Shown piece after piece: positions 1 through 64,000 of a stretch of DNA of 64,000 bases. A model generated the notes under the pieces. That model searched no databases and was not told the origin of the DNA. It saw only the letters and a list, made by a program, of their open reading frames with translations. Location: contig DASYBM010000016.1 of assembly GCA_036500765.1 (NCBI GenBank), positions 372,001 to 436,000 of the forward strand. Direction: 5' to 3'. This DNA is from Candidatus Sulfotelmatobacter sp. (GTDB taxonomy: Bacteria > Acidobacteriota > Terriglobia > Terriglobales > Acidobacteriaceae). The translations under genes were made by a program, and so were the position numbers. Position 1 is the first letter of the stretch. Each line of letters starts with the position of its first letter.

Positions 1-2
1 CC

Positions 3-2015
3 GCCAGCGAGTTAAGCGGATACGCCAGCTCTGTGACCCTGAGCTGCGTTGCGGGTTCCACAGCTCCGCCCGCCGCGTGCTCGGCTGTACCCGCAACGCT
101 GACTCCCGCGGACAAAACTCCATTCACGCTGACCGCCAGCGACGTAGTGGGCAATTACAATTTCAACTTGCAGGCCGTCGGGTCCGATCCGGATAACATC
201 ACCCATCTCGTCCCGCTCACCCTGCAAATCGTCAACCTCGCGATGTCGTCGCCCTCGCCGGCGACCGTAACCGTTCCGCGAGGAACCACTTCAATCCCCG
301 TGAGCTTTCAGATCACCGCCGCGGGATCGTTCAACCAGAGCGTCAATGTCTCTTGCTCCGGCCTGCCCGGCGCCACCTGCACGCTAACCCCCTCCACCAC
401 GGTCAACCCTACGGCAGGCAACCCGGCAAACATGACGGCCAGCGTCGGTGTACCCGTCACCACCGCGCCCGGCACCTACACCGTAACCATTCAGGCCACG
501 ACCGCGGGAGCCGAAACACCGCTCACCGCAAGCTTCACCGTAGTGGTCACCACGAACCCGGATTTTATTCTCCAGCCCTTCACATTGCCGGAAGTGAATG
601 TGGGCAGCGCCGGCGCTTCGGCCACGCTCTCGATCTCATCGCAGGATGGATTCAGCAACATCGTGACGCTGAGTTGCTCCATCTCTATCCACGCAGGCAA
701 TTGCAGCATCAGCCCCAACTCAGTGAGTTCCTACCCGGCGACAGCAACCGTCACCGTCAACGCTGCCAGCCTCATCGCCGGAAGCTACACGCTGACCGTG
801 ACCGGCTCTGCCGGTTCCGATGTCCACTCGCTGGCCGTGCCATTGAATGTAGGCGACTACTCTATTTCCGGAACCCAGACTCTATCCTTGGTGCCGGGCG
901 GTCAGGGTACGGCGAGCCTCAAGCTGATCGCGTCTACGTTTTACAGCGGAGCGGTCAATGCCACATGCGACATCAGCGCCCTGCCTGGCGCACAATGCCT
1001 GCTCACACCGGCGAATCCCCTGACTCTGGCTACCGGCGGCTCGGCGAACCTGACCGCCACTCTCAACGTTACCAACGACGCGGCCGCCGGAACGTACAAC
1101 ATCAACATCAATACCCAGGACACCACGGGAGCGCCCAGCCATTCCTTCACGATTGCGCTGACTGTGGCGCAGGATTTTATCGTCTTCTCGTCGACCGCGA
1201 GCCAGACCGTGACCGCCGGCCAAACCAGCGGCCCTTATAGCCTCACTATTCAACCGGTCGGTACTTCGTTCAGTGGCGCGGTAACGCTCGCCTGTACTTC
1301 CGGACTCCCGGCCGGGGCGCAATGCCTGTTCAGCCCTTCGGGCCCGCAAACTCCAGGATCTTCTGCCGTCGACGTGGTGATGAGTATTTCCACGGCGGCG
1401 CGGAAGGCGCAGCTCCAATCTTCTTCGAGTCAATCTTCTTCGAATCGCTCTTCTTCCACTCACCGCACCATGCTTTACGCGCTCTGGTCATTGTTGCCCG
1501 TAATCGTGATCGGTTGCGGCGCCGGAGGCAGTCGCCACGCGACGCCCAGGCTTCTCGGTCTCATTACGATACTGATTCTGACGACTCTGGCCCTGCTCTC
1601 GTGCAGCGGCGTCAGTACTGGCGGAGGCGGGGGAACTTGTTCGTCCGCGCCGACCGTTCCCTCGGGATTGGCGCCCTCCGCCACGACGAGTTCCGGCACG
1701 ACTTTGTCCTGGACGGCTTCCTCCGCGACGGCCGGGTGCGCGATCACCTACTCGATCTTTCAGGACCAGTCTGCCATCGCCAATGCCACCAGCCTAAGCT
1801 ACACAGTGACCGGGCTCCAACCGTCGACGCTCTACAATTTCCAGGTCTCGGCCATGGATTCCTTCGGTGTGTCGGCGCCGACCGGAGCAGTCAGCGTGAC
1901 TACCCTAGCCAGTGGAAACGGCGGTCAAACCTACCCCATCACAGTGACCGGGAGTTCTCCCGGCACCGCACCCGATGCCGGCCAGAGCTTGCAGGTGCTT
2001 CTCATCGTAGACTAA
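3..2015 (+). CDS. Ig-like repeat surface/secreted protein, 5' end cut by window
   Basis: The reading frame is open from the left edge, so the start lies outside; the first visible start codon (GTG at 33) is internal. The visible part is a run of roughly 90-residue beta-rich repeats with paired Cys and recurring phrases such as SGLPAGAQC and SGAVNATC, typical of acidobacterial Ig-like (IPT/Big-type) exported proteins. Near residue 490 of the visible part there are two hydrophobic stretches (LYALWSLLPVIVIG and LLGLITILILTTLALLSC), followed by a Gly-rich linker and a fibronectin type III-like domain ending at the stop. This is a common layout in Acidobacteriota secreted repeat proteins; the function is unknown, with adhesion or surface display as inference only. 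Confidence 0.8.
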   Translation, partial: ASELSGYASSVTLSCVAGSTAPPAACSAVPATLTPADKTPFTLTASDVVGNYNFNLQAVGSDPDNITHLVPLTLQIVNLAMSSPSPATVTVPRGTTSIPVSFQITAAGSFNQSVNVSCSGLPGATCTLTPSTTVNPTAGNPANMTASVGVPVTTAPGTYTVTIQATTAGAETPLTASFTVVVTTNPDFILQPFTLPEVNVGSAGASATLSISSQDGFSNIVTLSCSISIHAGNCSISPNSVSSYPATATVTVNAASLIAGSYTLTVTGSAGSDVHSLAVPLNVGDYSISGTQTLSLVPGGQGTASLKLIASTFYSGAVNATCDISALPGAQCLLTPANPLTLATGGSANLTATLNVTNDAAAGTYNININTQDTTGAPSHSFTIALTVAQDFIVFSSTASQTVTAGQTSGPYSLTIQPVGTSFSGAVTLACTSGLPAGAQCLFSPSGPQTPGSSAVDVVMSISTAARKAQLQSSSSQSSSNRSSSTHRTMLYALWSLLPVIVIGCGAGGSRHATPRLLGLITILILTTLALLSCSGVSTGGGGGTCSSAPTVPSGLAPSATTSSGTTLSWTASSATAGCAITYSIFQDQSAIANATSLSYTVTGLQPSTLYNFQVSAMDSFGVSAPTGAVSVTTLASGNGGQTYPITVTGSSPGTAPDAGQSLQVLLIVD

Positions 2016-2020
2016 ACAAG

Positions 2021-2104
2021 CCTTCGGTCGTCGGTCGTCAGTCGTCGGCTAAACATCAATCGCAAAATCGTTGTCACTGACGACTGACGACCGGCGACCG
2101 AAGG
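2021..2104. repeat. Heptamer-type GTCGTCG array arranged as an inverted repeat
   Basis: The left arm (2021-2046) and right arm (2078-2104) are near-perfect reverse complements built from 7-base units of the GGTCGTC/GACGACC type, with a 31-base AT-richer centre. A transcript could form a long hairpin between the two flanking plus-strand genes. The same sequence family recurs at 8675, 11581, 17603, 20928, 43037 and 50518. Confidence 0.8.
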
Positions 2105-2124
2105 CCGGCTATGATCATGTCTCA

Positions 2125-3339
2125 ATGACCGACTCTCGCTACAACGTAGTCATCATCGGCGCGGGCGTCGTAGGATTGGGAGTCGCGCTCGAAATTACGC
2201 GCCGCTTTCCGCACTTCAAGCTCCTGGTGTTAGAGAAAGAATCCCGCGTCGCCCGCCACCAAAGCGGCCACAACAGCGGCGTCATCCACTCCGGCGTCTA
2301 CTACAAGCCCGGCTCGTTGAAGGCGCGGCTCTGCGTCACCGGGGCCGCGGCCATGGTCGAGTTCTGCCGCGAGCACGGCATCGCCCATAACGTATGCGGC
2401 AAAGTTATCGTCGCGACCCAAGAAGCTGAACTTCCGCGTCTTGAAGAATTGCGCCGGCGCGGCCAAGCCAACGGCCTTACCGGATTGCGCTTGATCGGTC
2501 CCGAGGAGCTGCGCGAAATCGAGCCGCACGCCAGCGGGCTGCAAGCCCTGGTCGTGCCCTCGACGGGAATCACCGACTATGCGAAGGTCTCCGAAAAATA
2601 CGCTGAGCTGATTTCCGCTCGCGGCGGTACTGTGCTTATTTCCGCAGCCGCGACAGCTATTCTCCGGCGCGCCGACGAAATCATAGTCGAGACTTCGCGC
2701 GCCACATACTCAACCACGTGGCTCATCAACTGCGCCGGCCTGCACAGCGACCGCGTCGCGCGCATGGCCGGCGACGATCCCGGCATCATGATTGTCCCCT
2801 TCCGCGGCGAATATTATGACCTCACGCCCAGGCGCGCTTCGCTCGTGCGCGCGCTGATCTATCCCTTGCCTGATCCGCGTTTTCCATTTCTTGGCGTCCA
2901 TTTCACGCGCCGCATTACCGGCAAAGTCGACGCCGGACCCAACGCCGTTTTCGCTCTGGCGCGTGAGGGCTACCGTCATCGCGACATCAACGTGCGCGAT
3001 CTCTCTTCCGCCCTCACATTTCCTGGCTTCTGGCGGATGGCCCGCCAGCATTGGCGCGACGGCCTCGGCGAGTGGCAGCGCTCGTTCTCGAAGCCCGCCT
3101 TCGTTCGCGCCTTGCAGCGCCTGCTCCCGGAGATTGGCGAGAACGATCTCGTCCCCGGGGGATCCGGCGTGCGCGCCCAAGCCCTGAAGCCCGACGGCAC
3201 ACTAGTAGACGATTTTCAATTCGTGCCCTCGGGAAAGGTCCTTCACGTCCTCAACGTCCCCTCGCCCGCCGCGACAGCCTCGCTGACGATCGCCCAAGCC
3301 ATCGTCAGTATGGCCACCGAAAACCTCGGCGTCTCGTAG
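2125..3339 (+). CDS. lhgO: L-2-hydroxyglutarate oxidase (FAD-dependent)
   Basis: A 404-residue FAD-dependent oxidoreductase of the DAO family that oxidises L-2-hydroxyglutarate to 2-oxoglutarate. The N-terminus has the dinucleotide-binding motif VVIIGAGVVGLG, then the family-typical RHQSGHNSGVIHSGVYY segment. The C-terminus has GGSGVRAQ and the NVPSPAATASL segment that ends LhgO proteins. An in-frame ATG exists at 2071, but it lies inside the upstream repeat; the ATG at 2125 puts the FAD motif at the usual distance from the N-terminus. Length and motifs match the family. No partner genes lie beside it. Confidence 0.93.
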   Translation: MTDSRYNVVIIGAGVVGLGVALEITRRFPHFKLLVLEKESRVARHQSGHNSGVIHSGVYYKPGSLKARLCVTGAAAMVEFCREHGIAHNVCGKVIVATQEAELPRLEELRRRGQANGLTGLRLIGPEELREIEPHASGLQALVVPSTGITDYAKVSEKYAELISARGGTVLISAAATAILRRADEIIVETSRATYSTTWLINCAGLHSDRVARMAGDDPGIMIVPFRGEYYDLTPRRASLVRALIYPLPDPRFPFLGVHFTRRITGKVDAGPNAVFALAREGYRHRDINVRDLSSALTFPGFWRMARQHWRDGLGEWQRSFSKPAFVRALQRLLPEIGENDLVPGGSGVRAQALKPDGTLVDDFQFVPSGKVLHVLNVPSPAATASLTIAQAIVSMATENLGVS

Positions 3340-3591
3340 CCCCGCTCGTGGAGTCCCGCGGACTTGTGGAGCCCCGGACGCCCCCGTCCAGGGTGGCCGC
3401 AGGCCATGCCTTTCGCCTGGTCCATTCGCTCGCCCCACTACAACCGCCAGCCGCGTCCAGAAGAAAAATCAATCTCAGGCAACGGAAAAGGAGCGCATCA
3501 GCTGGTACTTCTTCGTGCTAGTGTGGAATTCGAAAGCGCAGAGATTCGTTGCGCTGCGATGGCAGGCGCATCCGCAGCGAGGAGCTCGAAC
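3340..3591. other. Intergenic stretch with palindromic GC-rich repeat
   Basis: No convincing gene. Bases 3347-3410 hold a GC-rich inverted repeat (GGACGCCCCCGTCC core) resembling other GGACGCC...GGCGTCC-type intergenic palindromes in this window (5655, 16690, 26915). Confidence 0.5.
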
Positions 3592-3753
3592 ATGAGAGTT
3601 TGCCCCAACCTCAACTGTGTAGCTTGTGGTCGCATTGTCTTCTCCGTGGCCACTCGCTGCCCGCTGTGCCGATGGGATTTGAAGAGCCCGCTTCCTGCCA
3701 GCGAGAGCGCGGCTCCGCCGAAGCACGATCGTCACGTTCCTGCGGCGCGCTAA
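3592..3753 (+). CDS. Small zinc-ribbon-like protein (53 aa)
   Basis: A 53-residue ORF starting MRVCPNLNCVACG, with CxxC pairs at C9/C12 and C23/C26 (TRCPLC) plus an extra C4. This spacing fits a small zinc ribbon. The open frame extends upstream to 3364, but that part has no domain signal and overlaps a repeat, so the ATG at 3592 is chosen. It ends 15 bases before the convergent cytosine deaminase gene. There is no strong Shine-Dalgarno sequence. The function is unknown; a rubredoxin-like or zinc-binding role is inference. Confidence 0.5.
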   Translation: MRVCPNLNCVACGRIVFSVATRCPLCRWDLKSPLPASESAAPPKHDRHVPAAR

Positions 3754-3768
3754 GCGAAACCCGCGATC

Positions 3769-4209
3769 TTATTTCCCAATGTCCTCATTCCACAAGTCGG
3801 CATGCGCCGCAATGAATTCGCGCATCAGGCGAACACATTCCTCATCGTCAAGCACGACCACACTTACTGCGCTCTTCCGGAACAATTCCTCCGCTCCCAT
3901 AAAGTTCCGGTTCTCGCCGATTACGACGCGGGGAATGCGAAACAGCAAGGCCGTCCCCGTGCACATGATGCACGGACTCAACGTGCTGACCAGCGTCAAC
4001 TCGGCCCAATCCCGCCGCCGTCCGGCATTGCGCACGCAGACGACTTCCGCATGCGCCGTCGGGTCTCCGCTCTGCACGCGCAGGTTATATCCCCGGGCGA
4101 CAATCTGCCCGCGCCGGTCGGCGAGCACCGAGCCGATCGGCAAGCCGCCTTCGCGCAATCCGGTCCGCGCTTCTTCGAGAGCCTCGCGCAGCAATTCCTG
4201 ATCGTTCAT
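3769..4209 (-). CDS. Cytosine/nucleoside deaminase of the yeast Fcy1 type
   Basis: A 146-residue zinc-dependent deaminase. The zinc and catalytic motifs are visible: HAE (TAHAEV) and PCxxC (LSPCIMCTG). Across its length it follows the yeast cytosine deaminase layout: a GGLPIGS segment, GxNxRxQ, VxGENxNFxG, VVVLDDEEC, and an ending close to DLWNEDIGK. This supports cytosine (or a related base) to uracil deamination rather than tRNA adenosine or cytidine deaminase activity. The frame stays open upstream to 4368, but that part runs into the tRNA gene; ATG 4209 gives the family length. Exact substrate is inferred. Confidence 0.85.
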   Translation of the reverse strand: MNDQELLREALEEARTGLREGGLPIGSVLADRRGQIVARGYNLRVQSGDPTAHAEVVCVRNAGRRRDWAELTLVSTLSPCIMCTGTALLFRIPRVVIGENRNFMGAEELFRKSAVSVVVLDDEECVRLMREFIAAHADLWNEDIGK

Positions 4210-4338
4210 GCTCCTCCGGAAAATATCCCCAGACGCATCGATGCCTAAATCACCCTGGCACAATCGGGAGCCTTGGCGGTGCGATCGGAACGAGGAAAGT
4301 TTCGGTGCGGCAACCAACCTGAGGTTCTTCAAAGCGAT

Positions 4339-4423
4339 TGGTGCGAAAGGGGGGACTCGAACCCCCACGGTTTTACCCGCCAGATCCTAAGTCTGGTGCG
4401 TCTGCCAATTCCGCCACTTTCGC
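4339..4423 (-). tRNA. tRNA-Leu (anticodon TAG)
   Basis: Reading the minus strand, the acceptor GCGAAAG pairs with CTTTCGC. The anticodon stem CCAGA/TCTGG encloses the loop CTTAGGA, giving anticodon TAG. There is a short class II variable arm and a GGTTCGAGTCC T-loop. The discriminator is A and CCA is encoded (4339-4341). Confidence 0.95.
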
Positions 4424-4432
4424 GCGTTCGGA

Positions 4433-4461
4433 AATATAGTTTACTGCTTGGACAATGTTGA
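4433..4461 (-). promoter_or_regulatory. Putative sigma-70 promoter of tRNA-Leu
   Basis: On the minus strand, TCAACA (4461-4456) and TATATT (4438-4433) are separated by 17 bases and lie just upstream of the tRNA 5' end at 4423. Matches to consensus are 4/6 and 5/6. Confidence 0.45.
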
Positions 4462-4609
4462 GGAAATAGGACGGACTCGATAGACTCGATAGTCCCAAGA
4501 CTCGATCGCCCAAAGGAAGATGGTCCAGGGGAATACTCCCTGTGCAAACAATTATCCCGGACCGCGACGCTGCATCGCCGCTCCACATTGCTCTCACGAA
4601 CACCGTTGC

Positions 4610-4876
4610 TTACTGAACCTCGTTCAATTTCTGGAAGATCAGCATCGCCACCAGTGCCAGAAGAAATACTCCGGCCCCAATACTGAACACGCGCATCGGA
4701 ATCGTCAAACGGTTGACCTTGACTAACAGTTCGGTCTGTTCTTCCTGCATGTGCGAGTTGGCATCATCCAGAAACAGTTGCTCATCTTCGTGCATGGTGA
4801 GCGTGCTCTTGTAGATCAGCAGGATGATCAGACCAACGGCGAAAATCCCAAATCCAACCGCCACTATCGTCAGCAT
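4610..4876 (-). CDS. Small two-TM membrane protein, unknown function
   Basis: An 88-residue protein with a hydrophobic segment at about residues 3-23 (IVAVGFGIFAVGLIILLIY), a central charged region rich in Glu, Asp and Gln (about 28-55), and a second hydrophobic segment at about 62-80 (VFSIGAGVFLLALVAMLIF). ATG 4876 is preferred over an in-frame start at 4939 because AGGTGG lies 6 bases upstream. No family is recognised. It stands alone between tRNA-Leu and the divergent Fe-S protein gene. Confidence 0.7.
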   Translation of the reverse strand: MLTIVAVGFGIFAVGLIILLIYKSTLTMHEDEQLFLDDANSHMQEEQTELLVKVNRLTIPMRVFSIGAGVFLLALVAMLIFQKLNEVQ

Positions 4877-5125
4877 AAGCCACCTCGGCAGAGTGAACCC
4901 AAGCGAGCAGCTTCCGCTTCCTGAGCGAGGCGCGCGCAAAACCCGCGTCCAGGCGGGAAGGCCTTAACGCGACGATTATAGACCCGTTGGCAAGCCCCGG
5001 CACTGAATTAATACATGGTGCGAAGTCGGTTAAGTGCCGTCACGGCCCCAGCAAGAAAGGCGACCCGCCGTCGGCGGCCCGCATCCAATGCCCAGAGAGC
5101 TTCCGCACCTGGGCTGGAACCGCGC
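4877..5125. other. Intergenic region between divergent genes
   Basis: There is no coding signal on either strand of convincing quality. It serves as the divergent upstream region of the two-TM protein and the IscA-type gene; the promoter for the latter is listed separately. Confidence 0.4.
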
Positions 5126-5153
5126 TTGTGACGGAAACGTCTTTTGCTATAAT
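5126..5153 (+). promoter_or_regulatory. Sigma-70-type promoter of the Fe-S protein gene
   Basis: TTGTGA (5126-5131), a 16-base spacer and a perfect TATAAT (5148-5153) lie 31 bases before the ATG at 5184. A strong Shine-Dalgarno AAGGAG is at 5171-5176. This is the clearest promoter in the window. Confidence 0.75.
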
Positions 5154-5183
5154 TAAAACAGCTTTAGAGCCAAGGAGATACCA

Positions 5184-5579
5184 ATGGCCACCACATCCAT
5201 ACCTGAAGTGACCAAAACCGAAGCGACCAAAACTGAAGTCACCAAGAAGCCCGCCCCTGTGACCCTGACCACCAACGCCGTCGGCAAGGTGAAAGAGATC
5301 ATGGGACAGCAGAATCCCGTTCCCGCCGGCTTGCGCATTGGCGTAGTGGGTGGCGGCTGCTCGGGTTTCTCCTATTCCATGCAGTTCGAAAACGGCGCCG
5401 GCATGATGGACAAGACCTTCGACATGGATGGCCTCAAAGTGTTCGTCGATGCGACTTCGGTGATGTATTTGAATGGCTGCATCGTCGACTACGTCGAAAC
5501 CCTCGAAGGCGCCGGCTTCAAGTTCGAAAACCCGAACGTGAAAAGTACTTGCGGCTGCGGCTCATCCTTCAGCGTGTAA
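5184..5579 (+). CDS. Iron-sulfur cluster assembly/insertion protein (IscA/ErpA/HesB family)
   Basis: A 131-residue A-type Fe-S carrier. The three ligand cysteines are visible: GGGCSGFSY and the C-terminal STCGCGSSFSV. The family core begins at about residue 27 (LTTNAVGKVKEIM). The first 26 residues are a low-complexity Thr/Lys/Glu extension with the repeats VTKTEATKTEVTKK, longer than usual. It receives Fe-S clusters and delivers them to apo-enzymes in the cytoplasm. It has its own promoter and terminator and appears monocistronic, away from any suf or isc operon. Confidence 0.93.
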   Translation: MATTSIPEVTKTEATKTEVTKKPAPVTLTTNAVGKVKEIMGQQNPVPAGLRIGVVGGGCSGFSYSMQFENGAGMMDKTFDMDGLKVFVDATSVMYLNGCIVDYVETLEGAGFKFENPNVKSTCGCGSSFSV

Positions 5580-5610
5580 CCGTCGCGAAATCCTTCTGGA
5601 AACCTGGAGC

Positions 5611-5637
5611 GGCCTCACCAAAACGGTGAGGCCTTTT
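5611..5637 (+). terminator. Rho-independent terminator after the Fe-S protein gene
   Basis: Perfect 9-bp arms GGCCTCACC/GGTGAGGCC with a five-base loop are followed by TTTT, 31 bases past the stop codon. Confidence 0.85.
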
Positions 5638-5654
5638 CACTCGGAGAGAGTTTA

Positions 5655-5698
5655 TGTGGGGACGGCCCTCGGCCGTCCCCCGCGCGCAGCGCGGCTGT
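5655..5698. repeat. GC-rich palindromic intergenic repeat
   Basis: GGGGACGGCC and GGCCGTCCCC flank a 3-base loop, followed by a second short palindrome (CGCGCGCAGCGCGGC). It belongs to the GGGACGGCC/GGCCGTCCC family of palindromes scattered through the window and lies just past the end of the pilus operon. Confidence 0.6.
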
Positions 5699-5701
5699 CC
5701 T

Positions 5702-6676
5702 TCACTGCTGCTGTGGAGGATTCGTCGCCGGAGGGTTCGGTGCTCCGAATCCTCCCGACGATGGCGAACTTGAATTATTCTGCATTCCCGAAGGCGACGA
5801 ACTGAACGGACTGCTGCTCCCCGGCTGCTGACCGTTGAGATTCGGCATGCCCTGCTGTCCGAACGCCGTAATCTGCGGCTGGTACGGGCCTTTGATCAGG
5901 CCGCCACGATCGGTCGTCGGGTCGTAAACGAACTGCCATTCGTTGTATTTTTTTTTGTGATTGAACTCGCGGATGGTCTTGTCTTTCTTATTGGCGCTGG
6001 TCACTCCCACAATCGGACCGCCGCCAAAGGTCGCGCCGGGGCCGCTGCTATTCCCACCGGTACCGCTCCCTGTGCCGTTATTGTTGCCTGTCCCATTGGC
6101 GTCGCCCGTCCCATTTGCGCCGGTCGCGTCCGCACCGTTTTGCGAATTCGGCTGCGATGCATCCGTTCCCGCCGGCGTATTCGTCGCTGCCTGATTCTGA
6201 CCGAACGACGAATTGGAATTCGCTCCGAACAGCGCATTTCCCGGAGGCCCGCCTGGACCATTCGGCCCGTTTCCGCCGATCGGATTTGCGCCGGGTATCG
6301 ATCCGCCACCGAGGGCAAGTCCGCCCATCGCCAGTTGCGGGTCGCCATAGTGCAGCAAAACGAAATCTTTGCAGACGCCGTTCTTGCAGTTCTCAGGATC
6401 CTTATACCGCTTGCGCAGAAAACGAAGGTTGTTGCTGCTCTCGAGATCCTCGAGCTTGACCGGGTAGCGGCCGAATTTTTTGTAGTACCCGCGAATTGCT
6501 CGCGCGTACTGCACGCCGCGGTGAATCATCTCCTCTTCCCGATCGCGCTTGATGTCGAACGCAATCGTCGGCACGATCACCGCCGCAAAGATGACCATCA
6601 GCGCCATGACCAGAGTCAGCGTCAGCATGATGTAGCCGCTGTCCCGTCTGTCTCGAATTTCTGGTCGCAACAACAT
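5702..6676 (-). CDS. Pseudopilin-like (GspG/type IV pilin fold) protein with long Gly/Asn-rich tail
   Basis: A 324-residue protein, last gene of the pilus/T2SS operon. The N-terminus has a short basic leader and then a pilin-like hydrophobic helix (GYIMLTLTLVMALMVIFAAV), with Gly just before the helix as a prepilin peptidase site candidate. The following region (KFGRYPVKLEDLES..., about residues 65-110) resembles GspG pseudopilins. Residues about 120-225 are an unusual low-complexity Gly/Asn/Pro/Ala segment, and the C-terminus is Ser/Pro/Gln-rich. It probably sits in the periplasmic pseudopilus. Standard GspG proteins are about 140 residues, so this is more than twice the usual size. Confidence 0.8.
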   Translation of the reverse strand: MLLRPEIRDRRDSGYIMLTLTLVMALMVIFAAVIVPTIAFDIKRDREEEMIHRGVQYARAIRGYYKKFGRYPVKLEDLESSNNLRFLRKRYKDPENCKNGVCKDFVLLHYGDPQLAMGGLALGGGSIPGANPIGGNGPNGPGGPPGNALFGANSNSSFGQNQAATNTPAGTDASQPNSQNGADATGANGTGDANGTGNNNGTGSGTGGNSSGPGATFGGGPIVGVTSANKKDKTIREFNHKKKYNEWQFVYDPTTDRGGLIKGPYQPQITAFGQQGMPNLNGQQPGSSSPFSSSPSGMQNNSSSPSSGGFGAPNPPATNPPQQQ

Positions 6677-6768
6677 CGCTAAAATTGAGTAATTGTGAAA
6701 TTGAGTAATTGATACGCCCTCCGGTTTTCAATTACCCAATTACAAAATCACTCAATTACCCAATCCTT
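6677..6768. repeat. AT-rich inverted repeat AATTACTCAATT type
   Basis: Several copies of TTGAGTAATTG on one side and CAATTACCCAATTAC/CACTCAATTACCC on the other face each other around a GC-rich centre (6715-6725), between two genes of the same operon. A transcript could fold back here. The unit is about 14 bases (twice 7). Confidence 0.65.
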
Positions 6769-7374
6769 TCACCCCTGCGTCAGCGGAATGCTTTGCGGGG
6801 GGCCGCTGTTCACCACGTCCTGAATCTCCACCGACGTGGGCGTGATATGAATCACCTTATATTGCCGGTCCACAATTTCGCCTTCTCCCGCGACGAAGAC
6901 ATCTTCGCCATTCTTCAGGAATATTTTCTTTGGCTCGCCCATCCGGCTCGCGAACCCATAGAACTTGAGCGGAATCGGTGGCGAAGCCGGCGCGGTTGGC
7001 ACAACGTAAGCCGGACCCTTGGTTACATCAGTTGCACCCGATGACGTGGGATGCTCAATCTTCACATCTTCCGCCTGCGATACAAAAATGTTTCGCCCAT
7101 TCCCCTGATAGATCGTTTGTTCGCTTGTAGCCAGCAAATCGAGCCGCAACGTGGGATCGAGATTTTCCACGCGCGCCTTCTTCGTCGGCTTCGCTCCCGC
7201 GCGCGGATTCGACCGGGGCGTGACTGGCGCCGCAATCGGCGGCACGCTCGAAGAAGCCTCGGTCGACGATCCGGTGAAATACGGGATGACTTCAAACGCC
7301 AGCGCGAGAATCGCCACTGCGCCCAGCCCGGCCGCCCACATCGTCTTCTTCTTGTTTTCGAATCCCAGTTGCAC
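6769..7374 (-). CDS. Pilus assembly protein, PilP/GspC-like
   Basis: A 201-residue protein with one N-terminal membrane helix (about residues 12-32, WAAGLGAVAILALAFEVIPYF), a Pro/Ala/Ser linker, then a soluble periplasmic domain. Its C-terminal half (PLKFYGFASR ... FLKNGEDVFVAGEGEIVDRQYKV) has the short beta-rich pattern of PilP and of the GspC HR domain, which contact the secretin. It starts one base after pilO ends and is co-transcribed with it. Assignment rests on position, topology and this C-terminal pattern rather than on a decisive motif. Confidence 0.7.
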   Translation of the reverse strand: MQLGFENKKKTMWAAGLGAVAILALAFEVIPYFTGSSTEASSSVPPIAAPVTPRSNPRAGAKPTKKARVENLDPTLRLDLLATSEQTIYQGNGRNIFVSQAEDVKIEHPTSSGATDVTKGPAYVVPTAPASPPIPLKFYGFASRMGEPKKIFLKNGEDVFVAGEGEIVDRQYKVIHITPTSVEIQDVVNSGPPQSIPLTQG

Positions 7375-7914
7375 TTACGATCCCGCCTTCAAATACGCTT
7401 CCAGCTTCACGCTCAATTTGACCGGACCCTGCGGCTGGCCGCCAAGCGTAACGCTATTGATGATAAAAAACATTTCGTCTCGCTCCATCGCGTTAATGAA
7501 ATGGGCGAGTGCGGTATAGTTGCCGGAGAAGTCCGCTTCGATTTCCACCGGCTCCAATCCCCCGGCGTCGGTGGGCAGCACTTTGTACTTCTCCTGGTCG
7601 ATGGTTACACCGTTGGCGGCCGCGATCTTCCCCAGTTCCGTCAGAATCTGCGACTCCTGGGTAGGGAAGCGCTTCTTATAAAAGTCGCCGATCTCGTGAC
7701 TGGCCAAAATAACTTTCTGCGGAAGATCTTTCAGCGGCGCCACCTGGCGCGTCTTCGTGATCAACTCCGTTTGCAGCGTGTTCAATTCCTGCCGCCGCGA
7801 TTCCGCGGAACCGACGAGCGGCGAAAAATATACCGCCGCGGCCAGCACATCCGCCGCCGCCATGATGGCCAGCGCCGTTTTCAGACTTTTTCGGGTTCGC
7901 CGGAAGTCAGGCAT
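7375..7914 (-). CDS. pilO: Type IV pilus inner-membrane assembly protein PilO
   Basis: A 179-residue protein with a short cytoplasmic start, one membrane helix (about residues 13-33, ALAIMAAADVLAAAVYFSP), a coiled-coil segment (about 38-60) and a ferredoxin-like periplasmic domain ending SVKLEAYLKAGS. Size and topology match PilO/GspM-like proteins, which pair with PilN to align the inner-membrane platform. Its ATG overlaps the pilN stop (TAATG), indicating translational coupling. Confidence 0.85.
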   Translation of the reverse strand: MPDFRRTRKSLKTALAIMAAADVLAAAVYFSPLVGSAESRRQELNTLQTELITKTRQVAPLKDLPQKVILASHEIGDFYKKRFPTQESQILTELGKIAAANGVTIDQEKYKVLPTDAGGLEPVEIEADFSGNYTALAHFINAMERDEMFFIINSVTLGGQPQGPVKLSVKLEAYLKAGS

Positions 7915-8672
7915 TAGCGCGGCCCTCCGTTCGGCATCGCCCGTTTCGGTTTCAGGCCCGGTTTAGCCACTGATTTGTCATTCGAAGATTTGCCATTAGA
8001 AGACTTGCCATTCGAAGGTTTACCCTCGGATCCTTTGCCTTCGCTCGGTTTGGCGCCGGTCTTCGCCCTCGGCTCCAGTTTCTGCGCCTCCGGGCCCGCG
8101 GGCGGCGGCTCGGGAATGTACACCGCAACAATATCGACTTGCTCGTTGTCACCGGTCTGCGACTGCTGAAAACGCGCGTCCGTGATGTGCGTTTCCGCGA
8201 AGCGCTTCGATTCCTCCATGCGGCGCGCCAGTTCGAGTGCCCGATCCCGCGAATCGCCCGCCACGCTCATCTTCAGCCCCAGCTGATTATCCTCATCGAG
8301 CTGCGGCGTGATCGCGATCAGGTGCACTCGCGGCGGCATTACCTTTTCCAGATTTTCCAGCACGCGCGTCCAGGAAAACGCCTTGCGCTCGATCAGTTCA
8401 TTCAGAAACTGCGACATATCGCGGGTGTTGCGGTTTTCCTGACGATTCAGAAATCCCTCCGCGTTGGCGCGCAATCGATCGCGATCGGCAATCATCGCTT
8501 CCTTCTGCGCAATGGCCGCCCGATCCCGCCGCGCATTCACCCAGCCGGTCACGTCCAGCGTTACCAGCACCAGCGTCAGCACCCCCACCGCACCCACGGC
8601 GGTGCCCCAGCGCATCCAGAACTGGCGCGCATCCTCGTAAGGCTGGCTCGCGAGATTGATATCAAGACGCAT
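7914..8672 (-). CDS. pilN: Type IV pilus assembly protein PilN with low-complexity tail
   Basis: A 252-residue protein. The N-terminal INLASQPYED segment is the conserved PilN motif that binds PilM. A membrane helix follows (about residues 25-47, GTAVGAVGVLTLVLVTLDVTG), then a coiled coil and a periplasmic domain. After residue about 195 there is a Lys/Ser/Gly/Asn-rich tail with short repeats (SNGKSSNGKSSNDKS) not usual in PilN. Overlaps pilO by the TAATG junction. Confidence 0.87.
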   Translation of the reverse strand: MRLDINLASQPYEDARQFWMRWGTAVGAVGVLTLVLVTLDVTGWVNARRDRAAIAQKEAMIADRDRLRANAEGFLNRQENRNTRDMSQFLNELIERKAFSWTRVLENLEKVMPPRVHLIAITPQLDEDNQLGLKMSVAGDSRDRALELARRMEESKRFAETHITDARFQQSQTGDNEQVDIVAVYIPEPPPAGPEAQKLEPRAKTGAKPSEGKGSEGKPSNGKSSNGKSSNDKSVAKPGLKPKRAMPNGGPR

Positions 8673-8674
8673 AA

Positions 8675-8774
8675 AATCGGTCGTTAGTCGTTAGTCTTCG
8701 GTCGTCGGTCTTCGGTCGTCAGTAGTTGGTTTGGGTTTTGCCGACGACCAACGACCGACGACCAACGACGGTTT
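8675..8774. repeat. Heptamer-type array, inverted arrangement
   Basis: GTCGTTAGTCGTTAGTC... (8681-8730) faces GACGACCAACGACCGACGACC (8741-8770) around a short T/G-rich centre, inside the operon between pilM and pilN. Potential long hairpin in the polycistronic mRNA. Confidence 0.75.
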
Positions 8775-9671
8775 TCACGAAATTAACGCTCCCACCACTC
8801 CTGCCATTCTCCACTTCGGCACCGCCCCGCCCGTGCTCGCGCCCAGTTGCGCTGACGACACCAGCTCCTGCACATCGGCGCCGGTCTGCGCCCGCAACGC
8901 CGGAGCGGCTCCGCCCGGCTCCGCCAACCCGGCAATATAGATGCGCTCGATGTTCAGGTGATAAGTGTCCTGAAAAAACACCACCGACGGATACACTTCC
9001 TCCGCCAGTTGCTCGCCGTTAATGGTCACGCCGCGCGAGTTTTCCAGCGTGCGGAACAGTTGCAGCTGATCCTGATTCAGGATCGCAATACTCGTCGTGT
9101 GCGCATCCACTTTGATTACCAGCGTCGGCTTCTTCCCGTCGGCCGCGCCAATCGCCGCCAGCGTCGAGGGCAGCACCACGCCGGGATTGAATCCCGCCTC
9201 GCGAAATACTTTCTCGTAATCTTCGATGACGCTTGTCATCGCCACAGCTGCCACGACGCGCACTTCCTCGCCTACTTTCTGGGCGTGATACGAAACCTTC
9301 GCTTTGTCGACGTCGAAGGGCAGAGACTTCTTCAGCCGGAATTTCACCACGCCCAGCGCCTCGTCCGAATCCGAGGGCAGCGCATCGAATTCGACCAGCA
9401 TCACCCGCACGGCAGCGTCGGGAACAACGGCAATCACATCTTTCGAGCGCTGCGCCACTCCGCCCAGCGCCTCGTGGATTCCGGCGCGCACCGCTTCGCG
9501 CTGCCGCAAATTGTTTTCCACCAGATCCGGAACCACGCTGCCCGGCGCCAGTTCGCGCGCCGCCGAAGCCTCCAGCCCGCCTCCCGCATCCGAGAAGCGC
9601 CCGGCCAGCACGCGGTCCGCCGCAATTTCGCAAGCCAGCTTCGGCTTAGGTGTGTTTGAATTGGAACTCAT
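8775..9671 (-). CDS. pilM: Type IV pilus assembly ATPase-like protein PilM
   Basis: A 298-residue protein of the actin-like PilM/GspL-cytoplasmic family. It begins with a short low-complexity stretch (MSSNSNTPKPK) and then the ACEIAADRV segment in place of a canonical phosphate-1 loop. FRLKKSLPFDVDKAKVSYH is the typical PilM region, and TLVIKVDAHTTSIAIL the second phosphate-binding-like strand. It would dock on the PilN N-terminus in the cytoplasm and connect with PilB. The C-terminus is a little shorter than in classical PilM (about 350 residues). Confidence 0.85.
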   Translation of the reverse strand: MSSNSNTPKPKLACEIAADRVLAGRFSDAGGGLEASAARELAPGSVVPDLVENNLRQREAVRAGIHEALGGVAQRSKDVIAVVPDAAVRVMLVEFDALPSDSDEALGVVKFRLKKSLPFDVDKAKVSYHAQKVGEEVRVVAAVAMTSVIEDYEKVFREAGFNPGVVLPSTLAAIGAADGKKPTLVIKVDAHTTSIAILNQDQLQLFRTLENSRGVTINGEQLAEEVYPSVVFFQDTYHLNIERIYIAGLAEPGGAAPALRAQTGADVQELVSSAQLGASTGGAVPKWRMAGVVGALIS

Positions 9672-9863
9672 TCCCGAGTACGCCTTTGAGTAATTCTGTT
9701 CTCTAAATCAGAATCCTTATCGCCAGGAATTGCAATAGCTGAAAGGGAACTTGAGGTTGGCAGGTTTCACAGTTTCAGAGTTTCACGGCTTCAAAGTTTC
9801 AACGATGAAAGCCTCGGGATTCATTTGCAGAATATTGAAACCTTGAAACCTTCGAACAATGCC
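9672..9863. repeat. TTTCA-rich intergenic repeat between pilB and pilM
   Basis: The stretch 9768-9860 contains TTTCACAGTTTCAGAGTTTCACGGCTTCAAAGTTTCAA and, further on, TTGAAACCTTGAAACCTTCGAA, giving an imperfect inverted repeat with 7-8 base periodicity. No gene is visible. Confidence 0.55.
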
Positions 9864-11534
9864 TTACCTCATCGCCTCAATGAACGTGACCTTATTGATC
9901 TCCTTCAGCGTGGTCATTCCCAGCCGGACTTTATCCAGCGCCGACTCGCGCAGGAAGCGCATGCCCTCATCGCGGGCGGCGCGCCGAATCTCCGACGTCG
10001 GCTTCTTGGCCAGAATCATTTCCCGGATGCGGTCGCTTAAATCCAGCAGTTCGTGAATCGCGGTTCGCCCGCGGAATCCCGTGCCCGCGCACTCAATGCA
10101 GCCCGGCCCGTCATACAACGGAACCTTGCCCCACTGCGCCGCATCGAGCCCGCTGGCTTCCAGAACTTCGGGCGCGTAATGGACTTCCGTGCGGCACGAT
10201 TCGCAAATCAACCGCACCAGTCGCTGCGCCAGAATGCAGTTCAACGCCGAAACAAAGTTGTAAGGCTCGACGCCCATATTCAGGAATCGGCCAATCACAT
10301 CGACCACGTTGTTGGCGTGAACCGTGGTAAAGACCAGGTGACCGGTCAGCGCCGATTGAATGGCGATCTGCGCCGTTTCCGAGTCGCGGATTTCGCCCAC
10401 CATGATCTTGTCCGGATCATGGCGCAGAATCGATCGCAGCCCGCGCGCGAAGGTCAGTCCTTTTTTCTCGTTCACCGGAATCTGCGTAATGCCGCGCAAC
10501 TGATATTCGACTGGATCTTCAATGGTGATGATCTTGTCTTCGTCGGTCTTGATTTCGTTGACCGCGGCGTAGAGCGTAGTCGTTTTGCCACTGCCCGTCG
10601 GCCCCGTCACCAGCACCATGCCGTACGGTTCTTTGATGTAGCGGCGAAAGCGGCGCAGGTCATCTTCGTCAAACCCAACTACGTCGAGAGTCAGAGTCCG
10701 GAACTTCTCGCTCATCGATTCTTTATCGAGGACACGTAATACAGCGTCTTCGCCATGAATCGAGGGCATGATCGAGACGCGGAAGTCGATGGCGCGCCCG
10801 TTATATTTCACGCGGAAGCGTCCGTCCTGGGGCACGCGCCGCTCGGAAATATCGAGCTCGCTCATAACCTTGATACGCGAAATCACCGTCGAATGGTGCT
10901 CTTTGCCGATCGGCGGCATGGCCTGCGTGAGCACACCGTCAATGCGGAACTTGATGACCACGGAATCGTCGCGGGTCTCAATGTGAATGTCGGACGCTCG
11001 CCGTTGCAGCGCGGTGAAGATCGTAGTATCGACTAAGCGGATGATCGGGCTGGTATCGCCCGTCGCCGTCAACTTGTCGATGCTCAGTGTCTCTTCGGCG
11101 CCGGTATTCTCGTCCTCGCGAATAATCTGGAAGCCTTCGCTGGCCTCTTCGAGCACCCGCTGCGACTGCTCGGTCTTGGTGAGGATGTTGTCGATCTGCT
11201 TCAGCGTTGAAACTTTGGTGATGATGCGCTGCTTCAGCAGCAGGCTGATCTCGTCGATCATCATCAGCTGGCTGGGATCGGCGATGGCGATGGCCAGCTT
11301 GCCGTCGACAGTTTCTTCGAGCGGCACAAACTTGTAGCGGAACATCAGCTCGACGGGAATTTTCTTGAACAGCTCGTGATGCAACTCAAAGCCCGACAGG
11401 TCGATAAACTCGCAGCGATAGCGCCGCGCCACATCCTGTGCGCGCTCCAGGTCGGTGATAGGATTTCCCGTCGGGCTGATCGGCCCGCCGTTTCCCCCAC
11501 CTACGAACAACGATTTTTTATCGGCTGTCGCCAT
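9864..11534 (-). CDS. pilB: Type IV pilus/type II secretion assembly ATPase PilB/GspE
   Basis: A 556-residue hexameric extension ATPase. The N-terminal MshEN-like domain spans about residues 25-130. The Walker A GPTGSGKT is at about 311-318, an Asp-box region (EDPVEYQ) follows, then Walker B DKIMVGEIRD and the His box (TTVHANN). A tetracysteine zinc motif (CESC ... CIEC) lies between Walker B and the C-terminus. ATG 11534 (MATADKKS) is preferred over 11579, which starts in the upstream repeat; AGGA lies about 10 bases before it. It drives pilin or pseudopilin assembly. Confidence 0.95.
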   Translation of the reverse strand: MATADKKSLFVGGGNGGPISPTGNPITDLERAQDVARRYRCEFIDLSGFELHHELFKKIPVELMFRYKFVPLEETVDGKLAIAIADPSQLMMIDEISLLLKQRIITKVSTLKQIDNILTKTEQSQRVLEEASEGFQIIREDENTGAEETLSIDKLTATGDTSPIIRLVDTTIFTALQRRASDIHIETRDDSVVIKFRIDGVLTQAMPPIGKEHHSTVISRIKVMSELDISERRVPQDGRFRVKYNGRAIDFRVSIMPSIHGEDAVLRVLDKESMSEKFRTLTLDVVGFDEDDLRRFRRYIKEPYGMVLVTGPTGSGKTTTLYAAVNEIKTDEDKIITIEDPVEYQLRGITQIPVNEKKGLTFARGLRSILRHDPDKIMVGEIRDSETAQIAIQSALTGHLVFTTVHANNVVDVIGRFLNMGVEPYNFVSALNCILAQRLVRLICESCRTEVHYAPEVLEASGLDAAQWGKVPLYDGPGCIECAGTGFRGRTAIHELLDLSDRIREMILAKKPTSEIRRAARDEGMRFLRESALDKVRLGMTTLKEINKVTFIEAMR

Positions 11535-11580
11535 GCTTATTCCTGCTGCGGCCCACTCAAAAATTTCAGTCGTCGTCATC

Positions 11581-11628
11581 TGTCAGTGGCCGACGACTAA
11601 CGACCGACGACCGACGACTAACGACGAT
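11581..11628. repeat. Heptamer-type CGACGAC array
   Basis: Tandem CGACGACTAACGACCGACGACC-type units of 7 bases, all in one orientation, between pilC and pilB. Confidence 0.7.
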
Positions 11629-12828
11629 TTAATGCACTCCCAAAGTAAAGATCGGCAAATACAGCGAAATCAGCACTCCGCCGACAAAAATCGCCATCAC
11701 AATCAAAATCAGCGGCTCGATCAGTGCCATCGACGCGCCCAGCGCTGTCTGCACGTCTTCTTCGTAAAATTCCGCCACCGAGTTCAGCATCGCCGGCAAC
11801 GCTCCGGTGGATTCTCCGACTTCGATCATTTCCACCGCCAGCTCCGGAAAAATCTTCTGCTCTTCCAGGCTGCCCGCCAGTCCCTGGCCCTCGCGCACTC
11901 TTACGCCGGCCCGCATCACTCCCTTTAAGATGCGACGGCTGCTCATCGAAGCGCCTGCGGTTTCCATCGCCGGCACCAGCGGCAGGCCGCCCTGCAACAG
12001 CGTCGAAAGCATGCGCGAGAAACTCGCAATCTGGTGCTTCAATCGAATGTCGCCCAACACCGGCGTGCTCAAAATCACGCGATCGATCTGGTCCGCTCCA
12101 CGATCGGTTTCTTTCCAGCGCCACATCGCGAACAGGAAAATTACCAGCCCAACAAAGAAATATGGCCCATACCTCTGCGCATTCTGCCCAACGTCGAGCA
12201 TGAACACCGTGATGGCCGGCAGCTTCGCGTCCAGGCTCTCAAACAAATCCGCAAACTTCGGCACCACGTAAGTGAACAAAAACGTCACCATGATGATCAC
12301 CACGCTGATCAGCAGCGTGGGATAAATCAGCGACACGAACAGCTTCTTGCGGAACGTCATGGCCAGCCGCTGAAAGGCGATATAGCGCGTCAGCACCTCG
12401 TCGATGTTGCCGCTCTTTTCCCCCGCCATCAGGGTGGTCGTATAAATTTTGGGCACGATCCCCTGCGCCGCAAAAGAATCCGACAGCAATTCGCCGCCCT
12501 TCACCCGATCGCGCACGTTCTCCAGAATCTGCCGCAACTGCGCGTCTTTCTGCCGCTTGATCAGCAGTTCCAGCGAATTCAGGATGGGCAGCCCGGCCCG
12601 GATCAGCGTCAGAAATTGCTGGTTGAACACCAGAAACGTGCTCTGCTTCAACTTCCGCCGCCGGCTCAGCGACACACCCGACGTCAGCATGCCCTGGGGC
12701 TTGACCCAGTACACCAAATAGCCTTGCTGCGAGAAGCGGTCGCGCACTTCCGCTTCCGAGTAGCCCTGCTCGATGTGCTGCTGGACGTGCCCGCGATCGT
12801 CCGCGATCTTGACTACAAATTCCGCCAT
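11629..12828 (-). CDS. pilC: Type IV pilus/type II secretion platform protein PilC/GspF
   Basis: A 399-residue inner-membrane platform protein. The N-terminal residues (about 1-55) form the soluble entry domain, followed by two copies of the GspF domain (about 70-190 and 275-395). Membrane helices are visible at about 172-192 (LIYPTLLISVVIIMVTFLFTY), 222-240 (YFFVGLVIFLFAMW) and 375-393 (LILIVMAIFVGGVLISLYLP). The conserved FxxGGLPLVPA segment is present. It sits first in the visible pilus operon and works with PilB to rotate or extrude the pilus. Confidence 0.93.
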   Translation of the reverse strand: MAEFVVKIADDRGHVQQHIEQGYSEAEVRDRFSQQGYLVYWVKPQGMLTSGVSLSRRRKLKQSTFLVFNQQFLTLIRAGLPILNSLELLIKRQKDAQLRQILENVRDRVKGGELLSDSFAAQGIVPKIYTTTLMAGEKSGNIDEVLTRYIAFQRLAMTFRKKLFVSLIYPTLLISVVIIMVTFLFTYVVPKFADLFESLDAKLPAITVFMLDVGQNAQRYGPYFFVGLVIFLFAMWRWKETDRGADQIDRVILSTPVLGDIRLKHQIASFSRMLSTLLQGGLPLVPAMETAGASMSSRRILKGVMRAGVRVREGQGLAGSLEEQKIFPELAVEMIEVGESTGALPAMLNSVAEFYEEDVQTALGASMALIEPLILIVMAIFVGGVLISLYLPIFTLGVH

Positions 12829-13071
12829 TGGCCGACTTTTCCGCTGACCTTCCCGCCGACTTTGCCGATTCCGCTGCCGATCGTTTTGCCCAGCTCGCCT
12901 TATCGCTCAGTCTAACATTCCCACTAACTATTCTAAGACACCAACACTCATCTGATGACGCCTGCCCGGTACTCAAGTAACTTCAAGAAATGGATGTTTC
13001 AAGGGCTAGGATGCTTTGTCATTCCGAGCGGAAGCGAGGAATCTGCTTTCCGCCGCTGCTGGCACGAACCC
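12829..13071. other. Intergenic region with CATTCCGAGCG repeat
   Basis: Bases 13018-13055 hold the motif GTCATTCCGAGCGGAAGCGAG followed by GAATCTGC, a repeat family also seen at 21603-21692, 53894, 54270 and 55368. A Pro/Ser-coding-looking stretch next to the pilC start has no stop-free gene of its own. Confidence 0.5.
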
Positions 13072-13746
13072 CTACTCCAGTGCCCCCTCGACCGTTTCAG
13101 TCCCCGCCGGCGGTTTGAACGCAAACCGCCCATCGGCGATCGGCACGTCTTCCTTCGTCTCGCCAAACCGATATTCCGTCGCTGCCCCATCCACTTCCTG
13201 AATGACAATGCGCATAATCTGGTGCTCCGGCGTCACCTCCAGCACAATTTCGCTCACGCGATCCGCCAACGCCGTCGGCACTCCCCGCAGCACCACGTCC
13301 CCGGACTGTAGCGGCTCTATATCTGGAGCTAGAGATAATCCCTGTAACTCTTTCTCTAATTTGGCCTTGCCCAGCAAGAACGCCAGGGGAGAGCGCACGT
13401 CATCCAGCTTTTTCGCCGCCGTCTTCCGCGCCTGCCGATCCGCCGGGACGTAAAACCACGCATCTCTCCCATCGCTGACAAACAGCTTCTCCCTGGGAGA
13501 ACGGTACTCCCACCGCATCTTGCCCGGTTTTTTCAGCCACAGCGTCCCGGTTTCGGTCCGCCCCATCCCCGACCCGCGATACAACTCGGTGAACTCTGCC
13601 TCAAGCGAATGAAGATGGTTGTAGTGAGCGTCGACCGCCTCAGCCACAGCTTTGACGTCAACCGGAGCGTCTGCCGCAATGCCCGCAGGTGCGAGCGTCG
13701 CAGTTATATAAAGCGCAATCGCAAAGCTCAGCCAACGAACTCGCAT
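13072..13746 (-). CDS. lolA: Outer-membrane lipoprotein carrier protein LolA
   Basis: A 224-residue periplasmic chaperone with a signal peptide (MRVRWLSFAIALYITATLAPAG..., cleavage near AIAADA). The LolA core is recognisable from SLEAEFTELYRG, GTLWLKKPGKMRWEY, and LFVSDGRDAWFYVP, ending in IQEVDGAATEYRF and FKPPAGTETV. It shuttles lipoproteins from LolCDE to the outer membrane. It lies upstream of the pilus operon on the same strand with a 243-base gap, so co-transcription is uncertain. Confidence 0.9.
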   Translation of the reverse strand: MRVRWLSFAIALYITATLAPAGIAADAPVDVKAVAEAVDAHYNHLHSLEAEFTELYRGSGMGRTETGTLWLKKPGKMRWEYRSPREKLFVSDGRDAWFYVPADRQARKTAAKKLDDVRSPLAFLLGKAKLEKELQGLSLAPDIEPLQSGDVVLRGVPTALADRVSEIVLEVTPEHQIMRIVIQEVDGAATEYRFGETKEDVPIADGRFAFKPPAGTETVEGALE

Positions 13747-13871
13747 CGGGATCGATTTTCACCGGGTACCCGCCCAACATGTCACACCCTCACGCAACTC
13801 GGGAGGGCAACACAGGACAGGTTCCAACTGGAGGGCTCCTCAACTGATTGTAAGCCGCAGCAGAGGGCTTG

Positions 13872-15581
13872 TCATTTCAACCTAGAGGAGCCATCTGAGG
13901 ATCTTACCGACGACTCCTTTCCTTGGCTCGAACTGGAAATCAGTCCATACACGCTCAGCTTGCTCTGCGTCCCCACATACACTTTCCCGTTCACGACGGT
14001 CGGCACGGCGAACTTCACGGCCCCGCCCGGATTGTCGCGACTGGCGTTCTGGTTGGTGTTGTAGAGTTCGGTCGCCAGGTTCTTGGCGTCGTAGGCGTGC
14101 AGAACGGCTCCGGTATTGGTTTTGTAAGAGGAGTTGTCGAGTCCCCACGCGATGGCGTTGCTGTCCTGATTCGCCGATACCGAAATCGTGGTTCCGGGAT
14201 AGGGAAATGGAGCCGTGGTCTGAGAAGCCGGCGCAGTGTTGAGCAATCCGTTGCTTGGATTGAAGCCAAATTCCTTGAGCGTGTCATTCGCCGCGCCAAA
14301 GTAGATGCGATTATTCCAGAACGTCGGCGAGTTCCACATTCCCAGTTCTGCGCCCGCCAGATACTGCACGATCTGATTGTTATTCTGCGCATTGTAGTGC
14401 CCCATGTTGTCGCGGTTCACCAGATAAATGTTCCCCACCTTGTCGCCCTGGATCAACAGATGAAGAACCGGTCCGCTGGTCTGGTCGGGCAGCAGCATCA
14501 AGCCTCCCGAGCCGATGTCGAAGTCTCCCACATTCAGGTTGGGACCGTTGTAGGGCGTGAAGTAGTCGAGCACCGCAAACGTGCCTTTCTTTGGCGACGC
14601 CAGCTTCACCATGCTTTGACCGTAATCGGTGCCGGCGCTGTTGGCGTCGAAAGTTCCATTGCCCGTCGCGAAATAAGTATTCAGCGATTCATCTCCGGCC
14701 GGCCCGGAGCCGCTCTCCCAAATCGCGCCTTGTTCGCCGTTCGGCGTCGTCGCCCACGCGCCCTTCTGCTCCAGCGACTTGTCGTCGTACGCCATCAGCC
14801 ATCCGTGATAGCCGCCGCTGTCGCAGTGCGAACCCCACGCGATGTACACCTGCCCGTTCTGCAACAGCAGCGCGGAGCGTTGATTCTGGATCTGCGGATT
14901 AAAGCTCAGCGTGCCGTTAACCGACCCATTGCCCGTACCCGCCACTGACGCCTGAATCACCACCGGACCGCCAAATTTTTCCGCTCCGCTGCCGATATCG
15001 AGCGCATGCAGCCGCTGATAAAACACGCCCTTCTTCTCCTTAGTTCGCGCCACGACATACAACGTTCCGCTCGTCGTGTCGATCACCGGCGTGCCCACAA
15101 CCCCAATTTCCGGTGTAATCAGATCGGAGCAATTTACGTCGTTGCTGGAGACCGTCGTGATTCCTTTCTTCGGGTCGATGAAGCTTACTTTCCACAACGG
15201 CTGCGCGTTCGAGCCCGCGCGATTATCGGCGTCAAAGGCGTAGACGCTGTCGTTCATGGTGGCCACAAATACCGCATTGTGCGTGCCCAGTCCCGCGACG
15301 CTGACATTGGGGACGTACAACGGCTGCGCATAAATGTAGCCGTCCACATACTGTGAAAAGATCCTGCCAAATTGTGTGGAGTTCACGTTGCTTAAAGTAA
15401 GAGTGGTTTCCAGCAGATTGTGGCCGGTTCGTCCCTTGTCGTTGTGATAAGTCGAGACCGTGGCCTGCCCCGCGCTGGCTGCGGTTGCGACTACCCAAAA
15501 CGCGATCAGCCAAAAACAGACAAAGCCCAAAGAAAAAGGAATCGGCCAGCGAAACCGTACAGCTCCGGGGCATATCGCCAT
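13872..15581 (-). CDS. Secreted PQQ-like beta-propeller protein
   Basis: A 569-residue exported protein. A signal/anchor segment covers about residues 11-36 (WPIPFSLGFVCFWLIAFWVV). The rest is propeller blades with phrases such as HNAVFVATMNDSVYAFDAD, GTPVIDTTSGTLYVVART, and WNNRIYFGAANDTLKEF, close to the PQQ/quinoprotein-dehydrogenase-like family common in Acidobacteriota. There is no clear catalytic pair of a true PQQ dehydrogenase, so an enzymatic role is doubtful. GGAG lies 6 bases ahead of the ATG, supporting the start. Confidence 0.8.
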   Translation of the reverse strand: MAICPGAVRFRWPIPFSLGFVCFWLIAFWVVATAASAGQATVSTYHNDKGRTGHNLLETTLTLSNVNSTQFGRIFSQYVDGYIYAQPLYVPNVSVAGLGTHNAVFVATMNDSVYAFDADNRAGSNAQPLWKVSFIDPKKGITTVSSNDVNCSDLITPEIGVVGTPVIDTTSGTLYVVARTKEKKGVFYQRLHALDIGSGAEKFGGPVVIQASVAGTGNGSVNGTLSFNPQIQNQRSALLLQNGQVYIAWGSHCDSGGYHGWLMAYDDKSLEQKGAWATTPNGEQGAIWESGSGPAGDESLNTYFATGNGTFDANSAGTDYGQSMVKLASPKKGTFAVLDYFTPYNGPNLNVGDFDIGSGGLMLLPDQTSGPVLHLLIQGDKVGNIYLVNRDNMGHYNAQNNNQIVQYLAGAELGMWNSPTFWNNRIYFGAANDTLKEFGFNPSNGLLNTAPASQTTAPFPYPGTTISVSANQDSNAIAWGLDNSSYKTNTGAVLHAYDAKNLATELYNTNQNASRDNPGGAVKFAVPTVVNGKVYVGTQSKLSVYGLISSSSQGKESSVRSSDGSSRLK

Positions 15582-15886
15582 TCAACTCTCCATTCTCGGG
15601 CCGAGCCCGTCTTCCAATCCTGAGACGGTCTGTGGGCAGAGATCTGCGTTGCTTCGTTGAAATAAAAGGGGGACTTCTGGAGCTAGGCCGTCCGTGAAAC
15701 AACTTCGCGGAAGCCAAGCTCGGTAGATGCCTTACGAGAGACGATGAAACATGGGGGTGGGTACAAACTCTTGGGATTTTTGCCCACCGCGGAGTCCCCG
15801 TCAAGAATGAAACTTCTTGCACATCTTCCGAACCCCGGCGTCCGCCCCTCCACCATCAGCCCCGCTTCACGAGACGTTCCTGAACT
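15582..15886. other. Intergenic region, 305 bases
   Basis: Upstream of the propeller gene and downstream of the methyltransferase gene, both on the minus strand. I see only short, unconvincing ORFs. Bases 15835-15870 contain the GGCGTCCGCCCCTCCAC repeat piece found again at 16765. No riboswitch motif was identified. Confidence 0.4.
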
Positions 15887-16660
15887 TCACGACACGCTCA
15901 TGAACAACGAGTACTGATGCGTGCCCGCGATCTTCTTCAGCCGCTCGCTTTCGGCCAACACATACTCCAGCAGCGGATTGTGATACAGCACGTACACCGG
16001 CCTGGGCCGGGCCGCCAGTGACGATTCCAGGTTCCTGACCACACGGCGCATGCCCGACTCCGGCAATGGATTGAAAAGGTAAAGCACCAGTGGATCCTCG
16101 GGAAAAGAATAGGCGGCGGCATCGGCGCAGATCGATTCGATCGCGACGCAGCACTGCGATTCACTTTTGTACTGCCGCAAATTCTGTTCCGCGATCCGGT
16201 GCAGAGAGGACAGAAGCTCCACGCCCACGATGCGGCGGAAGGGATAGTCCGAGGCCATCAGCAGCGTTCGTCCCTTGCCCGACCCGAGATCGATGAAGCA
16301 GTAGGCGCGGAAATTCAGCGTGTATCCGTCCGGCCCAGGGATCCGTTGCAAGGTCTTTTGCAAAGCATCGAGCATTTCGTGAAACGCCGCCGGCTCGGTC
16401 GGCTGATACGCCGAATGGAACATGCCCAGCAGGCGGTCGCGCCAGCCTACGGCGCCGCTGGTGGTGTTGACGAGGTGATCCCAGTCGTAATCGGCATCGC
16501 CGTAGCGCTGCCGCCGGCGCTCCGGCGTGGAATCGAGGGCGAACTCCCAAAGCACGCCCAACAGGCGTCGCGTGGCCGCGAAATATCCCTCATACGTAGC
16601 CGCGTAGGTCCACCATTGCCACGCTGTTTGCAGCACGCCGATCTGTGGCCGCGAATCCAT
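15887..16660 (-). CDS. Class I SAM-dependent methyltransferase-like protein
   Basis: A 257-residue cytoplasmic protein. Motif I is FIDLGSGKGRTLLMAS (about residues 121-136), the acidic end of beta-2 is GVELLSS, and the post-motif strand is LVLYLFNPLP (NPLP as motif IV). The C-terminal part (RPVYVLYHNPLLEYVL) matches a conserved group of uncharacterised bacterial methyltransferases. Substrate unknown. It stands alone, divergent from the downstream glycosylase gene. Confidence 0.78.
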   Translation of the reverse strand: MDSRPQIGVLQTAWQWWTYAATYEGYFAATRRLLGVLWEFALDSTPERRRQRYGDADYDWDHLVNTTSGAVGWRDRLLGMFHSAYQPTEPAAFHEMLDALQKTLQRIPGPDGYTLNFRAYCFIDLGSGKGRTLLMASDYPFRRIVGVELLSSLHRIAEQNLRQYKSESQCCVAIESICADAAAYSFPEDPLVLYLFNPLPESGMRRVVRNLESSLAARPRPVYVLYHNPLLEYVLAESERLKKIAGTHQYSLFMSVS

Positions 16661-16689
16661 CTCTAGAAGCTATCGCATAAACAGTTTGC

Positions 16690-16782
16690 TTGTGGAGGGG
16701 CAGACGCCTCGTCCGCCCCCGGGCGAAGCCCGGTATACTCTCACGCCGACGCATACCGGACGTCCGCCCCTCCACAAGCGAT
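16690..16782. repeat. Large palindromic GC-rich intergenic repeat
   Basis: CTTGTGGAGGGGCAGACG (from about 16690) and CGTCCGCCCCTCCACAAG (ending about 16779) are reverse-complementary arms of about 18 bases around smaller internal palindromes (GGGCGAAGCCC). It lies between two divergent genes and resembles a miniature inverted-repeat element. Confidence 0.75.
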
Positions 16783-16798
16783 GTGATGTAATGACCGG

Positions 16799-17488
16799 AT
16801 GTCCTGGCTCACAGTTCTCAATCGCGAAGTCGTTGCGTGCACGCGTTGCCCGCGGCTGGTCGCTTACCGGCAAGAGGTCGCGCGCGTAAAGCGCCGCGCC
16901 TATCTCGGCTGGGAATATTGGGGTAAACCCGTACCGGGATTCGGCGATCCCCACGCGCGCGTGCTGATCATGGGCCTGGCTCCGGGCGCGCATGGTTCCA
17001 ATCGCACCGGGCGCCCGTTTACAGGAGACGCCTCCGGCAATTTCATGTATCCCATTTTGTATGACACTGGATTTGCCAGCCAGCCCAACGCCATCGACCG
17101 CAACGACGGCATGCAGTTGCGCGATCTGTACATCACCGCCGCAGTGCGCTGCGCTCCGCCGGACAACAAGCCTCTGCCGCAGGAACTGGCTGAGTGCGCA
17201 TATTTCCTCGATCGAGAGTTGGCCGGCTTAGAAAATGTAAAAGTCGTGGTCGCCCTGGGCAAGATCGGCTTCGACGCCTACCTGAACTATCTCAAGCGTA
17301 AGGGGATGCTCGCCAGCAAGAAACCGTACCTCTTCAAACACGGCGTCCATTACCGCATGCCGGACGGCAAGGTGTTACTTGCGTCATACCATCCCTCGAA
17401 CCAGAACACGCAGACCGGCAAGCTGACGCGAAAAATGTTTGTCGAGATTTTTCAAGAGGCGGCAAGAATTGCCGATAGGAAACTGTGA
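16799..17488 (+). CDS. Uracil-DNA glycosylase, family 5 (UdgB type)
   Basis: A 229-residue DNA repair enzyme that removes uracil (and some deaminated purines). The active-site motif GLAPGAHGSNRTGRPFTGD is at about residues 60-78 and the C-terminal HPSNQNTQTG motif is present; the catalytic polar residue of other UDG families is absent in the GLAPG motif, as in family 5. Cysteines that would bind the [4Fe-4S] cluster are seen in ACTRCPRL near the N-terminus and AVRCAPP mid-protein. ATG 16799 gives the usual length. Confidence 0.93.
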   Translation: MSWLTVLNREVVACTRCPRLVAYRQEVARVKRRAYLGWEYWGKPVPGFGDPHARVLIMGLAPGAHGSNRTGRPFTGDASGNFMYPILYDTGFASQPNAIDRNDGMQLRDLYITAAVRCAPPDNKPLPQELAECAYFLDRELAGLENVKVVVALGKIGFDAYLNYLKRKGMLASKKPYLFKHGVHYRMPDGKVLLASYHPSNQNTQTGKLTRKMFVEIFQEAARIADRKL

Positions 17489-17602
17489 GGCGCCGCTCGT
17501 AACGGGCCGTTCAACCACTTCCTCATTCGAGGGTATAGCCGAAAGGCTGGGTTCACGATCCGAGAGCGGCGCTTTCGTCTCGTGTAGGTCGGACACTCTT
17601 AG

Positions 17603-17701
17603 AAGCGTCGTCGGTCGTCGGTCGTTGGCCGAACCGCAAAATCCTATGTAACGCGGCTAACAACCAACGACGAACGATGAACGACCAACGACCAACGACG
17701 C
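17603..17701. repeat. Heptamer-type array, inverted arrangement
   Basis: GTCGTCGGTCGTCGGTCGTTGG (from 17606) faces CAACCAACGACGAACGATGAACGACC (17660-17700) around a 35-base unique centre between convergent genes; it could act as a bidirectional hairpin. Confidence 0.75.
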
Positions 17702-17702
17702 C

Positions 17703-18248
17703 TCATCTCAGCTTCGTCGCCGTAACTTCCAGTTGAAACTGCCGCTTGGAGTTAGGATCGTCCGCGCTGCCGATGACGGTCGGTTTATTGAGCAGCGCCA
17801 CGTTGGTGCTGGCGTTGATCTTGACCTGCCGGATCAGGGGGCGCGAACTATGCTCCTGACTTCCTTCGGGAGTCGGCGCGAAGTTGCTGGCATCGGCGCG
17901 AACCACCAGCAATAAATCGCTGCCATGCTCCCGGAGCTGGCACCAGATGTTGGTTCCCACGTCAAGGTACTGGTACTCGCCCTCCTTCCCTGCATCAACC
18001 GGCACCCTGGTGCCGATCTTAAATTCGTTCGCTTCGCCGCCCACCAGATTCATGGAGTACTGGCGCGAGTTGATCTTCTTGCCGTCCTCCAGTTCGTTGA
18101 GCGAGAAGTCGAGGCGATAAACTGTCAGTGTTTTCTCTGCGGAAGCGGCCTTAGCTGCACCGGATTCTTGCGCTGCCGCGCTCTGCCACGCCCCAGCAGC
18201 CAGCACCGTCAGAACTAAAACCGTCGTCACAATCATCTTTTTCGACAT
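17703..18248 (-). CDS. Secreted protein of unknown function
   Basis: A 181-residue protein with a signal peptide (MSKKMIVTTVLVLTVLAAGAW, cleavage near SAAAQE). The mature part is beta-rich: LTVYRLDFSLNELEDGKKI, EFKIGTRVPV, YQYLDVGTNIWC, and a C-terminal FQLEVTATKLR. I do not recognise a named family; the phrase around the DVGTNI segment recalls secretin-like or other beta-strand proteins but is not decisive. Last gene of an operon with an ECF sigma factor and anti-sigma-like protein, so it is probably part of an envelope-linked response. Confidence 0.7.
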   Translation of the reverse strand: MSKKMIVTTVLVLTVLAAGAWQSAAAQESGAAKAASAEKTLTVYRLDFSLNELEDGKKINSRQYSMNLVGGEANEFKIGTRVPVDAGKEGEYQYLDVGTNIWCQLREHGSDLLLVVRADASNFAPTPEGSQEHSSRPLIRQVKINASTNVALLNKPTVIGSADDPNSKRQFQLEVTATKLR

Positions 18249-18269
18249 TTATGAATCTCCTTGTGTTCG

Positions 18270-18848
18270 TTACTTGGTTAGCTGCTGTGAATTGTCTCCG
18301 CTGACCGCTCCCGATTCCCGCATTTCCTCTTTCTCATCCCGGCGCAGGTCTTCGGCTTGAGCGCGCGCGAGAAGAACCGCATGTTCCGGATATTCGGCGA
18401 CATAGCCGGCCAAAAGTTTTTCCTGCTCGGTCAGCGGCTGCGGCGAGGGGAAAACATCAAGCTTGGGCCCGCCTGCTACTGCCGTGCGAGGAAAACGACG
18501 CGCCGCCGTTTTGCGAATCCGTTCGTGCGCCCGTAGGGGAACCTCTACCGCAGCGCGACTCGACAACTCCGTCCCCGACTGCGGCGGGCTTTGTCTCGCG
18601 CCTGAGGGATGACTCGCGACCGTCGGGGTAGGCCGCTGCAACCAACTCAGGGTCAACACAATCAGCGCAACCCCAGCAACCGCGGCCGCCCAGCCCCACT
18701 TCCATCGCGCCCCGCCGACATGCATCGGCTCGGCGCGCAAATTGGCCAGAATGCGCTCTTCTAGTCCGGCCCGGGGCTCGACGGCTGCGTAATCTGCGAG
18801 TGCAGCATCGAGCACTCGGTCGAGTTCGACCCGTGTCTCGTCTGTCAT
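18270..18848 (-). CDS. Anti-sigma-factor-like single-TM protein
   Basis: A 192-residue protein. Residues about 1-58 are a cytoplasmic, charged, helical region (ELDRVLDAALADYAAVEPRAG), followed by a membrane helix (about 60-78, WGWAAAVAGVALIVLTLSW) and a Pro/Arg/Ser-rich periplasmic part ending in a charged helix. It starts at 18848, where its ATG overlaps the TGA of the sigma factor (ATGA), a coupling typical of sigma/anti-sigma pairs. No zinc-binding HxxxCxxC motif is present, so it is not a classical ZAS anti-sigma factor; the role is inferred from position. Confidence 0.72.
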   Translation of the reverse strand: MTDETRVELDRVLDAALADYAAVEPRAGLEERILANLRAEPMHVGGARWKWGWAAAVAGVALIVLTLSWLQRPTPTVASHPSGARQSPPQSGTELSSRAAVEVPLRAHERIRKTAARRFPRTAVAGGPKLDVFPSPQPLTEQEKLLAGYVAEYPEHAVLLARAQAEDLRRDEKEEMRESGAVSGDNSQQLTK

Positions 18849-19546
18849 GATTCGCACCTGCCAGTTTTTTCTCGCGGATCTTTTTTCCCCGCGATCTTTT
18901 TCTCTGCCGTCTGTCCCGCCAACCTCTCCTTCAGAATTTGGCGGGCGCGGAAGATTCGCGAGCGCACGGCTGCTTCGTTAATGCTCAAGATCGCGGCGAT
19001 TGCCCGCGGCGACATTTCTTCCACCGACGATAAGACCAGCGGCTCTCGCAGTTTCTTCGGAAGCGCAGCAATCATTCGCTTTAACGCCGCATTGAACTGG
19101 CTGCTCTGCAACGCTTCGTCCGCCGGGGTGTCGGCCGACGCCACCTCGTGGCACGGCCTCTCAGGATTTTCCAACGAAATCTCCCGCGCGCCTCCACGCT
19201 GTCGGCTGCGGTCGACGGCGACGCGCCAGGCGATTCGCGCCAGCCATGTCTTCATATCCTGTACCGCGGCCAGCTTCGAGCTATAGCGCAGCACGCGCAT
19301 AAACGTTTCCTGAGTGGAGTCTTCGGCATCGGGGTGGCTGCGCAGAACCGCATAGGCGATGCGATAGACCAGCCGCGAATGCTCCCGAACCAGCCCTTCG
19401 AGCACTTCGTCGGAACTGCGCTCGACGTTGCTCTGTGACGCATCTCGACCATTCTCCGGATCTTTGCCTCGGTCTCTATCTTGGTCGACCGTCGCCGCTC
19501 CGCTCAGGATCGCCTCTCCCGCCAGCACTCGTCTGCCCTCAATCAT
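18845..19546 (-). CDS. RNA polymerase ECF sigma-70 factor
   Basis: An ECF sigma factor with region 2 (LVREHSRLVYRIAYAVLRSH, DAEDSTQETFMRVLR) and region 4 (ALPKKLREPLVLSSVEEMS, IAAILSINEAAVRSRIFRAR). The frame is open up to 19642, but codons before about 19570 lie on a repeated 15-base motif; MIEGRRV at 19546 is preceded by GGGG and is taken as the start, with MDPGAVF at 19567 as the alternative. It directs RNA polymerase to a small regulon, probably including this operon; the signal is unknown. Confidence 0.85.
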   Translation of the reverse strand: MIEGRRVLAGEAILSGAATVDQDRDRGKDPENGRDASQSNVERSSDEVLEGLVREHSRLVYRIAYAVLRSHPDAEDSTQETFMRVLRYSSKLAAVQDMKTWLARIAWRVAVDRSRQRGGAREISLENPERPCHEVASADTPADEALQSSQFNAALKRMIAALPKKLREPLVLSSVEEMSPRAIAAILSINEAAVRSRIFRARQILKERLAGQTAEKKIAGKKDPREKTGRCES

Positions 19547-19569
19547 GAAGACCGCCCCGGGGTCCATTC

Positions 19570-19640
19570 TGTTCGGGAAATTTTGCGGTGGAACTCTTGG
19601 TAGTGGAACTCTTGGCAGTGCAACTCTTGAGAAGAACGGC
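19570..19640. repeat. Short 15-base tandem repeat near the sigma factor start
   Basis: The unit GTGGAACTCTTGGTA/GTGGAACTCTTGGCA/GTGCAACTCTTGAGA repeats about three times. It lies where the sigma factor coding frame could begin, which makes the start uncertain. Confidence 0.6.
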
Positions 19641-19761
19641 ACTAGATGAATCGCTTGCAGTCGATCTGAATTGACGGATCAGGGATTAAGAGTAAGGGCT
19701 AGCGGTTGGGTCAAAAGAATTCGCTATTGTCCAGCGAGCGCGGCTTTGAATTACTGTTCCC

Positions 19762-19794
19762 TGACCCCTGACCCCAGACCCCTGACCCCTGCTT
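19762..19794. repeat. CCCTGAC heptamer array
   Basis: CCTGACCCCTGACCCCAGACC and so on: 7-base units, about four copies, between convergent-type neighbours just upstream of the MurB stop. A sequence-different member of the heptad-periodic arrays in this window. Confidence 0.7.
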
Positions 19795-20880
19795 CTAAAA
19801 CCCCACCATCACCGGTTCCGGCTCCAGCCGCACGCCCCAGATTTCTTCCACGCGCTGCTGGATCTGGTCTTTCAAGGCGAGCACGTCGTCCGCGGTCGCC
19901 CCGCCGCGATTCACGATGGCGAGGGCATGTTTGCTCGAAATGCCGACGCGGCCTATACCGCCTCCCCGAGCGAATCCCGACTTTTCGACCAGCCATGCCG
20001 CCGAAACCTTTCGGCTCTTCTCCAGCGCGGGATAGCTCGGCAGAGTCAGTCCCTTGGCCGCGGCACGTGTCTCCAACTCTTTATGTTGCTCTTCGCTGAG
20101 CACGGGGTTCTTGAAAAACGAACCTGCGCTCCGGCCATCGGGATCGCCAGGAACAATCAGCATGCCTTTACGGGCGCGAATGTGGCGCACGGCCTCGCGC
20201 GTCTCGGCGAGATTCGGACGAGTCTCGCGGCCTTCGAAATGGCGCTTCAGATCGGCATAGTCGAGGCGCGGCTCACCGCCGGGCGTGAGCGCATAGGTCA
20301 CGCGCAGAATGACGAACCGTCCCCGTTCCGTCGTATTGAAAATGCTCGAGCGGTAAGTGAAACCGCAGGCCTCATTGCACAGTTCGCGGACTTGGCCGTC
20401 CTCGAGATCGTAGACCTGTACCGACTCAATCGTTTCCGAAACTTCCTGCCCGTACGCGCCGACATTTTGCACCGGCGTGCCGCCTACGCTGCCCGGGATT
20501 CCGCTCAAGCATTCGACGCCGGCGCAATTCGCCCTCACCGCGGCCGAGACGAATCGGTCCCACGACTCTCCAGCGCCAGCTTCAAACAGAAGCTTGCCTT
20601 CTTCATTTTGACCATCTAGATCATGATTATCTGGATGTTGGCCAGCCTGTTGCTCGATGCCGGGGATCGCTATCTTCAGCACGATTCCCGGCCATCCGCG
20701 GTCCGCAATGACCAGATTGCTGCCGCCACCCAACACGAAGAGCCGCAAATCTCGCGCCGCGGCGAACGCGGCGGCTTCCTGGACATCCCCGATCGACGTG
20801 GCTTCGACGAAGAAACGCGCCGGCCCTCCCAGCCGGAAGGTAGTGAGCGGCGCCAGCGGAACGTTCTCTTGCAGCAGCAT
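19795..20880 (-). CDS. murB: UDP-N-acetylenolpyruvoylglucosamine reductase MurB
   Basis: A 361-residue cytoplasmic FAD/NADPH enzyme of peptidoglycan precursor synthesis. The FAD-binding domain shows TTFRLGGPARFFVEA and the GGGSNLVIADRGWPG loop, with the IPGSVGGTPVQNVGAYGQEV segment; the catalytic Ser is in RSAGSFFKNPV and the C-terminal part is of the MurB type I form. Residues 72-92 (QQAGQHPDNHDLDGQNEEGK) are a hydrophilic insertion. No neighbouring peptidoglycan genes are visible here. Confidence 0.95.
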   Translation of the reverse strand: MLLQENVPLAPLTTFRLGGPARFFVEATSIGDVQEAAAFAAARDLRLFVLGGGSNLVIADRGWPGIVLKIAIPGIEQQAGQHPDNHDLDGQNEEGKLLFEAGAGESWDRFVSAAVRANCAGVECLSGIPGSVGGTPVQNVGAYGQEVSETIESVQVYDLEDGQVRELCNEACGFTYRSSIFNTTERGRFVILRVTYALTPGGEPRLDYADLKRHFEGRETRPNLAETREAVRHIRARKGMLIVPGDPDGRSAGSFFKNPVLSEEQHKELETRAAAKGLTLPSYPALEKSRKVSAAWLVEKSGFARGGGIGRVGISSKHALAIVNRGGATADDVLALKDQIQQRVEEIWGVRLEPEPVMVGF

Positions 20881-20927
20881 GGGACGCTTTCAATATACAC
20901 ACAGGAACCACGCGTTCTTTTTTAGTC

Positions 20928-21058
20928 GATAGTCGTCATTAGTCGTTGGTCGTTGGCTGTTGAAGACCAACGACCAACGAGCAACGAGCAACGACCGACG
21001 ACCAACGACCGACGACCGACGACCAACGACCGACGACCAACGACCAACGACCAACGAG
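20928..21058. repeat. Longest heptamer-type array in the window
   Basis: About 130 bases of 7-base units, mainly CGACCAA, CGAGCAA and CGACCGA, preceded by a short opposite-orientation stretch (GTCGTTGGTCGTTGGC). The units are nearly perfect in phase for at least 14 copies. It separates the divergent murB and bacilliredoxin genes. Confidence 0.85.
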
Positions 21059-21151
21059 GCAAGATCGCCGTTTCCCTCAAGATGATCAAGATGACCCATG
21101 AATCCACGTTACAATAGAGATTCATCCACCAAAGAAACGAGAGGAACACTC

Positions 21152-21589
21152 ATGCCGATGTATCCCGAAATTATGGTTATTCCCATGCGCGAGGAATTGA
21201 CTCGCCTGGGAATCGAAGAACTTCGCACGCCCGAGGAAGTCGATCAGGCGCTGAAGAATCGCGCTGGCACCACGATGGTGGTGGTGAACTCCATCTGCGG
21301 ATGCGCCGCCGGACGCATGCGCCCGGCCGTCCGCATAGCGATGCAGAATTCCATCCGGCCCGATCATGCTTACTCGGTCTTTGCCGGGCAGGAAAAAGAA
21401 GCCACCGAACGGGCTCGCAGCTATTTCACGGGGCAATCGCCATCCTCACCATCGATCGCCATTCTGCGCGACGGCCAACTCGTCTACCTGATGCCGCGCC
21501 GCGACATCGAGTCGCGCGAAGCTCCCGCGATCGCGGCCGATCTGAAGGCCGCCTTCGACAAGCTCTGCGGCAATCCCGCGACGGTGTAG
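21152..21589 (+). CDS. Bacilliredoxin-family protein (BrxA/BrxB, YphP/YqiW type)
   Basis: A 145-residue thioredoxin-like protein. The family motif CGC is present (SICGCAAGRMRP), and the fold segments VVVNSICGCAAG, DHAYSVFAGQEKEAT and SPSIAILRDGQLVY match. It reduces mixed disulfides of low-molecular-weight thiols, bacillithiol in Firmicutes; the thiol used here is inferred only. The ATG at 21152 has AGAGGAAC in front and begins with MPMYPEIM as in the family; an upstream in-frame ATG at 21098 is not needed. The neighbouring YfiT-like gene at 58063 belongs to another bacillithiol-linked family. Confidence 0.9.
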   Translation: MPMYPEIMVIPMREELTRLGIEELRTPEEVDQALKNRAGTTMVVVNSICGCAAGRMRPAVRIAMQNSIRPDHAYSVFAGQEKEATERARSYFTGQSPSSPSIAILRDGQLVYLMPRRDIESREAPAIAADLKAAFDKLCGNPATV

Positions 21590-21602
21590 TCCCCTTACCT
21601 TC

Positions 21603-21692
21603 TTTGTCATTCGGAGGAGCGAAGCGACGAGGAACCTGCTGTTTGCGGCTTCGGCACCAAAGCAGATTCCTTCCTGCGCTCGGAATGACAAA
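21603..21692. repeat. CATTCCGAGCG-type palindromic repeat in a convergent intergenic gap
   Basis: TTTGTCATTCGGAGGAGCG... and GCGCTCGGAATGACAAAC are reverse-complementary ends around a 60-base middle with GGAACCTGCTG/AGCAGATTCC. It could serve as a two-way terminator for the converging genes. Confidence 0.7.
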
Positions 21693-21731
21693 CTCTTTTG
21701 GGAGTGCGACGGGAGCGAAAGAAATACGCCG

Positions 21732-22946
21732 CTACTTCTTCGCGCTTACGGTGAACGCCTTTACCACGATCGCATTCGGCTGCACGCCTACCGGAATCAG
21801 CGTGAGCAGCGAATACTCCGTGGGTTCCAGTTTTCGCGGCTTGCGCTTCTGAATCACCGTCACATCCCCGGATTGCGTGTCGAGCACCAGAAGGTGGTTC
21901 TGATCCGGCGTGAGCGCGAGACCGTCGGGGCGACTCCCCACCATCAGCGTCGCAATGCGGCGGCCCAGATCGATGTCATAGACCGCGACGCTGTTGGAGC
22001 CGAAGTTCGAAACGTAGAGGCGCGAGTTGTCGAGCGTGACCACGCCGCGCGAGGGATGCTGGCCAATCTCCAGGCTGCTGCCGACTTCGTCGTTTCCGGT
22101 TTCGATGATCGAGATGCTGTCGGAATCGAAATCGCATACCATCAATTCGCCGCCGTCGGGCTTAAGCGCGAGACTCACCGGCGTGCGGCCGACATCGAGT
22201 AGCGCCAGCACGCGGTCTTCCTTTTTGTCGTTCGTGGAAACTGTGTTGGCCGCAGCAGTTTTGGCCGGAACTCCATCGTTGCGCAGCGCGATCGAAGCCA
22301 CCTGCGACGAGCCCGAGCAGGCCACAAACGCTTTGCTCGAATCCGGCAGGATGGCGATGTCCTCCGGTTGCTGGCAGACGGGCAGCGTGGCGCGCACGCG
22401 CAGCAACTTCGCGTCGATCACAGAGACTGTGTTGTCTCCGCGATTGCTTACGATCACGGTCGAACCATCCGGCGAAACCCGCGCCAGCCCGGGCGCAGCG
22501 CCCACCCGAAGGTTGCCGATCACCATCCGCTTTTCAAGATCGATCACGCTCAGGTTGGCCGAACCCGAGTTGGCCACATAGGCGCGCGTGCCGTCGTCGC
22601 TCACGTCGATGAAGTAAGGCCGCCCATGCACGCCGATCGTCGCCACCACAGTATTGGTCTCGGCATTGATCACGCTAACGTTGTTCGATCCGGTATTGAC
22701 TACATAGATTTCGTTCTTCCTGCTGCTGGTCGCGATCCCGGTCGGCTCGCTGCCCACGCGGATGGTCTTGGCCAGCGCAAACGCGCGCAGATCGATCACG
22801 CTGACCGTGTCGCTCTTGCCGTTGCTGACGTACGCGTACTCGCGATAAAACGGCCCGTAGTCAGGCAGCGGCTCCTCGCGAAAATACCACCACCCCACCC
22901 CGCCAAGGATGGGAAGCAGCACAGCGATGAAGAGGAGTTTTCTCAA
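21732..22946 (-). CDS. YVTN/beta-propeller repeat protein
   Basis: A 404-residue protein with an N-terminal membrane or signal segment (LLFIAVLLPILGGVGWWYF) and seven or so propeller blades. Repeated YVANSGSANLSVIDLE and YVSNFGSNSVAVYDID phrases match the YVTN/LVIVD-type family found in surface-exposed and redox-linked proteins. It is probably exported or tethered to the inner membrane. A specific ligand is not evident. Confidence 0.85.
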   Translation of the reverse strand: MRKLLFIAVLLPILGGVGWWYFREEPLPDYGPFYREYAYVSNGKSDTVSVIDLRAFALAKTIRVGSEPTGIATSSRKNEIYVVNTGSNNVSVINAETNTVVATIGVHGRPYFIDVSDDGTRAYVANSGSANLSVIDLEKRMVIGNLRVGAAPGLARVSPDGSTVIVSNRGDNTVSVIDAKLLRVRATLPVCQQPEDIAILPDSSKAFVACSGSSQVASIALRNDGVPAKTAAANTVSTNDKKEDRVLALLDVGRTPVSLALKPDGGELMVCDFDSDSISIIETGNDEVGSSLEIGQHPSRGVVTLDNSRLYVSNFGSNSVAVYDIDLGRRIATLMVGSRPDGLALTPDQNHLLVLDTQSGDVTVIQKRKPRKLEPTEYSLLTLIPVGVQPNAIVVKAFTVSAKK

Positions 22947-23058
22947 AGGCAGCTTCGGTTTCAGAGAAAAACAAAGATTAGCAGAAGTGGAACCTGGGGA
23001 GTAACAAGTAAGCGGTCGCGTTCTTTGCGAGAAGTGGGACTCTGCTAGCGTTCGCCGC

Positions 23059-23463
23059 TCAAGCTTTCGGCTGGATTACTTTCAGTCCTCGCACCGAAGA
23101 GAAATGGCGCTGGTTGAAAGTCGCAACTGTGCTGCCACGCTCCAGAGCGGTAGCAGCGACAATCAGGTCGTAGTCGCTGATCATCCGGCCGGTCATTTCG
23201 AGCGCGGCCCAGATGCGGGCATGTATGAGGGCAGTCGTCTCTGTGTAAGGAATGATCGACATTCTTTCCACTGAGGATCGCACGTAAGTCTCACGCTTCG
23301 ATCTGTAAGCGGCGTCGGCGCCTTCGACGCAATGCCATAACTCGGCGACCGTAATCGCGGCGATTTCCACCGGCTCCCCGGAACGCTCTGACAACCATCC
23401 CTTCAGGTCGAACGTCCCACGCTCTCCGCGGATAATCACATCGGCGTCTACGATTATCGCCAT
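23059..23463 (-). CDS. PIN-domain toxin (VapC-like)
   Basis: A 134-residue PIN-domain RNase toxin. Acidic residues of the active site are seen at VDADV (N-terminus), VAELWH, and SDYDLIVAATAL (C-terminal cluster). It overlaps the upstream antitoxin gene by 10 bases, the usual VapBC coupling. In free form it would cleave RNA, probably tRNA, though the target cannot be read from sequence. Confidence 0.85.
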   Translation of the reverse strand: MAIIVDADVIIRGERGTFDLKGWLSERSGEPVEIAAITVAELWHCVEGADAAYRSKRETYVRSSVERMSIIPYTETTALIHARIWAALEMTGRMISDYDLIVAATALERGSTVATFNQRHFSSVRGLKVIQPKA

Positions 23464-23726
23464 TTATCGGGTTGGGGCTTGAGAGCCTTGCGAGCCTTGC
23501 GCAAATCGCGGTTCCAGGCTCTGGCTTCTTCCTCGGACAAATCAACTTTGCTCAGCGCTTTCGCCAAATCGCCCGCCGTATGTATCTTTTCCCCGTCCGG
23601 TACCAGCCGGGCAAACGGCTTTCCGTTCTTGAGCAGAACGAATGTCGTGTTCTGATAATGGGCCCGGTTCAGGCAATCGGCGAAGTTACGGGCCGCCTCG
23701 GTCACGGAAATCGTCTCGGTCTTCAT
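23454..23726 (-). CDS. Phd/YefM-type antitoxin
   Basis: A 90-residue antitoxin. The N-terminal half (ISVTEAARNFADCLNRAHYQ, VLLKNGKPFARLVP) has the Phd/YefM DNA-binding fold and the C-terminal half is a charged, flexible toxin-binding tail (DLSEEEARAWNRDLRKARKALK). First gene of the pair with the PIN toxin; expected to bind its own promoter. Confidence 0.85.
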   Translation of the reverse strand: MKTETISVTEAARNFADCLNRAHYQNTTFVLLKNGKPFARLVPDGEKIHTAGDLAKALSKVDLSEEEARAWNRDLRKARKALKPQPDKWR

Positions 23727-23729
23727 AAA

Positions 23730-23745
23730 ATCAGATTATCAGATT
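23730..23745 (-). promoter_or_regulatory. Candidate antitoxin operator (tandem 8-mer)
   Basis: ATCAGATT occurs twice head to tail (23730-23737 and 23738-23745), a few bases upstream of the antitoxin ATG. Such direct repeats in this position are typical autoregulatory sites. Confidence 0.45.
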
Positions 23746-23763
23746 ATACATAGAAAGCAAGGT

Positions 23764-24567
23764 CTAGTGAGTAGACGACAGGCCGTCGAGGTGGAATTGG
23801 ACTTCTACTGCGACCTCGACCATGACCGGCTTCCCGTCTTTCGTTCCGGGTTCGAATCTCCAATTCTTAAGGGCCTCGGCGGCATTGTCGTTCAGATCAG
23901 GTTGCGAGCTGCAGGACACTTTGACATCTCGCGGCTTGCCGTCGGTTCCCACGATCAGGGAGAGCGTCACGTTTCCTTGTTCCCCAGCTTTGCGGGCTTT
24001 TTCAGAGAACTCCGGTTCCGGCGAGTAGATTGCTTTTGGGGCGATTACTCCATTTTCTGCTGACACTCTGTACACGGGGCCGTCAGGCGAGTTGATCTCG
24101 GCGGGCGACGGAGAGGCAACCGCCGTTGGTTCTTGCGGTGATTCCAACTCCACATCAGCGACCGCTTCTTGCAAGATCAGAACATACCTGACCCGGACCT
24201 TATAAATGGCCTCGGTGGGCTGGCCCTTGATCAGCACAGGGTGGAAGCGCCACTTACGAACCGCTTCGAGTGCCGGATTAGCGAATACCGGCTCGCCGCT
24301 CATTAAACTCAATTCTTCGGTTCTGCCGTCGTTGCCGATTCGAGCCCGGATTTCAACGGTGCCTTCGATCCCAGCCTTCAGAGATTGTTTGGGATATCTC
24401 GGACGAGCCATGTGGTCAGGATATTCGAAGGTCGTCCCCGGCGCGCAGGGCGGAACCGAAGGCGCCGAACTTCCCGGCGCTGCCGGCGGAGAATCTTGCG
24501 CACACAGACCGCTTAACAGAAGAGCTACAGCAAACGTTGAAAGGATAAGACGAGTCGGGAGTCGCAT
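23764..24567 (-). CDS. TonB-like periplasmic protein with two TonB C-terminal domains
   Basis: A 267-residue protein with a signal peptide (MRLPTRLILSTFAVALLLSG, followed by LCAQD, suggesting a lipoprotein or signal peptidase site). Residues about 54-130 and 175-262 are two TonB_C-like domains (YPKQSLKAGIEGTVEIRARI... and PEFSEKARKAGEQGNVTLSLIV), joined by a Pro/Ser-rich linker. A longer reading frame reaches 25407, but this would overlap the DAHP synthase in another frame; the ATG at 24567 is the sensible start. No N-terminal transmembrane TonB anchor of the Ton complex type is obvious. Energy-transfer role is only a possibility. Confidence 0.78.
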   Translation of the reverse strand: MRLPTRLILSTFAVALLLSGLCAQDSPPAAPGSSAPSVPPCAPGTTFEYPDHMARPRYPKQSLKAGIEGTVEIRARIGNDGRTEELSLMSGEPVFANPALEAVRKWRFHPVLIKGQPTEAIYKVRVRYVLILQEAVADVELESPQEPTAVASPSPAEINSPDGPVYRVSAENGVIAPKAIYSPEPEFSEKARKAGEQGNVTLSLIVGTDGKPRDVKVSCSSQPDLNDNAAEALKNWRFEPGTKDGKPVMVEVAVEVQFHLDGLSSTH

Positions 24568-24604
24568 TTCTCGCTCCGATTCGAGAGCAGGATCAAAAAT
24601 CCCC

Positions 24605-24636
24605 ACATCTCGCAAAAGACGCGAGATATGGGGCAC
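24605..24636. repeat. CTCGCAAAGGACGCGAG...GGGGCACCC repeat
   Basis: TCTCGCAAAAGACGCGAGATATGGGGCACCC (24608-24638) recurs in reverse orientation at 55077-55113 and in frame within the radical SAM gene (57577-57615). Confidence 0.75.
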
Positions 24637-24656
24637 CCGGATTCCGAGCTTTACTC

Positions 24657-25715
24657 CTACTTGCTCACCCCCACCGTCTCCCTCGCCCCGATCGCCGGCA
24701 CGGCTCTCCGCACCACCGCCGCGATCTGCCTCACCTGCGTCATCAATTCGTCGAACTGGTCGGGGAAGAGCGATTGCGGGCCGTCGGATAAAGCTTCGTC
24801 CGGTTTGTGATGCACTTCCACCATCAATCCGTCGGCCCCGACGGCGACCGCGGCGCGCGACAGCGGAGTGACTTTGTTGCGCTTGCCGGTGCCGTGGCTG
24901 GGGTCGACCAGAATCGGCAGATGGCTCAGGCGCTGCACCGCGGGCACTACGCTCAGGTCGAGCGTGTTGCGAGTATGGTCGGCAAACGTCCTCACGCCGC
25001 GCTCGCACAAAGCCACGTTGTAATTGCCTTCGCTCAAAATATATTCCGCCGCCATCAGAAATTCTTCCAGCGTGGCGGACATGCCGCGCTTCAGCAGAAC
25101 AGGCTTGCGCGCTCTTCCTGCACGTTTCAGCAAAGAAAAATTCTGCATGTTGCGGGCGCCAATCTGGATCACGTCGGCATATTCTTCGCACAGATCGAGC
25201 GACTCGTGGTCGATGGCCTCGGTAATGATCTTCATGCCAAACTGCTGGCGGATTTCCGCCATGATGCGCAAACCCTCCTCGCCGAGTCCCTGAAACGAAT
25301 AAGGCGAAGTGCGCGGCTTGTAAGCTCCGCCGCGAAAGAACTGGGCTCCGGCGCGATGCACGCGCTCGGCCACGGCGAAAGCCTGTTCGCGATTCTCGAT
25401 GGCACACGGCCCGGCAACAATCGCGAGACCCGGGCCCCCGATAGTCGCGGCCGTCCCGGCAAAAGTGATCACCGTGTTATCTTCTTTGACGTCGCGACTC
25501 ACCAGCTTGTAAGGCTTCGAGACCGCGATGACTTCCTGCACGCCCGGCATTTCTTCGAGCGTGCCCTGCTCGACTTCGCCTTTGTTGCCGGTGATGCCGA
25601 TGGCGGTGCGAGTCGCGCCCGGCATGGGATGCGGGCGGTAGCCGAGTTTCTCAATTTTCTGGCAAACGCCGCGCACCTGTTCTTCGGTGGCGAGCGCCTT
25701 CATGACCACAAGCAT
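24657..25715 (-). CDS. aroF: 3-deoxy-7-phosphoheptulonate (DAHP) synthase
   Basis: A 352-residue enzyme of the first step of aromatic amino acid synthesis (PEP plus erythrose-4-phosphate). Residues about 1-85 are the N-terminal ferredoxin-like regulatory domain ([18 protein letters not shown] ... RTAIGITG) seen in the Thermotoga-type class I enzyme. The barrel domain shows [41 protein letters not shown] and HGTGKRNKV. Gene symbol is approximate; aroF/aroG/aroA naming varies. Regulation through the N-terminal domain is known for the family, not seen here. Confidence 0.93.
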
Positions 25716-25934
25716 AAACTTTCACCCTGGGAAAGGCTCGTATAGGGACAGCCGTCATCGGCTATCCGGTCGAGCGCAGTTCGACTTTCTCGCCGCGGCC
25801 GCAGGAGAAGCCGCGCCTCAAGTCTACCGTTGCGCCCACCCGGCTCGCAAATGTGCCGGAAAGTAAACAAAAGGCGCCTTCGCCCGTCCCGCCGAGCGCA
25901 GCGAGGCGCGCCGCCGCCTCGTTATACTTTTCCC
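25716..25934. other. Intergenic region between divergent DAHP synthase and endonuclease IV genes
   Basis: It contains the palindrome GGGACAGCCGTCATCGGCTATCC (from 25746) and other GC-rich repeat pieces, no clear promoter or gene. Confidence 0.4.
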
Positions 25935-26876
25935 ATGCCCCGCTCCATTTCCCGCTCCATGGTGCAGGAACAGGACATTCTCAACCGGCGCGCTCCGAAG
26001 CGCCCGCCCCGCCTGACTTCGCGGCGCATTGGAATTCATACCTCCTCTGCCGGAGGAGTACAGAATGCCGCTGAACGCGCTTACCGCCTGGGTTGCAATA
26101 CCTTCCAGATTTTTTCCTCCAGCCCGCGGCAGTGGGCTCCATATGAACTGGGCGAGTTGCAATGCGCCGAAATGAGCCGCCTCCGGGCTCGCTACGATCT
26201 GAAACCCCTGGTCATCCACACCAATTACCTGGTCAATCTGGCCAGTTCCACCGAACTTTTTCTGCGCAAATCGATGGAGGCCTTTCGCGGCGAGGTCGAG
26301 CGCGCGCTTTCGTTGTGCGCGGAATATCTGGTGCTGCATCCCGGCTCGTTCCGCGGCGCCGACCGCGAACAGGGTCTGCTGCGCACCGCTGCGGCCATTG
26401 CCGCATCCACGCAAGGGCTCGACTTGGCTGGCAGAGGACTGACCATCCTGATTGAGAACACCGCCGGCGCTGAATTCTCTCTAGGCGGCAGTTTTGAGCA
26501 GGTTGCGGAAGTGATCGATCGCCTGCGCGGGATCATTCCCGTTGGCGCCTGCATCGATACCTGTCACACGCATGTTGCCGGATACGACATCGTCAGCGAA
26601 GACGGCCTCTATCGAACCCTCCAAAATCTCGACGCGACCATCGGTCTGAATCAGGTCAAAGTCTGGCACTGCAATGACGCCAAAGCGGCTCGCGGATCGA
26701 AGCTCGATCGCCATCAGCAAATTGGCATGGGAATGATCGGCTCAGAGCCATTTCGCATTCTACTCAACGATCTGCGGCTGGCGCACGCGGCCTTCATTGC
26801 CGAAACCCCCATCGACAAGCCCGGCGATGATCGAAGGAATGTTGACGCATTGAAGAAGTTGGTCGTAGAGACGTAG
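25935..26876 (+). CDS. nfo: Deoxyribonuclease IV (AP endonuclease Nfo)
   Basis: A 313-residue AP endonuclease of the endonuclease IV family, acting on abasic sites with 3'-OH ends. Zinc and active-site residues are seen in LVIHTNYLV, LHPGSF, ENTAG, DTCHTHVAG, VWHCNDAK and DRHQQIG (the second metal-ligand set). The N-terminal 20-30 residues (MPRSISRSMVQEQD...) are an extension; ATG 25935 or 25959 are both possible starts. A decayed fragment of a second copy lies at 29110-29200. Confidence 0.92.
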   Translation: MPRSISRSMVQEQDILNRRAPKRPPRLTSRRIGIHTSSAGGVQNAAERAYRLGCNTFQIFSSSPRQWAPYELGELQCAEMSRLRARYDLKPLVIHTNYLVNLASSTELFLRKSMEAFRGEVERALSLCAEYLVLHPGSFRGADREQGLLRTAAAIAASTQGLDLAGRGLTILIENTAGAEFSLGGSFEQVAEVIDRLRGIIPVGACIDTCHTHVAGYDIVSEDGLYRTLQNLDATIGLNQVKVWHCNDAKAARGSKLDRHQQIGMGMIGSEPFRILLNDLRLAHAAFIAETPIDKPGDDRRNVDALKKLVVET

Positions 26877-26969
26877 CTTGCTATGTCTCTGCTTCCAGCA
26901 TTTCGGGCGATGTGGGGACGGGCGCCTTCGCCCGTTCCGTCCAGCGCCGCGTCGCCACTCCTGCTCGCT
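26877..26969. repeat. Intergenic palindrome and repeat-element pieces
   Basis: The plus strand at 26866-26897 carries GTAGAGACGTAGC...GCTATGTCTCTGC (imperfect palindrome related to the element at 33877), then GGGACGGGCGCCTTCGCCCGTTCCG (26917-26943). Confidence 0.65.
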
Positions 26970-28937
26970 TCATGGCACCGTGACGTATTCGCCCGTTTTC
27001 CAGGTTCCTCCCCCGGTGTCCCAGGCTTGCGCGACCAAATAGTGCGTACCGGGCGACAGAGTCACCTGTGTATTCAGGCTGAGACCGCTGACCGTGTATT
27101 GCAGGTTGTTGTCGACATACAGTTGCATGGTTGCGACGGGCGCGTCGCTCTGCACCGATGCGTTTACCGTCATCGGACTGGCTACGTTGCTGTTCGCCGT
27201 CGGCGCGGAAAATACAGGCACGATCGGCGTTACGTTCACGGTGGCGCTTTTTTTGTAGATCCCGCCCGCCGTATCCCACGCCTGGAATACCACGTTGTGC
27301 GTTCCGGCGGTCATGTTCATCGCGGCCTGAACTCCAGGTCCCGTGTACTGATAGGACAGTATGTTGTCCACATAGATCTGCATGGCATAAACCGGATTCG
27401 CATCGACGGAAGTTGCGATCATTTCCACCGGCGAATATCCAGAATAGTTGGCCGAGGGCGAACTGATCGTGATGGAGGGCGCAGCGACCGTTACATAGAA
27501 GCCATTTTTCCTGATCCCGCCCCAGTCGTCCCATGCCTGCACGACGATGTAATGCTGACCGGCGCTCATGGAAAGGCTGGTATTCACGCTGGCGCCATTG
27601 GCCTGATATTGCAGCGTATTGTCCACGTAAATTTGCATCGCGTAAACGGCGCTCGTCCCTCCGCCAGTAGCGGCAATTTTCACCGGCGAGGAAACCACTG
27701 CGTTGGGCGCTGGCGTGGTAATCACAACCGACTCTGACTGGACGGTGACATTGATTCCGCTTTTGTGGACGCCGCCTTTTGCGTCCCAGGATTGCACCAC
27801 CACATTATGGGCGCCGGAACTCATCGGTATGGCTGCGTTCACCTGGCTTCCACTCACCTGATATTGCAGCGCATTATCCACGTAAATTTGCATCGCGGTT
27901 ACCGCACTGGAGTTGCTAGTGGTGGCGCTGATTTGCACCGGAGAGGCGACAACCGCATTATTGAACGGCGTACCAATGCTCACGGTGTTGAAGAAGTCGG
28001 ACATAGGATCGGCCAGCGCTCCAGCGCCGGGGCAGGAAGTGAACCCCGCAGCCGCACAGACCGTCGCCAGTAAATTCACGTGGGAATAAAGTACATTGGA
28101 TTGATATGCCGGCTTGACCTGCGGACCGATTACAAGCGTCGCTACGCGTCCGCCGCATCCCGTCTGAATATTGGAAGCACAGCGGTCATCGGGGTTTGAT
28201 CCGCTTTCATCGCCCTCGTCCCACTGTATAAACATCAGACCGTCGCCGCCGGGCTGAAACTCAGGCCGTGCCAGGATCGCAGGAATTTGTTCCGACAACC
28301 ACAGGTCGGCTTGCTGGAGCGTGCCGTCATGCGCATCGTCGTTCAGATTCGGCGTGATATACGCATACGTCGGCGTTGCATTGTTCTCCATGTCGATCGC
28401 GAGTTGAGTGAACGGAACGGAATTGTTTATCTGCGACGAGGCGCAGGAATCGGTGAAATCGATCAGCGGATTGTGCCGTCGGACATAATCGGCCCAACTC
28501 AATCCCTGAAATCCAGAGTAAGGCAAGTCCTCTTCATAAGCTTTCCATGTGGACTTCTGTGCCAATAAATGGCGGACGACATTATCCACGTTGAAGCAAC
28601 CCGCCGCGTCGTCGTCGGAGGTGACTTGTTCCCCGGCAACCAGCCACATCAACGCCGAGAGCGAGTTGTGCTGCGTCGAGTAATATTGCGTGGCCAATCC
28701 ATAGGTGTTCGCAAGAGAATTGAAGTAAGGCATACCTGAGTTATTAATCACATCTTCATAGCTGTGATTTTCTTCCGCCACAATCCAAATGTGGGAAGAG
28801 TGCGGAACCGGCCCGGTTTGCGCAGATGCAATGAGATGAGATACGGCGAAAACGAACAGAAGGCCTAACAGCTTTACGGATTTCACTGAACACACTCCGG
28901 CGACTTCCCAGAAGTGCATTTTTCGACACACGTGCAA
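26970..28937 (-). CDS. Secreted phosphoesterase (acid phosphatase/phospholipase C-like) with Ig repeats
   Basis: A 655-residue exported protein. A signal peptide covers about residues 17-40 (VKLLGLLFVFAVSHLIASAQ). Residues about 45-330 form a phosphoesterase-family (PF04185-type) domain: HIWIVAEENHSYEDVI, YYSTQHNSLSALMWLVAGEQ, and MFIQWDEGDE, with the Glu and His metal ligands expected for the family. The rest is four about 95-residue Ig-like repeats with the motif AMQIYVDNxLQYQ. Acts outside the cell, possibly on phosphodiesters or phospholipids; the substrate is inferred. Confidence 0.82.
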   Translation of the reverse strand: MHVCRKMHFWEVAGVCSVKSVKLLGLLFVFAVSHLIASAQTGPVPHSSHIWIVAEENHSYEDVINNSGMPYFNSLANTYGLATQYYSTQHNSLSALMWLVAGEQVTSDDDAAGCFNVDNVVRHLLAQKSTWKAYEEDLPYSGFQGLSWADYVRRHNPLIDFTDSCASSQINNSVPFTQLAIDMENNATPTYAYITPNLNDDAHDGTLQQADLWLSEQIPAILARPEFQPGGDGLMFIQWDEGDESGSNPDDRCASNIQTGCGGRVATLVIGPQVKPAYQSNVLYSHVNLLATVCAAAGFTSCPGAGALADPMSDFFNTVSIGTPFNNAVVASPVQISATTSNSSAVTAMQIYVDNALQYQVSGSQVNAAIPMSSGAHNVVVQSWDAKGGVHKSGINVTVQSESVVITTPAPNAVVSSPVKIAATGGGTSAVYAMQIYVDNTLQYQANGASVNTSLSMSAGQHYIVVQAWDDWGGIRKNGFYVTVAAPSITISSPSANYSGYSPVEMIATSVDANPVYAMQIYVDNILSYQYTGPGVQAAMNMTAGTHNVVFQAWDTAGGIYKKSATVNVTPIVPVFSAPTANSNVASPMTVNASVQSDAPVATMQLYVDNNLQYTVSGLSLNTQVTLSPGTHYLVAQAWDTGGGTWKTGEYVTVP

Positions 28938-29109
28938 CAGCGTACTGGTGCCTCAGCGCGCGATTACCGCTTCTAGGAGGTGGAAATTAAATTGGGTCTT
29001 TCGAAATCGGGTCTGAAAGGTGCGTCAAAAATACAGGCAATTCGGTATGGCCGCAACAAGAAAAGTCTGAAAGCAGATTAATTTTCGATGAATACGTCCA
29101 CAGGGAGCC

Positions 29110-29200
29110 GATCGCAAATCGTCAATTCGGAATGGGAACGATTGGCAAAGAGCCGTTTCGAATTTTGCTCCACGATCTGCGGCTCGCGCTTCCAGCATTT
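29110..29200 (+). pseudogene. Decayed fragment of an nfo-like gene
   Basis: In the frame beginning at 29120 the translation runs [20 protein letters not shown], followed by RLALPAF; the intact nfo gene has HQQIGMGMIGSEPFRILLND followed by LRLAHAAF. The frame then continues without family similarity, and an upstream shift breaks the frame near GATCGC (29110). No other parts of the enzyme are present, so this is a remnant, not a gene. Confidence 0.7.
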
Positions 29201-29256
29201 CGGATCATGGCGAGAGATGTTGCAAGCAACGTCTCTACGATCGATACTCTTGGTCC

Positions 29257-30096
29257 ATGCCATCTTCCGTTTCCATCAAGCTCTATCGCACCCGCCACGG
29301 CATCGCAGCCGAGCACGCGAATCGTTTCTATACCGTGAATGCGCCTTCCTGGGACGATCTGATTACCCGCGAAGACCTGCTCGATTATCTGAGCCCGCTC
29401 ATTGCGGAAACGACTGCCGGTTTTTCTCCGCAGGATTTGCTTGCGCCGATTGGCGGCCAGGAGGTCTGGGCAGCGGGCGTGACGTACTATCGCAGTCGCA
29501 ACGCGCGCATGGAAGAATCGAAGAGTGCTGGCGGCGGAGACTTCTACGACCGCGTGTATTCCGCGGCGCGTCCGGAGTTGTTCTTCAAAGCGACGCAGCA
29601 CCGCGTCGTCGGTCCGAACGCGAAGGTGGCGATTCGCGACGATGCGCGCTGGTCCGTGCCAGAACCTGAATTGGCTCTGTTCGTGACGCCGGGCGGACGC
29701 ATCGTCGGCTACACCGTCGGCAATGACATGAGTTCGCGCGACATCGAAGGCGAAAATCCCTTGTATCTGCCGCAGGCCAAAGTCTACGACCGCAGTTGCG
29801 CGCTCGGTCCTTGCCTGCTGATTTCTGACGAGCCACTCTCCGCAGCGACGGAGATCATGATCGAGATTCGCCGCAATGGCGCAAGCGTATTTTCAGGCGC
29901 GACCACGCTCAACGAAATGAAGCGCAAGCCGGAAGAACTCGTCGAATATCTTTACCGCAATAACAGTTTTCCGCATGGATGTTTTCTGCTCACCGGCACC
30001 GGCATTGTGCCTCCCGATTCATTCACGTTGCAGGCGGGCGACGAAATCCGCATCACCATCCCGCCGATCGGAACGCTGGTCAACGTGGTCGGATGA
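29257..30096 (+). CDS. Fumarylacetoacetate-hydrolase family enzyme
   Basis: A 279-residue protein of the FAH superfamily. The metal-binding catalytic core is visible: [29 protein letters not shown] (acidic metal ligands), [14 protein letters not shown], and [14 protein letters not shown]. The C-terminus has [14 protein letters not shown] and the [13 protein letters not shown] segment. The [15 protein letters not shown] pattern is like the 2-keto-3-deoxy-D-arabinonate dehydratase branch; a fumarylpyruvate hydrolase-type role is also possible. Isolated gene, just before leuS. Confidence 0.85.
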
Positions 30097-30147
30097 CCGT
30101 GTCCGCCACTCGTAGAGACGTTGTAGAATGACTGTTTCAACTATCTT

Positions 30148-32778
30148 ATGCCGCAGGAACAAAAAGTCGAAGCCGCGACGAGCCCCGCTGATCGTACGAA
30201 TGGTAATCGTCCGAATGACGATCGTTCCAATGGCGATCGTCCCCACGACGAGCGTTACGATCCGCAGCGCGTCGAGATGAAGTGGTTCGAGCGCTGGCGG
30301 GAAGCCAAATCGCTCTATGCAGCCGAACCCGACTCGGCCAAGAAAAAATATTACGTGCTTGAGATGTTGCCTTATCCCTCGGGCGCGCTACACATGGGCC
30401 ACGTGCGCAACTACGCCATCGGTGACGCGCTCGCCCGCTATATGTGGATGAACGGCTACAACGTGCTCCATCCCATGGGCTGGGATTCGTTCGGCTTGCC
30501 TGCGGAAAATGCGGCCATCGCCAACAACACGCCGCCGCGCCAGTGGACGCTCAACAATATCGCCAACATGAAGGCGCAGATGAAGCGCCTGGGCTTTGGC
30601 TACGACTGGTCGCGCGAGGTGACCACCTGCTTCCCGGAATACTACCGCTGGAACCAGTGGTTCTTTCTCAAGCTCTTCGAACGAGGCATGGCCTATCGCA
30701 AGAAGAGCAAAGTCAACTGGTGCCCGAAGTGCGCGACCGTGCTGGCCAACGAGCAGGTGCTCTCCAACGGCTGCTGCTGGCGGCATGAAGATACGGTGGT
30801 GGAGCAGCGCGAACTGGAGCAGTGGTTTGTACGTACAACCAAGTATGCCGACGAATTGTTGCGCGACCTCGACCAGCTCCCGGGCTGGCCGGAAAAAGTT
30901 AAGACCATGCAGCGCAACTGGATCGGCCGCAGCGAAGGCACGCTGGTCGATTTCAAACTCGATTACTCCGAGAACCACAAAGGCTTCGGCCCCGGCGGTT
31001 CGACCATCACCGTATTCACCACGCGCGTCGATACGATTTTCGGCGCCACCTCGGTGCAGCTCGCGCCGGAGCATCCCATCGTCAAAGATCTTGCGGTGGA
31101 GAATCCCGAGTTGCGCGCCAAAGTCGATCAACTCATCGCCGAACAGCGCAAGGCCCGCGAGACCGGCGATATTGGCGAGATCGAAAAGCATGGCGTGCCA
31201 ACCGGCCGCTATGCCATTAATCCGTTCAACGGCGAGCGAATTCCGGTGTGGGTCGCGAATTATATTTTGATGGACTACGGCACCGGAGCCATCATGAGCG
31301 TACCCGCGCACGACGACCGCGACTACGAATTCGCGAAGAAATATAAGCTCGAAATTCGCCTCGTCATTTTGCCGGTGTCCGGCGACATGGATGACACTGT
31401 GGCCGAGCCGATTCTACCGTTCGTCGGCCATGACGGCATGCTGATTAATTCCGGCCGCTACACGGGCATGGCATGCGCCAAGGCAATCAAGACGATGTCG
31501 GCCTACGCCGAGGAGACCAAGATCGGCAAGGCGACCGTGACCTATCGCCTGAAAGACTGGGGCATCTCCCGGCAGCGCTACTGGGGCACGCCGATCCCCA
31601 TGCTCTATTGCGAGAAAGACGGCATTGTAGCTATACCCGAAAAAGATTTGCCGGTCATCTTGCCTGAAAATGTCGACATCACCCTCACCGGCGGATCGCC
31701 TTTGAGCCGCGTGCCGGAGTTCGTCAACGCCACCTGTCCCAAGTGTGGCGGGCCGGCGCGCCGCGAAACCGACACCATGGACACGTTCGTCGATTCGTCC
31801 TGGTATTTCTATCGCTACACCGACGCGCACAATGACCACGCGCCCTTCGACGGCAAGATCGCGCAATACTGGTTTGGCGAACGCGGCATCGATCAATACA
31901 TCGGGGGCGTCGAGCACGCGATTTTGCATTTGATCTATTCACGCTTTTGGACGAAGTTCATGCGCGACCTGGGCATGATCTCCAACGACGAACCCGTCGA
32001 ACGATTATTCACGCAAGGGATGGTGATTAAAGACGGCGCCAAGATGTCGAAGAGCCTGGGCAATGTGGTGTCGCCTGATGAAATGGTCGCGCGCTACGGC
32101 GCCGATGCGGCGCGTCTCAACAGTTTGTTCGCCGCGCCGCCCGACCGCGATCTCGACTGGCAGGATTCCGGAGTGGAAGGAATCCAGCGATTTCTGGGGC
32201 GCGTGTACAGGTTCATCGTACGAAATGCAATTACAAAAATGCCAAACACGGCTACCGTACCGCAGTTGACGCCGCAGGCGCGCGCCATCCAGCGCAAGAT
32301 GCACCAGACGATCAAGCGCGTCAGCGACGACTTCCAGGGACGCTGGCACTTCAATACCTGCATCTCCGCGATCATGGAGTTGGTCAACTGTTTGTATGCG
32401 GCCGAAGAGGCGATTGCGCAGAAGTTGGTGCCGCCTACATTTCTGGCGGAAGTGCAGCGCAACTTAGTTTTGTTGTTAGCGCCGTTTGCGCCCTATCTCG
32501 CCCACGAACTCTGGGAGATGCTGGGTGAGCAGGGAAGCTTACTCAAAGCGCCATGGCCCCGTTACGACGCGGAACTCGCGAAAGAAGAAGAGCTCGTAAT
32601 TCCCGTGCAGGTCAATGGCAAGTTGCGCAGCCGCGTGGTTGTGCCCGCGGACGCAGCCGAAGAGACCGTTGTTGCTGCGGCGCTAGCCGACGAGAAGGTG
32701 CAGGCCGCCATCGCCGGCAAGCGAATCGTGAAGAAGATTTACGTGCCCGGCAAGCTCGTGAATATCGTCATTCAGTAA
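30148..32778 (+). CDS. leuS: Leucyl-tRNA synthetase
   Basis: An 876-residue class I aminoacyl-tRNA synthetase that charges tRNA-Leu. The HIGH-type motif is [15 protein letters not shown], the KMSKS motif is [12 protein letters not shown], and the zinc-like CPKCATV and CPKCGGPAR segments and the CP1 editing insertion (from about residue 260 to 460) are in order. The first 43 residues are an unusual hydrophilic extension with a repeated 15-base coding unit (Arg-x-Asn-Gly/Asp-Asp type) at 30193-30267. The core starts at [14 protein letters not shown]. The stop codon lies inside a 13-base tandem repeat. Confidence 0.97.
30193..30267 (+). repeat. 15-base tandem repeat in the leuS N-terminal coding extension
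   Basis: Five units in phase, CGTACGAATGGTAAT, CGTCCGAATGACGAT, CGTTCCAATGGCGAT, CGTCCCCACGACGAG and CGTTACGATCCGCAG, encode [20 protein letters not shown]-type residues. Confidence 0.8.
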
Positions 32779-32836
32779 TCTGGTTCAGTAATCTGGTTCA
32801 CTAATCTAGCTCAGTAATCTGGCTCACTAATCCGCG
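32772..32836 (+). repeat. 13-base tandem repeat after leuS
   Basis: Five head-to-tail units of exactly 13 bases: TCAGTAATCTGGT, TCAGTAATCTGGT, TCACTAATCTAGC, TCAGTAATCTGGC, TCACTAATCCGCG. The leuS stop codon TAA is part of the first unit. Confidence 0.85.
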
Positions 32837-32850
32837 TTCCGAAAAAAGTT

Positions 32851-32881
32851 CAGGCGGCCGGGGTTGATTCCGGACCGCCTG
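32851..32881. terminator. Bidirectional terminator between leuS and a convergent gene
   Basis: CAGGCGGCCGG pairs with CCGGACCGCCTG around a short loop. On the minus strand it is followed by a T-run (AACTTTTTTC), fitting termination of the gene at 32906; on the plus strand it can end leuS. Confidence 0.7.
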
Positions 32882-32905
32882 TTTGGTATCGGAGAGAGCC
32901 GCAGC

Positions 32906-33274
32906 TTACTCCCCTATTTGCAAAGCTTCGGAGCGGTTGTTGAACTCAATCTCATCCAAAACTTTTGTATTGTCGTCGAGTGTTTTTACCGTCACGGCTC
33001 CATACGGGGCGCGTTGCGGAAGACTCTCGATATGACCTTGCGCGGTGGCCACGGTTTTTCCCGCCTGCAAGATGTTGACGTTTACGTTGTTGGCCGGTCC
33101 GTTCCATTCGACCTTATAGGAGCCCGGAGCGAGTTCGGTCGATCCGACGCGCGCCGTGTCCGACAAGGTGAAAGATCCAGAATGAGTGTCTTTGTCTTTG
33201 TCCTTGGCGAACGAACTCGTGGACAGAACGACCGCCAAAATGGCAAAGCTAGCAAGGTACTGTAACGACTTCAT
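32906..33274 (-). CDS. Small secreted protein of unknown function
   Basis: A 122-residue protein with a signal peptide (MKSLQYLASFAILAVVLSTS, cleavage near SFAKDK). The mature part begins with a charged DKDKDTHSG run and continues as a beta-rich domain: GSFTLSDTARVG, LAPGSYKVEWNG, VNVNILQAGKTVATAQGHIE. This type of small exported beta-domain protein occurs in many Acidobacteriota. Function not known. Confidence 0.75.
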   Translation of the reverse strand: MKSLQYLASFAILAVVLSTSSFAKDKDKDTHSGSFTLSDTARVGSTELAPGSYKVEWNGPANNVNVNILQAGKTVATAQGHIESLPQRAPYGAVTVKTLDDNTKVLDEIEFNNRSEALQIGE

Positions 33275-33527
33275 GATGCTATTCTCCTAAAAGTTGCGAT
33301 AATTTGGTGTTCGCCCTAAGGGATGCTCGACGAGCAGCGCCGGATGCAGATATCGCAAAACAATACAAATCAAGACATTTCTTGAAACGCGCGTCGTGCG
33401 AGCTGAAATTGAATCTAACAAAACAAGGCGGCCGTGTTGCGGGCGCGCGAAGTAATTGCTGTAGATTTAATGAAAACTTTCGTTATCGAGTGAGCCTCAA
33501 TCGAGTGAGCCTCAGATCTTCTTAAAC
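33275..33527. other. Divergent intergenic region without a clear gene
   Basis: AT-richer than its neighbours. Short ORFs (33304 region) have no features of real proteins. It is expected to hold promoters for the secreted protein (minus) and membrane protein (plus). Confidence 0.35.
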
Positions 33528-34565
33528 ATGCCTGCAATTTCGCCCACTCTCGAAGGGTTCCGCGCCGCCTTTCGGCGGCCTCTGTTCACGCTGGCGGAAA
33601 TCACCTGGCGCTGGACCGCAGGGGCGACCGCCTTTGCCTTGTTCTTCTTCGGTCTGTTCGAATATCTCGACACGCTGCCCGTGACCAACGGCGAATTGCT
33701 TTTTCTGCGGACGCGGCAGCCTTACCTGGTCGGCGAGGCGATCGCGCATATCCTGCGCGGAAGTCTGAATCGGGTGGTGATCGGCGGGCTGCTGGCAGGG
33801 TTGTTGCTGACGCTGCTCTGGATGGTCGCCGCATCGCTGGGCCGCATCGCCACGGTCCGCGGCCTGCTCGATTATTTCCGTAGAGACGTTACCGGCAACG
33901 TCTCTACGGATTTCGTCCGTGAGGTGAATGGAATCGAACGCTCGCCGCTGCCTGCGCTGCTCCGGTTGAATTTTCTGCGAGCCGCAGTAACGCTCGCGGC
34001 TGGCTTAGGATTTGTTGGAGCATGGATCGCGGCTGGCTTGGCCTCACCCGACATGAATCCGCGGCCCGGGCTCGCTTTCTTTTTATTTTTGCCGCTGGCA
34101 GGGATGATCTCGCTGGCGTGGTGGTCGCTGAACTGGTTCCTGTCGCTGGCAGGAGTGTTTGCGGTGCGCGACGGCGAGAATGCCGTTGGCGCGATTACCG
34201 CCGCCGTCGCTTTCTGCCGCGAGCGCATCGGCCGTGTTTTCGCGGTCAGCATCTGGACTGGATTCGCTCATCTCGTTGCTTTCGTCGCAGCCTTCACGAT
34301 CGTCTCGATGCCGATGGGCTTCGCTCCAATCGTTCCCGGACGGTTGATCGTGGCCGTCATGCTGCTGGTCACGCTGATATATTTTGCGGTCGCCGATTGG
34401 ATCTATATGGCGCGGCTGGCGGGATATATTTGCATTGCCGAGATGCCGGAGGCAGTGCTTGCTCCGGCGCCCGCGTTGCCCGTCCTTCCTCCAGCATCCC
34501 CGCCGGTGCAAACCACTATCGACCGCGACGAGCCGATTCTGAGCGACATGCCCGGCTTCGCGTAG
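33528..34565 (+). CDS. Multi-pass integral membrane protein, unknown function
   Basis: A 345-residue protein with about six membrane helices: WRWTAGATAFALFFFGLFEY, LLAGLLLTLLWMVAASLG, FLRAAVTLAAGLGFVGAWIA, FFLFLPLAGMISLAWWSL, FAHLVAFVAAFTIVSMPMGF and LIVAVMLLVTLIYFAVADW. The C-terminus is Pro/Ala-rich and hydrophilic. Between helices 2 and 3, residues YFRRDVTGNVSTDF are encoded by a 34-base perfect palindrome (33877-33910). No family is recognised. Confidence 0.75.
   Translation: MPAISPTLEGFRAAFRRPLFTLAEITWRWTAGATAFALFFFGLFEYLDTLPVTNGELLFLRTRQPYLVGEAIAHILRGSLNRVVIGGLLAGLLLTLLWMVAASLGRIATVRGLLDYFRRDVTGNVSTDFVREVNGIERSPLPALLRLNFLRAAVTLAAGLGFVGAWIAAGLASPDMNPRPGLAFFLFLPLAGMISLAWWSLNWFLSLAGVFAVRDGENAVGAITAAVAFCRERIGRVFAVSIWTGFAHLVAFVAAFTIVSMPMGFAPIVPGRLIVAVMLLVTLIYFAVADWIYMARLAGYICIAEMPEAVLAPAPALPVLPPASPPVQTTIDRDEPILSDMPGFA
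33877..33910. repeat. Perfect 14-bp-arm palindrome inside a coding sequence
   Basis: TCCGTAGAGACGTT and AACGTCTCTACGGA flank a 6-base loop (ACCGGC). Related GTAGAGACGTTGC...GCAACGTCTCTAC copies lie in intergenic DNA at 26866-26897 and 29213-29241, with a half copy at 30110. Confidence 0.9.
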
Positions 34566-34637
34566 AGAGGTCCCCACGCGAAGAATTCGAACGCAGAACT
34601 ACGTTCACGACGCTCTCTTTACACTCGCTCTCTGAAT

Positions 34638-36272
34638 TTGAGAAACTTGTTTGTGCCAATCAAATCCCCGCACCAATCTCCCCACAACCAAATATTTAAA
34701 GGCCAGAGCGGTCTCGGCCAATCGATCGTGATTCTCGATTTTGGCGCGCAGTATACACAGCTCATCGCGCGCCGCATTCGCGAGCAGAATGTCTTTTCGG
34801 TGGTGCTGCCCTGCACGGCGAAGCTGGACGAAGTGAAGAGCTACGCCCCGGTAGGAATTATTCTTTCGGGCGCGCCCTGGTCGGTCTATGACAAAGACGC
34901 GCCGCCGGCCGATGCACGGGTCTTCGAGTTGGGTTTGCCGGTGCTCGGCATCTGCTACGGATTGCAGTTCATGGTGCACACGCTCGGCGGCAAAGTGCGG
35001 CCCGCAGACAAGCGCGAGTACGGCCACGCGGAAGTTGATATCGTTTCCGACTCGATCTTATTTCAGGGCCTGGCCAAGAAACTCGCCGTGTGGATGTCGC
35101 ACGGCGACGAGGCGCTCGAATTGCCGCCGGGTTTTGAACTGATGGCGAAGACCCATTACGCGGTGGCGGGAATTCAGAACGCCGCTAAAAAATGGTACGC
35201 CGTGCAGTTCCATCCCGAAGTGCACCACACGCCGCAGGGCACGCAGATGCTGCGAAACTTCATCTTTCAGATCTGCGGGGCGAAACCGGCGTGGACTCCG
35301 CAGCGCTTTATCGAGTTGACGGTTGAACAGGTTCGCCAGCAAGTCGGCACTGGGCGCGCCATCCTGGCGCTTTCCGGGGGCGTGGATTCATCGGTTGCCG
35401 CGGTGCTCGTCGACCGCGCTTTGCGTGACAAGAACGGCAAGTCGCGGCTGACTTGCGTCTTCGTGAACAATGGCGTGCTGCGCAAAAATGAATTCGAGAA
35501 GGTGCAAAAAACTTTGCGCGGCAAGCTGGGTCTGCATGTTGACGCGGTCGACGCGGCCGGGCGTTTTCTTAAGAAACTTGAGGGCGTCAACGATCCGGAG
35601 AAAAAGCGCAAGATCATCGGCAATGAATTCATCAAAGTCTTCGAAAAAGAAGCGCGCCGCATCGAGAAGACCGAGGGCAAGGTCAAGTGGCTGGTGCAGG
35701 GGACGCTTTATCCTGACGTGATCGAATCACGCTCGGTTCGTGGACCGTCGCAGGTCATCAAGTCGCATCACAACGTAGGCGGCCTGCCGGAAAAGATGAC
35801 GCTGAAGCTGATCGAGCCGCTGAAAGATCTGTTCAAAGACGAAGTCCGAAAAATCGGTCGCGATCTGGGGATGCCCGAAGAAATCCTACAGCGGCAGCCG
35901 TTTCCCGGCCCCGGCCTGGCGGTGCGCGTGCTGGGGGAAGTTACGCCGGAGCGCCTGGCGCTGCTGCGCGAATGCGACGAGATTGTGGTCAGCGAAATTA
36001 AAGAGGCCGGACTCTACTCGAAAATCTGGCAGTCGTTTGCGGTGCTGCTGCCGGTGATGTCGGTCGGGGTGATGGGCGATATGCGCACGTATGCCTATAC
36101 CTGCGCGATCCGCGCGGTAAGCTCCGAAGACGGCATGACCGCCGACTGGGTGCCGCTGCCGCACGAAGTACTGAAGACGATCTCGACTCGCATTGTGAAC
36201 GAAGTGAAGGGCGTGAACCGCGTGGTGTATGACGTTACTTCGAAGCCGCCGGGGACGATCGAGTGGGAATGA
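34638..36272 (+). CDS. guaA: GMP synthase (glutamine-hydrolysing)
   Basis: A roughly 510-544-residue two-domain enzyme converting XMP to GMP. The N-terminal glutamine amidotransferase domain shows ILDFGAQYTQLIARRIRE, the catalytic Cys in GICYGLQ and His in QFHPEV. The ATP pyrophosphatase domain has the P-loop-like LSGGVDSSVAA, and the C-terminal dimerisation part ends KPPGTIEWE. The only start choices before ILDFGAQ are TTG (34638 or 34647) or GTG (34653); no ATG is available there, so the true start is uncertain and the first about 30 codons may be untranslated. Confidence 0.95.
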   Translation: MRNLFVPIKSPHQSPHNQIFKGQSGLGQSIVILDFGAQYTQLIARRIREQNVFSVVLPCTAKLDEVKSYAPVGIILSGAPWSVYDKDAPPADARVFELGLPVLGICYGLQFMVHTLGGKVRPADKREYGHAEVDIVSDSILFQGLAKKLAVWMSHGDEALELPPGFELMAKTHYAVAGIQNAAKKWYAVQFHPEVHHTPQGTQMLRNFIFQICGAKPAWTPQRFIELTVEQVRQQVGTGRAILALSGGVDSSVAAVLVDRALRDKNGKSRLTCVFVNNGVLRKNEFEKVQKTLRGKLGLHVDAVDAAGRFLKKLEGVNDPEKKRKIIGNEFIKVFEKEARRIEKTEGKVKWLVQGTLYPDVIESRSVRGPSQVIKSHHNVGGLPEKMTLKLIEPLKDLFKDEVRKIGRDLGMPEEILQRQPFPGPGLAVRVLGEVTPERLALLRECDEIVVSEIKEAGLYSKIWQSFAVLLPVMSVGVMGDMRTYAYTCAIRAVSSEDGMTADWVPLPHEVLKTISTRIVNEVKGVNRVVYDVTSKPPGTIEWE

Positions 36273-36294
36273 GGCCGCCCTTAGCTGTTAGCTA

Positions 36295-37014
36295 TTAGCC
36301 TGAGGCCCACGGAAGGTTGATGGAAAGTTCTGGCGCTTGCGCAGGATATCCGATGGGCAGCACATCCGAATACACGAAGCCGTCTCGCGTAACAGTTTCA
36401 CCCGACTCGATCGCAATGGGGCTGGAGAACATAGGTCCGGCGTAGGCGAAGGTGTGAAATTCTCCATTCTCGCCACACGGATCGACTCCCTCGGGCAGGC
36501 GGCGCAGCAGATCGCGATCGAGGTCGCAGCCGGCAACATCCGCCGGCAGCTTGCGGGGATCGAGACAAACAATCCGCGCGTGGAGGCCGGCGTCGAGCAT
36601 TTCTGCAACTAGTTTTTGCGTGTTCGATCCCCAGACCGGGAAGATGGGCTCCAGCCCTGAGCCGCGCAGACGGTCTTCGCGATAACGGCGAACATCCTCG
36701 AGGAAAAGGTCGCCAAAGGCGATACCGGAGATTCCCTCATCGATGGCTGCGGTGCAAGCGGCGGACATTGCCTGCTCGTAACGTTCGTTGCTACAGGGCC
36801 AAGGCAGAGGGACTTCCCACAAGGGCAGACCGGCAGCTTCCGCCTGCAACTTGAGCAGGGCACGGCGCGTGCCATGCATGGCGACTCTTTGGAATTGGGT
36901 ATTGATTATAGTCAGCAGGCCTGCAATTTCTATATCGCTGCGCTGGCGCAGAATGGATAGGGTCCACGCACTGTCTTTGCCGCTGCTCCAGGACAGCAGG
37001 ATTTTCTTTTTCAC
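36295..37014 (-). CDS. Diphthamide-synthetase-like ATP pyrophosphatase (DUF71/PF01902 family)
   Basis: A 239-residue adenine-nucleotide alpha-hydrolase family protein. The PP-loop-like motif is LLSWSSGKDSAW. EFHTFAYAGPMF near the C-terminus is typical of the archaeal/eukaryotic diphthine-ammonia ligase family. Bacterial members have unknown substrates; the eukaryotic activity (diphthamide) is not expected in bacteria. GTG 37014 is preferred as start with GAGG 8 bases upstream (a TTG frame reaches 37059). Convergent with guaA. Confidence 0.82.
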   Translation of the reverse strand: MKKKILLSWSSGKDSAWTLSILRQRSDIEIAGLLTIINTQFQRVAMHGTRRALLKLQAEAAGLPLWEVPLPWPCSNERYEQAMSAACTAAIDEGISGIAFGDLFLEDVRRYREDRLRGSGLEPIFPVWGSNTQKLVAEMLDAGLHARIVCLDPRKLPADVAGCDLDRDLLRRLPEGVDPCGENGEFHTFAYAGPMFSSPIAIESGETVTRDGFVYSDVLPIGYPAQAPELSINLPWASG

Positions 37015-37065
37015 GGCGTCACCCTCACCATTTTGCCGACGCGACCCACCAGGCTGCAACCCGTG

Positions 37066-37464
37066 CTAAGCGTGGACCACCTGAAGTCCTAGCTTTTTCT
37101 CGAAAGCATCAAAGTCGCGATCGCGATGCAGTAAGCGGTGATGATTCTCCAGGCAGAACGTGGCGATTAGACAGTCGATGGTGGCGCGGATGGTAGAACC
37201 ACTTCTGCGCAGCGTGCGATAGTTCTGCGCGGCGGCGATCGCCAGATCGGCGCCGCCCGTCTCGAAAACTTGAAACTTGAGTAGATCTGTCCATACTTGC
37301 GCGAAGGCGGAGTCATTCGTCTCCTGCAGAACTTCGCACAGGGTCAGGTCCGTCAATCCCAGAGGCTGCTGTTGCAGTTCACGATCCAGCCATCTGGTTT
37401 CAGGATTGTCGCTGCCGCGAAGATAGTCGATCCAGACCGTGGTGTCGACGATCACCATGCTCAT
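37066..37464 (-). CDS. PIN-domain toxin VapC-like
   Basis: A 132-residue PIN-domain toxin with VDTTVWIDYL near the N-terminus, LCEVLQE in the middle and the acidic pair in TIRATIDCLIATFC; the late HRDRDFDAF motif is characteristic of VapC. It overlaps the antitoxin stop by 4 bases (ATGA). Neutralised by the upstream VapB-like antitoxin. Confidence 0.88.
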   Translation of the reverse strand: MSMVIVDTTVWIDYLRGSDNPETRWLDRELQQQPLGLTDLTLCEVLQETNDSAFAQVWTDLLKFQVFETGGADLAIAAAQNYRTLRRSGSTIRATIDCLIATFCLENHHRLLHRDRDFDAFEKKLGLQVVHA

Positions 37465-37667
37465 TCAACCGAAAAGCGACCTTTGCGGGACTGGGCGAGA
37501 TCGCCTTCCCAACGAACCTTGCCCCGAAGGCGACGAATGGAGCCTTGCTCATGGGTTCGCGCCAGCAAACGCAAGCCTGCCTCTACGGTTGCCTTCTTGG
37601 TTCGCGCTCCGCTGCACCGCATAGCCCGGCGCATCAAGCGGTCATCAATGTCGATATTCGTTCGCAT
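37461..37667 (-). CDS. VapB-like antitoxin (68 aa)
   Basis: A 68-residue antitoxin of the PF09957-type VapB family: MRTNIDIDDRLMRRAMRCSG, with the TKKATVEAGLRLL helix and a C-terminal basic tail (RRLRGKVRWEGDL). It is encoded first in the pair and overlaps vapC by 4 bases. Confidence 0.88.
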   Translation of the reverse strand: MRTNIDIDDRLMRRAMRCSGARTKKATVEAGLRLLARTHEQGSIRRLRGKVRWEGDLAQSRKGRFSVE

Positions 37668-37696
37668 CGTTGGTTCATTCCAGCGGTAAATTTCCG

Positions 37697-37724
37697 ATGT
37701 GTAAGTATTTCACAATTATGTGTA
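37697..37724 (-). promoter_or_regulatory. Candidate antitoxin operator with two spaced repeats
   Basis: ATGTGTA occurs at 37697-37703 and 37718-37724, 21 bases apart (two helical turns), in the region just upstream of the vapB start on the minus strand. Confidence 0.4.
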
Positions 37725-37728
37725 CCGA

Positions 37729-38112
37729 TCAATCCCGATGGACGGTCTCCATCGAGAACGCCGGCAGGCAGACGGCAATGTATTCGGCGCCGCCTTCGAG
37801 AGGAGTGGAATAACGCACCCACTCGCCGGCGTGGACGATGACGGCTTGTCCGGCGGCGACATCAAGGGACGCTTCTTTGTGTCCGTCGGTGTGATCCTCT
37901 TTGAACTCAACCCGCAGCATGCCTTCTAGAACGACGGTAAACTCGTCGAACTCCGGAGTCTGGCCGGGCTCAAGCCAGCCCTGCGGGCTGCACATGTGGG
38001 CGACGCTGGCGGCAGCGGTGTTGGAGTTGACGCGTCCAATGTATTCGTCAATGAGCTTGGGCTTGTTGCCGGCGGCTTGAACGCGGGTGGGCTGTGGGAT
38101 GAGTGTGGGCAT
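37729..38112 (-). CDS. Cupin-fold protein
   Basis: A 127-residue single-domain cupin. Features: GWLEPGQTPEFDEFTVVLEG and the second half AAGQAVIVHAGEWVRY. The two-motif cupin pattern is recognisable but with only a few metal-binding His/Glu. The ATG at 38112 begins a neat domain; the open frame upstream lacks domain signal. Small-molecule binding or isomerase-type activity cannot be told. Confidence 0.72.
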   Translation of the reverse strand: MPTLIPQPTRVQAAGNKPKLIDEYIGRVNSNTAAASVAHMCSPQGWLEPGQTPEFDEFTVVLEGMLRVEFKEDHTDGHKEASLDVAAGQAVIVHAGEWVRYSTPLEGGAEYIAVCLPAFSMETVHRD

Positions 38113-38811
38113 GGGTCGGCTTCCGGCTTCCGCCTCTCGGCTTCCGGTGATTAGAGTACAACAAAAGCCTTTACCGCAAGGGGCGCGCCGAGAAGGGCCG
38201 CAAACTTCGCTCACAAATGCTCGAGTTCCTATGCCGTCGCTTCCGATCGATCCATCTTCATCAACTTCGTCCTCACCAGTTCATGTTCATCGATTCATCT
38301 GAACTCCAATTCCGTTTCCTGTTTCCAGCTTAAAACGTTAGGAGTGATCACTCCCACAACGGGCGCCAGCCCCGAGCTATTCGGGGTAGCTTATCTGAAG
38401 CGCCCTGGCGTTCGGATGCCCCAACTGTCCCTCGCTCGCATGGGGAGGTTGCGGGGGCCGCGAGTTTCCTAGGACTTGCGCCGCTCACATCCGGGCCCTA
38501 CATTGTCCACAGTACGCGAGGGAGTTTTCTCAGTGAAGGTTGTTCGTCACATCGAAATAATTTTTCTGTGGAAAACGTCCGCCAGGAAAATGGTTTGGCG
38601 GTTATCACGTCCAGGTTCCGTTCAGCCCTGGGCGGATTGAGCGGGAGATTCCTCGCTAGGCCTGAGGAACGGGCTCCGCGCGGGATGAGGTCGCGCAGGT
38701 GGCTGCTTCGCGCATGCGGCGCAGCCGCTTCAATCTGCCCGATTGGATTCCGCGCTTCAATCCCACCGTTTCAATTGGGAGGATAAATGATAGTTGCGTC
38801 CCGGCTCGGTC
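38113..38811. other. Long intergenic region, 699 bases
   Basis: Only short ORFs with no domain signal are present (a 72-residue one at 38568-38786 is not convincing). Features seen: a GGCGCCAGCCCCGAGCTATT-type hairpin (38364-38395), and a CAGGTTGG-poor, purine-mixed stretch. There is no clear promoter, RNA gene or element. Confidence 0.35.
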
Positions 38812-39849
38812 TTACGGTGTTTGCGGAATGACGATCGGCGCGCCGGGGACGCCATCGGGACCGGGGGGGCCTGGAATCACGAGAGGCGGCGGGCTGCTTT
38901 GAGGCAGAGGCGGCGGGCTGTTATCCGAACCAGGTGCCGGATAAAAGATTGGAGGCGGTACGACAGGCTGTACTGTTTCGGGATGCTGCTGGAAATCGCG
39001 AACGGCCTTGGCAACCTCGTCCTGCCGCAAGGTAATCGGATTCTGAAGGATAAGTTCGACCGGCGACCCGGCGGCGAGGAAGAACTGATGCGAACCGAAC
39101 AACAGGGTCACAGAAACAAGCGCGCCGATCGCGCCGCCGATGCCGGCGCCGATGATCGCATCTCTGCCCTGAGTGCCGAATACGGGCGTGGTTACCGTCG
39201 TACAAAACGGCGGCGCTGAGATGCATCCTGGAGGCAGAGTCGAAGTGATCGTGGACTCCGGCTTGCCGATGGAGTGGCCAATGAGCGCTCCAATACCAGC
39301 GCCGGCGGCGGGTACCGCGAACGCCGCGACGCCACGGCCTGGGCCAGGGTCTTTGAAGGCATAGCCGTCACTGCTCTCCAGGATCACGGGGCCCATGACG
39401 GGAGCAACGTAACCATCGGGAAAGGTAATCGACATGCGATCCAGACGGACTTCGCCGCGTCCGCCCTGGCGTTCCAGCCGGTCGACTGTTCCGTCGACAA
39501 AAGTCCCCGGCGGAATAACGACTTCGTCGCCGGAGCTGACCGGTGATGTGATTTGGGCGTAGACGTCATCGCCGCGGCGCAGGTGGCGAGTTTGGACCGG
39601 CTGCGTCAGCACGAGGGCAAGTCGCGTCCCAGCCGGAATAGTGATGGTGGGGCCTCGGCTGTCGGGCTGCGTTGAGCTGGACTGCTCGTCCGACTCCCGA
39701 TTGCCTGGCGATTGATTTTGCGCAAAGCATGCGACGGTTGCGAATAGCACGGCAGCAAAGGCGGCTATTTGCCAGGATTGAATTTTGCCGAGTGTGGAAG
39801 CGAACGAGATGGAAGAAAGGCACGGACGACAGAGTCGACGGCAACTCAT
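38812..39849 (-). CDS. Secreted protein of unknown function with hydrophobic Gly/Ala segment
   Basis: A 345-residue protein. An N-terminal hydrophobic segment is at about residues 27-43 (IAAFAAVLFATVACFAQN), probably a signal peptide. IPAGTRLALVLTQPVQT, RRGDDVYAQITSPVSSG, and EVVIPPGTFVDGTVDRL resemble the beta-domain of TrbI/VirB10-like and related envelope proteins. Two Gly/Ala-rich hydrophobic stretches (AAGAGIGALIGHSIG, IGAGIGGAIGALVSV) look like Gly-zipper segments, and the C-terminus is Pro-rich. ATG 39849 has GAGGTG 5 bases upstream. The specific role is unknown. Confidence 0.75.
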   Translation of the reverse strand: MSCRRLCRPCLSSISFASTLGKIQSWQIAAFAAVLFATVACFAQNQSPGNRESDEQSSSTQPDSRGPTITIPAGTRLALVLTQPVQTRHLRRGDDVYAQITSPVSSGDEVVIPPGTFVDGTVDRLERQGGRGEVRLDRMSITFPDGYVAPVMGPVILESSDGYAFKDPGPGRGVAAFAVPAAGAGIGALIGHSIGKPESTITSTLPPGCISAPPFCTTVTTPVFGTQGRDAIIGAGIGGAIGALVSVTLLFGSHQFFLAAGSPVELILQNPITLRQDEVAKAVRDFQQHPETVQPVVPPPIFYPAPGSDNSPPPLPQSSPPPLVIPGPPGPDGVPGAPIVIPQTP

Positions 39850-40039
39850 AGTGGCACCTCTTGCGAAAGCTCTCTGAGGGCGCTTTCGATTCCTGCGGAC
39901 TCTATTCAGAGGAAACCCGCATGGCATCGATTTGATTCGCCTATCTTTTTGACTCGCCTATCTTCGAGAAAGATAGCACTTTATGCGGTAAAGGTTTGCA
40001 AAGAATGGGTAGGGATTTGTAAAAGCGGGAAGGTTTTTT
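39850..40039. other. Intergenic region before the repeat element
   Basis: Upstream region of the secreted protein gene; no gene or RNA visible. Confidence 0.35.
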
Positions 40040-40227
40040 GTAGAGCAGACTCTTGTCCGCTGCCTTTGAAGTTGCTTTTGATTTTCGTTCCCAGGGGATA
40101 AAGAATCAAAATCAAAGGATCAAAGTCAAAGGTCAAAATCCAAAGTCAAAATCCAAGTTCAAAATCAAAGTCAAAATCCAAGGTCAAAATCAAAGTCAAA
40201 GGCAGCGGACAGGAGTGTCCGCTCTAC
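40040..40227. repeat. 188-base MITE-like element: inverted repeats around AAAATC/AAAGTC array
   Basis: Left end GTAGAGCAGACTCTTGTCCG and right end CGGACAGGAGTGTCCGCTCT are parts of about 30-base imperfect inverted termini (40040-40068 and 40197-40227). The interior (40105-40200) is a purine-rich tandem of CAAAATC, CAAAGTC and CAAGGTC units. No transposase is encoded. Confidence 0.78.
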
Positions 40228-40279
40228 ACCTGAGCTGCGCGGGGCGGACGAATGCATCCGCCCCTGCGTGAGCGGGGAA

Positions 40280-41281
40280 CTATGCGTGGACCAACTCTAC
40301 GCCGTAGATGGAGTGCCAACTGGTCGCGGCTTTCAGCTTGTCGTTGACGTTGTTGATATTCTTCACGCCTTCAGTTTCGAGCCATTTGCGGAATGCGGCT
40401 GCGCCTTGCTTGGCGTAAACGGGGATGCCTTCCTTCCAGGTGGCGCGGCCGCAGAGCACGCCGTTGAACTTCACTCCGGATTCTCCGGCGAGTTCCAGCG
40501 TCTCGCTGAACTCGGCGTTGCTGACGCCGGCCGACAGATAAATGAACGGCTTGGTCGCGACGTTGGCGGCGGCGTGGAAGTGGTCGATGGCTTCTTTTTT
40601 CGTGTAGGCTTTCGTTCCGCCGAATGATTTCGTGCCCTCGACGAACTTCATGTTGACCGGGACTTCGACTTTGAGCACGTCGACGCCGTAGCGGTCTTTG
40701 CTGAATTCGCGCATGCTCTCGGTAACGATGTGCGGCTTCTTCCTGGCGTAGGCCGCGCCCTTCTCGTCTGCGCCCTCTTCGTAGCCGACGAACTCGAGGA
40801 AGAAGGGGATGTCATTGGCGCGGCATTCGTCGCCGATGCGCTCGACCCAGGCGTGCTTGATTTCGTTGACGTGTTTGGGATCGTCGGGCGTGTAGTAGAG
40901 CAGAATCTTGACGCAGTCGGCGCCGGCTTCTTTCAGGCGCCGCGCGGACCACACGTCGAGCAGGTCGGGCAGGCGTCCGGGGCCGGTTTTGTCATATCCA
41001 GTTTTTTCGTAGGCCAGCAGCAGGCCGGCGTTTTTGGCGCGGCGCTTGGCGGCGGGCAGTCCCCACTCGGGATCGAGCAGGATGGCGGTGGCGTGCGGAG
41101 TGAGAACTTCGCTGACCAGACTTTTGAATTCTTCCATCATCTGGTCGTTGACGTCGCAGCCTTTCTCTTTGGCCAGCGATTTTTGCAGGGAGCCGCGCTG
41201 ATCCATGGCAGCGGCCGCGATGACGCCGCGTTCGTTGGAGACCTTCTTGAGACCGGCAAGTTTGCCAGGGGTGAGTTTCAC
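40280..41281 (-). CDS. lacD: Tagatose-1,6-bisphosphate aldolase LacD-like
   Basis: A 333-residue class I aldolase of the LacD/AldC family, cleaving tagatose-1,6-bisphosphate (or a related ketose). The N-terminus is MKLTPGKLAGLKKVSNERGV; MDQRGSLQ, ILLDPEWGLPAA, ADCVKILLYY (Schiff-base Lys in VKILLYY) and KVEVPVN segments are typical. A GTG start at 41281 has a perfect AGGAGG 6 bases upstream, so the longer frame to 41368 is rejected. Aldolase substrate in this organism is inferred; no lac or tag operon is beside it. Confidence 0.87.
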   Translation of the reverse strand: MKLTPGKLAGLKKVSNERGVIAAAAMDQRGSLQKSLAKEKGCDVNDQMMEEFKSLVSEVLTPHATAILLDPEWGLPAAKRRAKNAGLLLAYEKTGYDKTGPGRLPDLLDVWSARRLKEAGADCVKILLYYTPDDPKHVNEIKHAWVERIGDECRANDIPFFLEFVGYEEGADEKGAAYARKKPHIVTESMREFSKDRYGVDVLKVEVPVNMKFVEGTKSFGGTKAYTKKEAIDHFHAAANVATKPFIYLSAGVSNAEFSETLELAGESGVKFNGVLCGRATWKEGIPVYAKQGAAAFRKWLETEGVKNINNVNDKLKAATSWHSIYGVELVHA

Positions 41282-41405
41282 GGGAATCCTCCTGAAGTAC
41301 GGGTGAGATGAGTGCCTGGAAGTACGGAACATTGTAAACCACGGGGCGGGCAAGCGGGCGTTCGGCATCAGGCGTCAGGCGTCAGGAATTCCAAGTCAGA
41401 CGCTG

Positions 41406-41813
41406 CTACGCTGTCCAGTTTTGGACCTTCAGGCCGCGCACGCGACGAAATTCTTTCTCATTGTTAGTAACGAGAATCAGCCCAGAGGCCAGGGCGTGGG
41501 CCGCGATCCAGAGGTCGTTGTTGCTGATGATTTCGCCCTTCGATTGCAGTTCGGCGCGGACCGCTCCATAAATCTCAGCGGCAGCTTCGGGAATGGTAAG
41601 ACACGGCAACAGGCGCATAAGGGCACGCAGCCGTTCCAGATCCTCCGACCGCTGGCCGCGCTTGGCGGCGCCAAAGAACAAGTCACCATAGGAAATGACC
41701 GAAACCGCGGCTTCGCCAGCGCGGAGTTTGTTGAATCGGCGGACGACCTCTTCCGGCCTGCCTTGGCGGATGTAGATAAAAATATTGGTGTCGAGGAGAT
41801 AGGTTAGTTCCAT
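41406..41813 (-). CDS. PIN-domain toxin VapC-like
   Basis: A 135-residue PIN toxin with LLDTNIFIYI at the N-terminus, ISYGDLFFGA mid-protein and the acidic residues of NNDLWIAAHALA near the end; LVTNNEKEF follows. ATG 41813 is preferred over a TTG start at 41834 that would run to within 6 bases of the antitoxin. It pairs with the AbrB-like antitoxin upstream. Confidence 0.86.
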   Translation of the reverse strand: MELTYLLDTNIFIYIRQGRPEEVVRRFNKLRAGEAAVSVISYGDLFFGAAKRGQRSEDLERLRALMRLLPCLTIPEAAAEIYGAVRAELQSKGEIISNNDLWIAAHALASGLILVTNNEKEFRRVRGLKVQNWTA

Positions 41814-41840
41814 CGCGGGTTCCACACTAGCCAATGTCGT

Positions 41841-42074
41841 CTACAGGCCTTTGCGCTTCTGCGGGGGGCCGTCGTCTTCGGCGGCGGCCCGAAGAACATC
41901 TTCGGGTAAACCCGCGATCAGCTCGAAGGCGCGCGCCATGTCGTTGCTTTTTTCGCGGAGAACGATTTCCTTGCCGCGGCGGAAGATTTCGACTTCTTCG
42001 CTCTTGAAGCGGAATTCTTTCGGCAGGCGGACGGCCTGGCTGTTGCCGGACTTGAATACTCGGGCGGTGCCCAT
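41841..42074 (-). CDS. AbrB/VapB-type antitoxin
   Basis: A 77-residue antitoxin: [20 protein letters not shown] is the AbrB-like DNA-binding part and the C-terminal half contains charged toxin-binding residues (ENxxDMARAFELIAGLPEDV). ATG 42074 has a strong GGAGAGGGAG Shine-Dalgarno sequence. The frame is open further upstream, without domain signal. Gene order antitoxin-toxin, as usual. Confidence 0.88.
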   Translation of the reverse strand: MGTARVFKSGNSQAVRLPKEFRFKSEEVEIFRRGKEIVLREKSNDMARAFELIAGLPEDVLRAAAEDDGPPQKRKGL

Positions 42075-42091
42075 GGTCTCCCTCTCCTTGC

Positions 42092-42117
42092 GTATATACA
42101 TTAGGTATATACATTTA
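42092..42117 (-). promoter_or_regulatory. Candidate VapB operator, 13-base direct repeat
   Basis: GTATATACATTAG (42092-42104) and GTATATACATTTA (42105-42117) are head to tail, just upstream of the antitoxin Shine-Dalgarno. A related 13-base pair of repeats lies in front of the antitoxin at 54406. Confidence 0.55.
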
Positions 42118-42361
42118 TCCTGGGTGCCCGCAAGCGGAAGCTGTAGACGTGGGTGAACCATGCGCAGAGCGCGCATGGATGGGACACCCGAAGAAAACAA
42201 TTTTCGACGCAGGGGACACAGACTACGCGATGGGGACAAACTTCTCCAGGATGTTTCGTTTCAGGTTGTCATTTCAACCTCCCGGAACACCTCCGCTCGG
42301 ATGAAAACCATTTTGTCTTTCTCCCGTCTAAGGAGGCAGTTCTTCGAGGAGGGTCTAAGAG
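42118..42361. other. Divergent intergenic region upstream of a DinB-like gene
   Basis: No gene is supported. A GGGACACCCG piece of a repeat family occurs at 42180. The sequence CGAGGAGGGTCTAAGAG immediately before the DinB-like ATG is its Shine-Dalgarno region. Confidence 0.4.
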
Positions 42362-43000
42362 ATGAAACGAGCAAACTTGAAACGATCGAATGCGATCAGA
42401 GTGGTAGTTGCGTGCGCGGTTTTGTTGTCAGGCATTGGCGTAGGCGCAAGCGCGGCATGGGCAAAGAATTCGGACACGGCCGCCGACCACACCGCTCCCA
42501 GTTATGACATGAAGGGACAGGCGCTGGTAGACCTTGACGCAGTGCAGAAAAAGTTTCTGGAGCTGGCGAACGCGGTGCCGGCCGACAAACTTACGTGGCG
42601 TCCCGCGCCGGATGCGCGCTCATTCGCGGAAGTTTTTCTGCATGTGGCCGGCGAGCGCTATGGAATCATGGGGATGATGGGAGCGGAGCGTCCGGCGGGA
42701 TTCGATGGCAAGGCGCTGGAAAAATCCACGACCGATCGGGCGCAGATTGTTGCCGAGCTGAACAAGTCGTGGGAGTTTACGAAGACCGCGATCAACGGCA
42801 TGAGCAACGCCGACTTCGCCAAGCTGCTGCCGAAACTCGGTCCGCAGGCCAATGCCGGGGACGTAGTGTACATCCTGGTCGCCGACGCGCATGAGCACCT
42901 TGGGCAGATAGTGGCTTATGCGCGCGAGAATGGCGTTGTGCCGCCGTGGACGGTGGAGGCACAGAAGGCGGCTGCGGAGAAGAAGGCGGAACAGAAGTAG
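42362..43000 (+). CDS. Exported DinB-like protein
   Basis: A 212-residue DinB-fold protein with an N-terminal signal peptide (IRVVVACAVLLSGIGVGASA, cleavage near AAWAKN). DinB helices are visible: ALVDLDAVQKKFLELANAVP, AEVFLHVAGERYGI and DAHEHLGQIVAYAR, with three candidate metal-binding His residues (VFLHVAG, DAHEHLGQ). The family includes metal-dependent thiol transferases and hydrolases; exported members are common in Acidobacteriota. Shine-Dalgarno AGGAGG lies 11 bases upstream. Confidence 0.82.
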   Translation: MKRANLKRSNAIRVVVACAVLLSGIGVGASAAWAKNSDTAADHTAPSYDMKGQALVDLDAVQKKFLELANAVPADKLTWRPAPDARSFAEVFLHVAGERYGIMGMMGAERPAGFDGKALEKSTTDRAQIVAELNKSWEFTKTAINGMSNADFAKLLPKLGPQANAGDVVYILVADAHEHLGQIVAYARENGVVPPWTVEAQKAAAEKKAEQK

Positions 43001-43036
43001 TAGGCGCTCAGAAGGAAGGTTGCATGAGAGAATCCC

Positions 43037-43104
43037 AACCAATAGCGACCAACGACCAACGACTAACGACCAACGACTAACGACCAACCACCAACCACCA
43101 ACGA
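43037..43104. repeat. Heptamer-type CGACCAA array
   Basis: ACGACCAACGACTAACGACC-type 7-base units, all in one orientation, in front of the DedA-rhodanese stop codon (which is in the last unit, ACTAACTG). Confidence 0.75.
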
Positions 43105-44076
43105 CTAACTGAACGTCGGCAGCTTCACCAGATCGTTCTTCGGCACCGACTCCAGCGGTTCCCCGGCCTTCCGCCAGGCCGCGAATCCACCCACGATCAC
43201 AAACGCGTTGAATCCTTTTTCTTGCAGTAGATGCGCCACCCGGGCGCTAGTCGCCTCGCGCGCTCAAGTGCAGTACAGATAAATGTCCTTATCCTTGGGA
43301 AGATTCTTGATCTCCTCCTCCAGATTGTTGGGCTCGATGCGAATCGATCCCTTAATGCGTTCGGAGCCAACGTCATAGTAGCCGTGGCTGCGCACGTCCA
43401 CGATCAACACCCGGTTGGCATCTTCCGAAGCCAGCCGCGCCGCCAGTTCCTGCACCTGCACGCGCGGCATGACCCGATACTTCTTATATTTGCGGAATTG
43501 CGCCGCCCGATAAACCGCGTAAACCATCAGCGCCGCGATGACCACCGCTTCCATCGCCCGTCCGGCCGCGTGAAATCCCGACAAAGTAGCCGCCAGAAAA
43601 TCGCGCGACAAATATCCCACCATCAGGTACGCGCCCGCATACAGCAACGACCCTGCCATGTCCAGCCGCAGGAACTGCCCGAAGTGCATCTTCATGCTGC
43701 CCGCCAGCGGCGCCGCCATCGTGTTAATGCCCGGGATAAACTTGGCAAACACCAGCGTCAATTTGCCGCGCTTGTAGAACGATTCTGCCGACCTGAGAAT
43801 GCACGTCTCCGGATTCATCGACAACCGACACAAAAATCCCAGGAGCGCCCAGCCCGTGTAGCGCCCCAGCCAGAATTGCGCGGTGTCGCCGACCAGAAGC
43901 GCCACCATCGCAATCAGCAGCACCGCCGGCCCTGACAAGGTGTGCGACGCAGAAGCCGCCCCCGCCGCCACCAGCGCAATCGCGGCCGGGAAGGGAAGCC
44001 CGACCGCCTCGGCCAACAAAACTCCAAACGTCAGCGCATACCCATGCCGCGCCATCATGGAGAGCAATTCACTCAT
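43105..44076 (-). CDS. DedA-family membrane protein fused to rhodanese; in-frame TGA (candidate selenocysteine)
   Basis: Residues about 1-190 are a DedA (SNARE-associated) membrane domain (SFVFAKFIPGINTMA-type GxxFG/RxxP-like segments: GLPFPAAIALVAAGAA, AKFIPGINTMAAPLAGSM). Residues about 215-320 are a rhodanese domain: LIVDVRSHGYYDVG, then the active-site loop IYLYCT-TGA-AREATSARVAH, then FNAFVIVGGFAAWRKAGEPLE. The TGA (43266-43264, codon 271) sits where related proteins have Cys in a CxC active-site loop; the downstream frame continues 53 codons with clear rhodanese similarity to TAG at 43107-43105. Either Sec is inserted or the gene is truncated. Confidence 0.8.
43233..43247 (-). promoter_or_regulatory. 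Possible SECIS-like hairpin after the in-frame TGA
   Basis: On the minus strand, GCGCC (43247-43243), loop CGGGT and GGCGC (43237-43233) form a 5-bp stem with a G-rich loop beginning 21 bases after the TGA, within the range of bacterial SECIS elements. A competing GGCG/CGCC stem exists. Weak evidence on its own. Confidence 0.35.
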
Positions 44077-44266
44077 AAGTCTTGAAAGGGCGCGGCTTCA
44101 GCCGCGCTGCCCGAACCCGTCATGAAACAGGCTACACTCATTGTGCGTGTAGCACTTTGATTAGCGGACATTTGGAAAGGGTTCAGTATAAACAAAGAGG
44201 TCGTCGCGCGAGAGGCACCGGCCGATGAGGTTTTAGGCTAAGAGCTGGGAGCGAAGAGCTTTTTCC
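44077..44266. other. Intergenic region with AGCGCGGCTGAAGCCGCGC-type palindrome
   Basis: GGGCGCGGCTTCAGCCGCGCTGCCC (44090-44114) is a palindrome of the scattered intergenic type. No gene is supported. Confidence 0.5.
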
Positions 44267-45256
44267 CTACTTCTCCCGCGCCACCACAAATTCCGGAGCC
44301 CACAGCAGCGCCCGCTTGATCTCCGAATCCGGAAACGTGCAGATCGCCTTCTGCGCCGCGTCCGCATAGTGCGCCGCCTGAGCCGTCGCCGCCTCGACCG
44401 ATCCGTAGCGCTGCAAGATTTCGAGAACCTCCGCATGGGTCACGCCGTTGAAAGCGCCATGCTGCAACACGGTCGCGATCTTCACCCGCTCTTCCGCAGT
44501 GCAGCGCTCCAGCGCATGGATCACGGCCATCGTCGCCTTGCCCTCGCGCAGATCGCTCGCCACCGGCTTGCCCAGCACATCTTCCGACGCGGTCAGATCG
44601 AGCACATCGTCGACAATCTGAAACGCCATCCCCAGATTGTGCCCGTACTGCCCCAGCGCCGCTTCCTGCTCCGCCGTAGCTCCGCCAAGAATCGCTCCCA
44701 GCCGCATACACACCGAAAACAGGCAAGCCGTTTTGCGAAAAATTAAGTCGAAATGCTCCTCCAGCGTGATCGACTGCCCCAGCTTTTCCATCTGGAGAAG
44801 TTCGCCCTCGACCATCTGCTGCGTCAGTTCGATCAGCGTATCGAGAATGCGGAAGTTCCGCTCCTGCACCGCGATCTTGAAGGCCTGCATGTAGAGCCAG
44901 TCGCCCGCCAGCACGCACTTCGAATTCCCCCACTGCGTATTCGCCGCCGGACGCCCGCGCCGCGTTGTAGCGTCATCAATGATGTCGTCATGTACCAGCG
45001 TCGCCGTGTGAATAATCTCTACCACTGCGCCCAGCCGCACCGCGCCCTGACCCGAGTACTCCAGCAACTTCGCCGAAAGCAGCAACAACGCCGGCCGGAT
45101 CCTCTTCCCACCGCCCGCCCGCAAATATTCGCCAATCTCGGTAATCGCCCGAACGCCCGAAACCGTATCGCGCCCAAACTCCCCCTCCAGCGCGACAAGG
45201 TCGTCCCGCAGCAGATCAAATATCTCTTTTCCGTTAATGGCCGCCGGCGCGCTCAA
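44267..45256 (-). CDS. All-trans polyprenyl diphosphate synthase
   Basis: A 329-residue trans-prenyltransferase (octaprenyl/heptaprenyl type) for quinone side-chains. The two Asp-rich motifs are visible: LVHDDIIDDATTRRGRPA (first, preceded by GGGKRIRPALLLLSAK) and QIVDDVLDLTASED (second). TTG at 45256 has AGAGG 4 bases upstream and starts LSAPAAINGKEIFDLL. A TTG at 45328 is possible but would overlap yajQ and lies inside a repeat (ACCACAGAGGGCACAGAGG). Exact chain length cannot be read. Confidence 0.9.
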   Translation of the reverse strand: MSAPAAINGKEIFDLLRDDLVALEGEFGRDTVSGVRAITEIGEYLRAGGGKRIRPALLLLSAKLLEYSGQGAVRLGAVVEIIHTATLVHDDIIDDATTRRGRPAANTQWGNSKCVLAGDWLYMQAFKIAVQERNFRILDTLIELTQQMVEGELLQMEKLGQSITLEEHFDLIFRKTACLFSVCMRLGAILGGATAEQEAALGQYGHNLGMAFQIVDDVLDLTASEDVLGKPVASDLREGKATMAVIHALERCTAEERVKIATVLQHGAFNGVTHAEVLEILQRYGSVEAATAQAAHYADAAQKAICTFPDSEIKRALLWAPEFVVAREK

Positions 45257-45293
45257 TGCCTCTGTGCCCTCTGTGGTTAAGTTTTTTTTGACT

Positions 45294-45788
45294 TTAATTG
45301 CTTCGATAATTTGTAAACTGCAAATCAATCCCGAAGTCGTGCCCCCGCAGCAGCGCGATCACATCCTGAAGCGTGTCGCGATCTTTGCTGCTGACGCGCA
45401 CCAGGTCCGCCTGGATCGACGCCTGCGCTTTCTTCTTCGAGTCCTTGACCAGCTTCACGATCTCCCGCGCCTTCTCGATGGCGATGCCTTGCTGCATCGT
45501 CACCTTGCGCTTCGCCGTTCCACCCGCCGCCGGCTCAAGCGCGCCATAGGTCAGCCCTTTGAGCGAAACTCCGCGCTTCACCAGTTTCTGCTGTAAGATG
45601 TCGTTCACCGCCTTCAACTTATACTCGTCGGCCGAATGCAGGACGATGGCGTCTTTTTCCAGCTCAATATTCGATTTTGAATCCTTCAGATCGAAGCGCG
45701 TGTGAATCTCCTTCAGCGCCTGCTGAATCGCGTTCGACACTTCGTTCAGATCGATCTTGCTCACTACATCAAAGCTATTATCGGGCAT
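45294..45788 (-). CDS. yajQ: YajQ-family cyclic-di-GMP/nucleotide-binding protein
   Basis: A 164-residue protein of the YajQ (UPF0234) family: MPDNSFDVVSKIDLNEVSNA, the FDLKDSKSNIE segment, LVKRGVSLKGL, and AIEKAREIVKLVKDSKKKAQ with IQADLVRVSSKDRDTLQ at the C-terminus, all as in the family. Binds nucleotides, reported to bind c-di-GMP in some bacteria. Downstream of the TatD gene and upstream of the polyprenyl synthase on the same strand. Confidence 0.95.
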   Translation of the reverse strand: MPDNSFDVVSKIDLNEVSNAIQQALKEIHTRFDLKDSKSNIELEKDAIVLHSADEYKLKAVNDILQQKLVKRGVSLKGLTYGALEPAAGGTAKRKVTMQQGIAIEKAREIVKLVKDSKKKAQASIQADLVRVSSKDRDTLQDVIALLRGHDFGIDLQFTNYRSN

Positions 45789-45847
45789 ATATTTCTAATC
45801 TTTCTGAAACAAAGGAATCTTAACCAGAGGTTAACAGAACGCACGCG

Positions 45848-46672
45848 CTAGCGGAGGGATACTTTGCTTTCATTCATTTCAGCAATTTTGAAAAATTTGT
45901 AGAAAGTTCGCGCGGTCTGCGCCCCGATTTCATCCCCGGATAACCCGCGCAGCTCGCCAATCCGGCGCGCCGTCTCAATCACAAACGCCGGCTCATTGCG
46001 CTTTCCCCGGTGCGGAACCGGCGCCAGATACGGCGAATCCGTCTCGATCAGCATGCGTTCAAGCGGAACTTCCAGCGCCGCATCCCGAATCTGCTGCGCC
46101 TTGGGAAACGTCAAATTCCCCGCAAACGAAATCATGAATCCGATATCAAGCGCCCGCTTTGCCTGCGCCCAATTCCCCGTAAAGCAGTGCAGAATTCCGC
46201 CCAGCCCCTTCGGCGCCCACTGCTTCTCGAGCATCCCCAGGCAATCTTCCCACGCATCCTCGCTCTGATCAGACGGCCGGCAGTGAATCACAATTGGCAG
46301 CTTCGCCGCCGCAGCCAGCTCCATCTGCCGCGCGAACACCACCTTCTGTGTCTCCCGCGGCGAATGATCGTAAAAATAATCCAGCCCAATCTCTCCCCAC
46401 GCAATCACCTTTTCGTGCCGCGCCAGCCGCTCCATCGTCTCGTAGGCCGCCTCATCCGCCAGCCGCGCCTCATGCGGATGAATCCCCACCGTCGCATAAA
46501 TAAATCGATATTTTTCCGCCAGCCGAACCCCCGCATCCAGCGTTGGCGGTCCGTCGCCATTGCCAATGGCCACCATCGTGCGCACTCCAACTTCGAGCGC
46601 CCGCGCAATCACTGCCTCGCGATCGGAGTCGAATTGCTTTCCATCGAGATGTGCGTGCGAATCAACAAACAT
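45848..46672 (-). CDS. tatD: TatD-family metal-dependent deoxyribonuclease
   Basis: A 274-residue TIM-barrel hydrolase. Metal-binding and catalytic residues are visible: FVDSHAHLDG, WGEIGLDYFYD, LPIVIHCRP, LGGILHCFTG and IETDSPYLAP. Acts as a 3'-5' exonuclease/endonuclease in DNA degradation and repair. Upstream of metG on the same strand with a 217-base gap; metG and tatD neighbour each other in many bacteria. Confidence 0.93.
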   Translation of the reverse strand: MFVDSHAHLDGKQFDSDREAVIARALEVGVRTMVAIGNGDGPPTLDAGVRLAEKYRFIYATVGIHPHEARLADEAAYETMERLARHEKVIAWGEIGLDYFYDHSPRETQKVVFARQMELAAAAKLPIVIHCRPSDQSEDAWEDCLGMLEKQWAPKGLGGILHCFTGNWAQAKRALDIGFMISFAGNLTFPKAQQIRDAALEVPLERMLIETDSPYLAPVPHRGKRNEPAFVIETARRIGELRGLSGDEIGAQTARTFYKFFKIAEMNESKVSLR

Positions 46673-46674
46673 CA

Positions 46675-46876
46675 GACGTCAGACCTCAGACTTCGGACCT
46701 CAGACCTCGACATCCGACGATGAAACCGCAATGGAACTACCCAACAGCTTTCCTTCGCGATCTTTGCGGCTTTTCCTTCGCGTACTTCGCGGTTCAGGCT
46801 TTTGACGGAATAGAGTCACGGCAATCGGAAGGTCAGAGCCCGAAGTCAGAGGTCCGACGTCTGAGGTCCGACGCGT
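46675..46876. repeat. CAGACCTC/GGTCCGACG heptad-type repeats
   Basis: CAGACCTCAGACTTCGGACC-type units at 46675-46718 and the inverse GAGGTCCGACGTCTGAGGTCC at 46845-46875 flank a unique middle between metG and tatD. Confidence 0.65.
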
Positions 46877-46889
46877 AACGCCGGACGCC

Positions 46890-48920
46890 TCATTTCAGCC
46901 TCGCCCCCACCGGCACATCCTCCAGAAAGCTTGCCAGCACCGGCTTTCCGCCTTCCAGCGACGCGGCGACGATCATCCCATTCGACTCCAACCCGCGCAG
47001 CTTTCGCGGAGCCAGATTCGCCACGATCACCACCTTGCGCCCAACCAAAGTCTCCGGCGCATAAGCCTCCGCGATCCCCGCCAGGACCTGCCGCACCTCA
47101 GTCCCAATGTCAATCTCCAGTCGCAACAGCTTGTCCGCCTTGGGCACACGCTCCGCAACTTTCACCACGCCCACGCGCAACTCAATCTTCGCGAAGTCGT
47201 CGATCGTAATCTTCCCGTCGTTTGCGACAGAAGCCGCGATAGGAACCGCCGCCACCGGATCCGCAGGCGCGGCCCCCACCGGTTCAGCAACTGCCGGTTC
47301 TCCCGCTCGCTTGACTTCGTCCGCACCGGTCCCTCGTTGCGAATCTTCCATCTGCTGCATCCTTTCGACAGCGCTCTTGTCCGCCCGTGGAAACACCGGG
47401 TGCACCTCGCCCAGCTTCGTCCCCAGCGGCAACTGCCCCCAGGCCAATTCGCTCAAAGCTATTGTCTTGATATCGCCGAGTCCCATCTGCGTCCAGATTT
47501 TCGCCGTCGCCTCCGGAATTACGGGGTACGCAAGCGCCGTGACAATCCGCAGCGCCTCCGCCGACGTATACAGCACCGTCGCCAGCCGCGCCCGGCTCCC
47601 GTCATCCTGTTTCTCGCCCAGCGACCAAGGTTCGTTTTCGACAATATATTTGTCGACCGCCGCCACCAGTCCCCATGCCGTTTCCAGCGCCCGCGAAAAC
47701 TGAAACTGATCGAACAGCGTCCCAAATTCGCGGATCGTATTCCGTGCGGTCTCCGCAATCGCCGCGTCTCCCGCGGTCTTCGACGCCGTCGCCGAGGGAT
47801 ACGGCACCTCACCCCTAAAATATCGGTTAATCATGGTTAATGTGCGGCTGGCCAGATTTCCCAGTCCATTGGCGAGATCCGAATTGTAGCGTTGCACCAG
47901 CGCGTCGAACGAGAACGATCCATCCTGCCCAAACACAACTTCCCGCAGCAGGAAGTAGCGCAGGGCATCCGCGCCCAGCACATCGAGAATGGTCTCGGTG
48001 CGCACGATATTGCCGCGCGACTTCGACATCTTGCTCTCTTCAAACAGCAGCCAGCCGTGGGCCACGATCGCCTTCGGCACCGCCAGTCCGGCCGCCATCA
48101 AAAACGCCGGCCAATATACGCAGTGAAATCGGACAATCTCTTTTCCAATCATCTGCACATCGGCCGGCCAATATTTCCGGAATGCCTCCTGCGCCCCGGC
48201 ATGCGTCGACCCGTAGCCGATCGCCGTGATGTAATTCGCCAGAGCGTCCAGCCACACATAAATCACGTGCTTGGGATCGTCCGGCACCGGAATGCCCCAG
48301 GAAAATGTCGACCGGCTGATCGACAGGTCGCGCAGCCCCGACCGCACAAAGGAAATCACTTCGTTGCGCCGCGTCTCCGGACGAATAAACTTCGGATTCG
48401 CATACAACTCCAGCAGCTTGTCCTGAAATGCCGATAGCTTAAAGAAATAGTTTTCCTCGTGCACGGTTTCGGTAATTCGTCCACAGGTCGGGCATAGATC
48501 GCCCGGCTGTGCGCCGTCCACATACAGCTCGTCGGAAACACAATATTGCCCCGTGTAGGTTCCCTTGTAGATGAACCCGCGGTCGCGCAGTTGCCGGAAC
48601 AATTCCTGCACCCGCTTCTTATGTCGCTCTTCGGTAGTGCGGATGAAGTCGTCGTTCGAAATTCCCATCCGCTTCCACAAGTGGCGAAACTGCGCCGAAA
48701 TCTCATCCGCATACTGCTGCGGAGTCTTGCCCGCCGCCTCCGCCGCCCGCTCAATCTTCTGCCCGTGTTCGTCGGTGCCGGTAAGAAAAAAGACATCCGC
48801 GCCCAGCAGCCGTTGCCGCCGCGCAATTGTGTCGCAGGCAATCGTCGTATAAGCGTGTCCAATATGCGGCCGCGCATTCACGTAATAAATCGGCGTAGTA
48901 ATATAAAAGTTTCGCGTCAT
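46890..48920 (-). CDS. metG: Methionyl-tRNA synthetase
   Basis: A 676-residue class I synthetase. The HIGH motif is ARPHIGHAY, the KMSKS motif is ESKMSKSRGN, and the zinc-type CPTCG segment lies between them. Residues about 580-676 form the OB-fold tRNA-binding domain (FAKIELRVGVVKVAERVPKA ... GLESNGMIVAAS), as in the longer bacterial form. A Pro/Ala/Val-rich linker (about 535-565) joins it to the anticodon domain. Charges tRNA-Met and initiator tRNA. Confidence 0.96.
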   Translation of the reverse strand: MTRNFYITTPIYYVNARPHIGHAYTTIACDTIARRQRLLGADVFFLTGTDEHGQKIERAAEAAGKTPQQYADEISAQFRHLWKRMGISNDDFIRTTEERHKKRVQELFRQLRDRGFIYKGTYTGQYCVSDELYVDGAQPGDLCPTCGRITETVHEENYFFKLSAFQDKLLELYANPKFIRPETRRNEVISFVRSGLRDLSISRSTFSWGIPVPDDPKHVIYVWLDALANYITAIGYGSTHAGAQEAFRKYWPADVQMIGKEIVRFHCVYWPAFLMAAGLAVPKAIVAHGWLLFEESKMSKSRGNIVRTETILDVLGADALRYFLLREVVFGQDGSFSFDALVQRYNSDLANGLGNLASRTLTMINRYFRGEVPYPSATASKTAGDAAIAETARNTIREFGTLFDQFQFSRALETAWGLVAAVDKYIVENEPWSLGEKQDDGSRARLATVLYTSAEALRIVTALAYPVIPEATAKIWTQMGLGDIKTIALSELAWGQLPLGTKLGEVHPVFPRADKSAVERMQQMEDSQRGTGADEVKRAGEPAVAEPVGAAPADPVAAVPIAASVANDGKITIDDFAKIELRVGVVKVAERVPKADKLLRLEIDIGTEVRQVLAGIAEAYAPETLVGRKVVIVANLAPRKLRGLESNGMIVAASLEGGKPVLASFLEDVPVGARLK

Positions 48921-49023
48921 AGATATGTCGATACCAGCCTCGGGGTGGGCGTCATTCCGAGCGCAGTCGTTCTTCCGACGAACCGCGCATCCCTACGCTC
49001 CGTACCCGCGGACCTCAGCGCCC
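48921..49023. other. Intergenic region with CATTCCGAGCG repeat piece
   Basis: CGTCATTCCGAGCGCAGTCG (48950) is a partial copy of the repeat found at 13018 and 21603. No gene is supported. Confidence 0.4.
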
Positions 49024-50511
49024 TCAGTGGTTCAGGCCTTTCGCAGTCTCCGAATAAGCCCGCGCCGCCTCGTGCATGACAGTCTTTAACGGTACGCGGT
49101 GCTCGGCTGCGATCCGCCGGCAATCCTCATACTCCGGAGCGTAATTTGTCACCGAACCATTCATGCTCGCGATCTTGATGCGCACCTCGCCCCACTGGGT
49201 GCTTACTTTTTCCCAACGCCGCGCCAGCGTCGCGCGCACCTCGTCCCGCCGCCGCACCCCGAGCGTGGTGCTCTCGGCAAAAATTAAGCGCGTCAACTTC
49301 CCCGCATCTTGCGGCTTGCACAGCACCGTCAGCAGCGTTCCCGGACGGTTCTTCTTCATCTGCACCGGCGCGCCAAAGGCGTCCAGCGCTCCTTCTTCGA
49401 GCAAACGATCCATTACGTATCCGAAGACCTGCGGATTCAGATCGTCGAGATTCGCCTCCAGTACGGTCAGAATTTCCGATGCGGTATTCTCCGCTATGCC
49501 AGCAGTCAGAGATGCCGAAGCTTCGCCAATCGTCAACCGCACTACATTCGGATGTCCCGCAAACTCGCGCGATCCCGCTCCGTACCCCGACTTCTCAATC
49601 TTCATCTCCGGGAATGCCGCAAAACGCGCGGCCAAAGTTTTCACGATTGCCGCGCCGGTAGGCGTTACCAACTCTGCCTGCAATCCGGAGGAATACACCG
49701 GCGCATCCTTCAGCAACTCAACGGTCGCCGGCGCCGGCACCGGAAACGTTCCATGCGCGCACTTCACCATCCCTCCGCCCACGTTCAGCGGAGAGCAGAC
49801 AATCTCATCCACTGCCAGCGCCTCCGCTCCCACCGCGGCACAAACGATGTCGACCATGGCATCGACCGCGCCCACTTCATGAAAGTGAACTTTCTCGATC
49901 GAAGTCGCGTGAATCTTCGCCTCCGCCGCGCCCAGCGCCTCAAAGATCGCAATCGCCGTTTTCTTCGCCGTCTCGCTGATCGCTGCCCGCCCGATGATTC
50001 CGCGAATCTCAGTCAGTCCTCGTCCATGCGAATGCTCGTGAGTATGAGAATGCTCATGGGAATGTTCGTGTGGCGCGGGCGCTCCCTTCGACAAGCTCAG
50101 GGCAGGCTCTGAGCCTGTCGAAAGGGCAGGCTCTGCCCGCGAACTCTCGCCATGAGCAGTCTGCGGATGCGAATGACGATCCGCAGGTTCTTGTGCATGC
50201 GGATGTTCGTGCCCGCGCTCATGGCCATGTCCGTGTTGATGGTCAGCTAGCGCGGGCGAGAGGGGACGCGCCGCATCTTGCTTCGCCCAATATTCCTCCC
50301 GCGGCAAATCCTTTTCCCCGTCCACCCAAACGTCCACCTTGGTCGCAGAAATCCCGGTGCGGACGACTCGCGAAATCTCCAACCGCGCTCCCACTCCCAA
50401 GGCCGTAACGGTCTCTTCCAGCACCCGCCGCGGAACTCCGGCATCAATGAGCGCGCCCAAGAACATATCGCCGCTCATTCCGGAAAAACACTCTAGGTAG
50501 GCAATCCGCAT
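49024..50511 (-). CDS. larC: Nickel-pincer cofactor biosynthesis protein LarC with His-rich insertion
   Basis: A 495-residue LarC, which inserts nickel into the pyridinium-based cofactor of lactate racemase-type enzymes. N-terminus IAYLECFSGMSGDMFLGALI, mid-part KVHFHEVGAVDAMVDIV, NVGGGMVKCAHGTFPVPAPAT and C-terminus MHEAARAYSETAK are typical. Residues about 90-180 are an expanded His-rich region (HQHGHGHERGHEHPHAQ, HEHSHEHSHTHEHSHG) that could bind metal. In it lies an in-frame palindromic repeat (50084-50126) coding STGSEPALSLSKG. In some species larC is split by a frameshift; here it is one ORF. No larA, larB or larE in the window. Confidence 0.92.
   Translation of the reverse strand: MRIAYLECFSGMSGDMFLGALIDAGVPRRVLEETVTALGVGARLEISRVVRTGISATKVDVWVDGEKDLPREEYWAKQDAARPLSPALADHQHGHGHERGHEHPHAQEPADRHSHPQTAHGESSRAEPALSTGSEPALSLSKGAPAPHEHSHEHSHTHEHSHGRGLTEIRGIIGRAAISETAKKTAIAIFEALGAAEAKIHATSIEKVHFHEVGAVDAMVDIVCAAVGAEALAVDEIVCSPLNVGGGMVKCAHGTFPVPAPATVELLKDAPVYSSGLQAELVTPTGAAIVKTLAARFAAFPEMKIEKSGYGAGSREFAGHPNVVRLTIGEASASLTAGIAENTASEILTVLEANLDDLNPQVFGYVMDRLLEEGALDAFGAPVQMKKNRPGTLLTVLCKPQDAGKLTRLIFAESTTLGVRRRDEVRATLARRWEKVSTQWGEVRIKIASMNGSVTNYAPEYEDCRRIAAEHRVPLKTVMHEAARAYSETAKGLNH
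50084..50126. repeat. CCCTTCGACAAGCTCAG palindromic element within larC
   Basis: CCCTTCGACAAGCTCAG (50084-50100) and CTGAGCCTGTCGAAAGGG (50109-50126) are near-reverse complements around a short loop. This is the widely seen CCTTCGACAAGCTCAGG-type repeat, embedded in frame. Confidence 0.85.
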
Positions 50512-50517
50512 AAGAAA

Positions 50518-50582
50518 AACCGTCGTCGGTCGTCAGTCGCTGGTCGTTGATCGTTGATCGTTGATCGTTGGTCGTTGATCCT
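50518..50582. repeat. Heptamer-type GTCGTTGATC array
   Basis: GTCGTCGGTCGTCAGTCGCT then GGTCGTTGATCGTTGATCG: 7-base units, immediately upstream of larC. Confidence 0.7.
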
Positions 50583-50748
50583 GGGGCGTTCGGCGAACCG
50601 GTGCTTGGCCGCCAGATCCTGCCGGACCGGTTTGCCGACGCCGAAGACGAATCCTTCATCATAGGTAAGCTCCCACGCCTCGGTCAAACGTGCGGCCGAC
50701 GCTCACTCTGATAAAATCACCGTTTCTTCAATCACTTAGAGGGATTTC
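50583..50748. other. Divergent intergenic region between larC and argS
   Basis: No gene supported. AGAGGGATTTC just before the argS TTG is its Shine-Dalgarno region. Confidence 0.35.
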
Positions 50749-52767
50749 TTGTACCGTCATCTCGAACACCGTCTCGCCCAGCGTGTGCTGGAGTGTTTAC
50801 AGAGTCGCTATCCCGGCGTCGCGCTGCCAAGAGTTGTCGTCGAACAGCCTCCGAAGGTCGAGCTCGGCGATTTCGCGATCCCAATTTTTCCCTTCGCCAA
50901 GCCCCTGCGCTCCGCGCCGTTGAAGATCGCCGAAGCGATCCGCGATGAAATCGGACCCATTGAAGGTATTGCCGGAATCCAGGTCGCACCTCCGGGCTAT
51001 CTGAACGTCAGTATCAATCGCGGATGGATGGCATCTGCACTCGCCGCCGATCGGAAACCCGCGGTTGAAGTTCCCCCCGGGAAGATTCTGGTCGAGCACT
51101 CCAGCATCAATCCCAATAAAGCGGCGCACATCGGCCACCTTCGCAATGCCATTCTCGGTGACACCTTCGTCCGGCTGCTGCGCTATGCCGGGCGTTCGGT
51201 CGACATCCAGAACTATATCGACAACACCGGGGTGCAGGTCGCCGATGTTGTCGTGGGCTTCACTCACATCGAGAAGAAATCGCGCGCGGAAATCGAGACG
51301 CTCACGCGCCAGCCGCGCTTTGACTACTACTGTTGGGATCTCTACGCGCGCGTCTCGCAATGGTACGAGGCCGACAAACAGAATCTGCAATTTCGCCTTC
51401 AGACGCTGCACGCCATCGAAGACGCATCTTCGGAGACGGCGGCCATCGCCGATTCGATCTCGGTTGCGGTGCTGCGGCGCCATCTCGAAACCATGGATCG
51501 CCTCGACATCGAATACGATTTCCTTCCCCGCGAAAGCGAAATCCTTCAGCTGCACTTCTGGGACGCGGCCTTTATCAGGCTCAAAGAAAGCGGCGTGCTA
51601 ACTTTCGAGACTGAAGGCAAGAATAAGGGTTGCTGGGTCATGCGCCGCGCGGGAACCAGCGCGGAACAGGGAGCCGCGGACGCCTCGTCCGCGGGGTCTG
51701 CGAAAGACGAAATATCGGAAGAAGATCAGAAAGTCATCGTCCGTTCTAACGGCACCGTCGGCTACGTCGGCAAAGACATCGCCTACCACATGTGGAAGTT
51801 CGGTCTGCTCGGGCGCGATTTCGGCTATCGCAAGTTCTATCGCTATCCCAACCAGCACGACTGCTGGATCTCCACGGCCAACGGCGAAAAAGATCATCCG
51901 CACTTCGGCGATGTCGCCGAAAACTATAACGTCATCGATGTTCGGCAGTCGGAAGCGCAGAACACCGTGATGGAAGCTCTGCGCGGTCTCGGTCATGAAG
52001 AAGCTGCCGACCATTTCACGCACGTTTCCTATGGAATGGTGGTGCTGACTCCGCGCTGCGCCGCCGAACTCGGCTACAACCTGAGCGATGAAGACAAAGC
52101 GCGCTCTTACATCGAAGTCAGCGGACGCAAAGGCTTCGGCGTAAAAGCCGACGACCTGCTGGACCAGCTCATCGCCTCCGCCAAAAAAGAAGTCGACGCG
52201 CGCCATCCCCAACTCACTGACCAGGAGCGCCAGGATATCGCCACGCAGATCGCCATCGGCGCCCTGCGCTACTTCATGCTGAAATACACCAAGCAGTCCA
52301 TGATCGCATTCGATTTCAAAGAGGCCCTCAGCTTCGACGGCGAGACCGGACCCTACGCTCAGTACACAGCCGTGCGCGCCACCAGCATCTTCCGCAAAGC
52401 CGGAATCGACCCCGAAAGTTTCCGCGCCGACGCCGCGAGCAAAATTTCCGCCTCCGACTTGACGAACTTTCTCACCAGCGCGCAAGCCAGCGAAATCGGG
52501 GGGAACGAAATCTGGGAACTCTGGCTCGCCGCCTCCAAAACTTCCGCAGTGATTGACCAGTGCATCGCGACCACCGAACCCGCATTCCTAGCCAAACATG
52601 TGTTTCAGCTCGGCCAACTTTTCAACACCTTCTATCACCGCCACCCCATCCTCGCCGAAGCGGACGAACAGCGAAAACAATTCCTGCTGGCCACCGTTGC
52701 CGTTGTTCGCCGCGAATTAATTCGCTGCCTCGCAGTGATGGGCACCACCGTGCCCCCGGTCATGTAA
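50749..52767 (+). CDS. argS: Arginyl-tRNA synthetase
   Basis: A 672-residue class I synthetase. TTG start at 50749 with AGAGG 7 bases upstream; MYRHLEHRLAQRVLE starts the Add-1 domain. The HIGH motif is SSINPNKAAHIGHLRNAI. Catalytic and anticodon-binding parts continue to the family-typical C-terminus (AVMGTTVPPVM). Around residue 310 an insertion (QGAADASSAGSAK) is encoded by a perfect palindrome at 51674-51694 that resembles intergenic repeats. Charges tRNA-Arg. Confidence 0.96.
   Translation: MYRHLEHRLAQRVLECLQSRYPGVALPRVVVEQPPKVELGDFAIPIFPFAKPLRSAPLKIAEAIRDEIGPIEGIAGIQVAPPGYLNVSINRGWMASALAADRKPAVEVPPGKILVEHSSINPNKAAHIGHLRNAILGDTFVRLLRYAGRSVDIQNYIDNTGVQVADVVVGFTHIEKKSRAEIETLTRQPRFDYYCWDLYARVSQWYEADKQNLQFRLQTLHAIEDASSETAAIADSISVAVLRRHLETMDRLDIEYDFLPRESEILQLHFWDAAFIRLKESGVLTFETEGKNKGCWVMRRAGTSAEQGAADASSAGSAKDEISEEDQKVIVRSNGTVGYVGKDIAYHMWKFGLLGRDFGYRKFYRYPNQHDCWISTANGEKDHPHFGDVAENYNVIDVRQSEAQNTVMEALRGLGHEEAADHFTHVSYGMVVLTPRCAAELGYNLSDEDKARSYIEVSGRKGFGVKADDLLDQLIASAKKEVDARHPQLTDQERQDIATQIAIGALRYFMLKYTKQSMIAFDFKEALSFDGETGPYAQYTAVRATSIFRKAGIDPESFRADAASKISASDLTNFLTSAQASEIGGNEIWELWLAASKTSAVIDQCIATTEPAFLAKHVFQLGQLFNTFYHRHPILAEADEQRKQFLLATVAVVRRELIRCLAVMGTTVPPVM
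51674..51694. repeat. Perfect 9-bp-arm palindrome within argS
   Basis: CCGCGGACG, loop CCT, CGTCCGCGG. The GGACGCCTCGTCC core also occurs in the intergenic palindrome at 16690-16782. It encodes ADASSAG in frame. Confidence 0.85.
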
Positions 52768-52821
52768 AATACCGCCACTCGCGGCGCACGGGTCGTGCTC
52801 GCGCCGCGAATCAGTTTCTAC

Positions 52822-53829
52822 ATGCCGAACTCAGCGTCCTCCTCCGCGCCCGCTCCGTGGCTTGGCCGCATCCTTCGCGCCTTGCTCGCGTTGACGCTCG
52901 TTCTCGCCGGCGCCGCCATGATCTACGAGAACATTGCTGAGGCTCGCGACCGCCGCTTCAATCCCATGCCCGGCAAACTCGTGGACATCGGCGGATACAG
53001 ATTGCACCTCAACTGCACCGGGGAGGGGTCTCCCACCGTCATCCTCGAATCCGGCCTCGGAGACACCTTTATTTCCTGGGGCAAAGTGCAGCCGCAGATC
53101 GCCAAATTCAGCCGCGTCTGTTCCTACGACCGCGCCGGCCTCGGCTACAGCGATCCCAGTCCTCAACCCCGCACCAGTCAGGCGATCGCCGCCGAGTTGC
53201 ATCGACTGCTCCAGGCGGCAGGCATCGCGCCTCCTTATATTCTTGTCGGTCACTCCATGGGGGGATTGACCATGCGCCTCTTCGCCAGCCTCTATCGCAA
53301 GGAAGTCGCCGGCATGGTGCTCGTCGATTCCTCTCACCCCGACCAGGAAAATCGTCTTCCTCCGGAACTGAAAAACATTGAAGCGACCGAACTGCGCGAG
53401 GCCGAGTTCCTCGCCTACACCATGCCCTTCGGGCTTCCGCGCCTGCTCGCTCTTTGCGACGATGACCCCGTGCAGCGCGCCGCCGAATGCAACTTCCACA
53501 GCGCGCGCGAAAGTGTCGCCGAACTAAAAAGTTTCCCCGAAAGCGCCGCCCAGACAGCCGGCACGGGCCCGTTCGGCGACATCCCTCTGGCCGTGCTCTC
53601 CCATGATCCCGACAAACCCTCCGCCGACCTTCCCTCCGACCTCACCAAGCCCACCAACGAAGCCTGGGAGAAGATGCAGGAAGAGTTGCCGCATCTCTCC
53701 ACCCGCGGCGCCCAAACCATCGCGAAAAACAGCGGCCACTACATCCAGTTCGATCGCCCCGAGATCGTGATCGACGCCGTTAAAAGCGTCGTCGATCAAG
53801 CCCGCGCCGCGCAGGATTCTCCCCGATAA
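52822..53829 (+). CDS. Alpha/beta hydrolase
   Basis: A 335-residue alpha/beta-hydrolase-fold protein with an N-terminal hydrophobic helix (about residues 17-37, ILRALLALTLVLAGAAM). The oxyanion/strand part is TVILESGLGDTFISW, the nucleophile elbow is VGHSMGGLTMRLF (Ser), and the catalytic Asp/His region is near SGHYIQFDRPEIVIDA. ATG 52822 (MPNSASS) chosen; a GTG frame extends to 52795. Substrate unknown; often esterase or peptidase-like. Confidence 0.85.
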   Translation: MPNSASSSAPAPWLGRILRALLALTLVLAGAAMIYENIAEARDRRFNPMPGKLVDIGGYRLHLNCTGEGSPTVILESGLGDTFISWGKVQPQIAKFSRVCSYDRAGLGYSDPSPQPRTSQAIAAELHRLLQAAGIAPPYILVGHSMGGLTMRLFASLYRKEVAGMVLVDSSHPDQENRLPPELKNIEATELREAEFLAYTMPFGLPRLLALCDDDPVQRAAECNFHSARESVAELKSFPESAAQTAGTGPFGDIPLAVLSHDPDKPSADLPSDLTKPTNEAWEKMQEELPHLSTRGAQTIAKNSGHYIQFDRPEIVIDAVKSVVDQARAAQDSPR

Positions 53830-53959
53830 GAATATTTGTCATTTCGAGCGCCGTTGTGACGCACGTCACGATGAAAACCACCCTTGATCTCTAGGTCATT
53901 CCGAACGGCTTCAGCCGTGAGGAACCTGCTGTTCACCGGGAGCGCCCTTGCCGCCGGAG
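53830..53959. other. Intergenic region with CATTCCGAACGGCTTCAGCC repeat
   Basis: Bases 53897-53935 carry a CATTCCGAACGGCTTCAGCC piece and GAGGAACCTGCTG, members of the repeat family described at 21603. No gene supported. Confidence 0.5.
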
Positions 53960-54307
53960 ATGTGCTACTACGTCTACATCATGTCGAGCAAAAGCCGCGT
54001 CCTGTACATCGGCGTCACCGGATTTCTCATGGCCCGAGTCCTGCGCCACAAAGCCGGCGAGGGAGGAAAGTTCACCGCTAAGTATCGCGTACACCGCCTG
54101 GTCTACTTCCACGCCTACCAAAACGTCGGCGATGCCATCGCCCGCGAAACCGAAATCAAAGCCTGGCGTCGCGAGAAGAAAGTCGCTCTGATCCGCGAAA
54201 ATAATCCCACCTGGGAAGACCTCGCCGCAGGCTGGGGCGAACCGGTTGTCATGCGAGTCGACGGGAAAGCAGATTCCTCACCGGCAAAGAACGCCGGTTC
54301 GGAATGA
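53960..54307 (+). CDS. GIY-YIG domain protein
   Basis: A 115-residue protein of the GIY-YIG nuclease superfamily (short UvrC-like, endonuclease-like group): YYVYIMSSKSRVLYIGVTG (GIY/YIG), LVYFHAYQNVGDAIARE, and the lysine-rich EKKVALIREN. Core spans about residues 1-85. The C-terminal residues (GKADSSPAKNAGSE) are encoded by a repeated sequence found at 55368. ATG 53960 is the first clear Met; a TTG start at 53948 is possible. Confidence 0.82.
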   Translation: MCYYVYIMSSKSRVLYIGVTGFLMARVLRHKAGEGGKFTAKYRVHRLVYFHAYQNVGDAIARETEIKAWRREKKVALIRENNPTWEDLAAGWGEPVVMRVDGKADSSPAKNAGSE

Positions 54308-54366
54308 CAAAGAGTGGGAGACAAAGAGTGGGAAATGACAGTTGCAGAGATCAAAACGCTTTGCCC

Positions 54367-54392
54367 GATATATATTACTGATATATACTACC
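54367..54392 (+). promoter_or_regulatory. Candidate VapB operator, 13-base direct repeat
   Basis: GATATATATTACT (54367-54379) and GATATATACTACC (54380-54392) are head to tail, ending 13 bases before the antitoxin ATG. Same 13-base period and TATATA core as the site at 42092-42117. Confidence 0.55.
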
Positions 54393-54405
54393 CCGGAAGC
54401 CGCCC

Positions 54406-54648
54406 ATGCCCAAGCCCGACATCGCCAAACTCTTCCAAAACGGACGCAGCCAAGCCGTCCGCCTGCCCAAAGAATTTCGTTTCGAGGGAGACCGCGTGCG
54501 CATCCGCCGAGTCCAGCAAGGAGTCCTGCTTGAGCCGCTAATCCCGGACACGTCGCGCTGGTTTGAGGCACTGGACCAATTTAACTCCGAGCGGTTTATG
54601 TCTCGCGGACGCCGCCAGCCCCGCACACCGAAGCGGAAAATTTTCTAG
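54406..54648 (+). CDS. VapB-type antitoxin
   Basis: An 80-residue antitoxin: [20 protein letters not shown] is the AbrB-like DNA-binding region shared with the antitoxin at 41841, followed by [15 protein letters not shown] and a charged C-terminus. Its stop overlaps the toxin GTG start by one base. Confidence 0.88.
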
Positions 54649-55061
54649 TGGACTACCTGCTGGATACCAACGCCTGCATTGCCCTGATCAACGGTACTTC
54701 GGCAGGAGTCCGCACTCGCGTGAAAAAAGCGTCAGACGGAGGTGCGCGAATTCTGGTATCGTCTATCTCAACTTTCGAACTGTGGTATGGCGTGCGCAAG
54801 AGCACGAAGCAGGAGTTCAATCGTAAGCGCCTCGAGGCCTTTTTGTCCGGCCCGATTCTCGTGCTTCCTTTCGAAGACGCCGACTCCCGCGCAGCAGGCA
54901 CCCTTCGGGCAGCCCTCGAAGCCTCCGGCAAACGGATTGGAGCGTATGACCTTTTAATTGGAGGACAGGCATTGCGTCATCAGTTGACACTGGTCACCGC
55001 CAACGTTTCCGAGTTCCCGCGCGTGAAAGGGCTCCTGTGGGAAGATTGGGCGAAGCCGTAA
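54648..55061 (+). CDS. PIN-domain toxin VapC-like
   Basis: A 137-residue PIN toxin: YLLDTNACIALING, SISTFELWYGVRKS, and the C-terminal DLLIGGQALRHQLTLVTANV. GTG start at 54648. Neutralised by the antitoxin encoded immediately upstream; RNA target unknown. Confidence 0.88.
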   Translation: MDYLLDTNACIALINGTSAGVRTRVKKASDGGARILVSSISTFELWYGVRKSTKQEFNRKRLEAFLSGPILVLPFEDADSRAAGTLRAALEASGKRIGAYDLLIGGQALRHQLTLVTANVSEFPRVKGLLWEDWAKP

Positions 55062-55593
55062 AGCATCCACGGTCTGGGTGCCCTATTTCTCGCGTCCTTT
55101 GCGAGAGCTGAGGACTCGTCCCCTTTGCTTTCAACACTTTAGCTCCATCTAATCCCCCGAATCCCCGCTAAACCCCAAATTTGCCCCGTTCATTGGGTTA
55201 TGGATGCGCCTTTCCCAATCTTCCCAATAGGATAGAACCAGATAAAACCAGGGAAAAGTGTAAGAAACCAGGTCGGTAGGACCAACTGTTCCCAGGGATT
55301 GCCTCAGGGTTTGGGTGAATCTCAGGTTCATTCCAGTGAAACCCAGCGAGGCGAAAAACAAAAACCGATTCCTCACCGGCAAAAAGCGCCGGTTCGGAAT
55401 GACATCGGATTGGCAGAAGACTGCCGGTTCGGAATGACAACGGACAGGCGAATGCCGGTTCGGGAAAAAAACTAGAACTCGCAGGTTTGGGGATAGCTCT
55501 AACTGGTATAGGTGAGTCGCCATCCCAAAGAAACGAAAGCCAAGGGCTAAAAGCCAATGGCTAAAAGCTAGAATTCAGGAGCCAGAAGCTAAA
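55062..55593. other. Long repeat-rich intergenic region, 532 bases
   Basis: Contents: a GGGTGCCCTATTTCTCGCGTCC repeat piece (from 55077), the CCTCACCGGCAAAAAGCGCCGG repeat with two following GCCGGTTCGGAATGACA copies (55368-55440), and a run of GGCTAAAAGCCAATGGCTAAAAGC-type units (55545-55593) just before the radical SAM start. No gene is supported. Confidence 0.6.
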
Positions 55594-57822
55594 ATGCGCA
55601 AGCCGATCAAGTACGTAGAAAAAGCAGCCGTCATTGCCGCTCAAGGGACTTGGGCCGTGTTCGATCGCTTGAACCGGATCAAGCCGAATCCGTCGCCCAC
55701 GCCGAAGTGGTCGGAAAAGCCGCTGCTGAAGTCGTACGAGAAGTCGAAGCCGCCGCTGGGCTGGCCGCGCTCGACCGATTCGCTATGCCCGAAGTGTGTG
55801 CCGGAGATCCGGCAGCAGATTCTCGACGGGCATCTGCCGCATGAAGTGCTGATGAATGAGAAGGTCGGCGAGATCAAGGCCACCATCGTCGAAAGAGACG
55901 GAAAGATTTTGATGGTGAAAGATTGCCCGACGCACGGTCACTTCGAAGACGTGATGTCGATCGACACGGAGTTCTCGAAGCATCTTGAAGACGTGTTTCC
56001 CGGCCGCGACATCAAGGCGCATAACGACGAGCATCTGCATCACCACGGGTCTTCCACGGTGAAATATGGTCGCGGCTCGGTGCTGACGATCGATCTGACC
56101 AACCGCTGCAACATGATGTGCGATCCCTGCTTCATGGACGCGAACCAGGTTGGCTTCGTCCACGAACTCACGTGGGAAGAAATCAAGACGATGCTCGACA
56201 ACGCCATCACCATCAAGCCGCGCCGGCAGATGAGTGTGCAGTTCTCCGGCGGCGAGCCGACGTTGTCGCCGTACTTCCTTGACGCCGTGCGCTACGCGCG
56301 CAAGGTCGGATACAACTCCGTGCAGGCCGCAACCAACGGAATTGAATTTGCGAAGAGCTTTGAATTCGCGCAGCAGGCGGTCGAAGCCGGCATGCGCTAT
56401 GCGTATCTGCAATTCGACGGCATTGGCAACGCCGCGAATGCGCATCGCCTCGTCGGAAACTTGTTCGATGTGAAATTGAAGGCGATTGAAAACCTGCACA
56501 AAGCCGGATGCGAAATCGTTCCAGTTGTGACGATCGTCAACGGCATCAACAACGAGCAGGTCGGAAGAATCATCAAGTTCGCGCTCGACAATCCGAAAAC
56601 AATCAGCTTCCTCAGCTTCCAGCCGGTCAGCTTCACCGGCCGCGACGAAGCCGTCACCGACGACCGCCGCGCCGCGCAGCGCTACACGCTGAGCCATCTC
56701 GCGCACGACGTAAAAAATCAAACCGGCCTGGGCGAGCCCACCCGCGACTGGTTCCCGATTTCATTCATGGGAACCTTTAGCGACTGGGCCGACCTGATGC
56801 ACGTCAACGACCCAAAAAACGACTGGGGGCAACTATCTTGTGGTTGCCACCCGAATTGCGGGACTGGCATGGCTGTCATGATTGACAAGGAAACCAAGGA
56901 GGCTGTGCCGGTCACGGCGTTCTTGAAGGGCGATCAGCTTGCCAAGGACATTGCGAAGGTGAATGATGCGGCGCGCGGTAAGTTCTGGACGGGATTTGGA
57001 ATGGCTTTGTGTTTGATGAAGAACTACGATCCGTATCAGGCGCCGACGCATTTCAAGCTGATGGATCTTTTGAAAAAGTTCGACAAGAATTATCACATCA
57101 CGGGAAAAAACTACGGCAAGGTGGGACCGGACAGGACGATCGACGACGTGATGAAGCGGCGCACGAGCGATCGCTGGAACTTTTTGTTCATCGCGGGGAT
57201 GTGGTTTCAGGACCTGTTCAATTACGACTTCCGGCGGACGGAGCAGTGCATTATTCCGTACGCGACGCAGGAAGGCGAGATTTCGTTCTGCGCTTACAAC
57301 ACGGGCGTGGGCTGGCGGAACATCATCGAGAAGATGCACATGACGGCCACGCTGACCAAGTGGTACGAGGAGCACGGACGACATGAAATCTTTGCCGGCG
57401 GCAAGAAAGTGAACATGGAGCAGCCAGAGACGGCGACGGAGTATCTGAAGCTGCGCGAAGAGATCGTGACCAATGAACTGCAACGCGATCTCGACAGCAA
57501 AGGCATCGCGAAGAATGCGCGCGAGGAAAAAATTCGCGCGCGGGATGCGAAGCAGAAGGCTGCCGCCGAGAAGTCCTCGCTTGTCGCAAAGGACGCGAGA
57601 AATGGGGCACCCGAGGCGCGAGGGGCGGAGAAGAACGACGAAGCCTATAACGCGCGGATGGCTTCGCTGTATCGCGAAGTCGTGCTGAAAGAGAAGCCGG
57701 TCGTGGCTGAGAATGGGTTTATTCCGCTCGGCGCTCTCACTAAGACGAATGGCGGCATTGCTCCTGCGCCGAAGCCGGAAATAGCGAAGCCGGAAGTAGC
57801 GGAGCCGGTGGCGGGGGATTGA
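55594..57822 (+). CDS. Radical SAM enzyme of the Tes/MJ0619-like group
   Basis: A 742-residue radical SAM protein. The [4Fe-4S] SAM site is CNMMCDPC (C172, C176, C179), followed by GGEP (QFSGGEPTLS). Upstream is a second Cys site CPKC (C65, C68) with CPTHG (C111), as in archaeal Tes and MJ0619-type radical SAMs. Later Cys groups (LSCGCHPNCGTG; EQCIIP; ISFCAYN) look like auxiliary clusters. The C-terminal about 100 residues are Lys/Ala/Glu-rich and contain a repeat-derived segment (LVAKDARNGAPEARG). Tes-like proteins join two alkyl chains; a role in iso-diabolic (membrane-spanning) lipid synthesis is proposed, not proven. Confidence 0.85.
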   Translation: MRKPIKYVEKAAVIAAQGTWAVFDRLNRIKPNPSPTPKWSEKPLLKSYEKSKPPLGWPRSTDSLCPKCVPEIRQQILDGHLPHEVLMNEKVGEIKATIVERDGKILMVKDCPTHGHFEDVMSIDTEFSKHLEDVFPGRDIKAHNDEHLHHHGSSTVKYGRGSVLTIDLTNRCNMMCDPCFMDANQVGFVHELTWEEIKTMLDNAITIKPRRQMSVQFSGGEPTLSPYFLDAVRYARKVGYNSVQAATNGIEFAKSFEFAQQAVEAGMRYAYLQFDGIGNAANAHRLVGNLFDVKLKAIENLHKAGCEIVPVVTIVNGINNEQVGRIIKFALDNPKTISFLSFQPVSFTGRDEAVTDDRRAAQRYTLSHLAHDVKNQTGLGEPTRDWFPISFMGTFSDWADLMHVNDPKNDWGQLSCGCHPNCGTGMAVMIDKETKEAVPVTAFLKGDQLAKDIAKVNDAARGKFWTGFGMALCLMKNYDPYQAPTHFKLMDLLKKFDKNYHITGKNYGKVGPDRTIDDVMKRRTSDRWNFLFIAGMWFQDLFNYDFRRTEQCIIPYATQEGEISFCAYNTGVGWRNIIEKMHMTATLTKWYEEHGRHEIFAGGKKVNMEQPETATEYLKLREEIVTNELQRDLDSKGIAKNAREEKIRARDAKQKAAAEKSSLVAKDARNGAPEARGAEKNDEAYNARMASLYREVVLKEKPVVAENGFIPLGALTKTNGGIAPAPKPEIAKPEVAEPVAGD
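57577..57615 (+). repeat. In-frame copy of the CTCGCAAAGGACGCGAG repeat within the radical SAM gene
   Basis: TCGCTTGTCGCAAAGGACGC and following GAGAAATGGGGCACCCGAG are close copies of the intergenic repeats at 24605 and (inverted) 55077, and encode LVAKDARNGAPEARG. Confidence 0.8.
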
Positions 57823-57862
57823 GCGATTAGCTCCCAGCTAGCAGCTTCCAGTTAACAACAAA

Positions 57863-57891
57863 CAGGCCGCCTGCGGGCGGCCTGAGTTTTT
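57863..57891 (+). terminator. Rho-independent terminator after the radical SAM gene
   Basis: CAGGCCGCC and GGCGGCCTG (9-bp arms, loop TGCG) followed by AGTTTTT, 40 bases past the stop codon. Confidence 0.85.
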
Positions 57892-58062
57892 GCGGTAGAG
57901 TTTTTTGAGCTTCTCACGCCGTCAGCAGCTTGGCCGGCGTGCTTCGTAGATGGTGAGGCGAGTAGCCTGACCGCGCCACCATGCGACCGAATGATCCCAC
58001 TTTGTTGAACCCTTGACGATCTTCGATCATCTCTAGTCGAATATTCCTCTTCTGGAGTCAGA

Positions 58063-58587
58063 ATGAACGATCTGCGCTATCCCGTTGGCAAGTTTCACTT
58101 CAACGCCGGTCTCACCGAGGAGCAGAAACAATCCGCTCTCGACGACATTGCCCGCACGCCGGCGAATTTGCGCGCCGCGATTCAAGGACTTACCGAATCG
58201 CAGCTCGACAAGCCCTATCGGCCGGACGGATGGACGGTGCGGCAGGTTGTGCATCACGTGCCGGACAGCCACCTGAATGCGTACGTGCGGTTCAAGCTGG
58301 CGCTAACTGAAGATGAGCCGACGATCAAGCCGTATGCGGAAGACCGCTGGGCGGAACTCGCTGACACGAAGGCGACTCCCGTCGGGGTCTCACTGAGCCT
58401 GCTGGAATCCTTGCACGACCGCTGGATACGGCTGCTGCGGTCGCTCTCCCCCAACGACTGGCAGCGTACCTTCCGCCATCCGGAGCTGGGTGCGATGACG
58501 CTGGAGAAGACTCTGGCGCTCTATGCCTGGCATGGCCGCCATCACGTGGCGCATATCACGAGTCTGCGGGAAAGGAGCGGTTGGTAG
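58063..58587 (+). CDS. YfiT/BstA-like DinB-fold metal-dependent protein
   Basis: A 174-residue DinB-fold protein of the YfiT (putative bacillithiol S-transferase) group: MNDLRYPVGKFHFNAGLTEE, PDGWTVRQVVHHVPDSH and LYAWHGRHHVAHI. The three His of the metal site lie in VVHHVPDSH and HGRHHVAH. The thiol used in this organism is inferred only; a bacilliredoxin-like gene is at 21152. Confidence 0.86.
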   Translation: MNDLRYPVGKFHFNAGLTEEQKQSALDDIARTPANLRAAIQGLTESQLDKPYRPDGWTVRQVVHHVPDSHLNAYVRFKLALTEDEPTIKPYAEDRWAELADTKATPVGVSLSLLESLHDRWIRLLRSLSPNDWQRTFRHPELGAMTLEKTLALYAWHGRHHVAHITSLRERSGW

Positions 58588-58680
58588 GCGCAGAAGCGGG
58601 GGCGTTGTATCAGATGTGTCCTTCCGCCCTGGAACATCTGAATACGATGTAAATGATACCGTGAATGCACGGCTGAAGGC
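58588..58680. other. Short intergenic gap, no features seen
   Basis: Convergent gap between the YfiT-like gene and the cyanophycinase-like gene. No convincing terminator hairpin. Confidence 0.35.
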
Positions 58681-59700
58681 TTACCTCGAAGGCCGGGCAC
58701 TCGAAATTTTGCCAGCCTCCACCGATACCGTATAACCCGCGCCACCCTCGCCCGTCCACGAAACTAAATCAAACCGCCCGCCTGCCGGCACCTGGTACAC
58801 GCCGATCCCGCGAAACGTAAGCGCCGCGCCCTGCTCGCAAATTTCCGGCGCGTGTGTGGGACGCAAAAAATAGGCGCCTTCTCCCATGCCCACCACGCGA
58901 GCCTTTCCATCTTTCTCTACCAGCACGGCTGACTTCTCGTCGATCGCCACTTCACGCGGCGACGCGCTCCATCCATCCTTCATAATGCGCGCCAGAAATA
59001 CCAGCGTCCGTCCCATGCGATTGCGTTTGGCAAAATGCGAATCTGTGATCAGATTCTCCAGATGCGGAACCTTCAGGAAATCCCGCACCAATGTCACTCG
59101 CTCAAAATAAGGATTCGGCAAAACATCCGTCGACGCCAGATCCTTATCGTCCGGCTTGTCGCCGAGGGCCCCGTAAACAAACTCCCCAAGCATCGCCAAC
59201 CCCGCGCTGGTCCCGCCAATCGGCTTGCCCGCCGCGATGTCGTCGTTGATCGCCGTCTCGACGGCCGTGCCCTTCCATCCGCGAATGTAGTTCGCCTGAT
59301 CTCCTCCCGCAATAAAAACGACCTCCGCCTTGCGAATAATGTCTGCCACCCGCGGCTCTCCCGCGGCCTCCCGATCCGGAATAATCAGCGTCGCCACCGA
59401 ATTCGCCTTGCACAGCCCGTTCACATACGAATCGTAACCGTCGTCTCCCCGGGCCCGCAGAATCAGAAAGTCCCCGCCATTGCCCCGATCGCACAACCAC
59501 CGAAAGGCCTCGTCCAGGTCGCTCCCTCCGCCCATCATGGCGATGCCCGCCATGGGCTTAGTCTGAGCGTCTTCCTTATTTCCGAGCCGAAAATACCTGG
59601 AGGATTCGGCATGCGCCAGATTTGCGGCGCATGCCGCGAGCAATAGCGGCAGAAGGCGTCGCAGCTTGGTTTTCAGCACCAGCCGATTGGTTTTGAGCAC
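58681..59700 (-). CDS. Secreted cyanophycinase-like peptidase (S51 family)
   Basis: A 339-residue protein with an N-terminal signal peptide (LRRLLPLLLAACAANLAHA, cleavage near HAES). The S51 core shows AGIAMMGGGSDLDEAF, VVFIAGGDQANYIRG, and the nucleophile elbow GGTSAGLAMLGE (catalytic Ser), then LITDSHFAKRNRMGRTL with His. Family members cleave cyanophycin or isoaspartyl dipeptides outside the cell. No cyanophycin synthetase gene is visible. Confidence 0.87.
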   Translation of the reverse strand: MLKTNRLVLKTKLRRLLPLLLAACAANLAHAESSRYFRLGNKEDAQTKPMAGIAMMGGGSDLDEAFRWLCDRGNGGDFLILRARGDDGYDSYVNGLCKANSVATLIIPDREAAGEPRVADIIRKAEVVFIAGGDQANYIRGWKGTAVETAINDDIAAGKPIGGTSAGLAMLGEFVYGALGDKPDDKDLASTDVLPNPYFERVTLVRDFLKVPHLENLITDSHFAKRNRMGRTLVFLARIMKDGWSASPREVAIDEKSAVLVEKDGKARVVGMGEGAYFLRPTHAPEICEQGAALTFRGIGVYQVPAGGRFDLVSWTGEGGAGYTVSVEAGKISSARPSR

Positions 59701-59900
59701 GCTGAGAACTATACCCTAGATCGAACTCGAAGCCGCGGCGTGTCCCGAACCTACGTCGGGGCACGTGGGACCAGCGTGTGGAGCAGTAGGTGGGAGCGCC
59801 CGGTGGGGACAGGCGCCCTCAGCTGCCCGTCGAGAGCAACTCGACCACCCCGCGGAGATTGGCAGACCACCCTCAGCAAACCATGCTCAGAAGATCGCGC
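59701..59900. other. Intergenic region with GGGACAGGCGCCCTCAGCTGCCC repeat
   Basis: The plus strand at 59800-59840 has a GTGGGGACAGGCGCC palindromic piece of the interspersed family. Otherwise no feature is visible. Confidence 0.5.
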
Positions 59901-60125
59901 TCAAATACCCGTGTCACCCGTTTCCACCCATGCCACGCCCAGCGAGTGCAGCATCAACGAGTCTCCTGCGGTCAACTTGGAAGCATCCTCCACAATCCGA
60001 TAGGCGTACGCTACCTGTGGATCACGAGTGGCACACCATGCCGCATGCTCGAAGATGTTCTCGCAATATGCACAGGCGGGCTCGGCGGCGACGTTTTTGC
60101 TGTGGTATTCGGAATTCGTCTTCAT
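59901..60125 (-). CDS. Small conserved-type protein with CxxC (74 aa)
   Basis: A 74-residue protein beginning MKTNSEYHSKN, with CAYC at about 18-21 and CATR at about 31. AYAYRIVEDASKLTAGDSLM follows. AGGAG lies 6 bases before the ATG, supporting real translation. Function unknown. Confidence 0.65.
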   Translation of the reverse strand: MKTNSEYHSKNVAAEPACAYCENIFEHAAWCATRDPQVAYAYRIVEDASKLTAGDSLMLHSLGVAWVETGDTGI

Positions 60126-60332
60126 AGGTTCTCCTCTACACCGGCAATCGATTCCATCACGAAAATGACGTTCGGCAAATTGGATGATCGATTGCTGCGG
60201 GTGAGCGTGATTTGCAGTGCAATTCCTGGCAGACTACTTAGAACAATTGGGGAATTTGAAAGAAATCCGCACCTCGAGGTCGGGTAAGGGCTGGAGTTAA
60301 CGAATCTTGCAGAGAGCCGGACGGGAAGTGAG
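60126..60332. other. Intergenic region, no clear feature
   Basis: Between the small protein and tRNA-Lys. No hairpin with T-run, no gene. Confidence 0.35.
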
Positions 60333-60408
60333 TGGTGAGCGCGGATGGACTCGAACCATCGACCCATGCCTTAAAAGGGCATTGCTCTGCCAACTGAGCT
60401 ACGCGCCC
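60333..60408 (-). tRNA. tRNA-Lys (anticodon TTT)
   Basis: On the minus strand the acceptor GGGCGCG pairs with CGCGCTC (one G-T). The anticodon stem ATGCC/GGCAT encloses CTTTTAA, giving anticodon TTT. GATGG TTCGAGT CCATC forms the T-arm. The discriminator is A and CCA is encoded at 60333-60335. Confidence 0.95.
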
Positions 60409-60587
60409 ACATCTTTCCAATCTAACACAAGGCAAAGCGCTTATGGGACTCGCACAAGCTTCGGTTTTATTCGCCGTCCCTCCAAAAGCGTCGCGGCCGC
60501 AACCCATAAAACTTTAGACACAGTTACGCCCGTGCCATCCACAGTCGAGCTATTCTCAAACCGGATCTTTTGATTGAAACTGAATCC
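60409..60587. other. Intergenic region upstream of tRNA-Lys and a small protein
   Basis: No strong promoter pair was found for the tRNA on the minus strand, and no gene is visible. Confidence 0.35.
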
Positions 60588-60704
60588 ATGTCTGCAGAAT
60601 TCAGCCCGCGCAAAGACACTCTGAAAGTCGAGAAGACTTCGCTACTCATCCTGGGGCTCTGCGTAGCCGTACTGATTGGCCTTCTCCTCTTCCGCCCGGT
60701 CTAA
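60588..60704 (+). CDS. 38-residue single-TM micro-protein (candidate)
   Basis: ATG at 60588 gives MSAEFSPRKDTLKVEK, then a hydrophobic helix TSLLILGLCVAVLIGLLLF and RPV, then TAA. Charged N-terminus and a clean helix argue for a real small membrane protein; no Shine-Dalgarno is evident, so it remains a candidate. Confidence 0.45.
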   Translation: MSAEFSPRKDTLKVEKTSLLILGLCVAVLIGLLLFRPV

Positions 60705-60967
60705 TTTCGCCCGGTTTAGCGTCCGTTAAATCTGCATTCAATCCTGAATCTGAATCGCAAACCCTCTAGAGTTATTCCTGTAGGACGTTTTTCCCGCTTC
60801 GTGTCGAATTTCCATCCTTGACGGGACCTCGGTACTTTTCCCGGCCCTCGCCCCAAGCCCCTGCAAACAGTGCCCTTTTGGTCGATTCCTCCAATGGCCA
60901 CCTCCGTGCATTTCTACCCTGTGCCACTCGCATGCAAGGATTCTCTCGTATCCGGAGGCGTTTTTTT

Positions 60968-62383
60968 ATGAAATATCCTCTTACGAAGCACGTCCGAATT
61001 CATTCCTGGCTTCCAATCATGGCGCTCGCCACCCTGATTTCGGTGACGCCCGCAAGAGCTCAATCCAACTCTATGCCGCAGGACCGCGATGCGGACCTGA
61101 CTCATCGGCAGTTGGCCGCATTCGACCAGTTTCTCGATAGCCATTCAGAAATTGGCGGACAGCTTCGCAAAGATCCAGCGCTGATAAATAACCAGGACTT
61201 CGTGGCCAATCACCCCGAACTCCAGCGCTACCTGCAAGACCATCCTGAAGTGCGCGAGGATCTGAATCGGAATCCCAGCGCCGTGATGCATCAGGAAGAA
61301 CGCTACGATCGCCGGGAAGACGACAGAGATCGAGACCGCGACCGTAATGACACCAACCGGACCGAACTCGCGAACATGGATCGCTTCATGGACAGCCATC
61401 CCGAGATCGCCGAGCAGTTGCGCAAAGATCCGTCGCTCGTCGACAACAAGCAGTTCGTTCACGATCATCCTGCGCTACAGGAATTCCTGGCCAGTCATCC
61501 CGGCGTGCGCGAGGAGTACAAGGAAAATCCCAACGCCTTCATGCATCGTGAAGACCGCTTCGACCAGCGCCAAGAAAATTTAGGAGCAGATAACCGGGGC
61601 GATCGCGACATCAACCGCACCGAACTGGGGAATCTGGATCGCTTTATGGACAGCCATCCGGAGATCGCCGAGCAATTGCGGAAAAACCCATCGCTTGCCG
61701 ACGACAAACAATTCGTTCACGATCACCCTGCTTTTCAGGAATTTCTGGCCAGTCATCCTGGGGTGCGCGAGGAGTTGAAAGAAAATCCCAACGCGTTCAT
61801 GCACCGTGAAGATCGCTTCGATCAGCGCCAAGATAACCGAGGGGATCGCGACGTGACCCATCTCGAACTCGCGAACATGGATCGCTTCATGGACAGTCAC
61901 CCCGAGATCGCCGAGCAGTTGCGCAAAGATCCGTCGCTCGTTGACAACAAGCAATTTGTCCAGGATCATCCCGCGCTACAGGAATTCCTGGCCAGCCACC
62001 CGGGCGTGCGCGAGGAGTACAAGGAAAATCCCAACGCCTTCATGCATCAGGAAGCGCGCTTTGACCGCCGCGAAGACGCCATGCGCGGCGACAACGACGT
62101 GACCCGCGGCGAACTCTCCAGCTTCCACAGTTTTCTCGCGGACCACAGCAACATCGGCGCGGAACTCAGCAAGAACCCGGGCCTTGCGACCAACCAGGAA
62201 TATCTGGCGAATCATCCTGAGTTGCACAGCTACCTGCAAGCGCATCCGCAGGTAAACGAGGAATTGAGCGAAAACTCCGCTTCGTTCGTGAAGTCGGCCC
62301 AGCAGTTTGAAACGCCGGCCAAACCCGGACCGCGGCCCATGTCCGATCCAAAGATGTCGAACCCGATGCCGAACCAAAAATGA
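60968..62383 (+). CDS. Exported charged repeat protein (five repeats of about 80 residues)
   Basis: A 471-residue protein with a signal segment (HSWLPIMALATLISVTPARA, cleavage near RAQS) and five repeats: roughly residues 35-115, 120-205, 205-290, 290-370 and 375-440. Each repeat has DRFMDSHPEIAEQLRKDPSL and FLASHPGVREE plus NPNAFMH. Asp/Glu/Arg/His-rich, with few aromatics. Repeats 2-4 are more alike at DNA level than the outer ones. Function unknown; the sequences suggest helical, soluble periplasmic repeats. ATG 60968 has GGAGG about 9 bases upstream. Confidence 0.78.
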   Translation: MKYPLTKHVRIHSWLPIMALATLISVTPARAQSNSMPQDRDADLTHRQLAAFDQFLDSHSEIGGQLRKDPALINNQDFVANHPELQRYLQDHPEVREDLNRNPSAVMHQEERYDRREDDRDRDRDRNDTNRTELANMDRFMDSHPEIAEQLRKDPSLVDNKQFVHDHPALQEFLASHPGVREEYKENPNAFMHREDRFDQRQENLGADNRGDRDINRTELGNLDRFMDSHPEIAEQLRKNPSLADDKQFVHDHPAFQEFLASHPGVREELKENPNAFMHREDRFDQRQDNRGDRDVTHLELANMDRFMDSHPEIAEQLRKDPSLVDNKQFVQDHPALQEFLASHPGVREEYKENPNAFMHQEARFDRREDAMRGDNDVTRGELSSFHSFLADHSNIGAELSKNPGLATNQEYLANHPELHSYLQAHPQVNEELSENSASFVKSAQQFETPAKPGPRPMSDPKMSNPMPNQK

Positions 62384-62424
62384 AAGCACAAACAATGATC
62401 GAAGATGAACTCAAGTCAGCGTGT

Positions 62425-62455
62425 CGAAGGGATGGGCCGTTTGCCCTTCCCTTCG
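62425..62455 (+). terminator. Possible hairpin terminator after the repeat protein
   Basis: CGAAGGGATGGGC and GCCCTTCCCTTCG around CGTTT. No T-run follows, so it may be only a structural hairpin. Confidence 0.5.
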
Positions 62456-62537
62456 CCCTGCGCGATTTCGTACTGCGCGATTCTTAGTGATTTTAAGAAA
62501 TTCGAAGTTTGGCAATTCTCAGAAAGCAGAGGCACTC

Positions 62538-63074
62538 ATGAAAAGACACACGCTGATGATTTCGTTCTGCGCTCTCGTGCTCGCCGTTCCCGCTTTCGCG
62601 GGGGACAAGAAGCATAACGACCGCGCCATGATCGAAAAAATGGAGGCCGTGCCCTGCGGCGCGAAAGAGCGCGGACTGACCGGCCTGGGCAGCGTTTTTG
62701 GCTCCATTGGAGCCACTCACGTCGATTCCGACGAAAAACTCTGCCCGCAATACATGCTGCGCACCGACGAAATGGAGTACCACATTCGACCGCTCAATCA
62801 CAAACATCCCGTCATCCTTCCCGTCGGGAAGGAAGGCGAATTCAGAATTTTCAAGGATGTAATGGAGATGCGCATCCCGGACGGCGATCGAAAAAAGCGC
62901 CGCTACCAGGTCATCGCCATGAAACCTGTCGACCACTCTGCTCCGTTGGGCGATACGAACTCGAAGTACGAGCCCCGTAAAGATAATTATGCGGAGAAGC
63001 CGCTCGACGCCAAGGCTGGCACCGCAAGGCCCGCCGTTAAGACTCCGACCGACCCAACTTCGCCTCCGCAATAA
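62538..63074 (+). CDS. Secreted protein of unknown function
   Basis: A 178-residue protein with signal peptide (MKRHTLMISFCALVLAVPAF, cleavage at FAGDK). AVPCGAKERGLTGLGSVF, EKLCPQYMLRTDEMEYHIRP, PVILPVGKEGEFRIFKDVM and KRRYQVIAMKPVD are visible; two Cys may form a disulfide. The C-terminal 30 residues are Lys/Pro/Asp-rich. Similar exported proteins occur in Acidobacteriota; no named domain. Confidence 0.75.
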   Translation: MKRHTLMISFCALVLAVPAFAGDKKHNDRAMIEKMEAVPCGAKERGLTGLGSVFGSIGATHVDSDEKLCPQYMLRTDEMEYHIRPLNHKHPVILPVGKEGEFRIFKDVMEMRIPDGDRKKRRYQVIAMKPVDHSAPLGDTNSKYEPRKDNYAEKPLDAKAGTARPAVKTPTDPTSPPQ

Positions 63075-63078
63075 ATCG

Positions 63079-63110
63079 CCTAGCCCCGGACGGATTCGTC
63101 CGGGGCCTAG
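63079..63110 (+). terminator. Hairpin after the secreted protein gene
   Basis: TAGCCCCGGAC and GTCCGGGGCCTA arms around GGATTC; a strong palindrome without a long T-run. Confidence 0.6.
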
Positions 63111-63165
63111 CCTTACCAATTTCATGCGGGCGGACGAATGCGTCCGCCGCTACGTGGGGAAAGGG

Positions 63166-63191
63166 AAAGGCCGCCCTCGCAGGCGGCCTTT
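63166..63191 (-). terminator. Likely terminator for the minus-strand gene at 63214
   Basis: AAAGGCCGCC and GGCGGCCTTT (10-bp arms, 6-base loop). On the minus strand it follows the gene end at 63214 by 22 bases and is trailed by a pyrimidine-rich CCCTTTCCCC. Confidence 0.65.
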
Positions 63192-63213
63192 GCTTCCATT
63201 CCGTGTCGCGTTT

Positions 63214-64000
63214 TCATTTCACGAAGTTGATTACCCCGAAGTACCCATCCGTGTCGTTGGGACCAGCCGTAAAGAATAGCTGGTTCGTCTTTCCGTTGAG
63301 AGTCGCGCCACCGCCGAACTCAATTCCCCAAAGTCCGTTGATAAAAAGCGGCTTTCCCAGAGAAGTTTTCATCGTGCCCACGAGCTTTCCGGTCGCCAGG
63401 TTGTATCCGTTGATCGTGCCCATCGCTGCATTGTTCGAAACCAGGAGAGTGCCTGACAGCGTTCCGAAATTCTTGGGGGCGACTGCCAGGCCCCAAGGCT
63501 GGTTCAACGGCTTGCCCTGCGCAAAGCGCTTTACGAAGACCCCGTCTTCCGTGAAGATATCGATGTATCCGCCTGGCCCACCGTTCTGCGCCGCATAGGT
63601 GACATACAATTGTCCCCCAATATCCTGAATCCCGAACGGAGCAAAGCCCGCCGGAATCGTGCTGTCGGTGAATGACTTCACCAGATTGAAGTTGCCATCG
63701 AAAACATCCACCTTGTTATTGGCCGCGTCTGCGGCAAACAGCGAGTTCCCGGAAGGATGGCTCGTGATCGCCAATCCCGTGTACGACGCTCCCGCCTGTC
63801 GCACCGCAATCAGCGTTGTGCTCGGTTCAAAGTCCGACCATCCGCTGATGGTTCCATCCAGTGTGTCGAACAGAAATACCGAAACCCAGGAATCAATCGC
63901 GAATTGCGTGGACCCGTTGTAAACGATCCCTGTCGGCGATCCCGCGCCCGTCCCCGAAGATGACGGCACCACAACTTTCAGACTCTGTAGATTTCCGCTT
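63214..64000 (-). CDS. TIGR03118-like secreted beta-propeller protein, 5' end cut by window
   Basis: The frame is open to the right edge of the window, so the N-terminus is missing. GTGIVYNGSTQFAIDS-like blades, SLFAADAANNKVDVFDGNF, FGIQDIGGQLYVTYAAQNGG, GTLLVSNNAAMGTINGYN and LWGIEFGGGATLNGKTNQL match a six-bladed propeller group common in soil bacteria. Probably exported. Function unknown. Confidence 0.8.
   Translation of the reverse strand, partial: SGNLQSLKVVVPSSSGTGAGSPTGIVYNGSTQFAIDSWVSVFLFDTLDGTISGWSDFEPSTTLIAVRQAGASYTGLAITSHPSGNSLFAADAANNKVDVFDGNFNLVKSFTDSTIPAGFAPFGIQDIGGQLYVTYAAQNGGPGGYIDIFTEDGVFVKRFAQGKPLNQPWGLAVAPKNFGTLSGTLLVSNNAAMGTINGYNLATGKLVGTMKTSLGKPLFINGLWGIEFGGGATLNGKTNQLFFTAGPNDTDGYFGVINFVK

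Follow-up and report, generated by a model that had tools for sequence, protein, structure and literature searches.

Gene structure and surroundings of the locus

The window (the whole stretch of 64,000 nucleotides that was analyzed) contains a minus-strand open reading frame, 44076–43105, that joins a VTT/DedA domain to a C-terminal rhodanese domain and has a single in-frame stop, a TGA at 43266–43264 (codon 271). The frame reads MSELLSMMARHG...IYLYCT-TGA-AREATSARVAH...KLPTFS-TAG, and the TGA is followed by 52 sense codons and then by TAG at 43107–43105. The first-pass annotation had described the frame, the TGA, the rhodanese sequence beyond it and the final TAG in the same way, but had counted one codon too many (53) between the two stops. 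The main features are as follows.

43105–44076, minus strand: predicted DedA(VTT)–rhodanese selenoprotein gene, 323 aa when the TGA is read through
43609–43992, minus strand: VTT/DedA membrane domain, residues 29–156 (Pfam PF09335, VTT_dom, 46.5 bits)
43168–43452, minus strand: rhodanese domain, residues 209–303, including the TGA (Pfam PF00581, 50.8 bits; fold like that of solved rhodaneses)
43264–43266, minus strand: TGA, putative Sec codon 271, aligned with the rhodanese catalytic Cys (123-gene comparison; alignment to 6mxv)
43270–43272, minus strand: Cys269 codon, proposed partner of Sec271 in the C-T-U loop (56/56 aligned proteins)
43233–43247, minus strand: candidate SECIS hairpin GCGCC-CGGGU-GGCGC (pairs kept in Sec genes, synonymous sites frozen only there)
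43828–43830, minus strand: Cys83 codon, invariant Cys of the DedA domain (56/56 and three betaproteobacterial proteins)
43801–43803, minus strand: Cys92 codon, second invariant Cys of the DedA domain (56/56 and three betaproteobacterial proteins)
44267–45328, minus strand: polyprenyl synthetase gene directly upstream of the DedA–rhodanese gene (Pfam PF00348, 246 bits)

Both domain scores exceed the Pfam cut-offs (22.2 bits for PF00581 and a gathering cut-off of 33.9 bits for PF09335), which places the protein in the DedA/VTT family and, together with the fold (Foldseek E 2e-5 to solved rhodanese-like proteins), in the rhodanese family.

Several other elements were observed in the window. Short arrays whose 7-base unit is related to GACCAAC/GTCGTTG occupy intergenic positions at 43035–43109 and also at 8741, 17659, 20965 and 50522; the first of them sits immediately behind the DedA–rhodanese stop codon, and some relatives have similar sequence after the gene. 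A PIN-domain protein is encoded at 41406–42239 (minus) and has a small upstream ORF that by eye resembles an AbrB-type antitoxin, so that the two probably form a toxin–antitoxin pair. Besides, a unit of about 258 bases is repeated in tandem (2.9 copies) at 61349–62066 and may be coding.

Rhodanese active site and DedA domain

In a gap-free alignment with 6mxv, a solved rhodanese-like protein, the residue encoded by the TGA, here called Sec271, falls on the Cys at the catalytic position. Cys269 stands two residues before it, and the loop YCTU (C-T-U) thus has the C-x-U/C form. Cys83, Cys92, Cys269 and Cys/Sec271 are invariant in the 56 proteins aligned and are also found in three betaproteobacterial fusions. 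Within the DedA domain, Cys83 and Cys92 lie in a stretch of the form CRxSxxPxxC. An AlphaFold model built with Cys for Sec is of moderate quality (mean pLDDT 82.8, pTM 0.69) and matches solved rhodaneses; in it, strand 264–268 and helix 272–286 flank the active-site loop. The segment VYRAAQFRKYKKYRVMPRVQVQE, behind the last hydrophobic helix, has a net charge of +6, which by the positive-inside rule favours a cytoplasmic location of the rhodanese domain.

Residues E39, D51, R130 and R136 of YqjA/YghB, an acidic and a basic pair, are reported as essential in PMC10127716. When the window protein is aligned with E. coli YqjA, E39 corresponds to E23 and R130 to K112, while D51 and R136 correspond to A32 and N118. 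Among the 56 proteins, E23 is present in 48 and K112 in 55, and the states listed for them include no acidic residue at position 32 and no basic one at position 118. On the flanks that were fetched, the polyprenyl synthetase gene lies directly upstream in 53 of the 68 Sec orthologues, and it is absent from the short flanks of 28 of the 29 Cys genes.

These data bear on a reading in which the Sec protein has an ordinary DedA domain, acting as an undecaprenyl-phosphate flippase, with the rhodanese as an accessory. The conserved neighbour speaks for it, as does the assignment of DedA fusions of the same type to COG0586 in PMC10127716. However, only E39 and R130 have counterparts, and neighbouring genes may merely be co-inherited: since the synthetase is missing from the short flanks of nearly all Cys genes, its adjacency may reflect common descent. 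We consider this reading unlikely, though deserving some weight, and did not accept the DedA part as a COG0586 undecaprenyl-phosphate flippase, because two of the four key residues are lacking.

The TGA codon in related genes

In total, 123 distinct DedA–rhodanese genes were compared, taken from the window, from other contigs of acidobacteria and from stretches that were fetched. At the site of codon 271, 94 of them carry TGA and 29 a Cys codon (TGC in 22, TGT in 7), and no other codon occurs; the UGA is thus aligned with the Cys of homologues, which bears out the earlier suggestion of Sec in place of Cys at this position. When 300 genomes of the same family were searched, about 75 long relatives containing a single stop were obtained, and this stop was always TGA. 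Among 80 genomes chosen by the form of their DedA–rhodanese gene, SelA scored above the cut-off in all 45 with the TGA form vs 3 of the 35 with the Cys form only.

On a quick tree of the 56 proteins, in which many forks are weak, the Sec/Cys label changes five times, at least three of the changes being forced by well-supported branches, and the Cys groups are nested among Sec proteins. We infer that Sec is old in the group and that Cys replaced it where the machinery was lost.

It should be mentioned that TGA-containing rhodanese genes were also found outside this orthologous group. A second group of DedA–rhodanese paralogues, 34–39% identical, also has the TGA and the same hairpin, with the loop LYCTUPNEATSARVA (L100, L105, L107, L158–L170). 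Single-TGA CxU rhodaneses, either stand-alone or fused, are present in many families of the phylum. In two of the fusions (L088:142–1842 and L093:223–1854), the partner of the TGA CxU rhodanese is a Na+/H+ exchanger domain (PF00999, 136 and 122 bits), and the TGA is followed by the same hairpin, GCGCC-CGGGT-GGCGC; they represent another type of transporter–rhodanese selenoprotein. Finally, in one acidobacterial genome two stand-alone CxU rhodanese genes lie side by side, and both have a TGA and a hairpin of their own (L095:1498–2382, minus).

Selection before and after the TGA codon

Comparison with close relatives gives a dN/dS of 0.093 for the part after the TGA, practically equal to the 0.092 of the rhodanese part that precedes it, and the next stop follows after exactly 52 codons in 72 of the 94 Sec genes; the segment behind the TGA therefore appears to be translated. 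Random damage of this segment in relatives, which the first-pass annotation had considered as evidence against a selenoprotein, is not what the genes display, as they are under purifying selection. Reassignment of TGA was rejected, since TGA is itself the terminator after exactly 52 codons in 19 of the 94 Sec genes.

Of the 94 Sec genes, 82 have ACT as the codon preceding the UGA (43267–43269 of the window, minus), compared with one of the 29 Cys genes. This is a further constraint linked to Sec and suggests that the context has been selected for read-through. The same bias could be taken as selection on the stop context, as would be expected if the gene were a two-product switch: with selenium the full DedA–rhodanese protein would be made, without it synthesis would stop at the UGA and leave DedA without the active-site loop, and the codon itself would serve the DedA domain as a selenium sensor. 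The position of the UGA downstream of the entire membrane domain, where truncation leaves DedA intact, is compatible with such a switch. However, every selenoprotein yields some truncated product, and lineages without SelA retain the full-length Cys form, which points to the rhodanese as the selected product. We therefore regard the switch as improbable.

The hairpin behind the TGA codon

The hairpin consists of a stem (43247–43243 paired with 43237–43233) and a five-base loop (43242–43238), the stem beginning 16 nt and the loop 21 nt after the UGA. The distance of about 21 bases given in the first-pass annotation is thus that of the CGGGT loop, not of the stem. GCGCC-CGGGU-GGCGC is a hairpin just behind the UGA with a small apical loop that contains G, a feature of SECIS elements taken from PMC1088965, and G occupies the second loop position in 94/94 Sec genes.

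All five stem pairs can form in 93 of the 94 Sec genes vs 3 of the 29 Cys genes (Fisher p 3e-22, a value that overstates independence, the compared genes being related). At codons +6, +7, +9 and +10 the synonymous differences are 0.03, 0, 0 and 0.03 in 69 Sec orthologues and 0.08, 0, 0 and 0 in 25 Sec paralogues, against a background near 0.5 in both sets; in the 29 Cys genes they are 0.31–0.66 at the same codons. RNAalifold selects this hairpin alone. A compensatory exchange of C-G for U-A is seen in one relative (L048, GUGCC/GGCAC) and in a stand-alone CxU rhodanese gene (L095). Covariation in alignment A1 is thin, with one pair showing two-sided change, which 42 of 500 shuffles equalled; as the stem shows hardly any variation, formal covariation is weak and does not serve as the main proof.

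The single-sequence folding energy is no better than that of shuffled sequences (z −1.16 and +0.21). The hairpin had been called a weak SECIS candidate, which is correct for its energy but not for the strong nucleotide selection that is specific to the Sec genes. As folding energy alone does not support the assignment, we base it on this selection, by which the hairpin is recognized as a SECIS element.

The energy values are also what could be adduced for a recent nonsense mutation or a sequencing error at 43264–43266 in a Cys-type gene, both raised by the first-pass annotation. However, about 90 further genes, spread over many genomes and families of the phylum, share this TGA, selection is unchanged behind it, and the hairpin is kept at synonymous sites; we therefore attach practically no weight to a mutation and dismiss an error.

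Selenocysteine machinery of the host genome

The host genome (5.04 Mb, 99.3% complete) was searched for selA, selB, selC and selD, as the first-pass annotation had proposed, and the full set characteristic of selenoprotein-producing bacteria was found. It comprises a tRNA-Sec gene (64.8 bits; anticodon TCA according to ARAGORN), SelB (an ORF of 653 aa, 348 bits, joined), SelA (531 bits, joined) and SelD (366 bits), the last with one internal TGA in the context GUASK. Two formate dehydrogenase alpha-like (FdhA-like) ORFs contain one in-frame TGA each, in the contexts ARVUH and ARIUH. SelD and these two ORFs are located at G000:C11:42967–43893, G000:C2:27058–28098 and G000:C4:81419–82351. Since in-frame TGA codons occur in them as well, the Sec trait appears to be used beyond the DedA–rhodanese gene. 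The short stretches folded behind the UGA codons of SelD and FdhA gave hairpins, one of which (FdhA, GUGCCC-GGUCU-GGGCAC) resembles that of the DedA–rhodanese gene.

Proposed role of the selenoprotein

Four groups of data point to Sec decoding: (i) the Sec codon itself; (ii) the presence of the machinery; (iii) the hairpin with its Sec-specific selection, and (iv) selection on the protein after the codon. On this comparative evidence UGA codon 271 is almost certainly decoded as Sec. Insertion of Sec in the DedA–rhodanese gene combined with a sulfur or redox role of some kind is very probable.

A more detailed scheme can be proposed. SelA, SelB, SelD and tRNA-Sec would decode UGA 271 under the direction of the hairpin, giving a 323-residue membrane protein that consists of a DedA (VTT) part and a cytoplasmic rhodanese domain with Sec271 as its catalytic residue. 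Sec271 would accept sulfane sulfur (or oxidising equivalents), and the charged or oxidised residue would be resolved by a Cys269–Sec271 selenenylsulfide. The rhodanese site might then exchange sulfur or electrons with the Cys83/Cys92 pair of the DedA domain, and such an exchange would couple the cytoplasmic sulfur/redox state to the membrane domain. Taken from the uptake by Sec271 to the coupling with DedA, this scheme is credible but tentative.

The occurrence of CxU rhodaneses on different acidobacterial membrane transporters (DedA and the Na+/H+ exchangers of L088 and L093) allows a broader speculation, namely that the CxU rhodanese serves as a portable sensor, of redox state or persulfide, that depends on selenium. 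We think this rather unlikely; if true, it would mean that Sec chemistry gates transport.

The finding adds a widely conserved membrane selenoprotein, whose product would be ended at residue 270 by ordinary gene calling, in soil bacteria with little-described selenium use. It would place selenocysteine beside DedA, a family in which the role of rhodanese fusions is unexplained, and the natural Sec and Cys versions form a ready comparison set. It should also be mentioned that the short SECIS element is defined by selection and not by energy, its single-sequence fold being weak, and that energy-based scans could miss elements of such a type.

Comparison with known selenoproteins and DedA–rhodanese fusions

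The 2026 inventory of 119 selenoprotein families (PMC13188914) lists no DedA or VTT selenoprotein, and the passages on rhodanese in PMC10127716 and PMC12893004 make no mention of Sec forms. Full-text literature searches judged by title, with subscription papers and preprints outside their scope, gave no Sec fusion of DedA and rhodanese; some members may already be annotated with Sec in public protein records. Judged from the sequences compared here, the Sec DedA–rhodanese fusion is a real selenoprotein absent from the 2026 inventory, while CxU rhodaneses and Cys fusions are already known.

The closest known selenoproteins are those with a CxU loop, catalogued as rhodanese-like form 3, NF041203 (PMC13188914, Table 1; PMC9312934). 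This model ('LYCAU') is the best NCBIfam match and shares with the window protein the C-x-U loop and Sec at the catalytic position. However, it covers 126 positions without DedA, while the window protein is a membrane-protein fusion with a CTU loop. Assignment to NF041203 was rejected, as the score of 88.7 bits is below the curated cut-off of 115 bits; this cut-off is passed in only one of 297 genomes of the phylum.

Rhodanese-like selenoproteins of forms 1, 2 and 4 likewise have Sec in the rhodanese domain, but within UxxS or UxxG motifs, and no Cys is listed two residues before the Sec, unlike in the window protein. TsoB, a rhodanese/DsbD fusion-like selenoprotein (NF045694), similarly combines a Sec rhodanese with a membrane protein; in contrast to the window protein, its partner is DsbD-like and it has two Sec residues in the motif UxxxxU (PMC13188914).

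As to Cys forms, DedA–rhodanese fusions such as P. aeruginosa PA1209 are described and assigned to COG0586 in PMC10127716 and PMC12893004, where their connection to undecaprenyl phosphate is called unclear. These fusions have the same domain order, and in the copies from betaproteobacteria Cys83 and Cys92 are present together with a C-x-C loop, but the copies examined have Cys at the position that is occupied by Sec in the window protein.

Follow-up and report, generated by a model that had tools for sequence, protein, structure and literature searches.

Candidatus Sulfotelmatobacter sp. encodes a 742-aa radical SAM protein whose placement in the tetraether synthase (Tes) family is strongly supported by sequence comparison. 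It represents a type, here called class B, that lacks one auxiliary iron-sulfur cluster of the archaeal enzymes and keeps the remaining sites. By analogy with the archaeal protein MJ0619, we consider it moderately likely that the protein joins iso-C15 phospholipid tails into membrane-spanning lipids based on iso-diabolic acid.

Reconstructions of past soil temperature and pH draw on branched GDGTs (brGDGTs), which rank among the most widely used proxies. Acidobacteriota are their main known producers, and the tail-joining enzyme in this phylum is undemonstrated in the literature searched. A role of acidobacterial Tes homologs in membrane-spanning lipids was proposed by Zeng et al. 2022 (PMC8941075) and Halamka et al. 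2022 (PMC10087280) and was biochemically untested as of 2025 (PMC11868695). The phyletic and neighborhood evidence presented here fits that proposal.

Identification and phylogeny

The gene lies in a 64,000-nucleotide stretch of DNA, referred to as the window. The original prediction, made from this stretch, placed the open reading frame exactly (Table 1). All the motifs it named were seen in the translation: SLCPKC, DCPTHG, CxxxCxxC, GGEP (within SGGEP), and two later cysteine groups (C416/C418/C422 and C552/C566). Its identification of a Tes/MJ0619-like radical SAM protein is upheld by profile and structure matches, Pfam domains, the tree, and conserved catalytic residues. The best NCBIfam model is Tes (tetraether lipid synthase), NF045702 (E=1.3e-94, 317.6 bits), followed by TrsS (NF045646) and NirJ1 (71 bits). 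The score falls under the NF045702 equivalog cut-off of 450 bits, which counts against a coupling role. Pfam domains are an HMPTM-type zinc ribbon (residues 58–122) and Radical_SAM (168–330). The top match among solved structures is 7TOL (MJ0619/GDGT-MAS; E=9e-63, 32% identity over ~500 residues). An AlphaFold2 model built with 40 close relatives was poor (pLDDT 57, pTM 0.59) and not reliable enough to judge the pocket or the geometry of the ligands; Foldseek on this low-confidence model returned 7TOL/7TOM first (E 1e-21), with the next match at 2e-5. Among named records, Candidatus Sulfotelmatobacter MAGs come closest, with 90% identity.

TABLE 1 Features of the class B gene, with positions in the window
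Feature	Position	Strand	Basis
Class B Tes-like radical SAM protein, 742 aa	55594..57822	+	ATG to stop; NCBIfam, 7TOL match, tree
N-terminal extension, residues 1–58, predicted helix 3–28	55594..55767	+	Alignment; AlphaFold2 model
C65-x2-C68, Cys3His mononuclear iron site half 1 (MJ0619 C9, C12)	55786..55797	+	20/20 class B, 21/21 class A
C111-x2-H114, mononuclear iron site half 2 (MJ0619 C33, H36)	55924..55935	+	20/20 class B
Residues 145–158 (DEHLHHHGSSTVKY), where CPxxCGLC..H ligands of the N-terminal auxiliary [4Fe-4S] are expected	56026..56067	+	Alignment
CxxxCxxC radical SAM ligands C172, C176, C179	56107..56130	+	Pfam; alignment
QPVSFTGR SAM loop, Q343/S346/R350 (MJ0619 Q268/S271/R275)	56620..56643	+	Invariant in class B
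CGCHPNC, C422 (MJ0619 C338), catalytic C-terminal auxiliary cluster ligand	56839..56859	+	Alignment
M536 (MJ0619 Met439), labile [Fe4S4]C ligand	57199..57201	+	Invariant in class A and B
C552 (MJ0619 C455), presumed [Fe4S4]C ligand	57247..57249	+	Invariant
Y556 (MJ0619 Tyr459), active site	57259..57261	+	Invariant
C566 (MJ0619 C470), presumed [Fe4S4]C ligand	57289..57291	+	Invariant
C-terminal extension, residues 584–742	57343..57819	+	Alignment

A maximum-likelihood tree was built from 61 proteins, with MJ0619 as the sole archaeal sequence. Class B is monophyletic in this tree (support 100/100). Class B, a second acidobacterial type called class A, and MJ0619 (48 rows together) share one side of a branch against the other groups (96/91). 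Class B is nested within this Tes clade, and family groups C, D, and E lie outside. A constraint excluding class B from class A and MJ0619 costs 48 log units and is rejected (p-AU 0.0003). Membership in an unrelated radical SAM clade, the outcome that the original prediction had named as contrary to it, is thus not what the tree gives. The class B stem is long, at 1.67 changes per site, and the exact sister of class B within Tes is therefore uncertain. Such a stem can mean a changed substrate and counts against the coupling role.

Groups C, D, and E were found in other Acidobacteriota (L165–L178), with none in the host genome. Group C has CPYDCGLC and DxCNLxCPxCYA motifs, group D has CPHDCGLC and CNMxCPLCF, and group E has CPRDCGPC. 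A divergent class-B-like protein of 585 aa on a long branch (L180, G432:C214) is a possible new class B subtype; its genome has other class B matches.

Metal sites and SAM binding

Residues were mapped by alignment to MJ0619, with ligand assignments from Lloyd et al. 2022 (PMC9433317). Conservation was scored across 21 class A proteins and 20 class B proteins, the latter drawn from many families. The cysteine ligands of the C-terminal auxiliary cluster, [Fe4S4]C, were deduced for class B from conservation; the methionine ligand is taken from PMC9433317. In MJ0619, this cluster holds the first tail radical as a C-S intermediate (PMC9433317). The radical SAM cysteines, the counterparts of C338, C455, C470, Met439, and Tyr459, and the SAM loop are invariant in class B, which counts for coupling, and Tyr459 is not essential in MJ0619 (PMC9433317). 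SAM-binding residues G220, Y271, D275, Q343, S346, and R350 are kept in the 742-aa protein. MJ0619 Arg210 is not kept in class B in the alignment, which counts against coupling. C416 and C418 within CGCHPNC are extra cysteines.

The N-terminal extension is conserved in class B and absent from the aligned MJ0619 and class A. Its helix was considered as an amphipathic membrane anchor and rejected, as the hydrophobic moment is not above that of shuffled sequences (p=0.75). The C-terminal extension is partly conserved within class B and is also absent from class A and MJ0619.

The original prediction invoked the Tes plan of a rubredoxin-like site and three [4Fe-4S] clusters. The rubredoxin-like, radical SAM, and [Fe4S4]C sites were found, but the ligands of the N-terminal auxiliary cluster, [Fe4S4]N, are absent, a further point against coupling. 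All four are gone in 20/20 class B proteins and all four are present in 21/21 class A proteins. In MJ0619 numbering, C73 is a gap in class B, C77 is replaced by H, C80 by S, and H83 by K or T. Since CGLC or CGPC is retained in groups C, D, and E too, loss of the motif in class B is derived. No role for [Fe4S4]N is known to the authors of the MJ0619 study (PMC9433317). With one auxiliary cluster lost and the rest intact, class B is a natural experiment on the cofactor needs of sp3-sp3 coupling.

These same features bear on a competing explanation, in which class B alters lipid tails otherwise (by mid-chain or C5 methylation, thiolation, or cyclisation) and an unrelated Mss-type enzyme makes iso-diabolic acid. 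We regard it as rather unlikely. Every [Fe4S4]C ligand, and with them the site of the C-S coupling intermediate, is kept, and class B nests in Tes apart from the other family groups. However, the long stem, the missing cluster, and the changed Arg210 would suit another chemistry, the InterPro family is named Methyltransferase_Class_D (PMC9433317), and validated Mss is reported from other phyla, with homologs in some Acidobacteriota MAGs (PMC11868695).

Distribution and lipid content

In a survey of 396 Acidobacteriota genomes, 211 had a match to the Tes model at E<=1e-25 and 185 had no Tes-level match. Matches fall into two types, with few scores in between. Class A is the high-scoring type (472–619 bits; 33 genomes over the cut-off), with frames mostly of about 510–640 aa. 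Class B, the type found in the window, scores about 310–348 bits and has longer frames. Mean identity to MJ0619 is 43% for class A and 31% for class B. All 50 host-family genomes in the 396-genome draw, and all four further members of the host's taxonomic class, have a match of class A or class B strength. A broader draw of 80 host-family genomes gave a match in 71, some solely to class A or other groups. The host genome (5.04 Mb, 99.3% complete) has one Tes-level homolog; the runner-up match scores 48 bits.

Class B was seen in named Granulicella and Acidipila records and in Chloracidobacterium-like genomes, and is frequent in Bryobacterales MAGs. Carriers also include genomes that we take to be Acidobacterium capsulatum, Terriglobus saanensis, and Koribacter versatilis. 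A class B protein at 74% identity was found on a contig labelled Rhodanobacteraceae (L134), which probably reflects misbinning, not transfer. Zeng et al. 2022 (PMC8941075) gave identities to archaeal Tes of 42% for Koribacter, 40% for Solibacter, and 32% for Edaphobacter aggregans. These two levels correspond to class A and class B.

Lipid data and gene presence were matched at the genus or subdivision level. Iso-diabolic acid is common in Acidobacteriota subdivisions 1, 3, and 4 (PMC4644332). It is a primary fatty acid of Chloracidobacterium (PMC12816986), and makes up 27–49% of fatty acids in the Occallatibacter group (PMC12935467) and 12–30% in Edaphobacter, with 26.4% in E. aggregans (PMC11354219). 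Class B carriers within producer groups include Granulicella, Acidipila, the Chloracidobacterium-like genomes, and those taken to be A. capsulatum and T. saanensis. The clearest example is E. aggregans, which has a single Tes homolog, at the 32% identity given above, and makes both iso-diabolic acid and brGDGTs (PMC8941075, PMC11354219). That identity is at class B level, and the lipid data fit a class B role. Solibacter usitatus fits less easily: it makes brGDGTs, is reported to have two Tes homologs, and has no detectable iso-diabolic acid (PMC10087280). Its 40% homolog would be class A by identity value.

Gene neighborhood

Neighboring genes were predicted with a codon-usage caller. The original prediction described the gene as single and not in an operon. 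This is correct for the host genome, where class B stands alone between unrelated neighbors, but in relatives the gene is clustered. In the window, a MazE-type antitoxin and PIN toxin pair (54406–55061) lies just upstream, and DinB and then S51 peptidase genes lie downstream. A conserved operon in the window itself was rejected, as the toxin-antitoxin pair, DinB, and S51 peptidase are not common to relatives as a block. A small open reading frame at 53948–54307 looks by eye like a member of the GIY-YIG nuclease family. Positions 60818–62383 encode a repetitive protein of secreted appearance, in which a unit like DRFMDSHPEIAEQLRKDPSLVDNKQFVHDHPALQEFLASHPGVREE occurs about five times; its Pfam matches are weak and scattered.

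In relatives, an elb-like gene for a HAD and fatty-acyl-reductase protein lies <=10 kb downstream of class B on the same strand in 9/25 family genomes that have both. These nine linkages span nine genera, and the gap between the two genes is 130–190 bp in several genomes. In those several genomes, the reductase is followed by NAD_binding_4, pyruvyl-transferase-like, acyl-AMP ligase, enoyl-CoA hydratase, ACP, second ligase, and DAG-kinase-like genes. The probability of this linkage under random placement is ~1e-20, a value computed with 26 genomes and uncorrected for shared ancestry. The reductase cluster is present in 30 of the 80 family genomes, and most class B carriers among the 80 are without it. 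Five of the 30 cluster genomes are without class B, and the partnership is therefore not obligate. A requirement of class B for the elb-like cluster was accordingly rejected on both counts.

Class A is the neighbor in seven other genomes, <=12 kb downstream of class B on the same strand. One genome with class B upstream of class A is presumably Koribacter versatilis. Class A (13 genomes) and the reductase (30 genomes) co-occur in 0/80 family genomes, with ~5 expected (Fisher p 0.001, relatedness ignored).

The host genome carries an elb-like cluster on another contig (L147, G000:C4:1113001-1133000, positions 5064–15449, minus strand). Its genes are HAD/fatty-acyl reductase, NAD_binding_4, pyruvyl-transferase-like, ligase, enoyl-CoA hydratase, ACP, ligase, and DAG kinase. 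The host also encodes a 1202-aa Ger-like protein with two BadF ATPase domains and DUF2229 (L164, G000:C9:122001-142000), a domain layout that has been suggested for glycerol ester reductase (PMC13274423). At this locus (7204–14519, minus strand), the gene for the 1202-aa Ger/PlsA-like protein is accompanied by one for a 596-aa protein with no Pfam match, and directly upstream lies a gene for a 491-aa radical SAM/SPASM protein. These genes are a candidate ether-forming locus.

This genetic context could mean that class B couples ether-bound tails only, converting diethers to brGDGTs, and is not the source of ester-bound iso-diabolic acid. Linkage to the elb-like cluster in nine genomes points that way, as do the cluster and the two-BadF/DUF2229 protein of the host. 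We judge this alternative improbable. Most class B carriers are without the reductase cluster, Edaphobacter is rich in iso-diabolic acid with none of its glycerol ethers detected (PMC11354219), and MJ0619 bound an ester phosphatidic acid as well (PMC9433317).

A division of labor between the two Tes types is conceivable, although we put it forward with considerable doubt. Class B, without [Fe4S4]N, would couple ester-bound iso-C15 tails generally. Class A or the elb-like cluster, mutually exclusive and each found near class B, would supply the ether-bound (brGDGT) branch. If this is true, C(sp3)-C(sp3) coupling can proceed without [Fe4S4]N.

Proposed reaction and significance

In the favored reading, coupling of iso-C15 tails, class B would be a bacterial subtype of tetraether synthase. 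It would take two phospholipids from opposite leaflets and join an iso-C15 acyl tail of each, omega end to omega end, by a C(sp3)-C(sp3) bond. The product would be a membrane-spanning lipid based on iso-diabolic acid in tetraester form, which would be the precursor of brGDGTs once ether-forming enzymes act as well. Following MJ0619, a 5′-deoxyadenosyl radical would take a hydrogen from one tail end, and a sulfur atom of [Fe4S4]C would hold the resulting carbon radical. The second tail, activated by a further SAM-derived radical, would then attack the held carbon to make the C-C bond. The substrate (iso-C15 tails, with ester phospholipids first), the product, and the leaflet geometry are inferred from this analogy. 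MJ0619 homologs also occur in bacteria for which no synthesis of biphytanyl chains is known (PMC9433317), and this counts against the coupling role.

A methyltransferase acting on the pterin 7,8-dihydro-6-hydroxymethylpterin, the original annotation of MJ0619, is very improbable: the Zn_ribbon_HMPTM Pfam match (49.6 bits) keeps the old annotation in its name, but the MJ0619 structural study failed to reproduce the activity and the long hydrophobic pocket speaks against it (PMC9433317).

The coupling reading is directly testable, as class B is a single family-wide gene with a conserved catalytic core, and in culturable genera iso-diabolic acid accounts for as much as half of the fatty acids. 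In the literature searched, a search that the central Mss paper lies outside, we found no description of class B as a separate type that has lost a cluster, of its position beside elb-like genes or class A, or of the mutual exclusion of these two partners.

Comparison with known systems

The cluster adjacent to class B shares HAD, fatty-acyl reductase, NAD-epimerase type, ACS, and ACP components with the Myxococcus elb operon (PMC9131029), a likeness at the level of domain composition. Unlike Myxococcus elb, it has no acyltransferase domain that could be found, and it has extra enoyl-CoA hydratase, pyruvyl-transferase-like, and DAG-kinase genes. TrsS (NF045646) belongs to the same superfamily as class B (205 bits).

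Mss of Thermotoga and Thermoanaerobacter, reportedly described by Sahonero-Canavesi in 2022 as a bacterial membrane-spanning lipid synthase, is a radical SAM enzyme. Tail coupling to (iso-)diabolic acid is proposed for it, as for class B. The genome of T. maritima, a validated Mss host, gave no match to the Tes model at E<=1e-25, whereas class B matches at E=1e-94. This control genome indicates, indirectly, that Mss is a different radical SAM group from class B.

Bacterial class A, the Koribacter and Solibacter type, belongs to the same Tes clade as class B and lies nearby in the seven genomes noted above. It differs in keeping CPxxCGLC, in its score of 470–620 bits, and in being without the class B extensions. 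Archaeal Tes/GDGT-MAS (MJ0619, PDB 7TOL/7TOM; Saci_0703; MA_1486) shares its fold with class B, as judged from sequence and the low-confidence model. Compared with archaeal Tes, class B has 32% identity, no [Fe4S4]N ligands, no Arg210, an N-terminal helix, and a long C-terminal extension. MJ0619 and class B have in common the Cys3His mononuclear site, the radical SAM cluster, [Fe4S4]C with its methionine, Tyr459, and the SAM loop.
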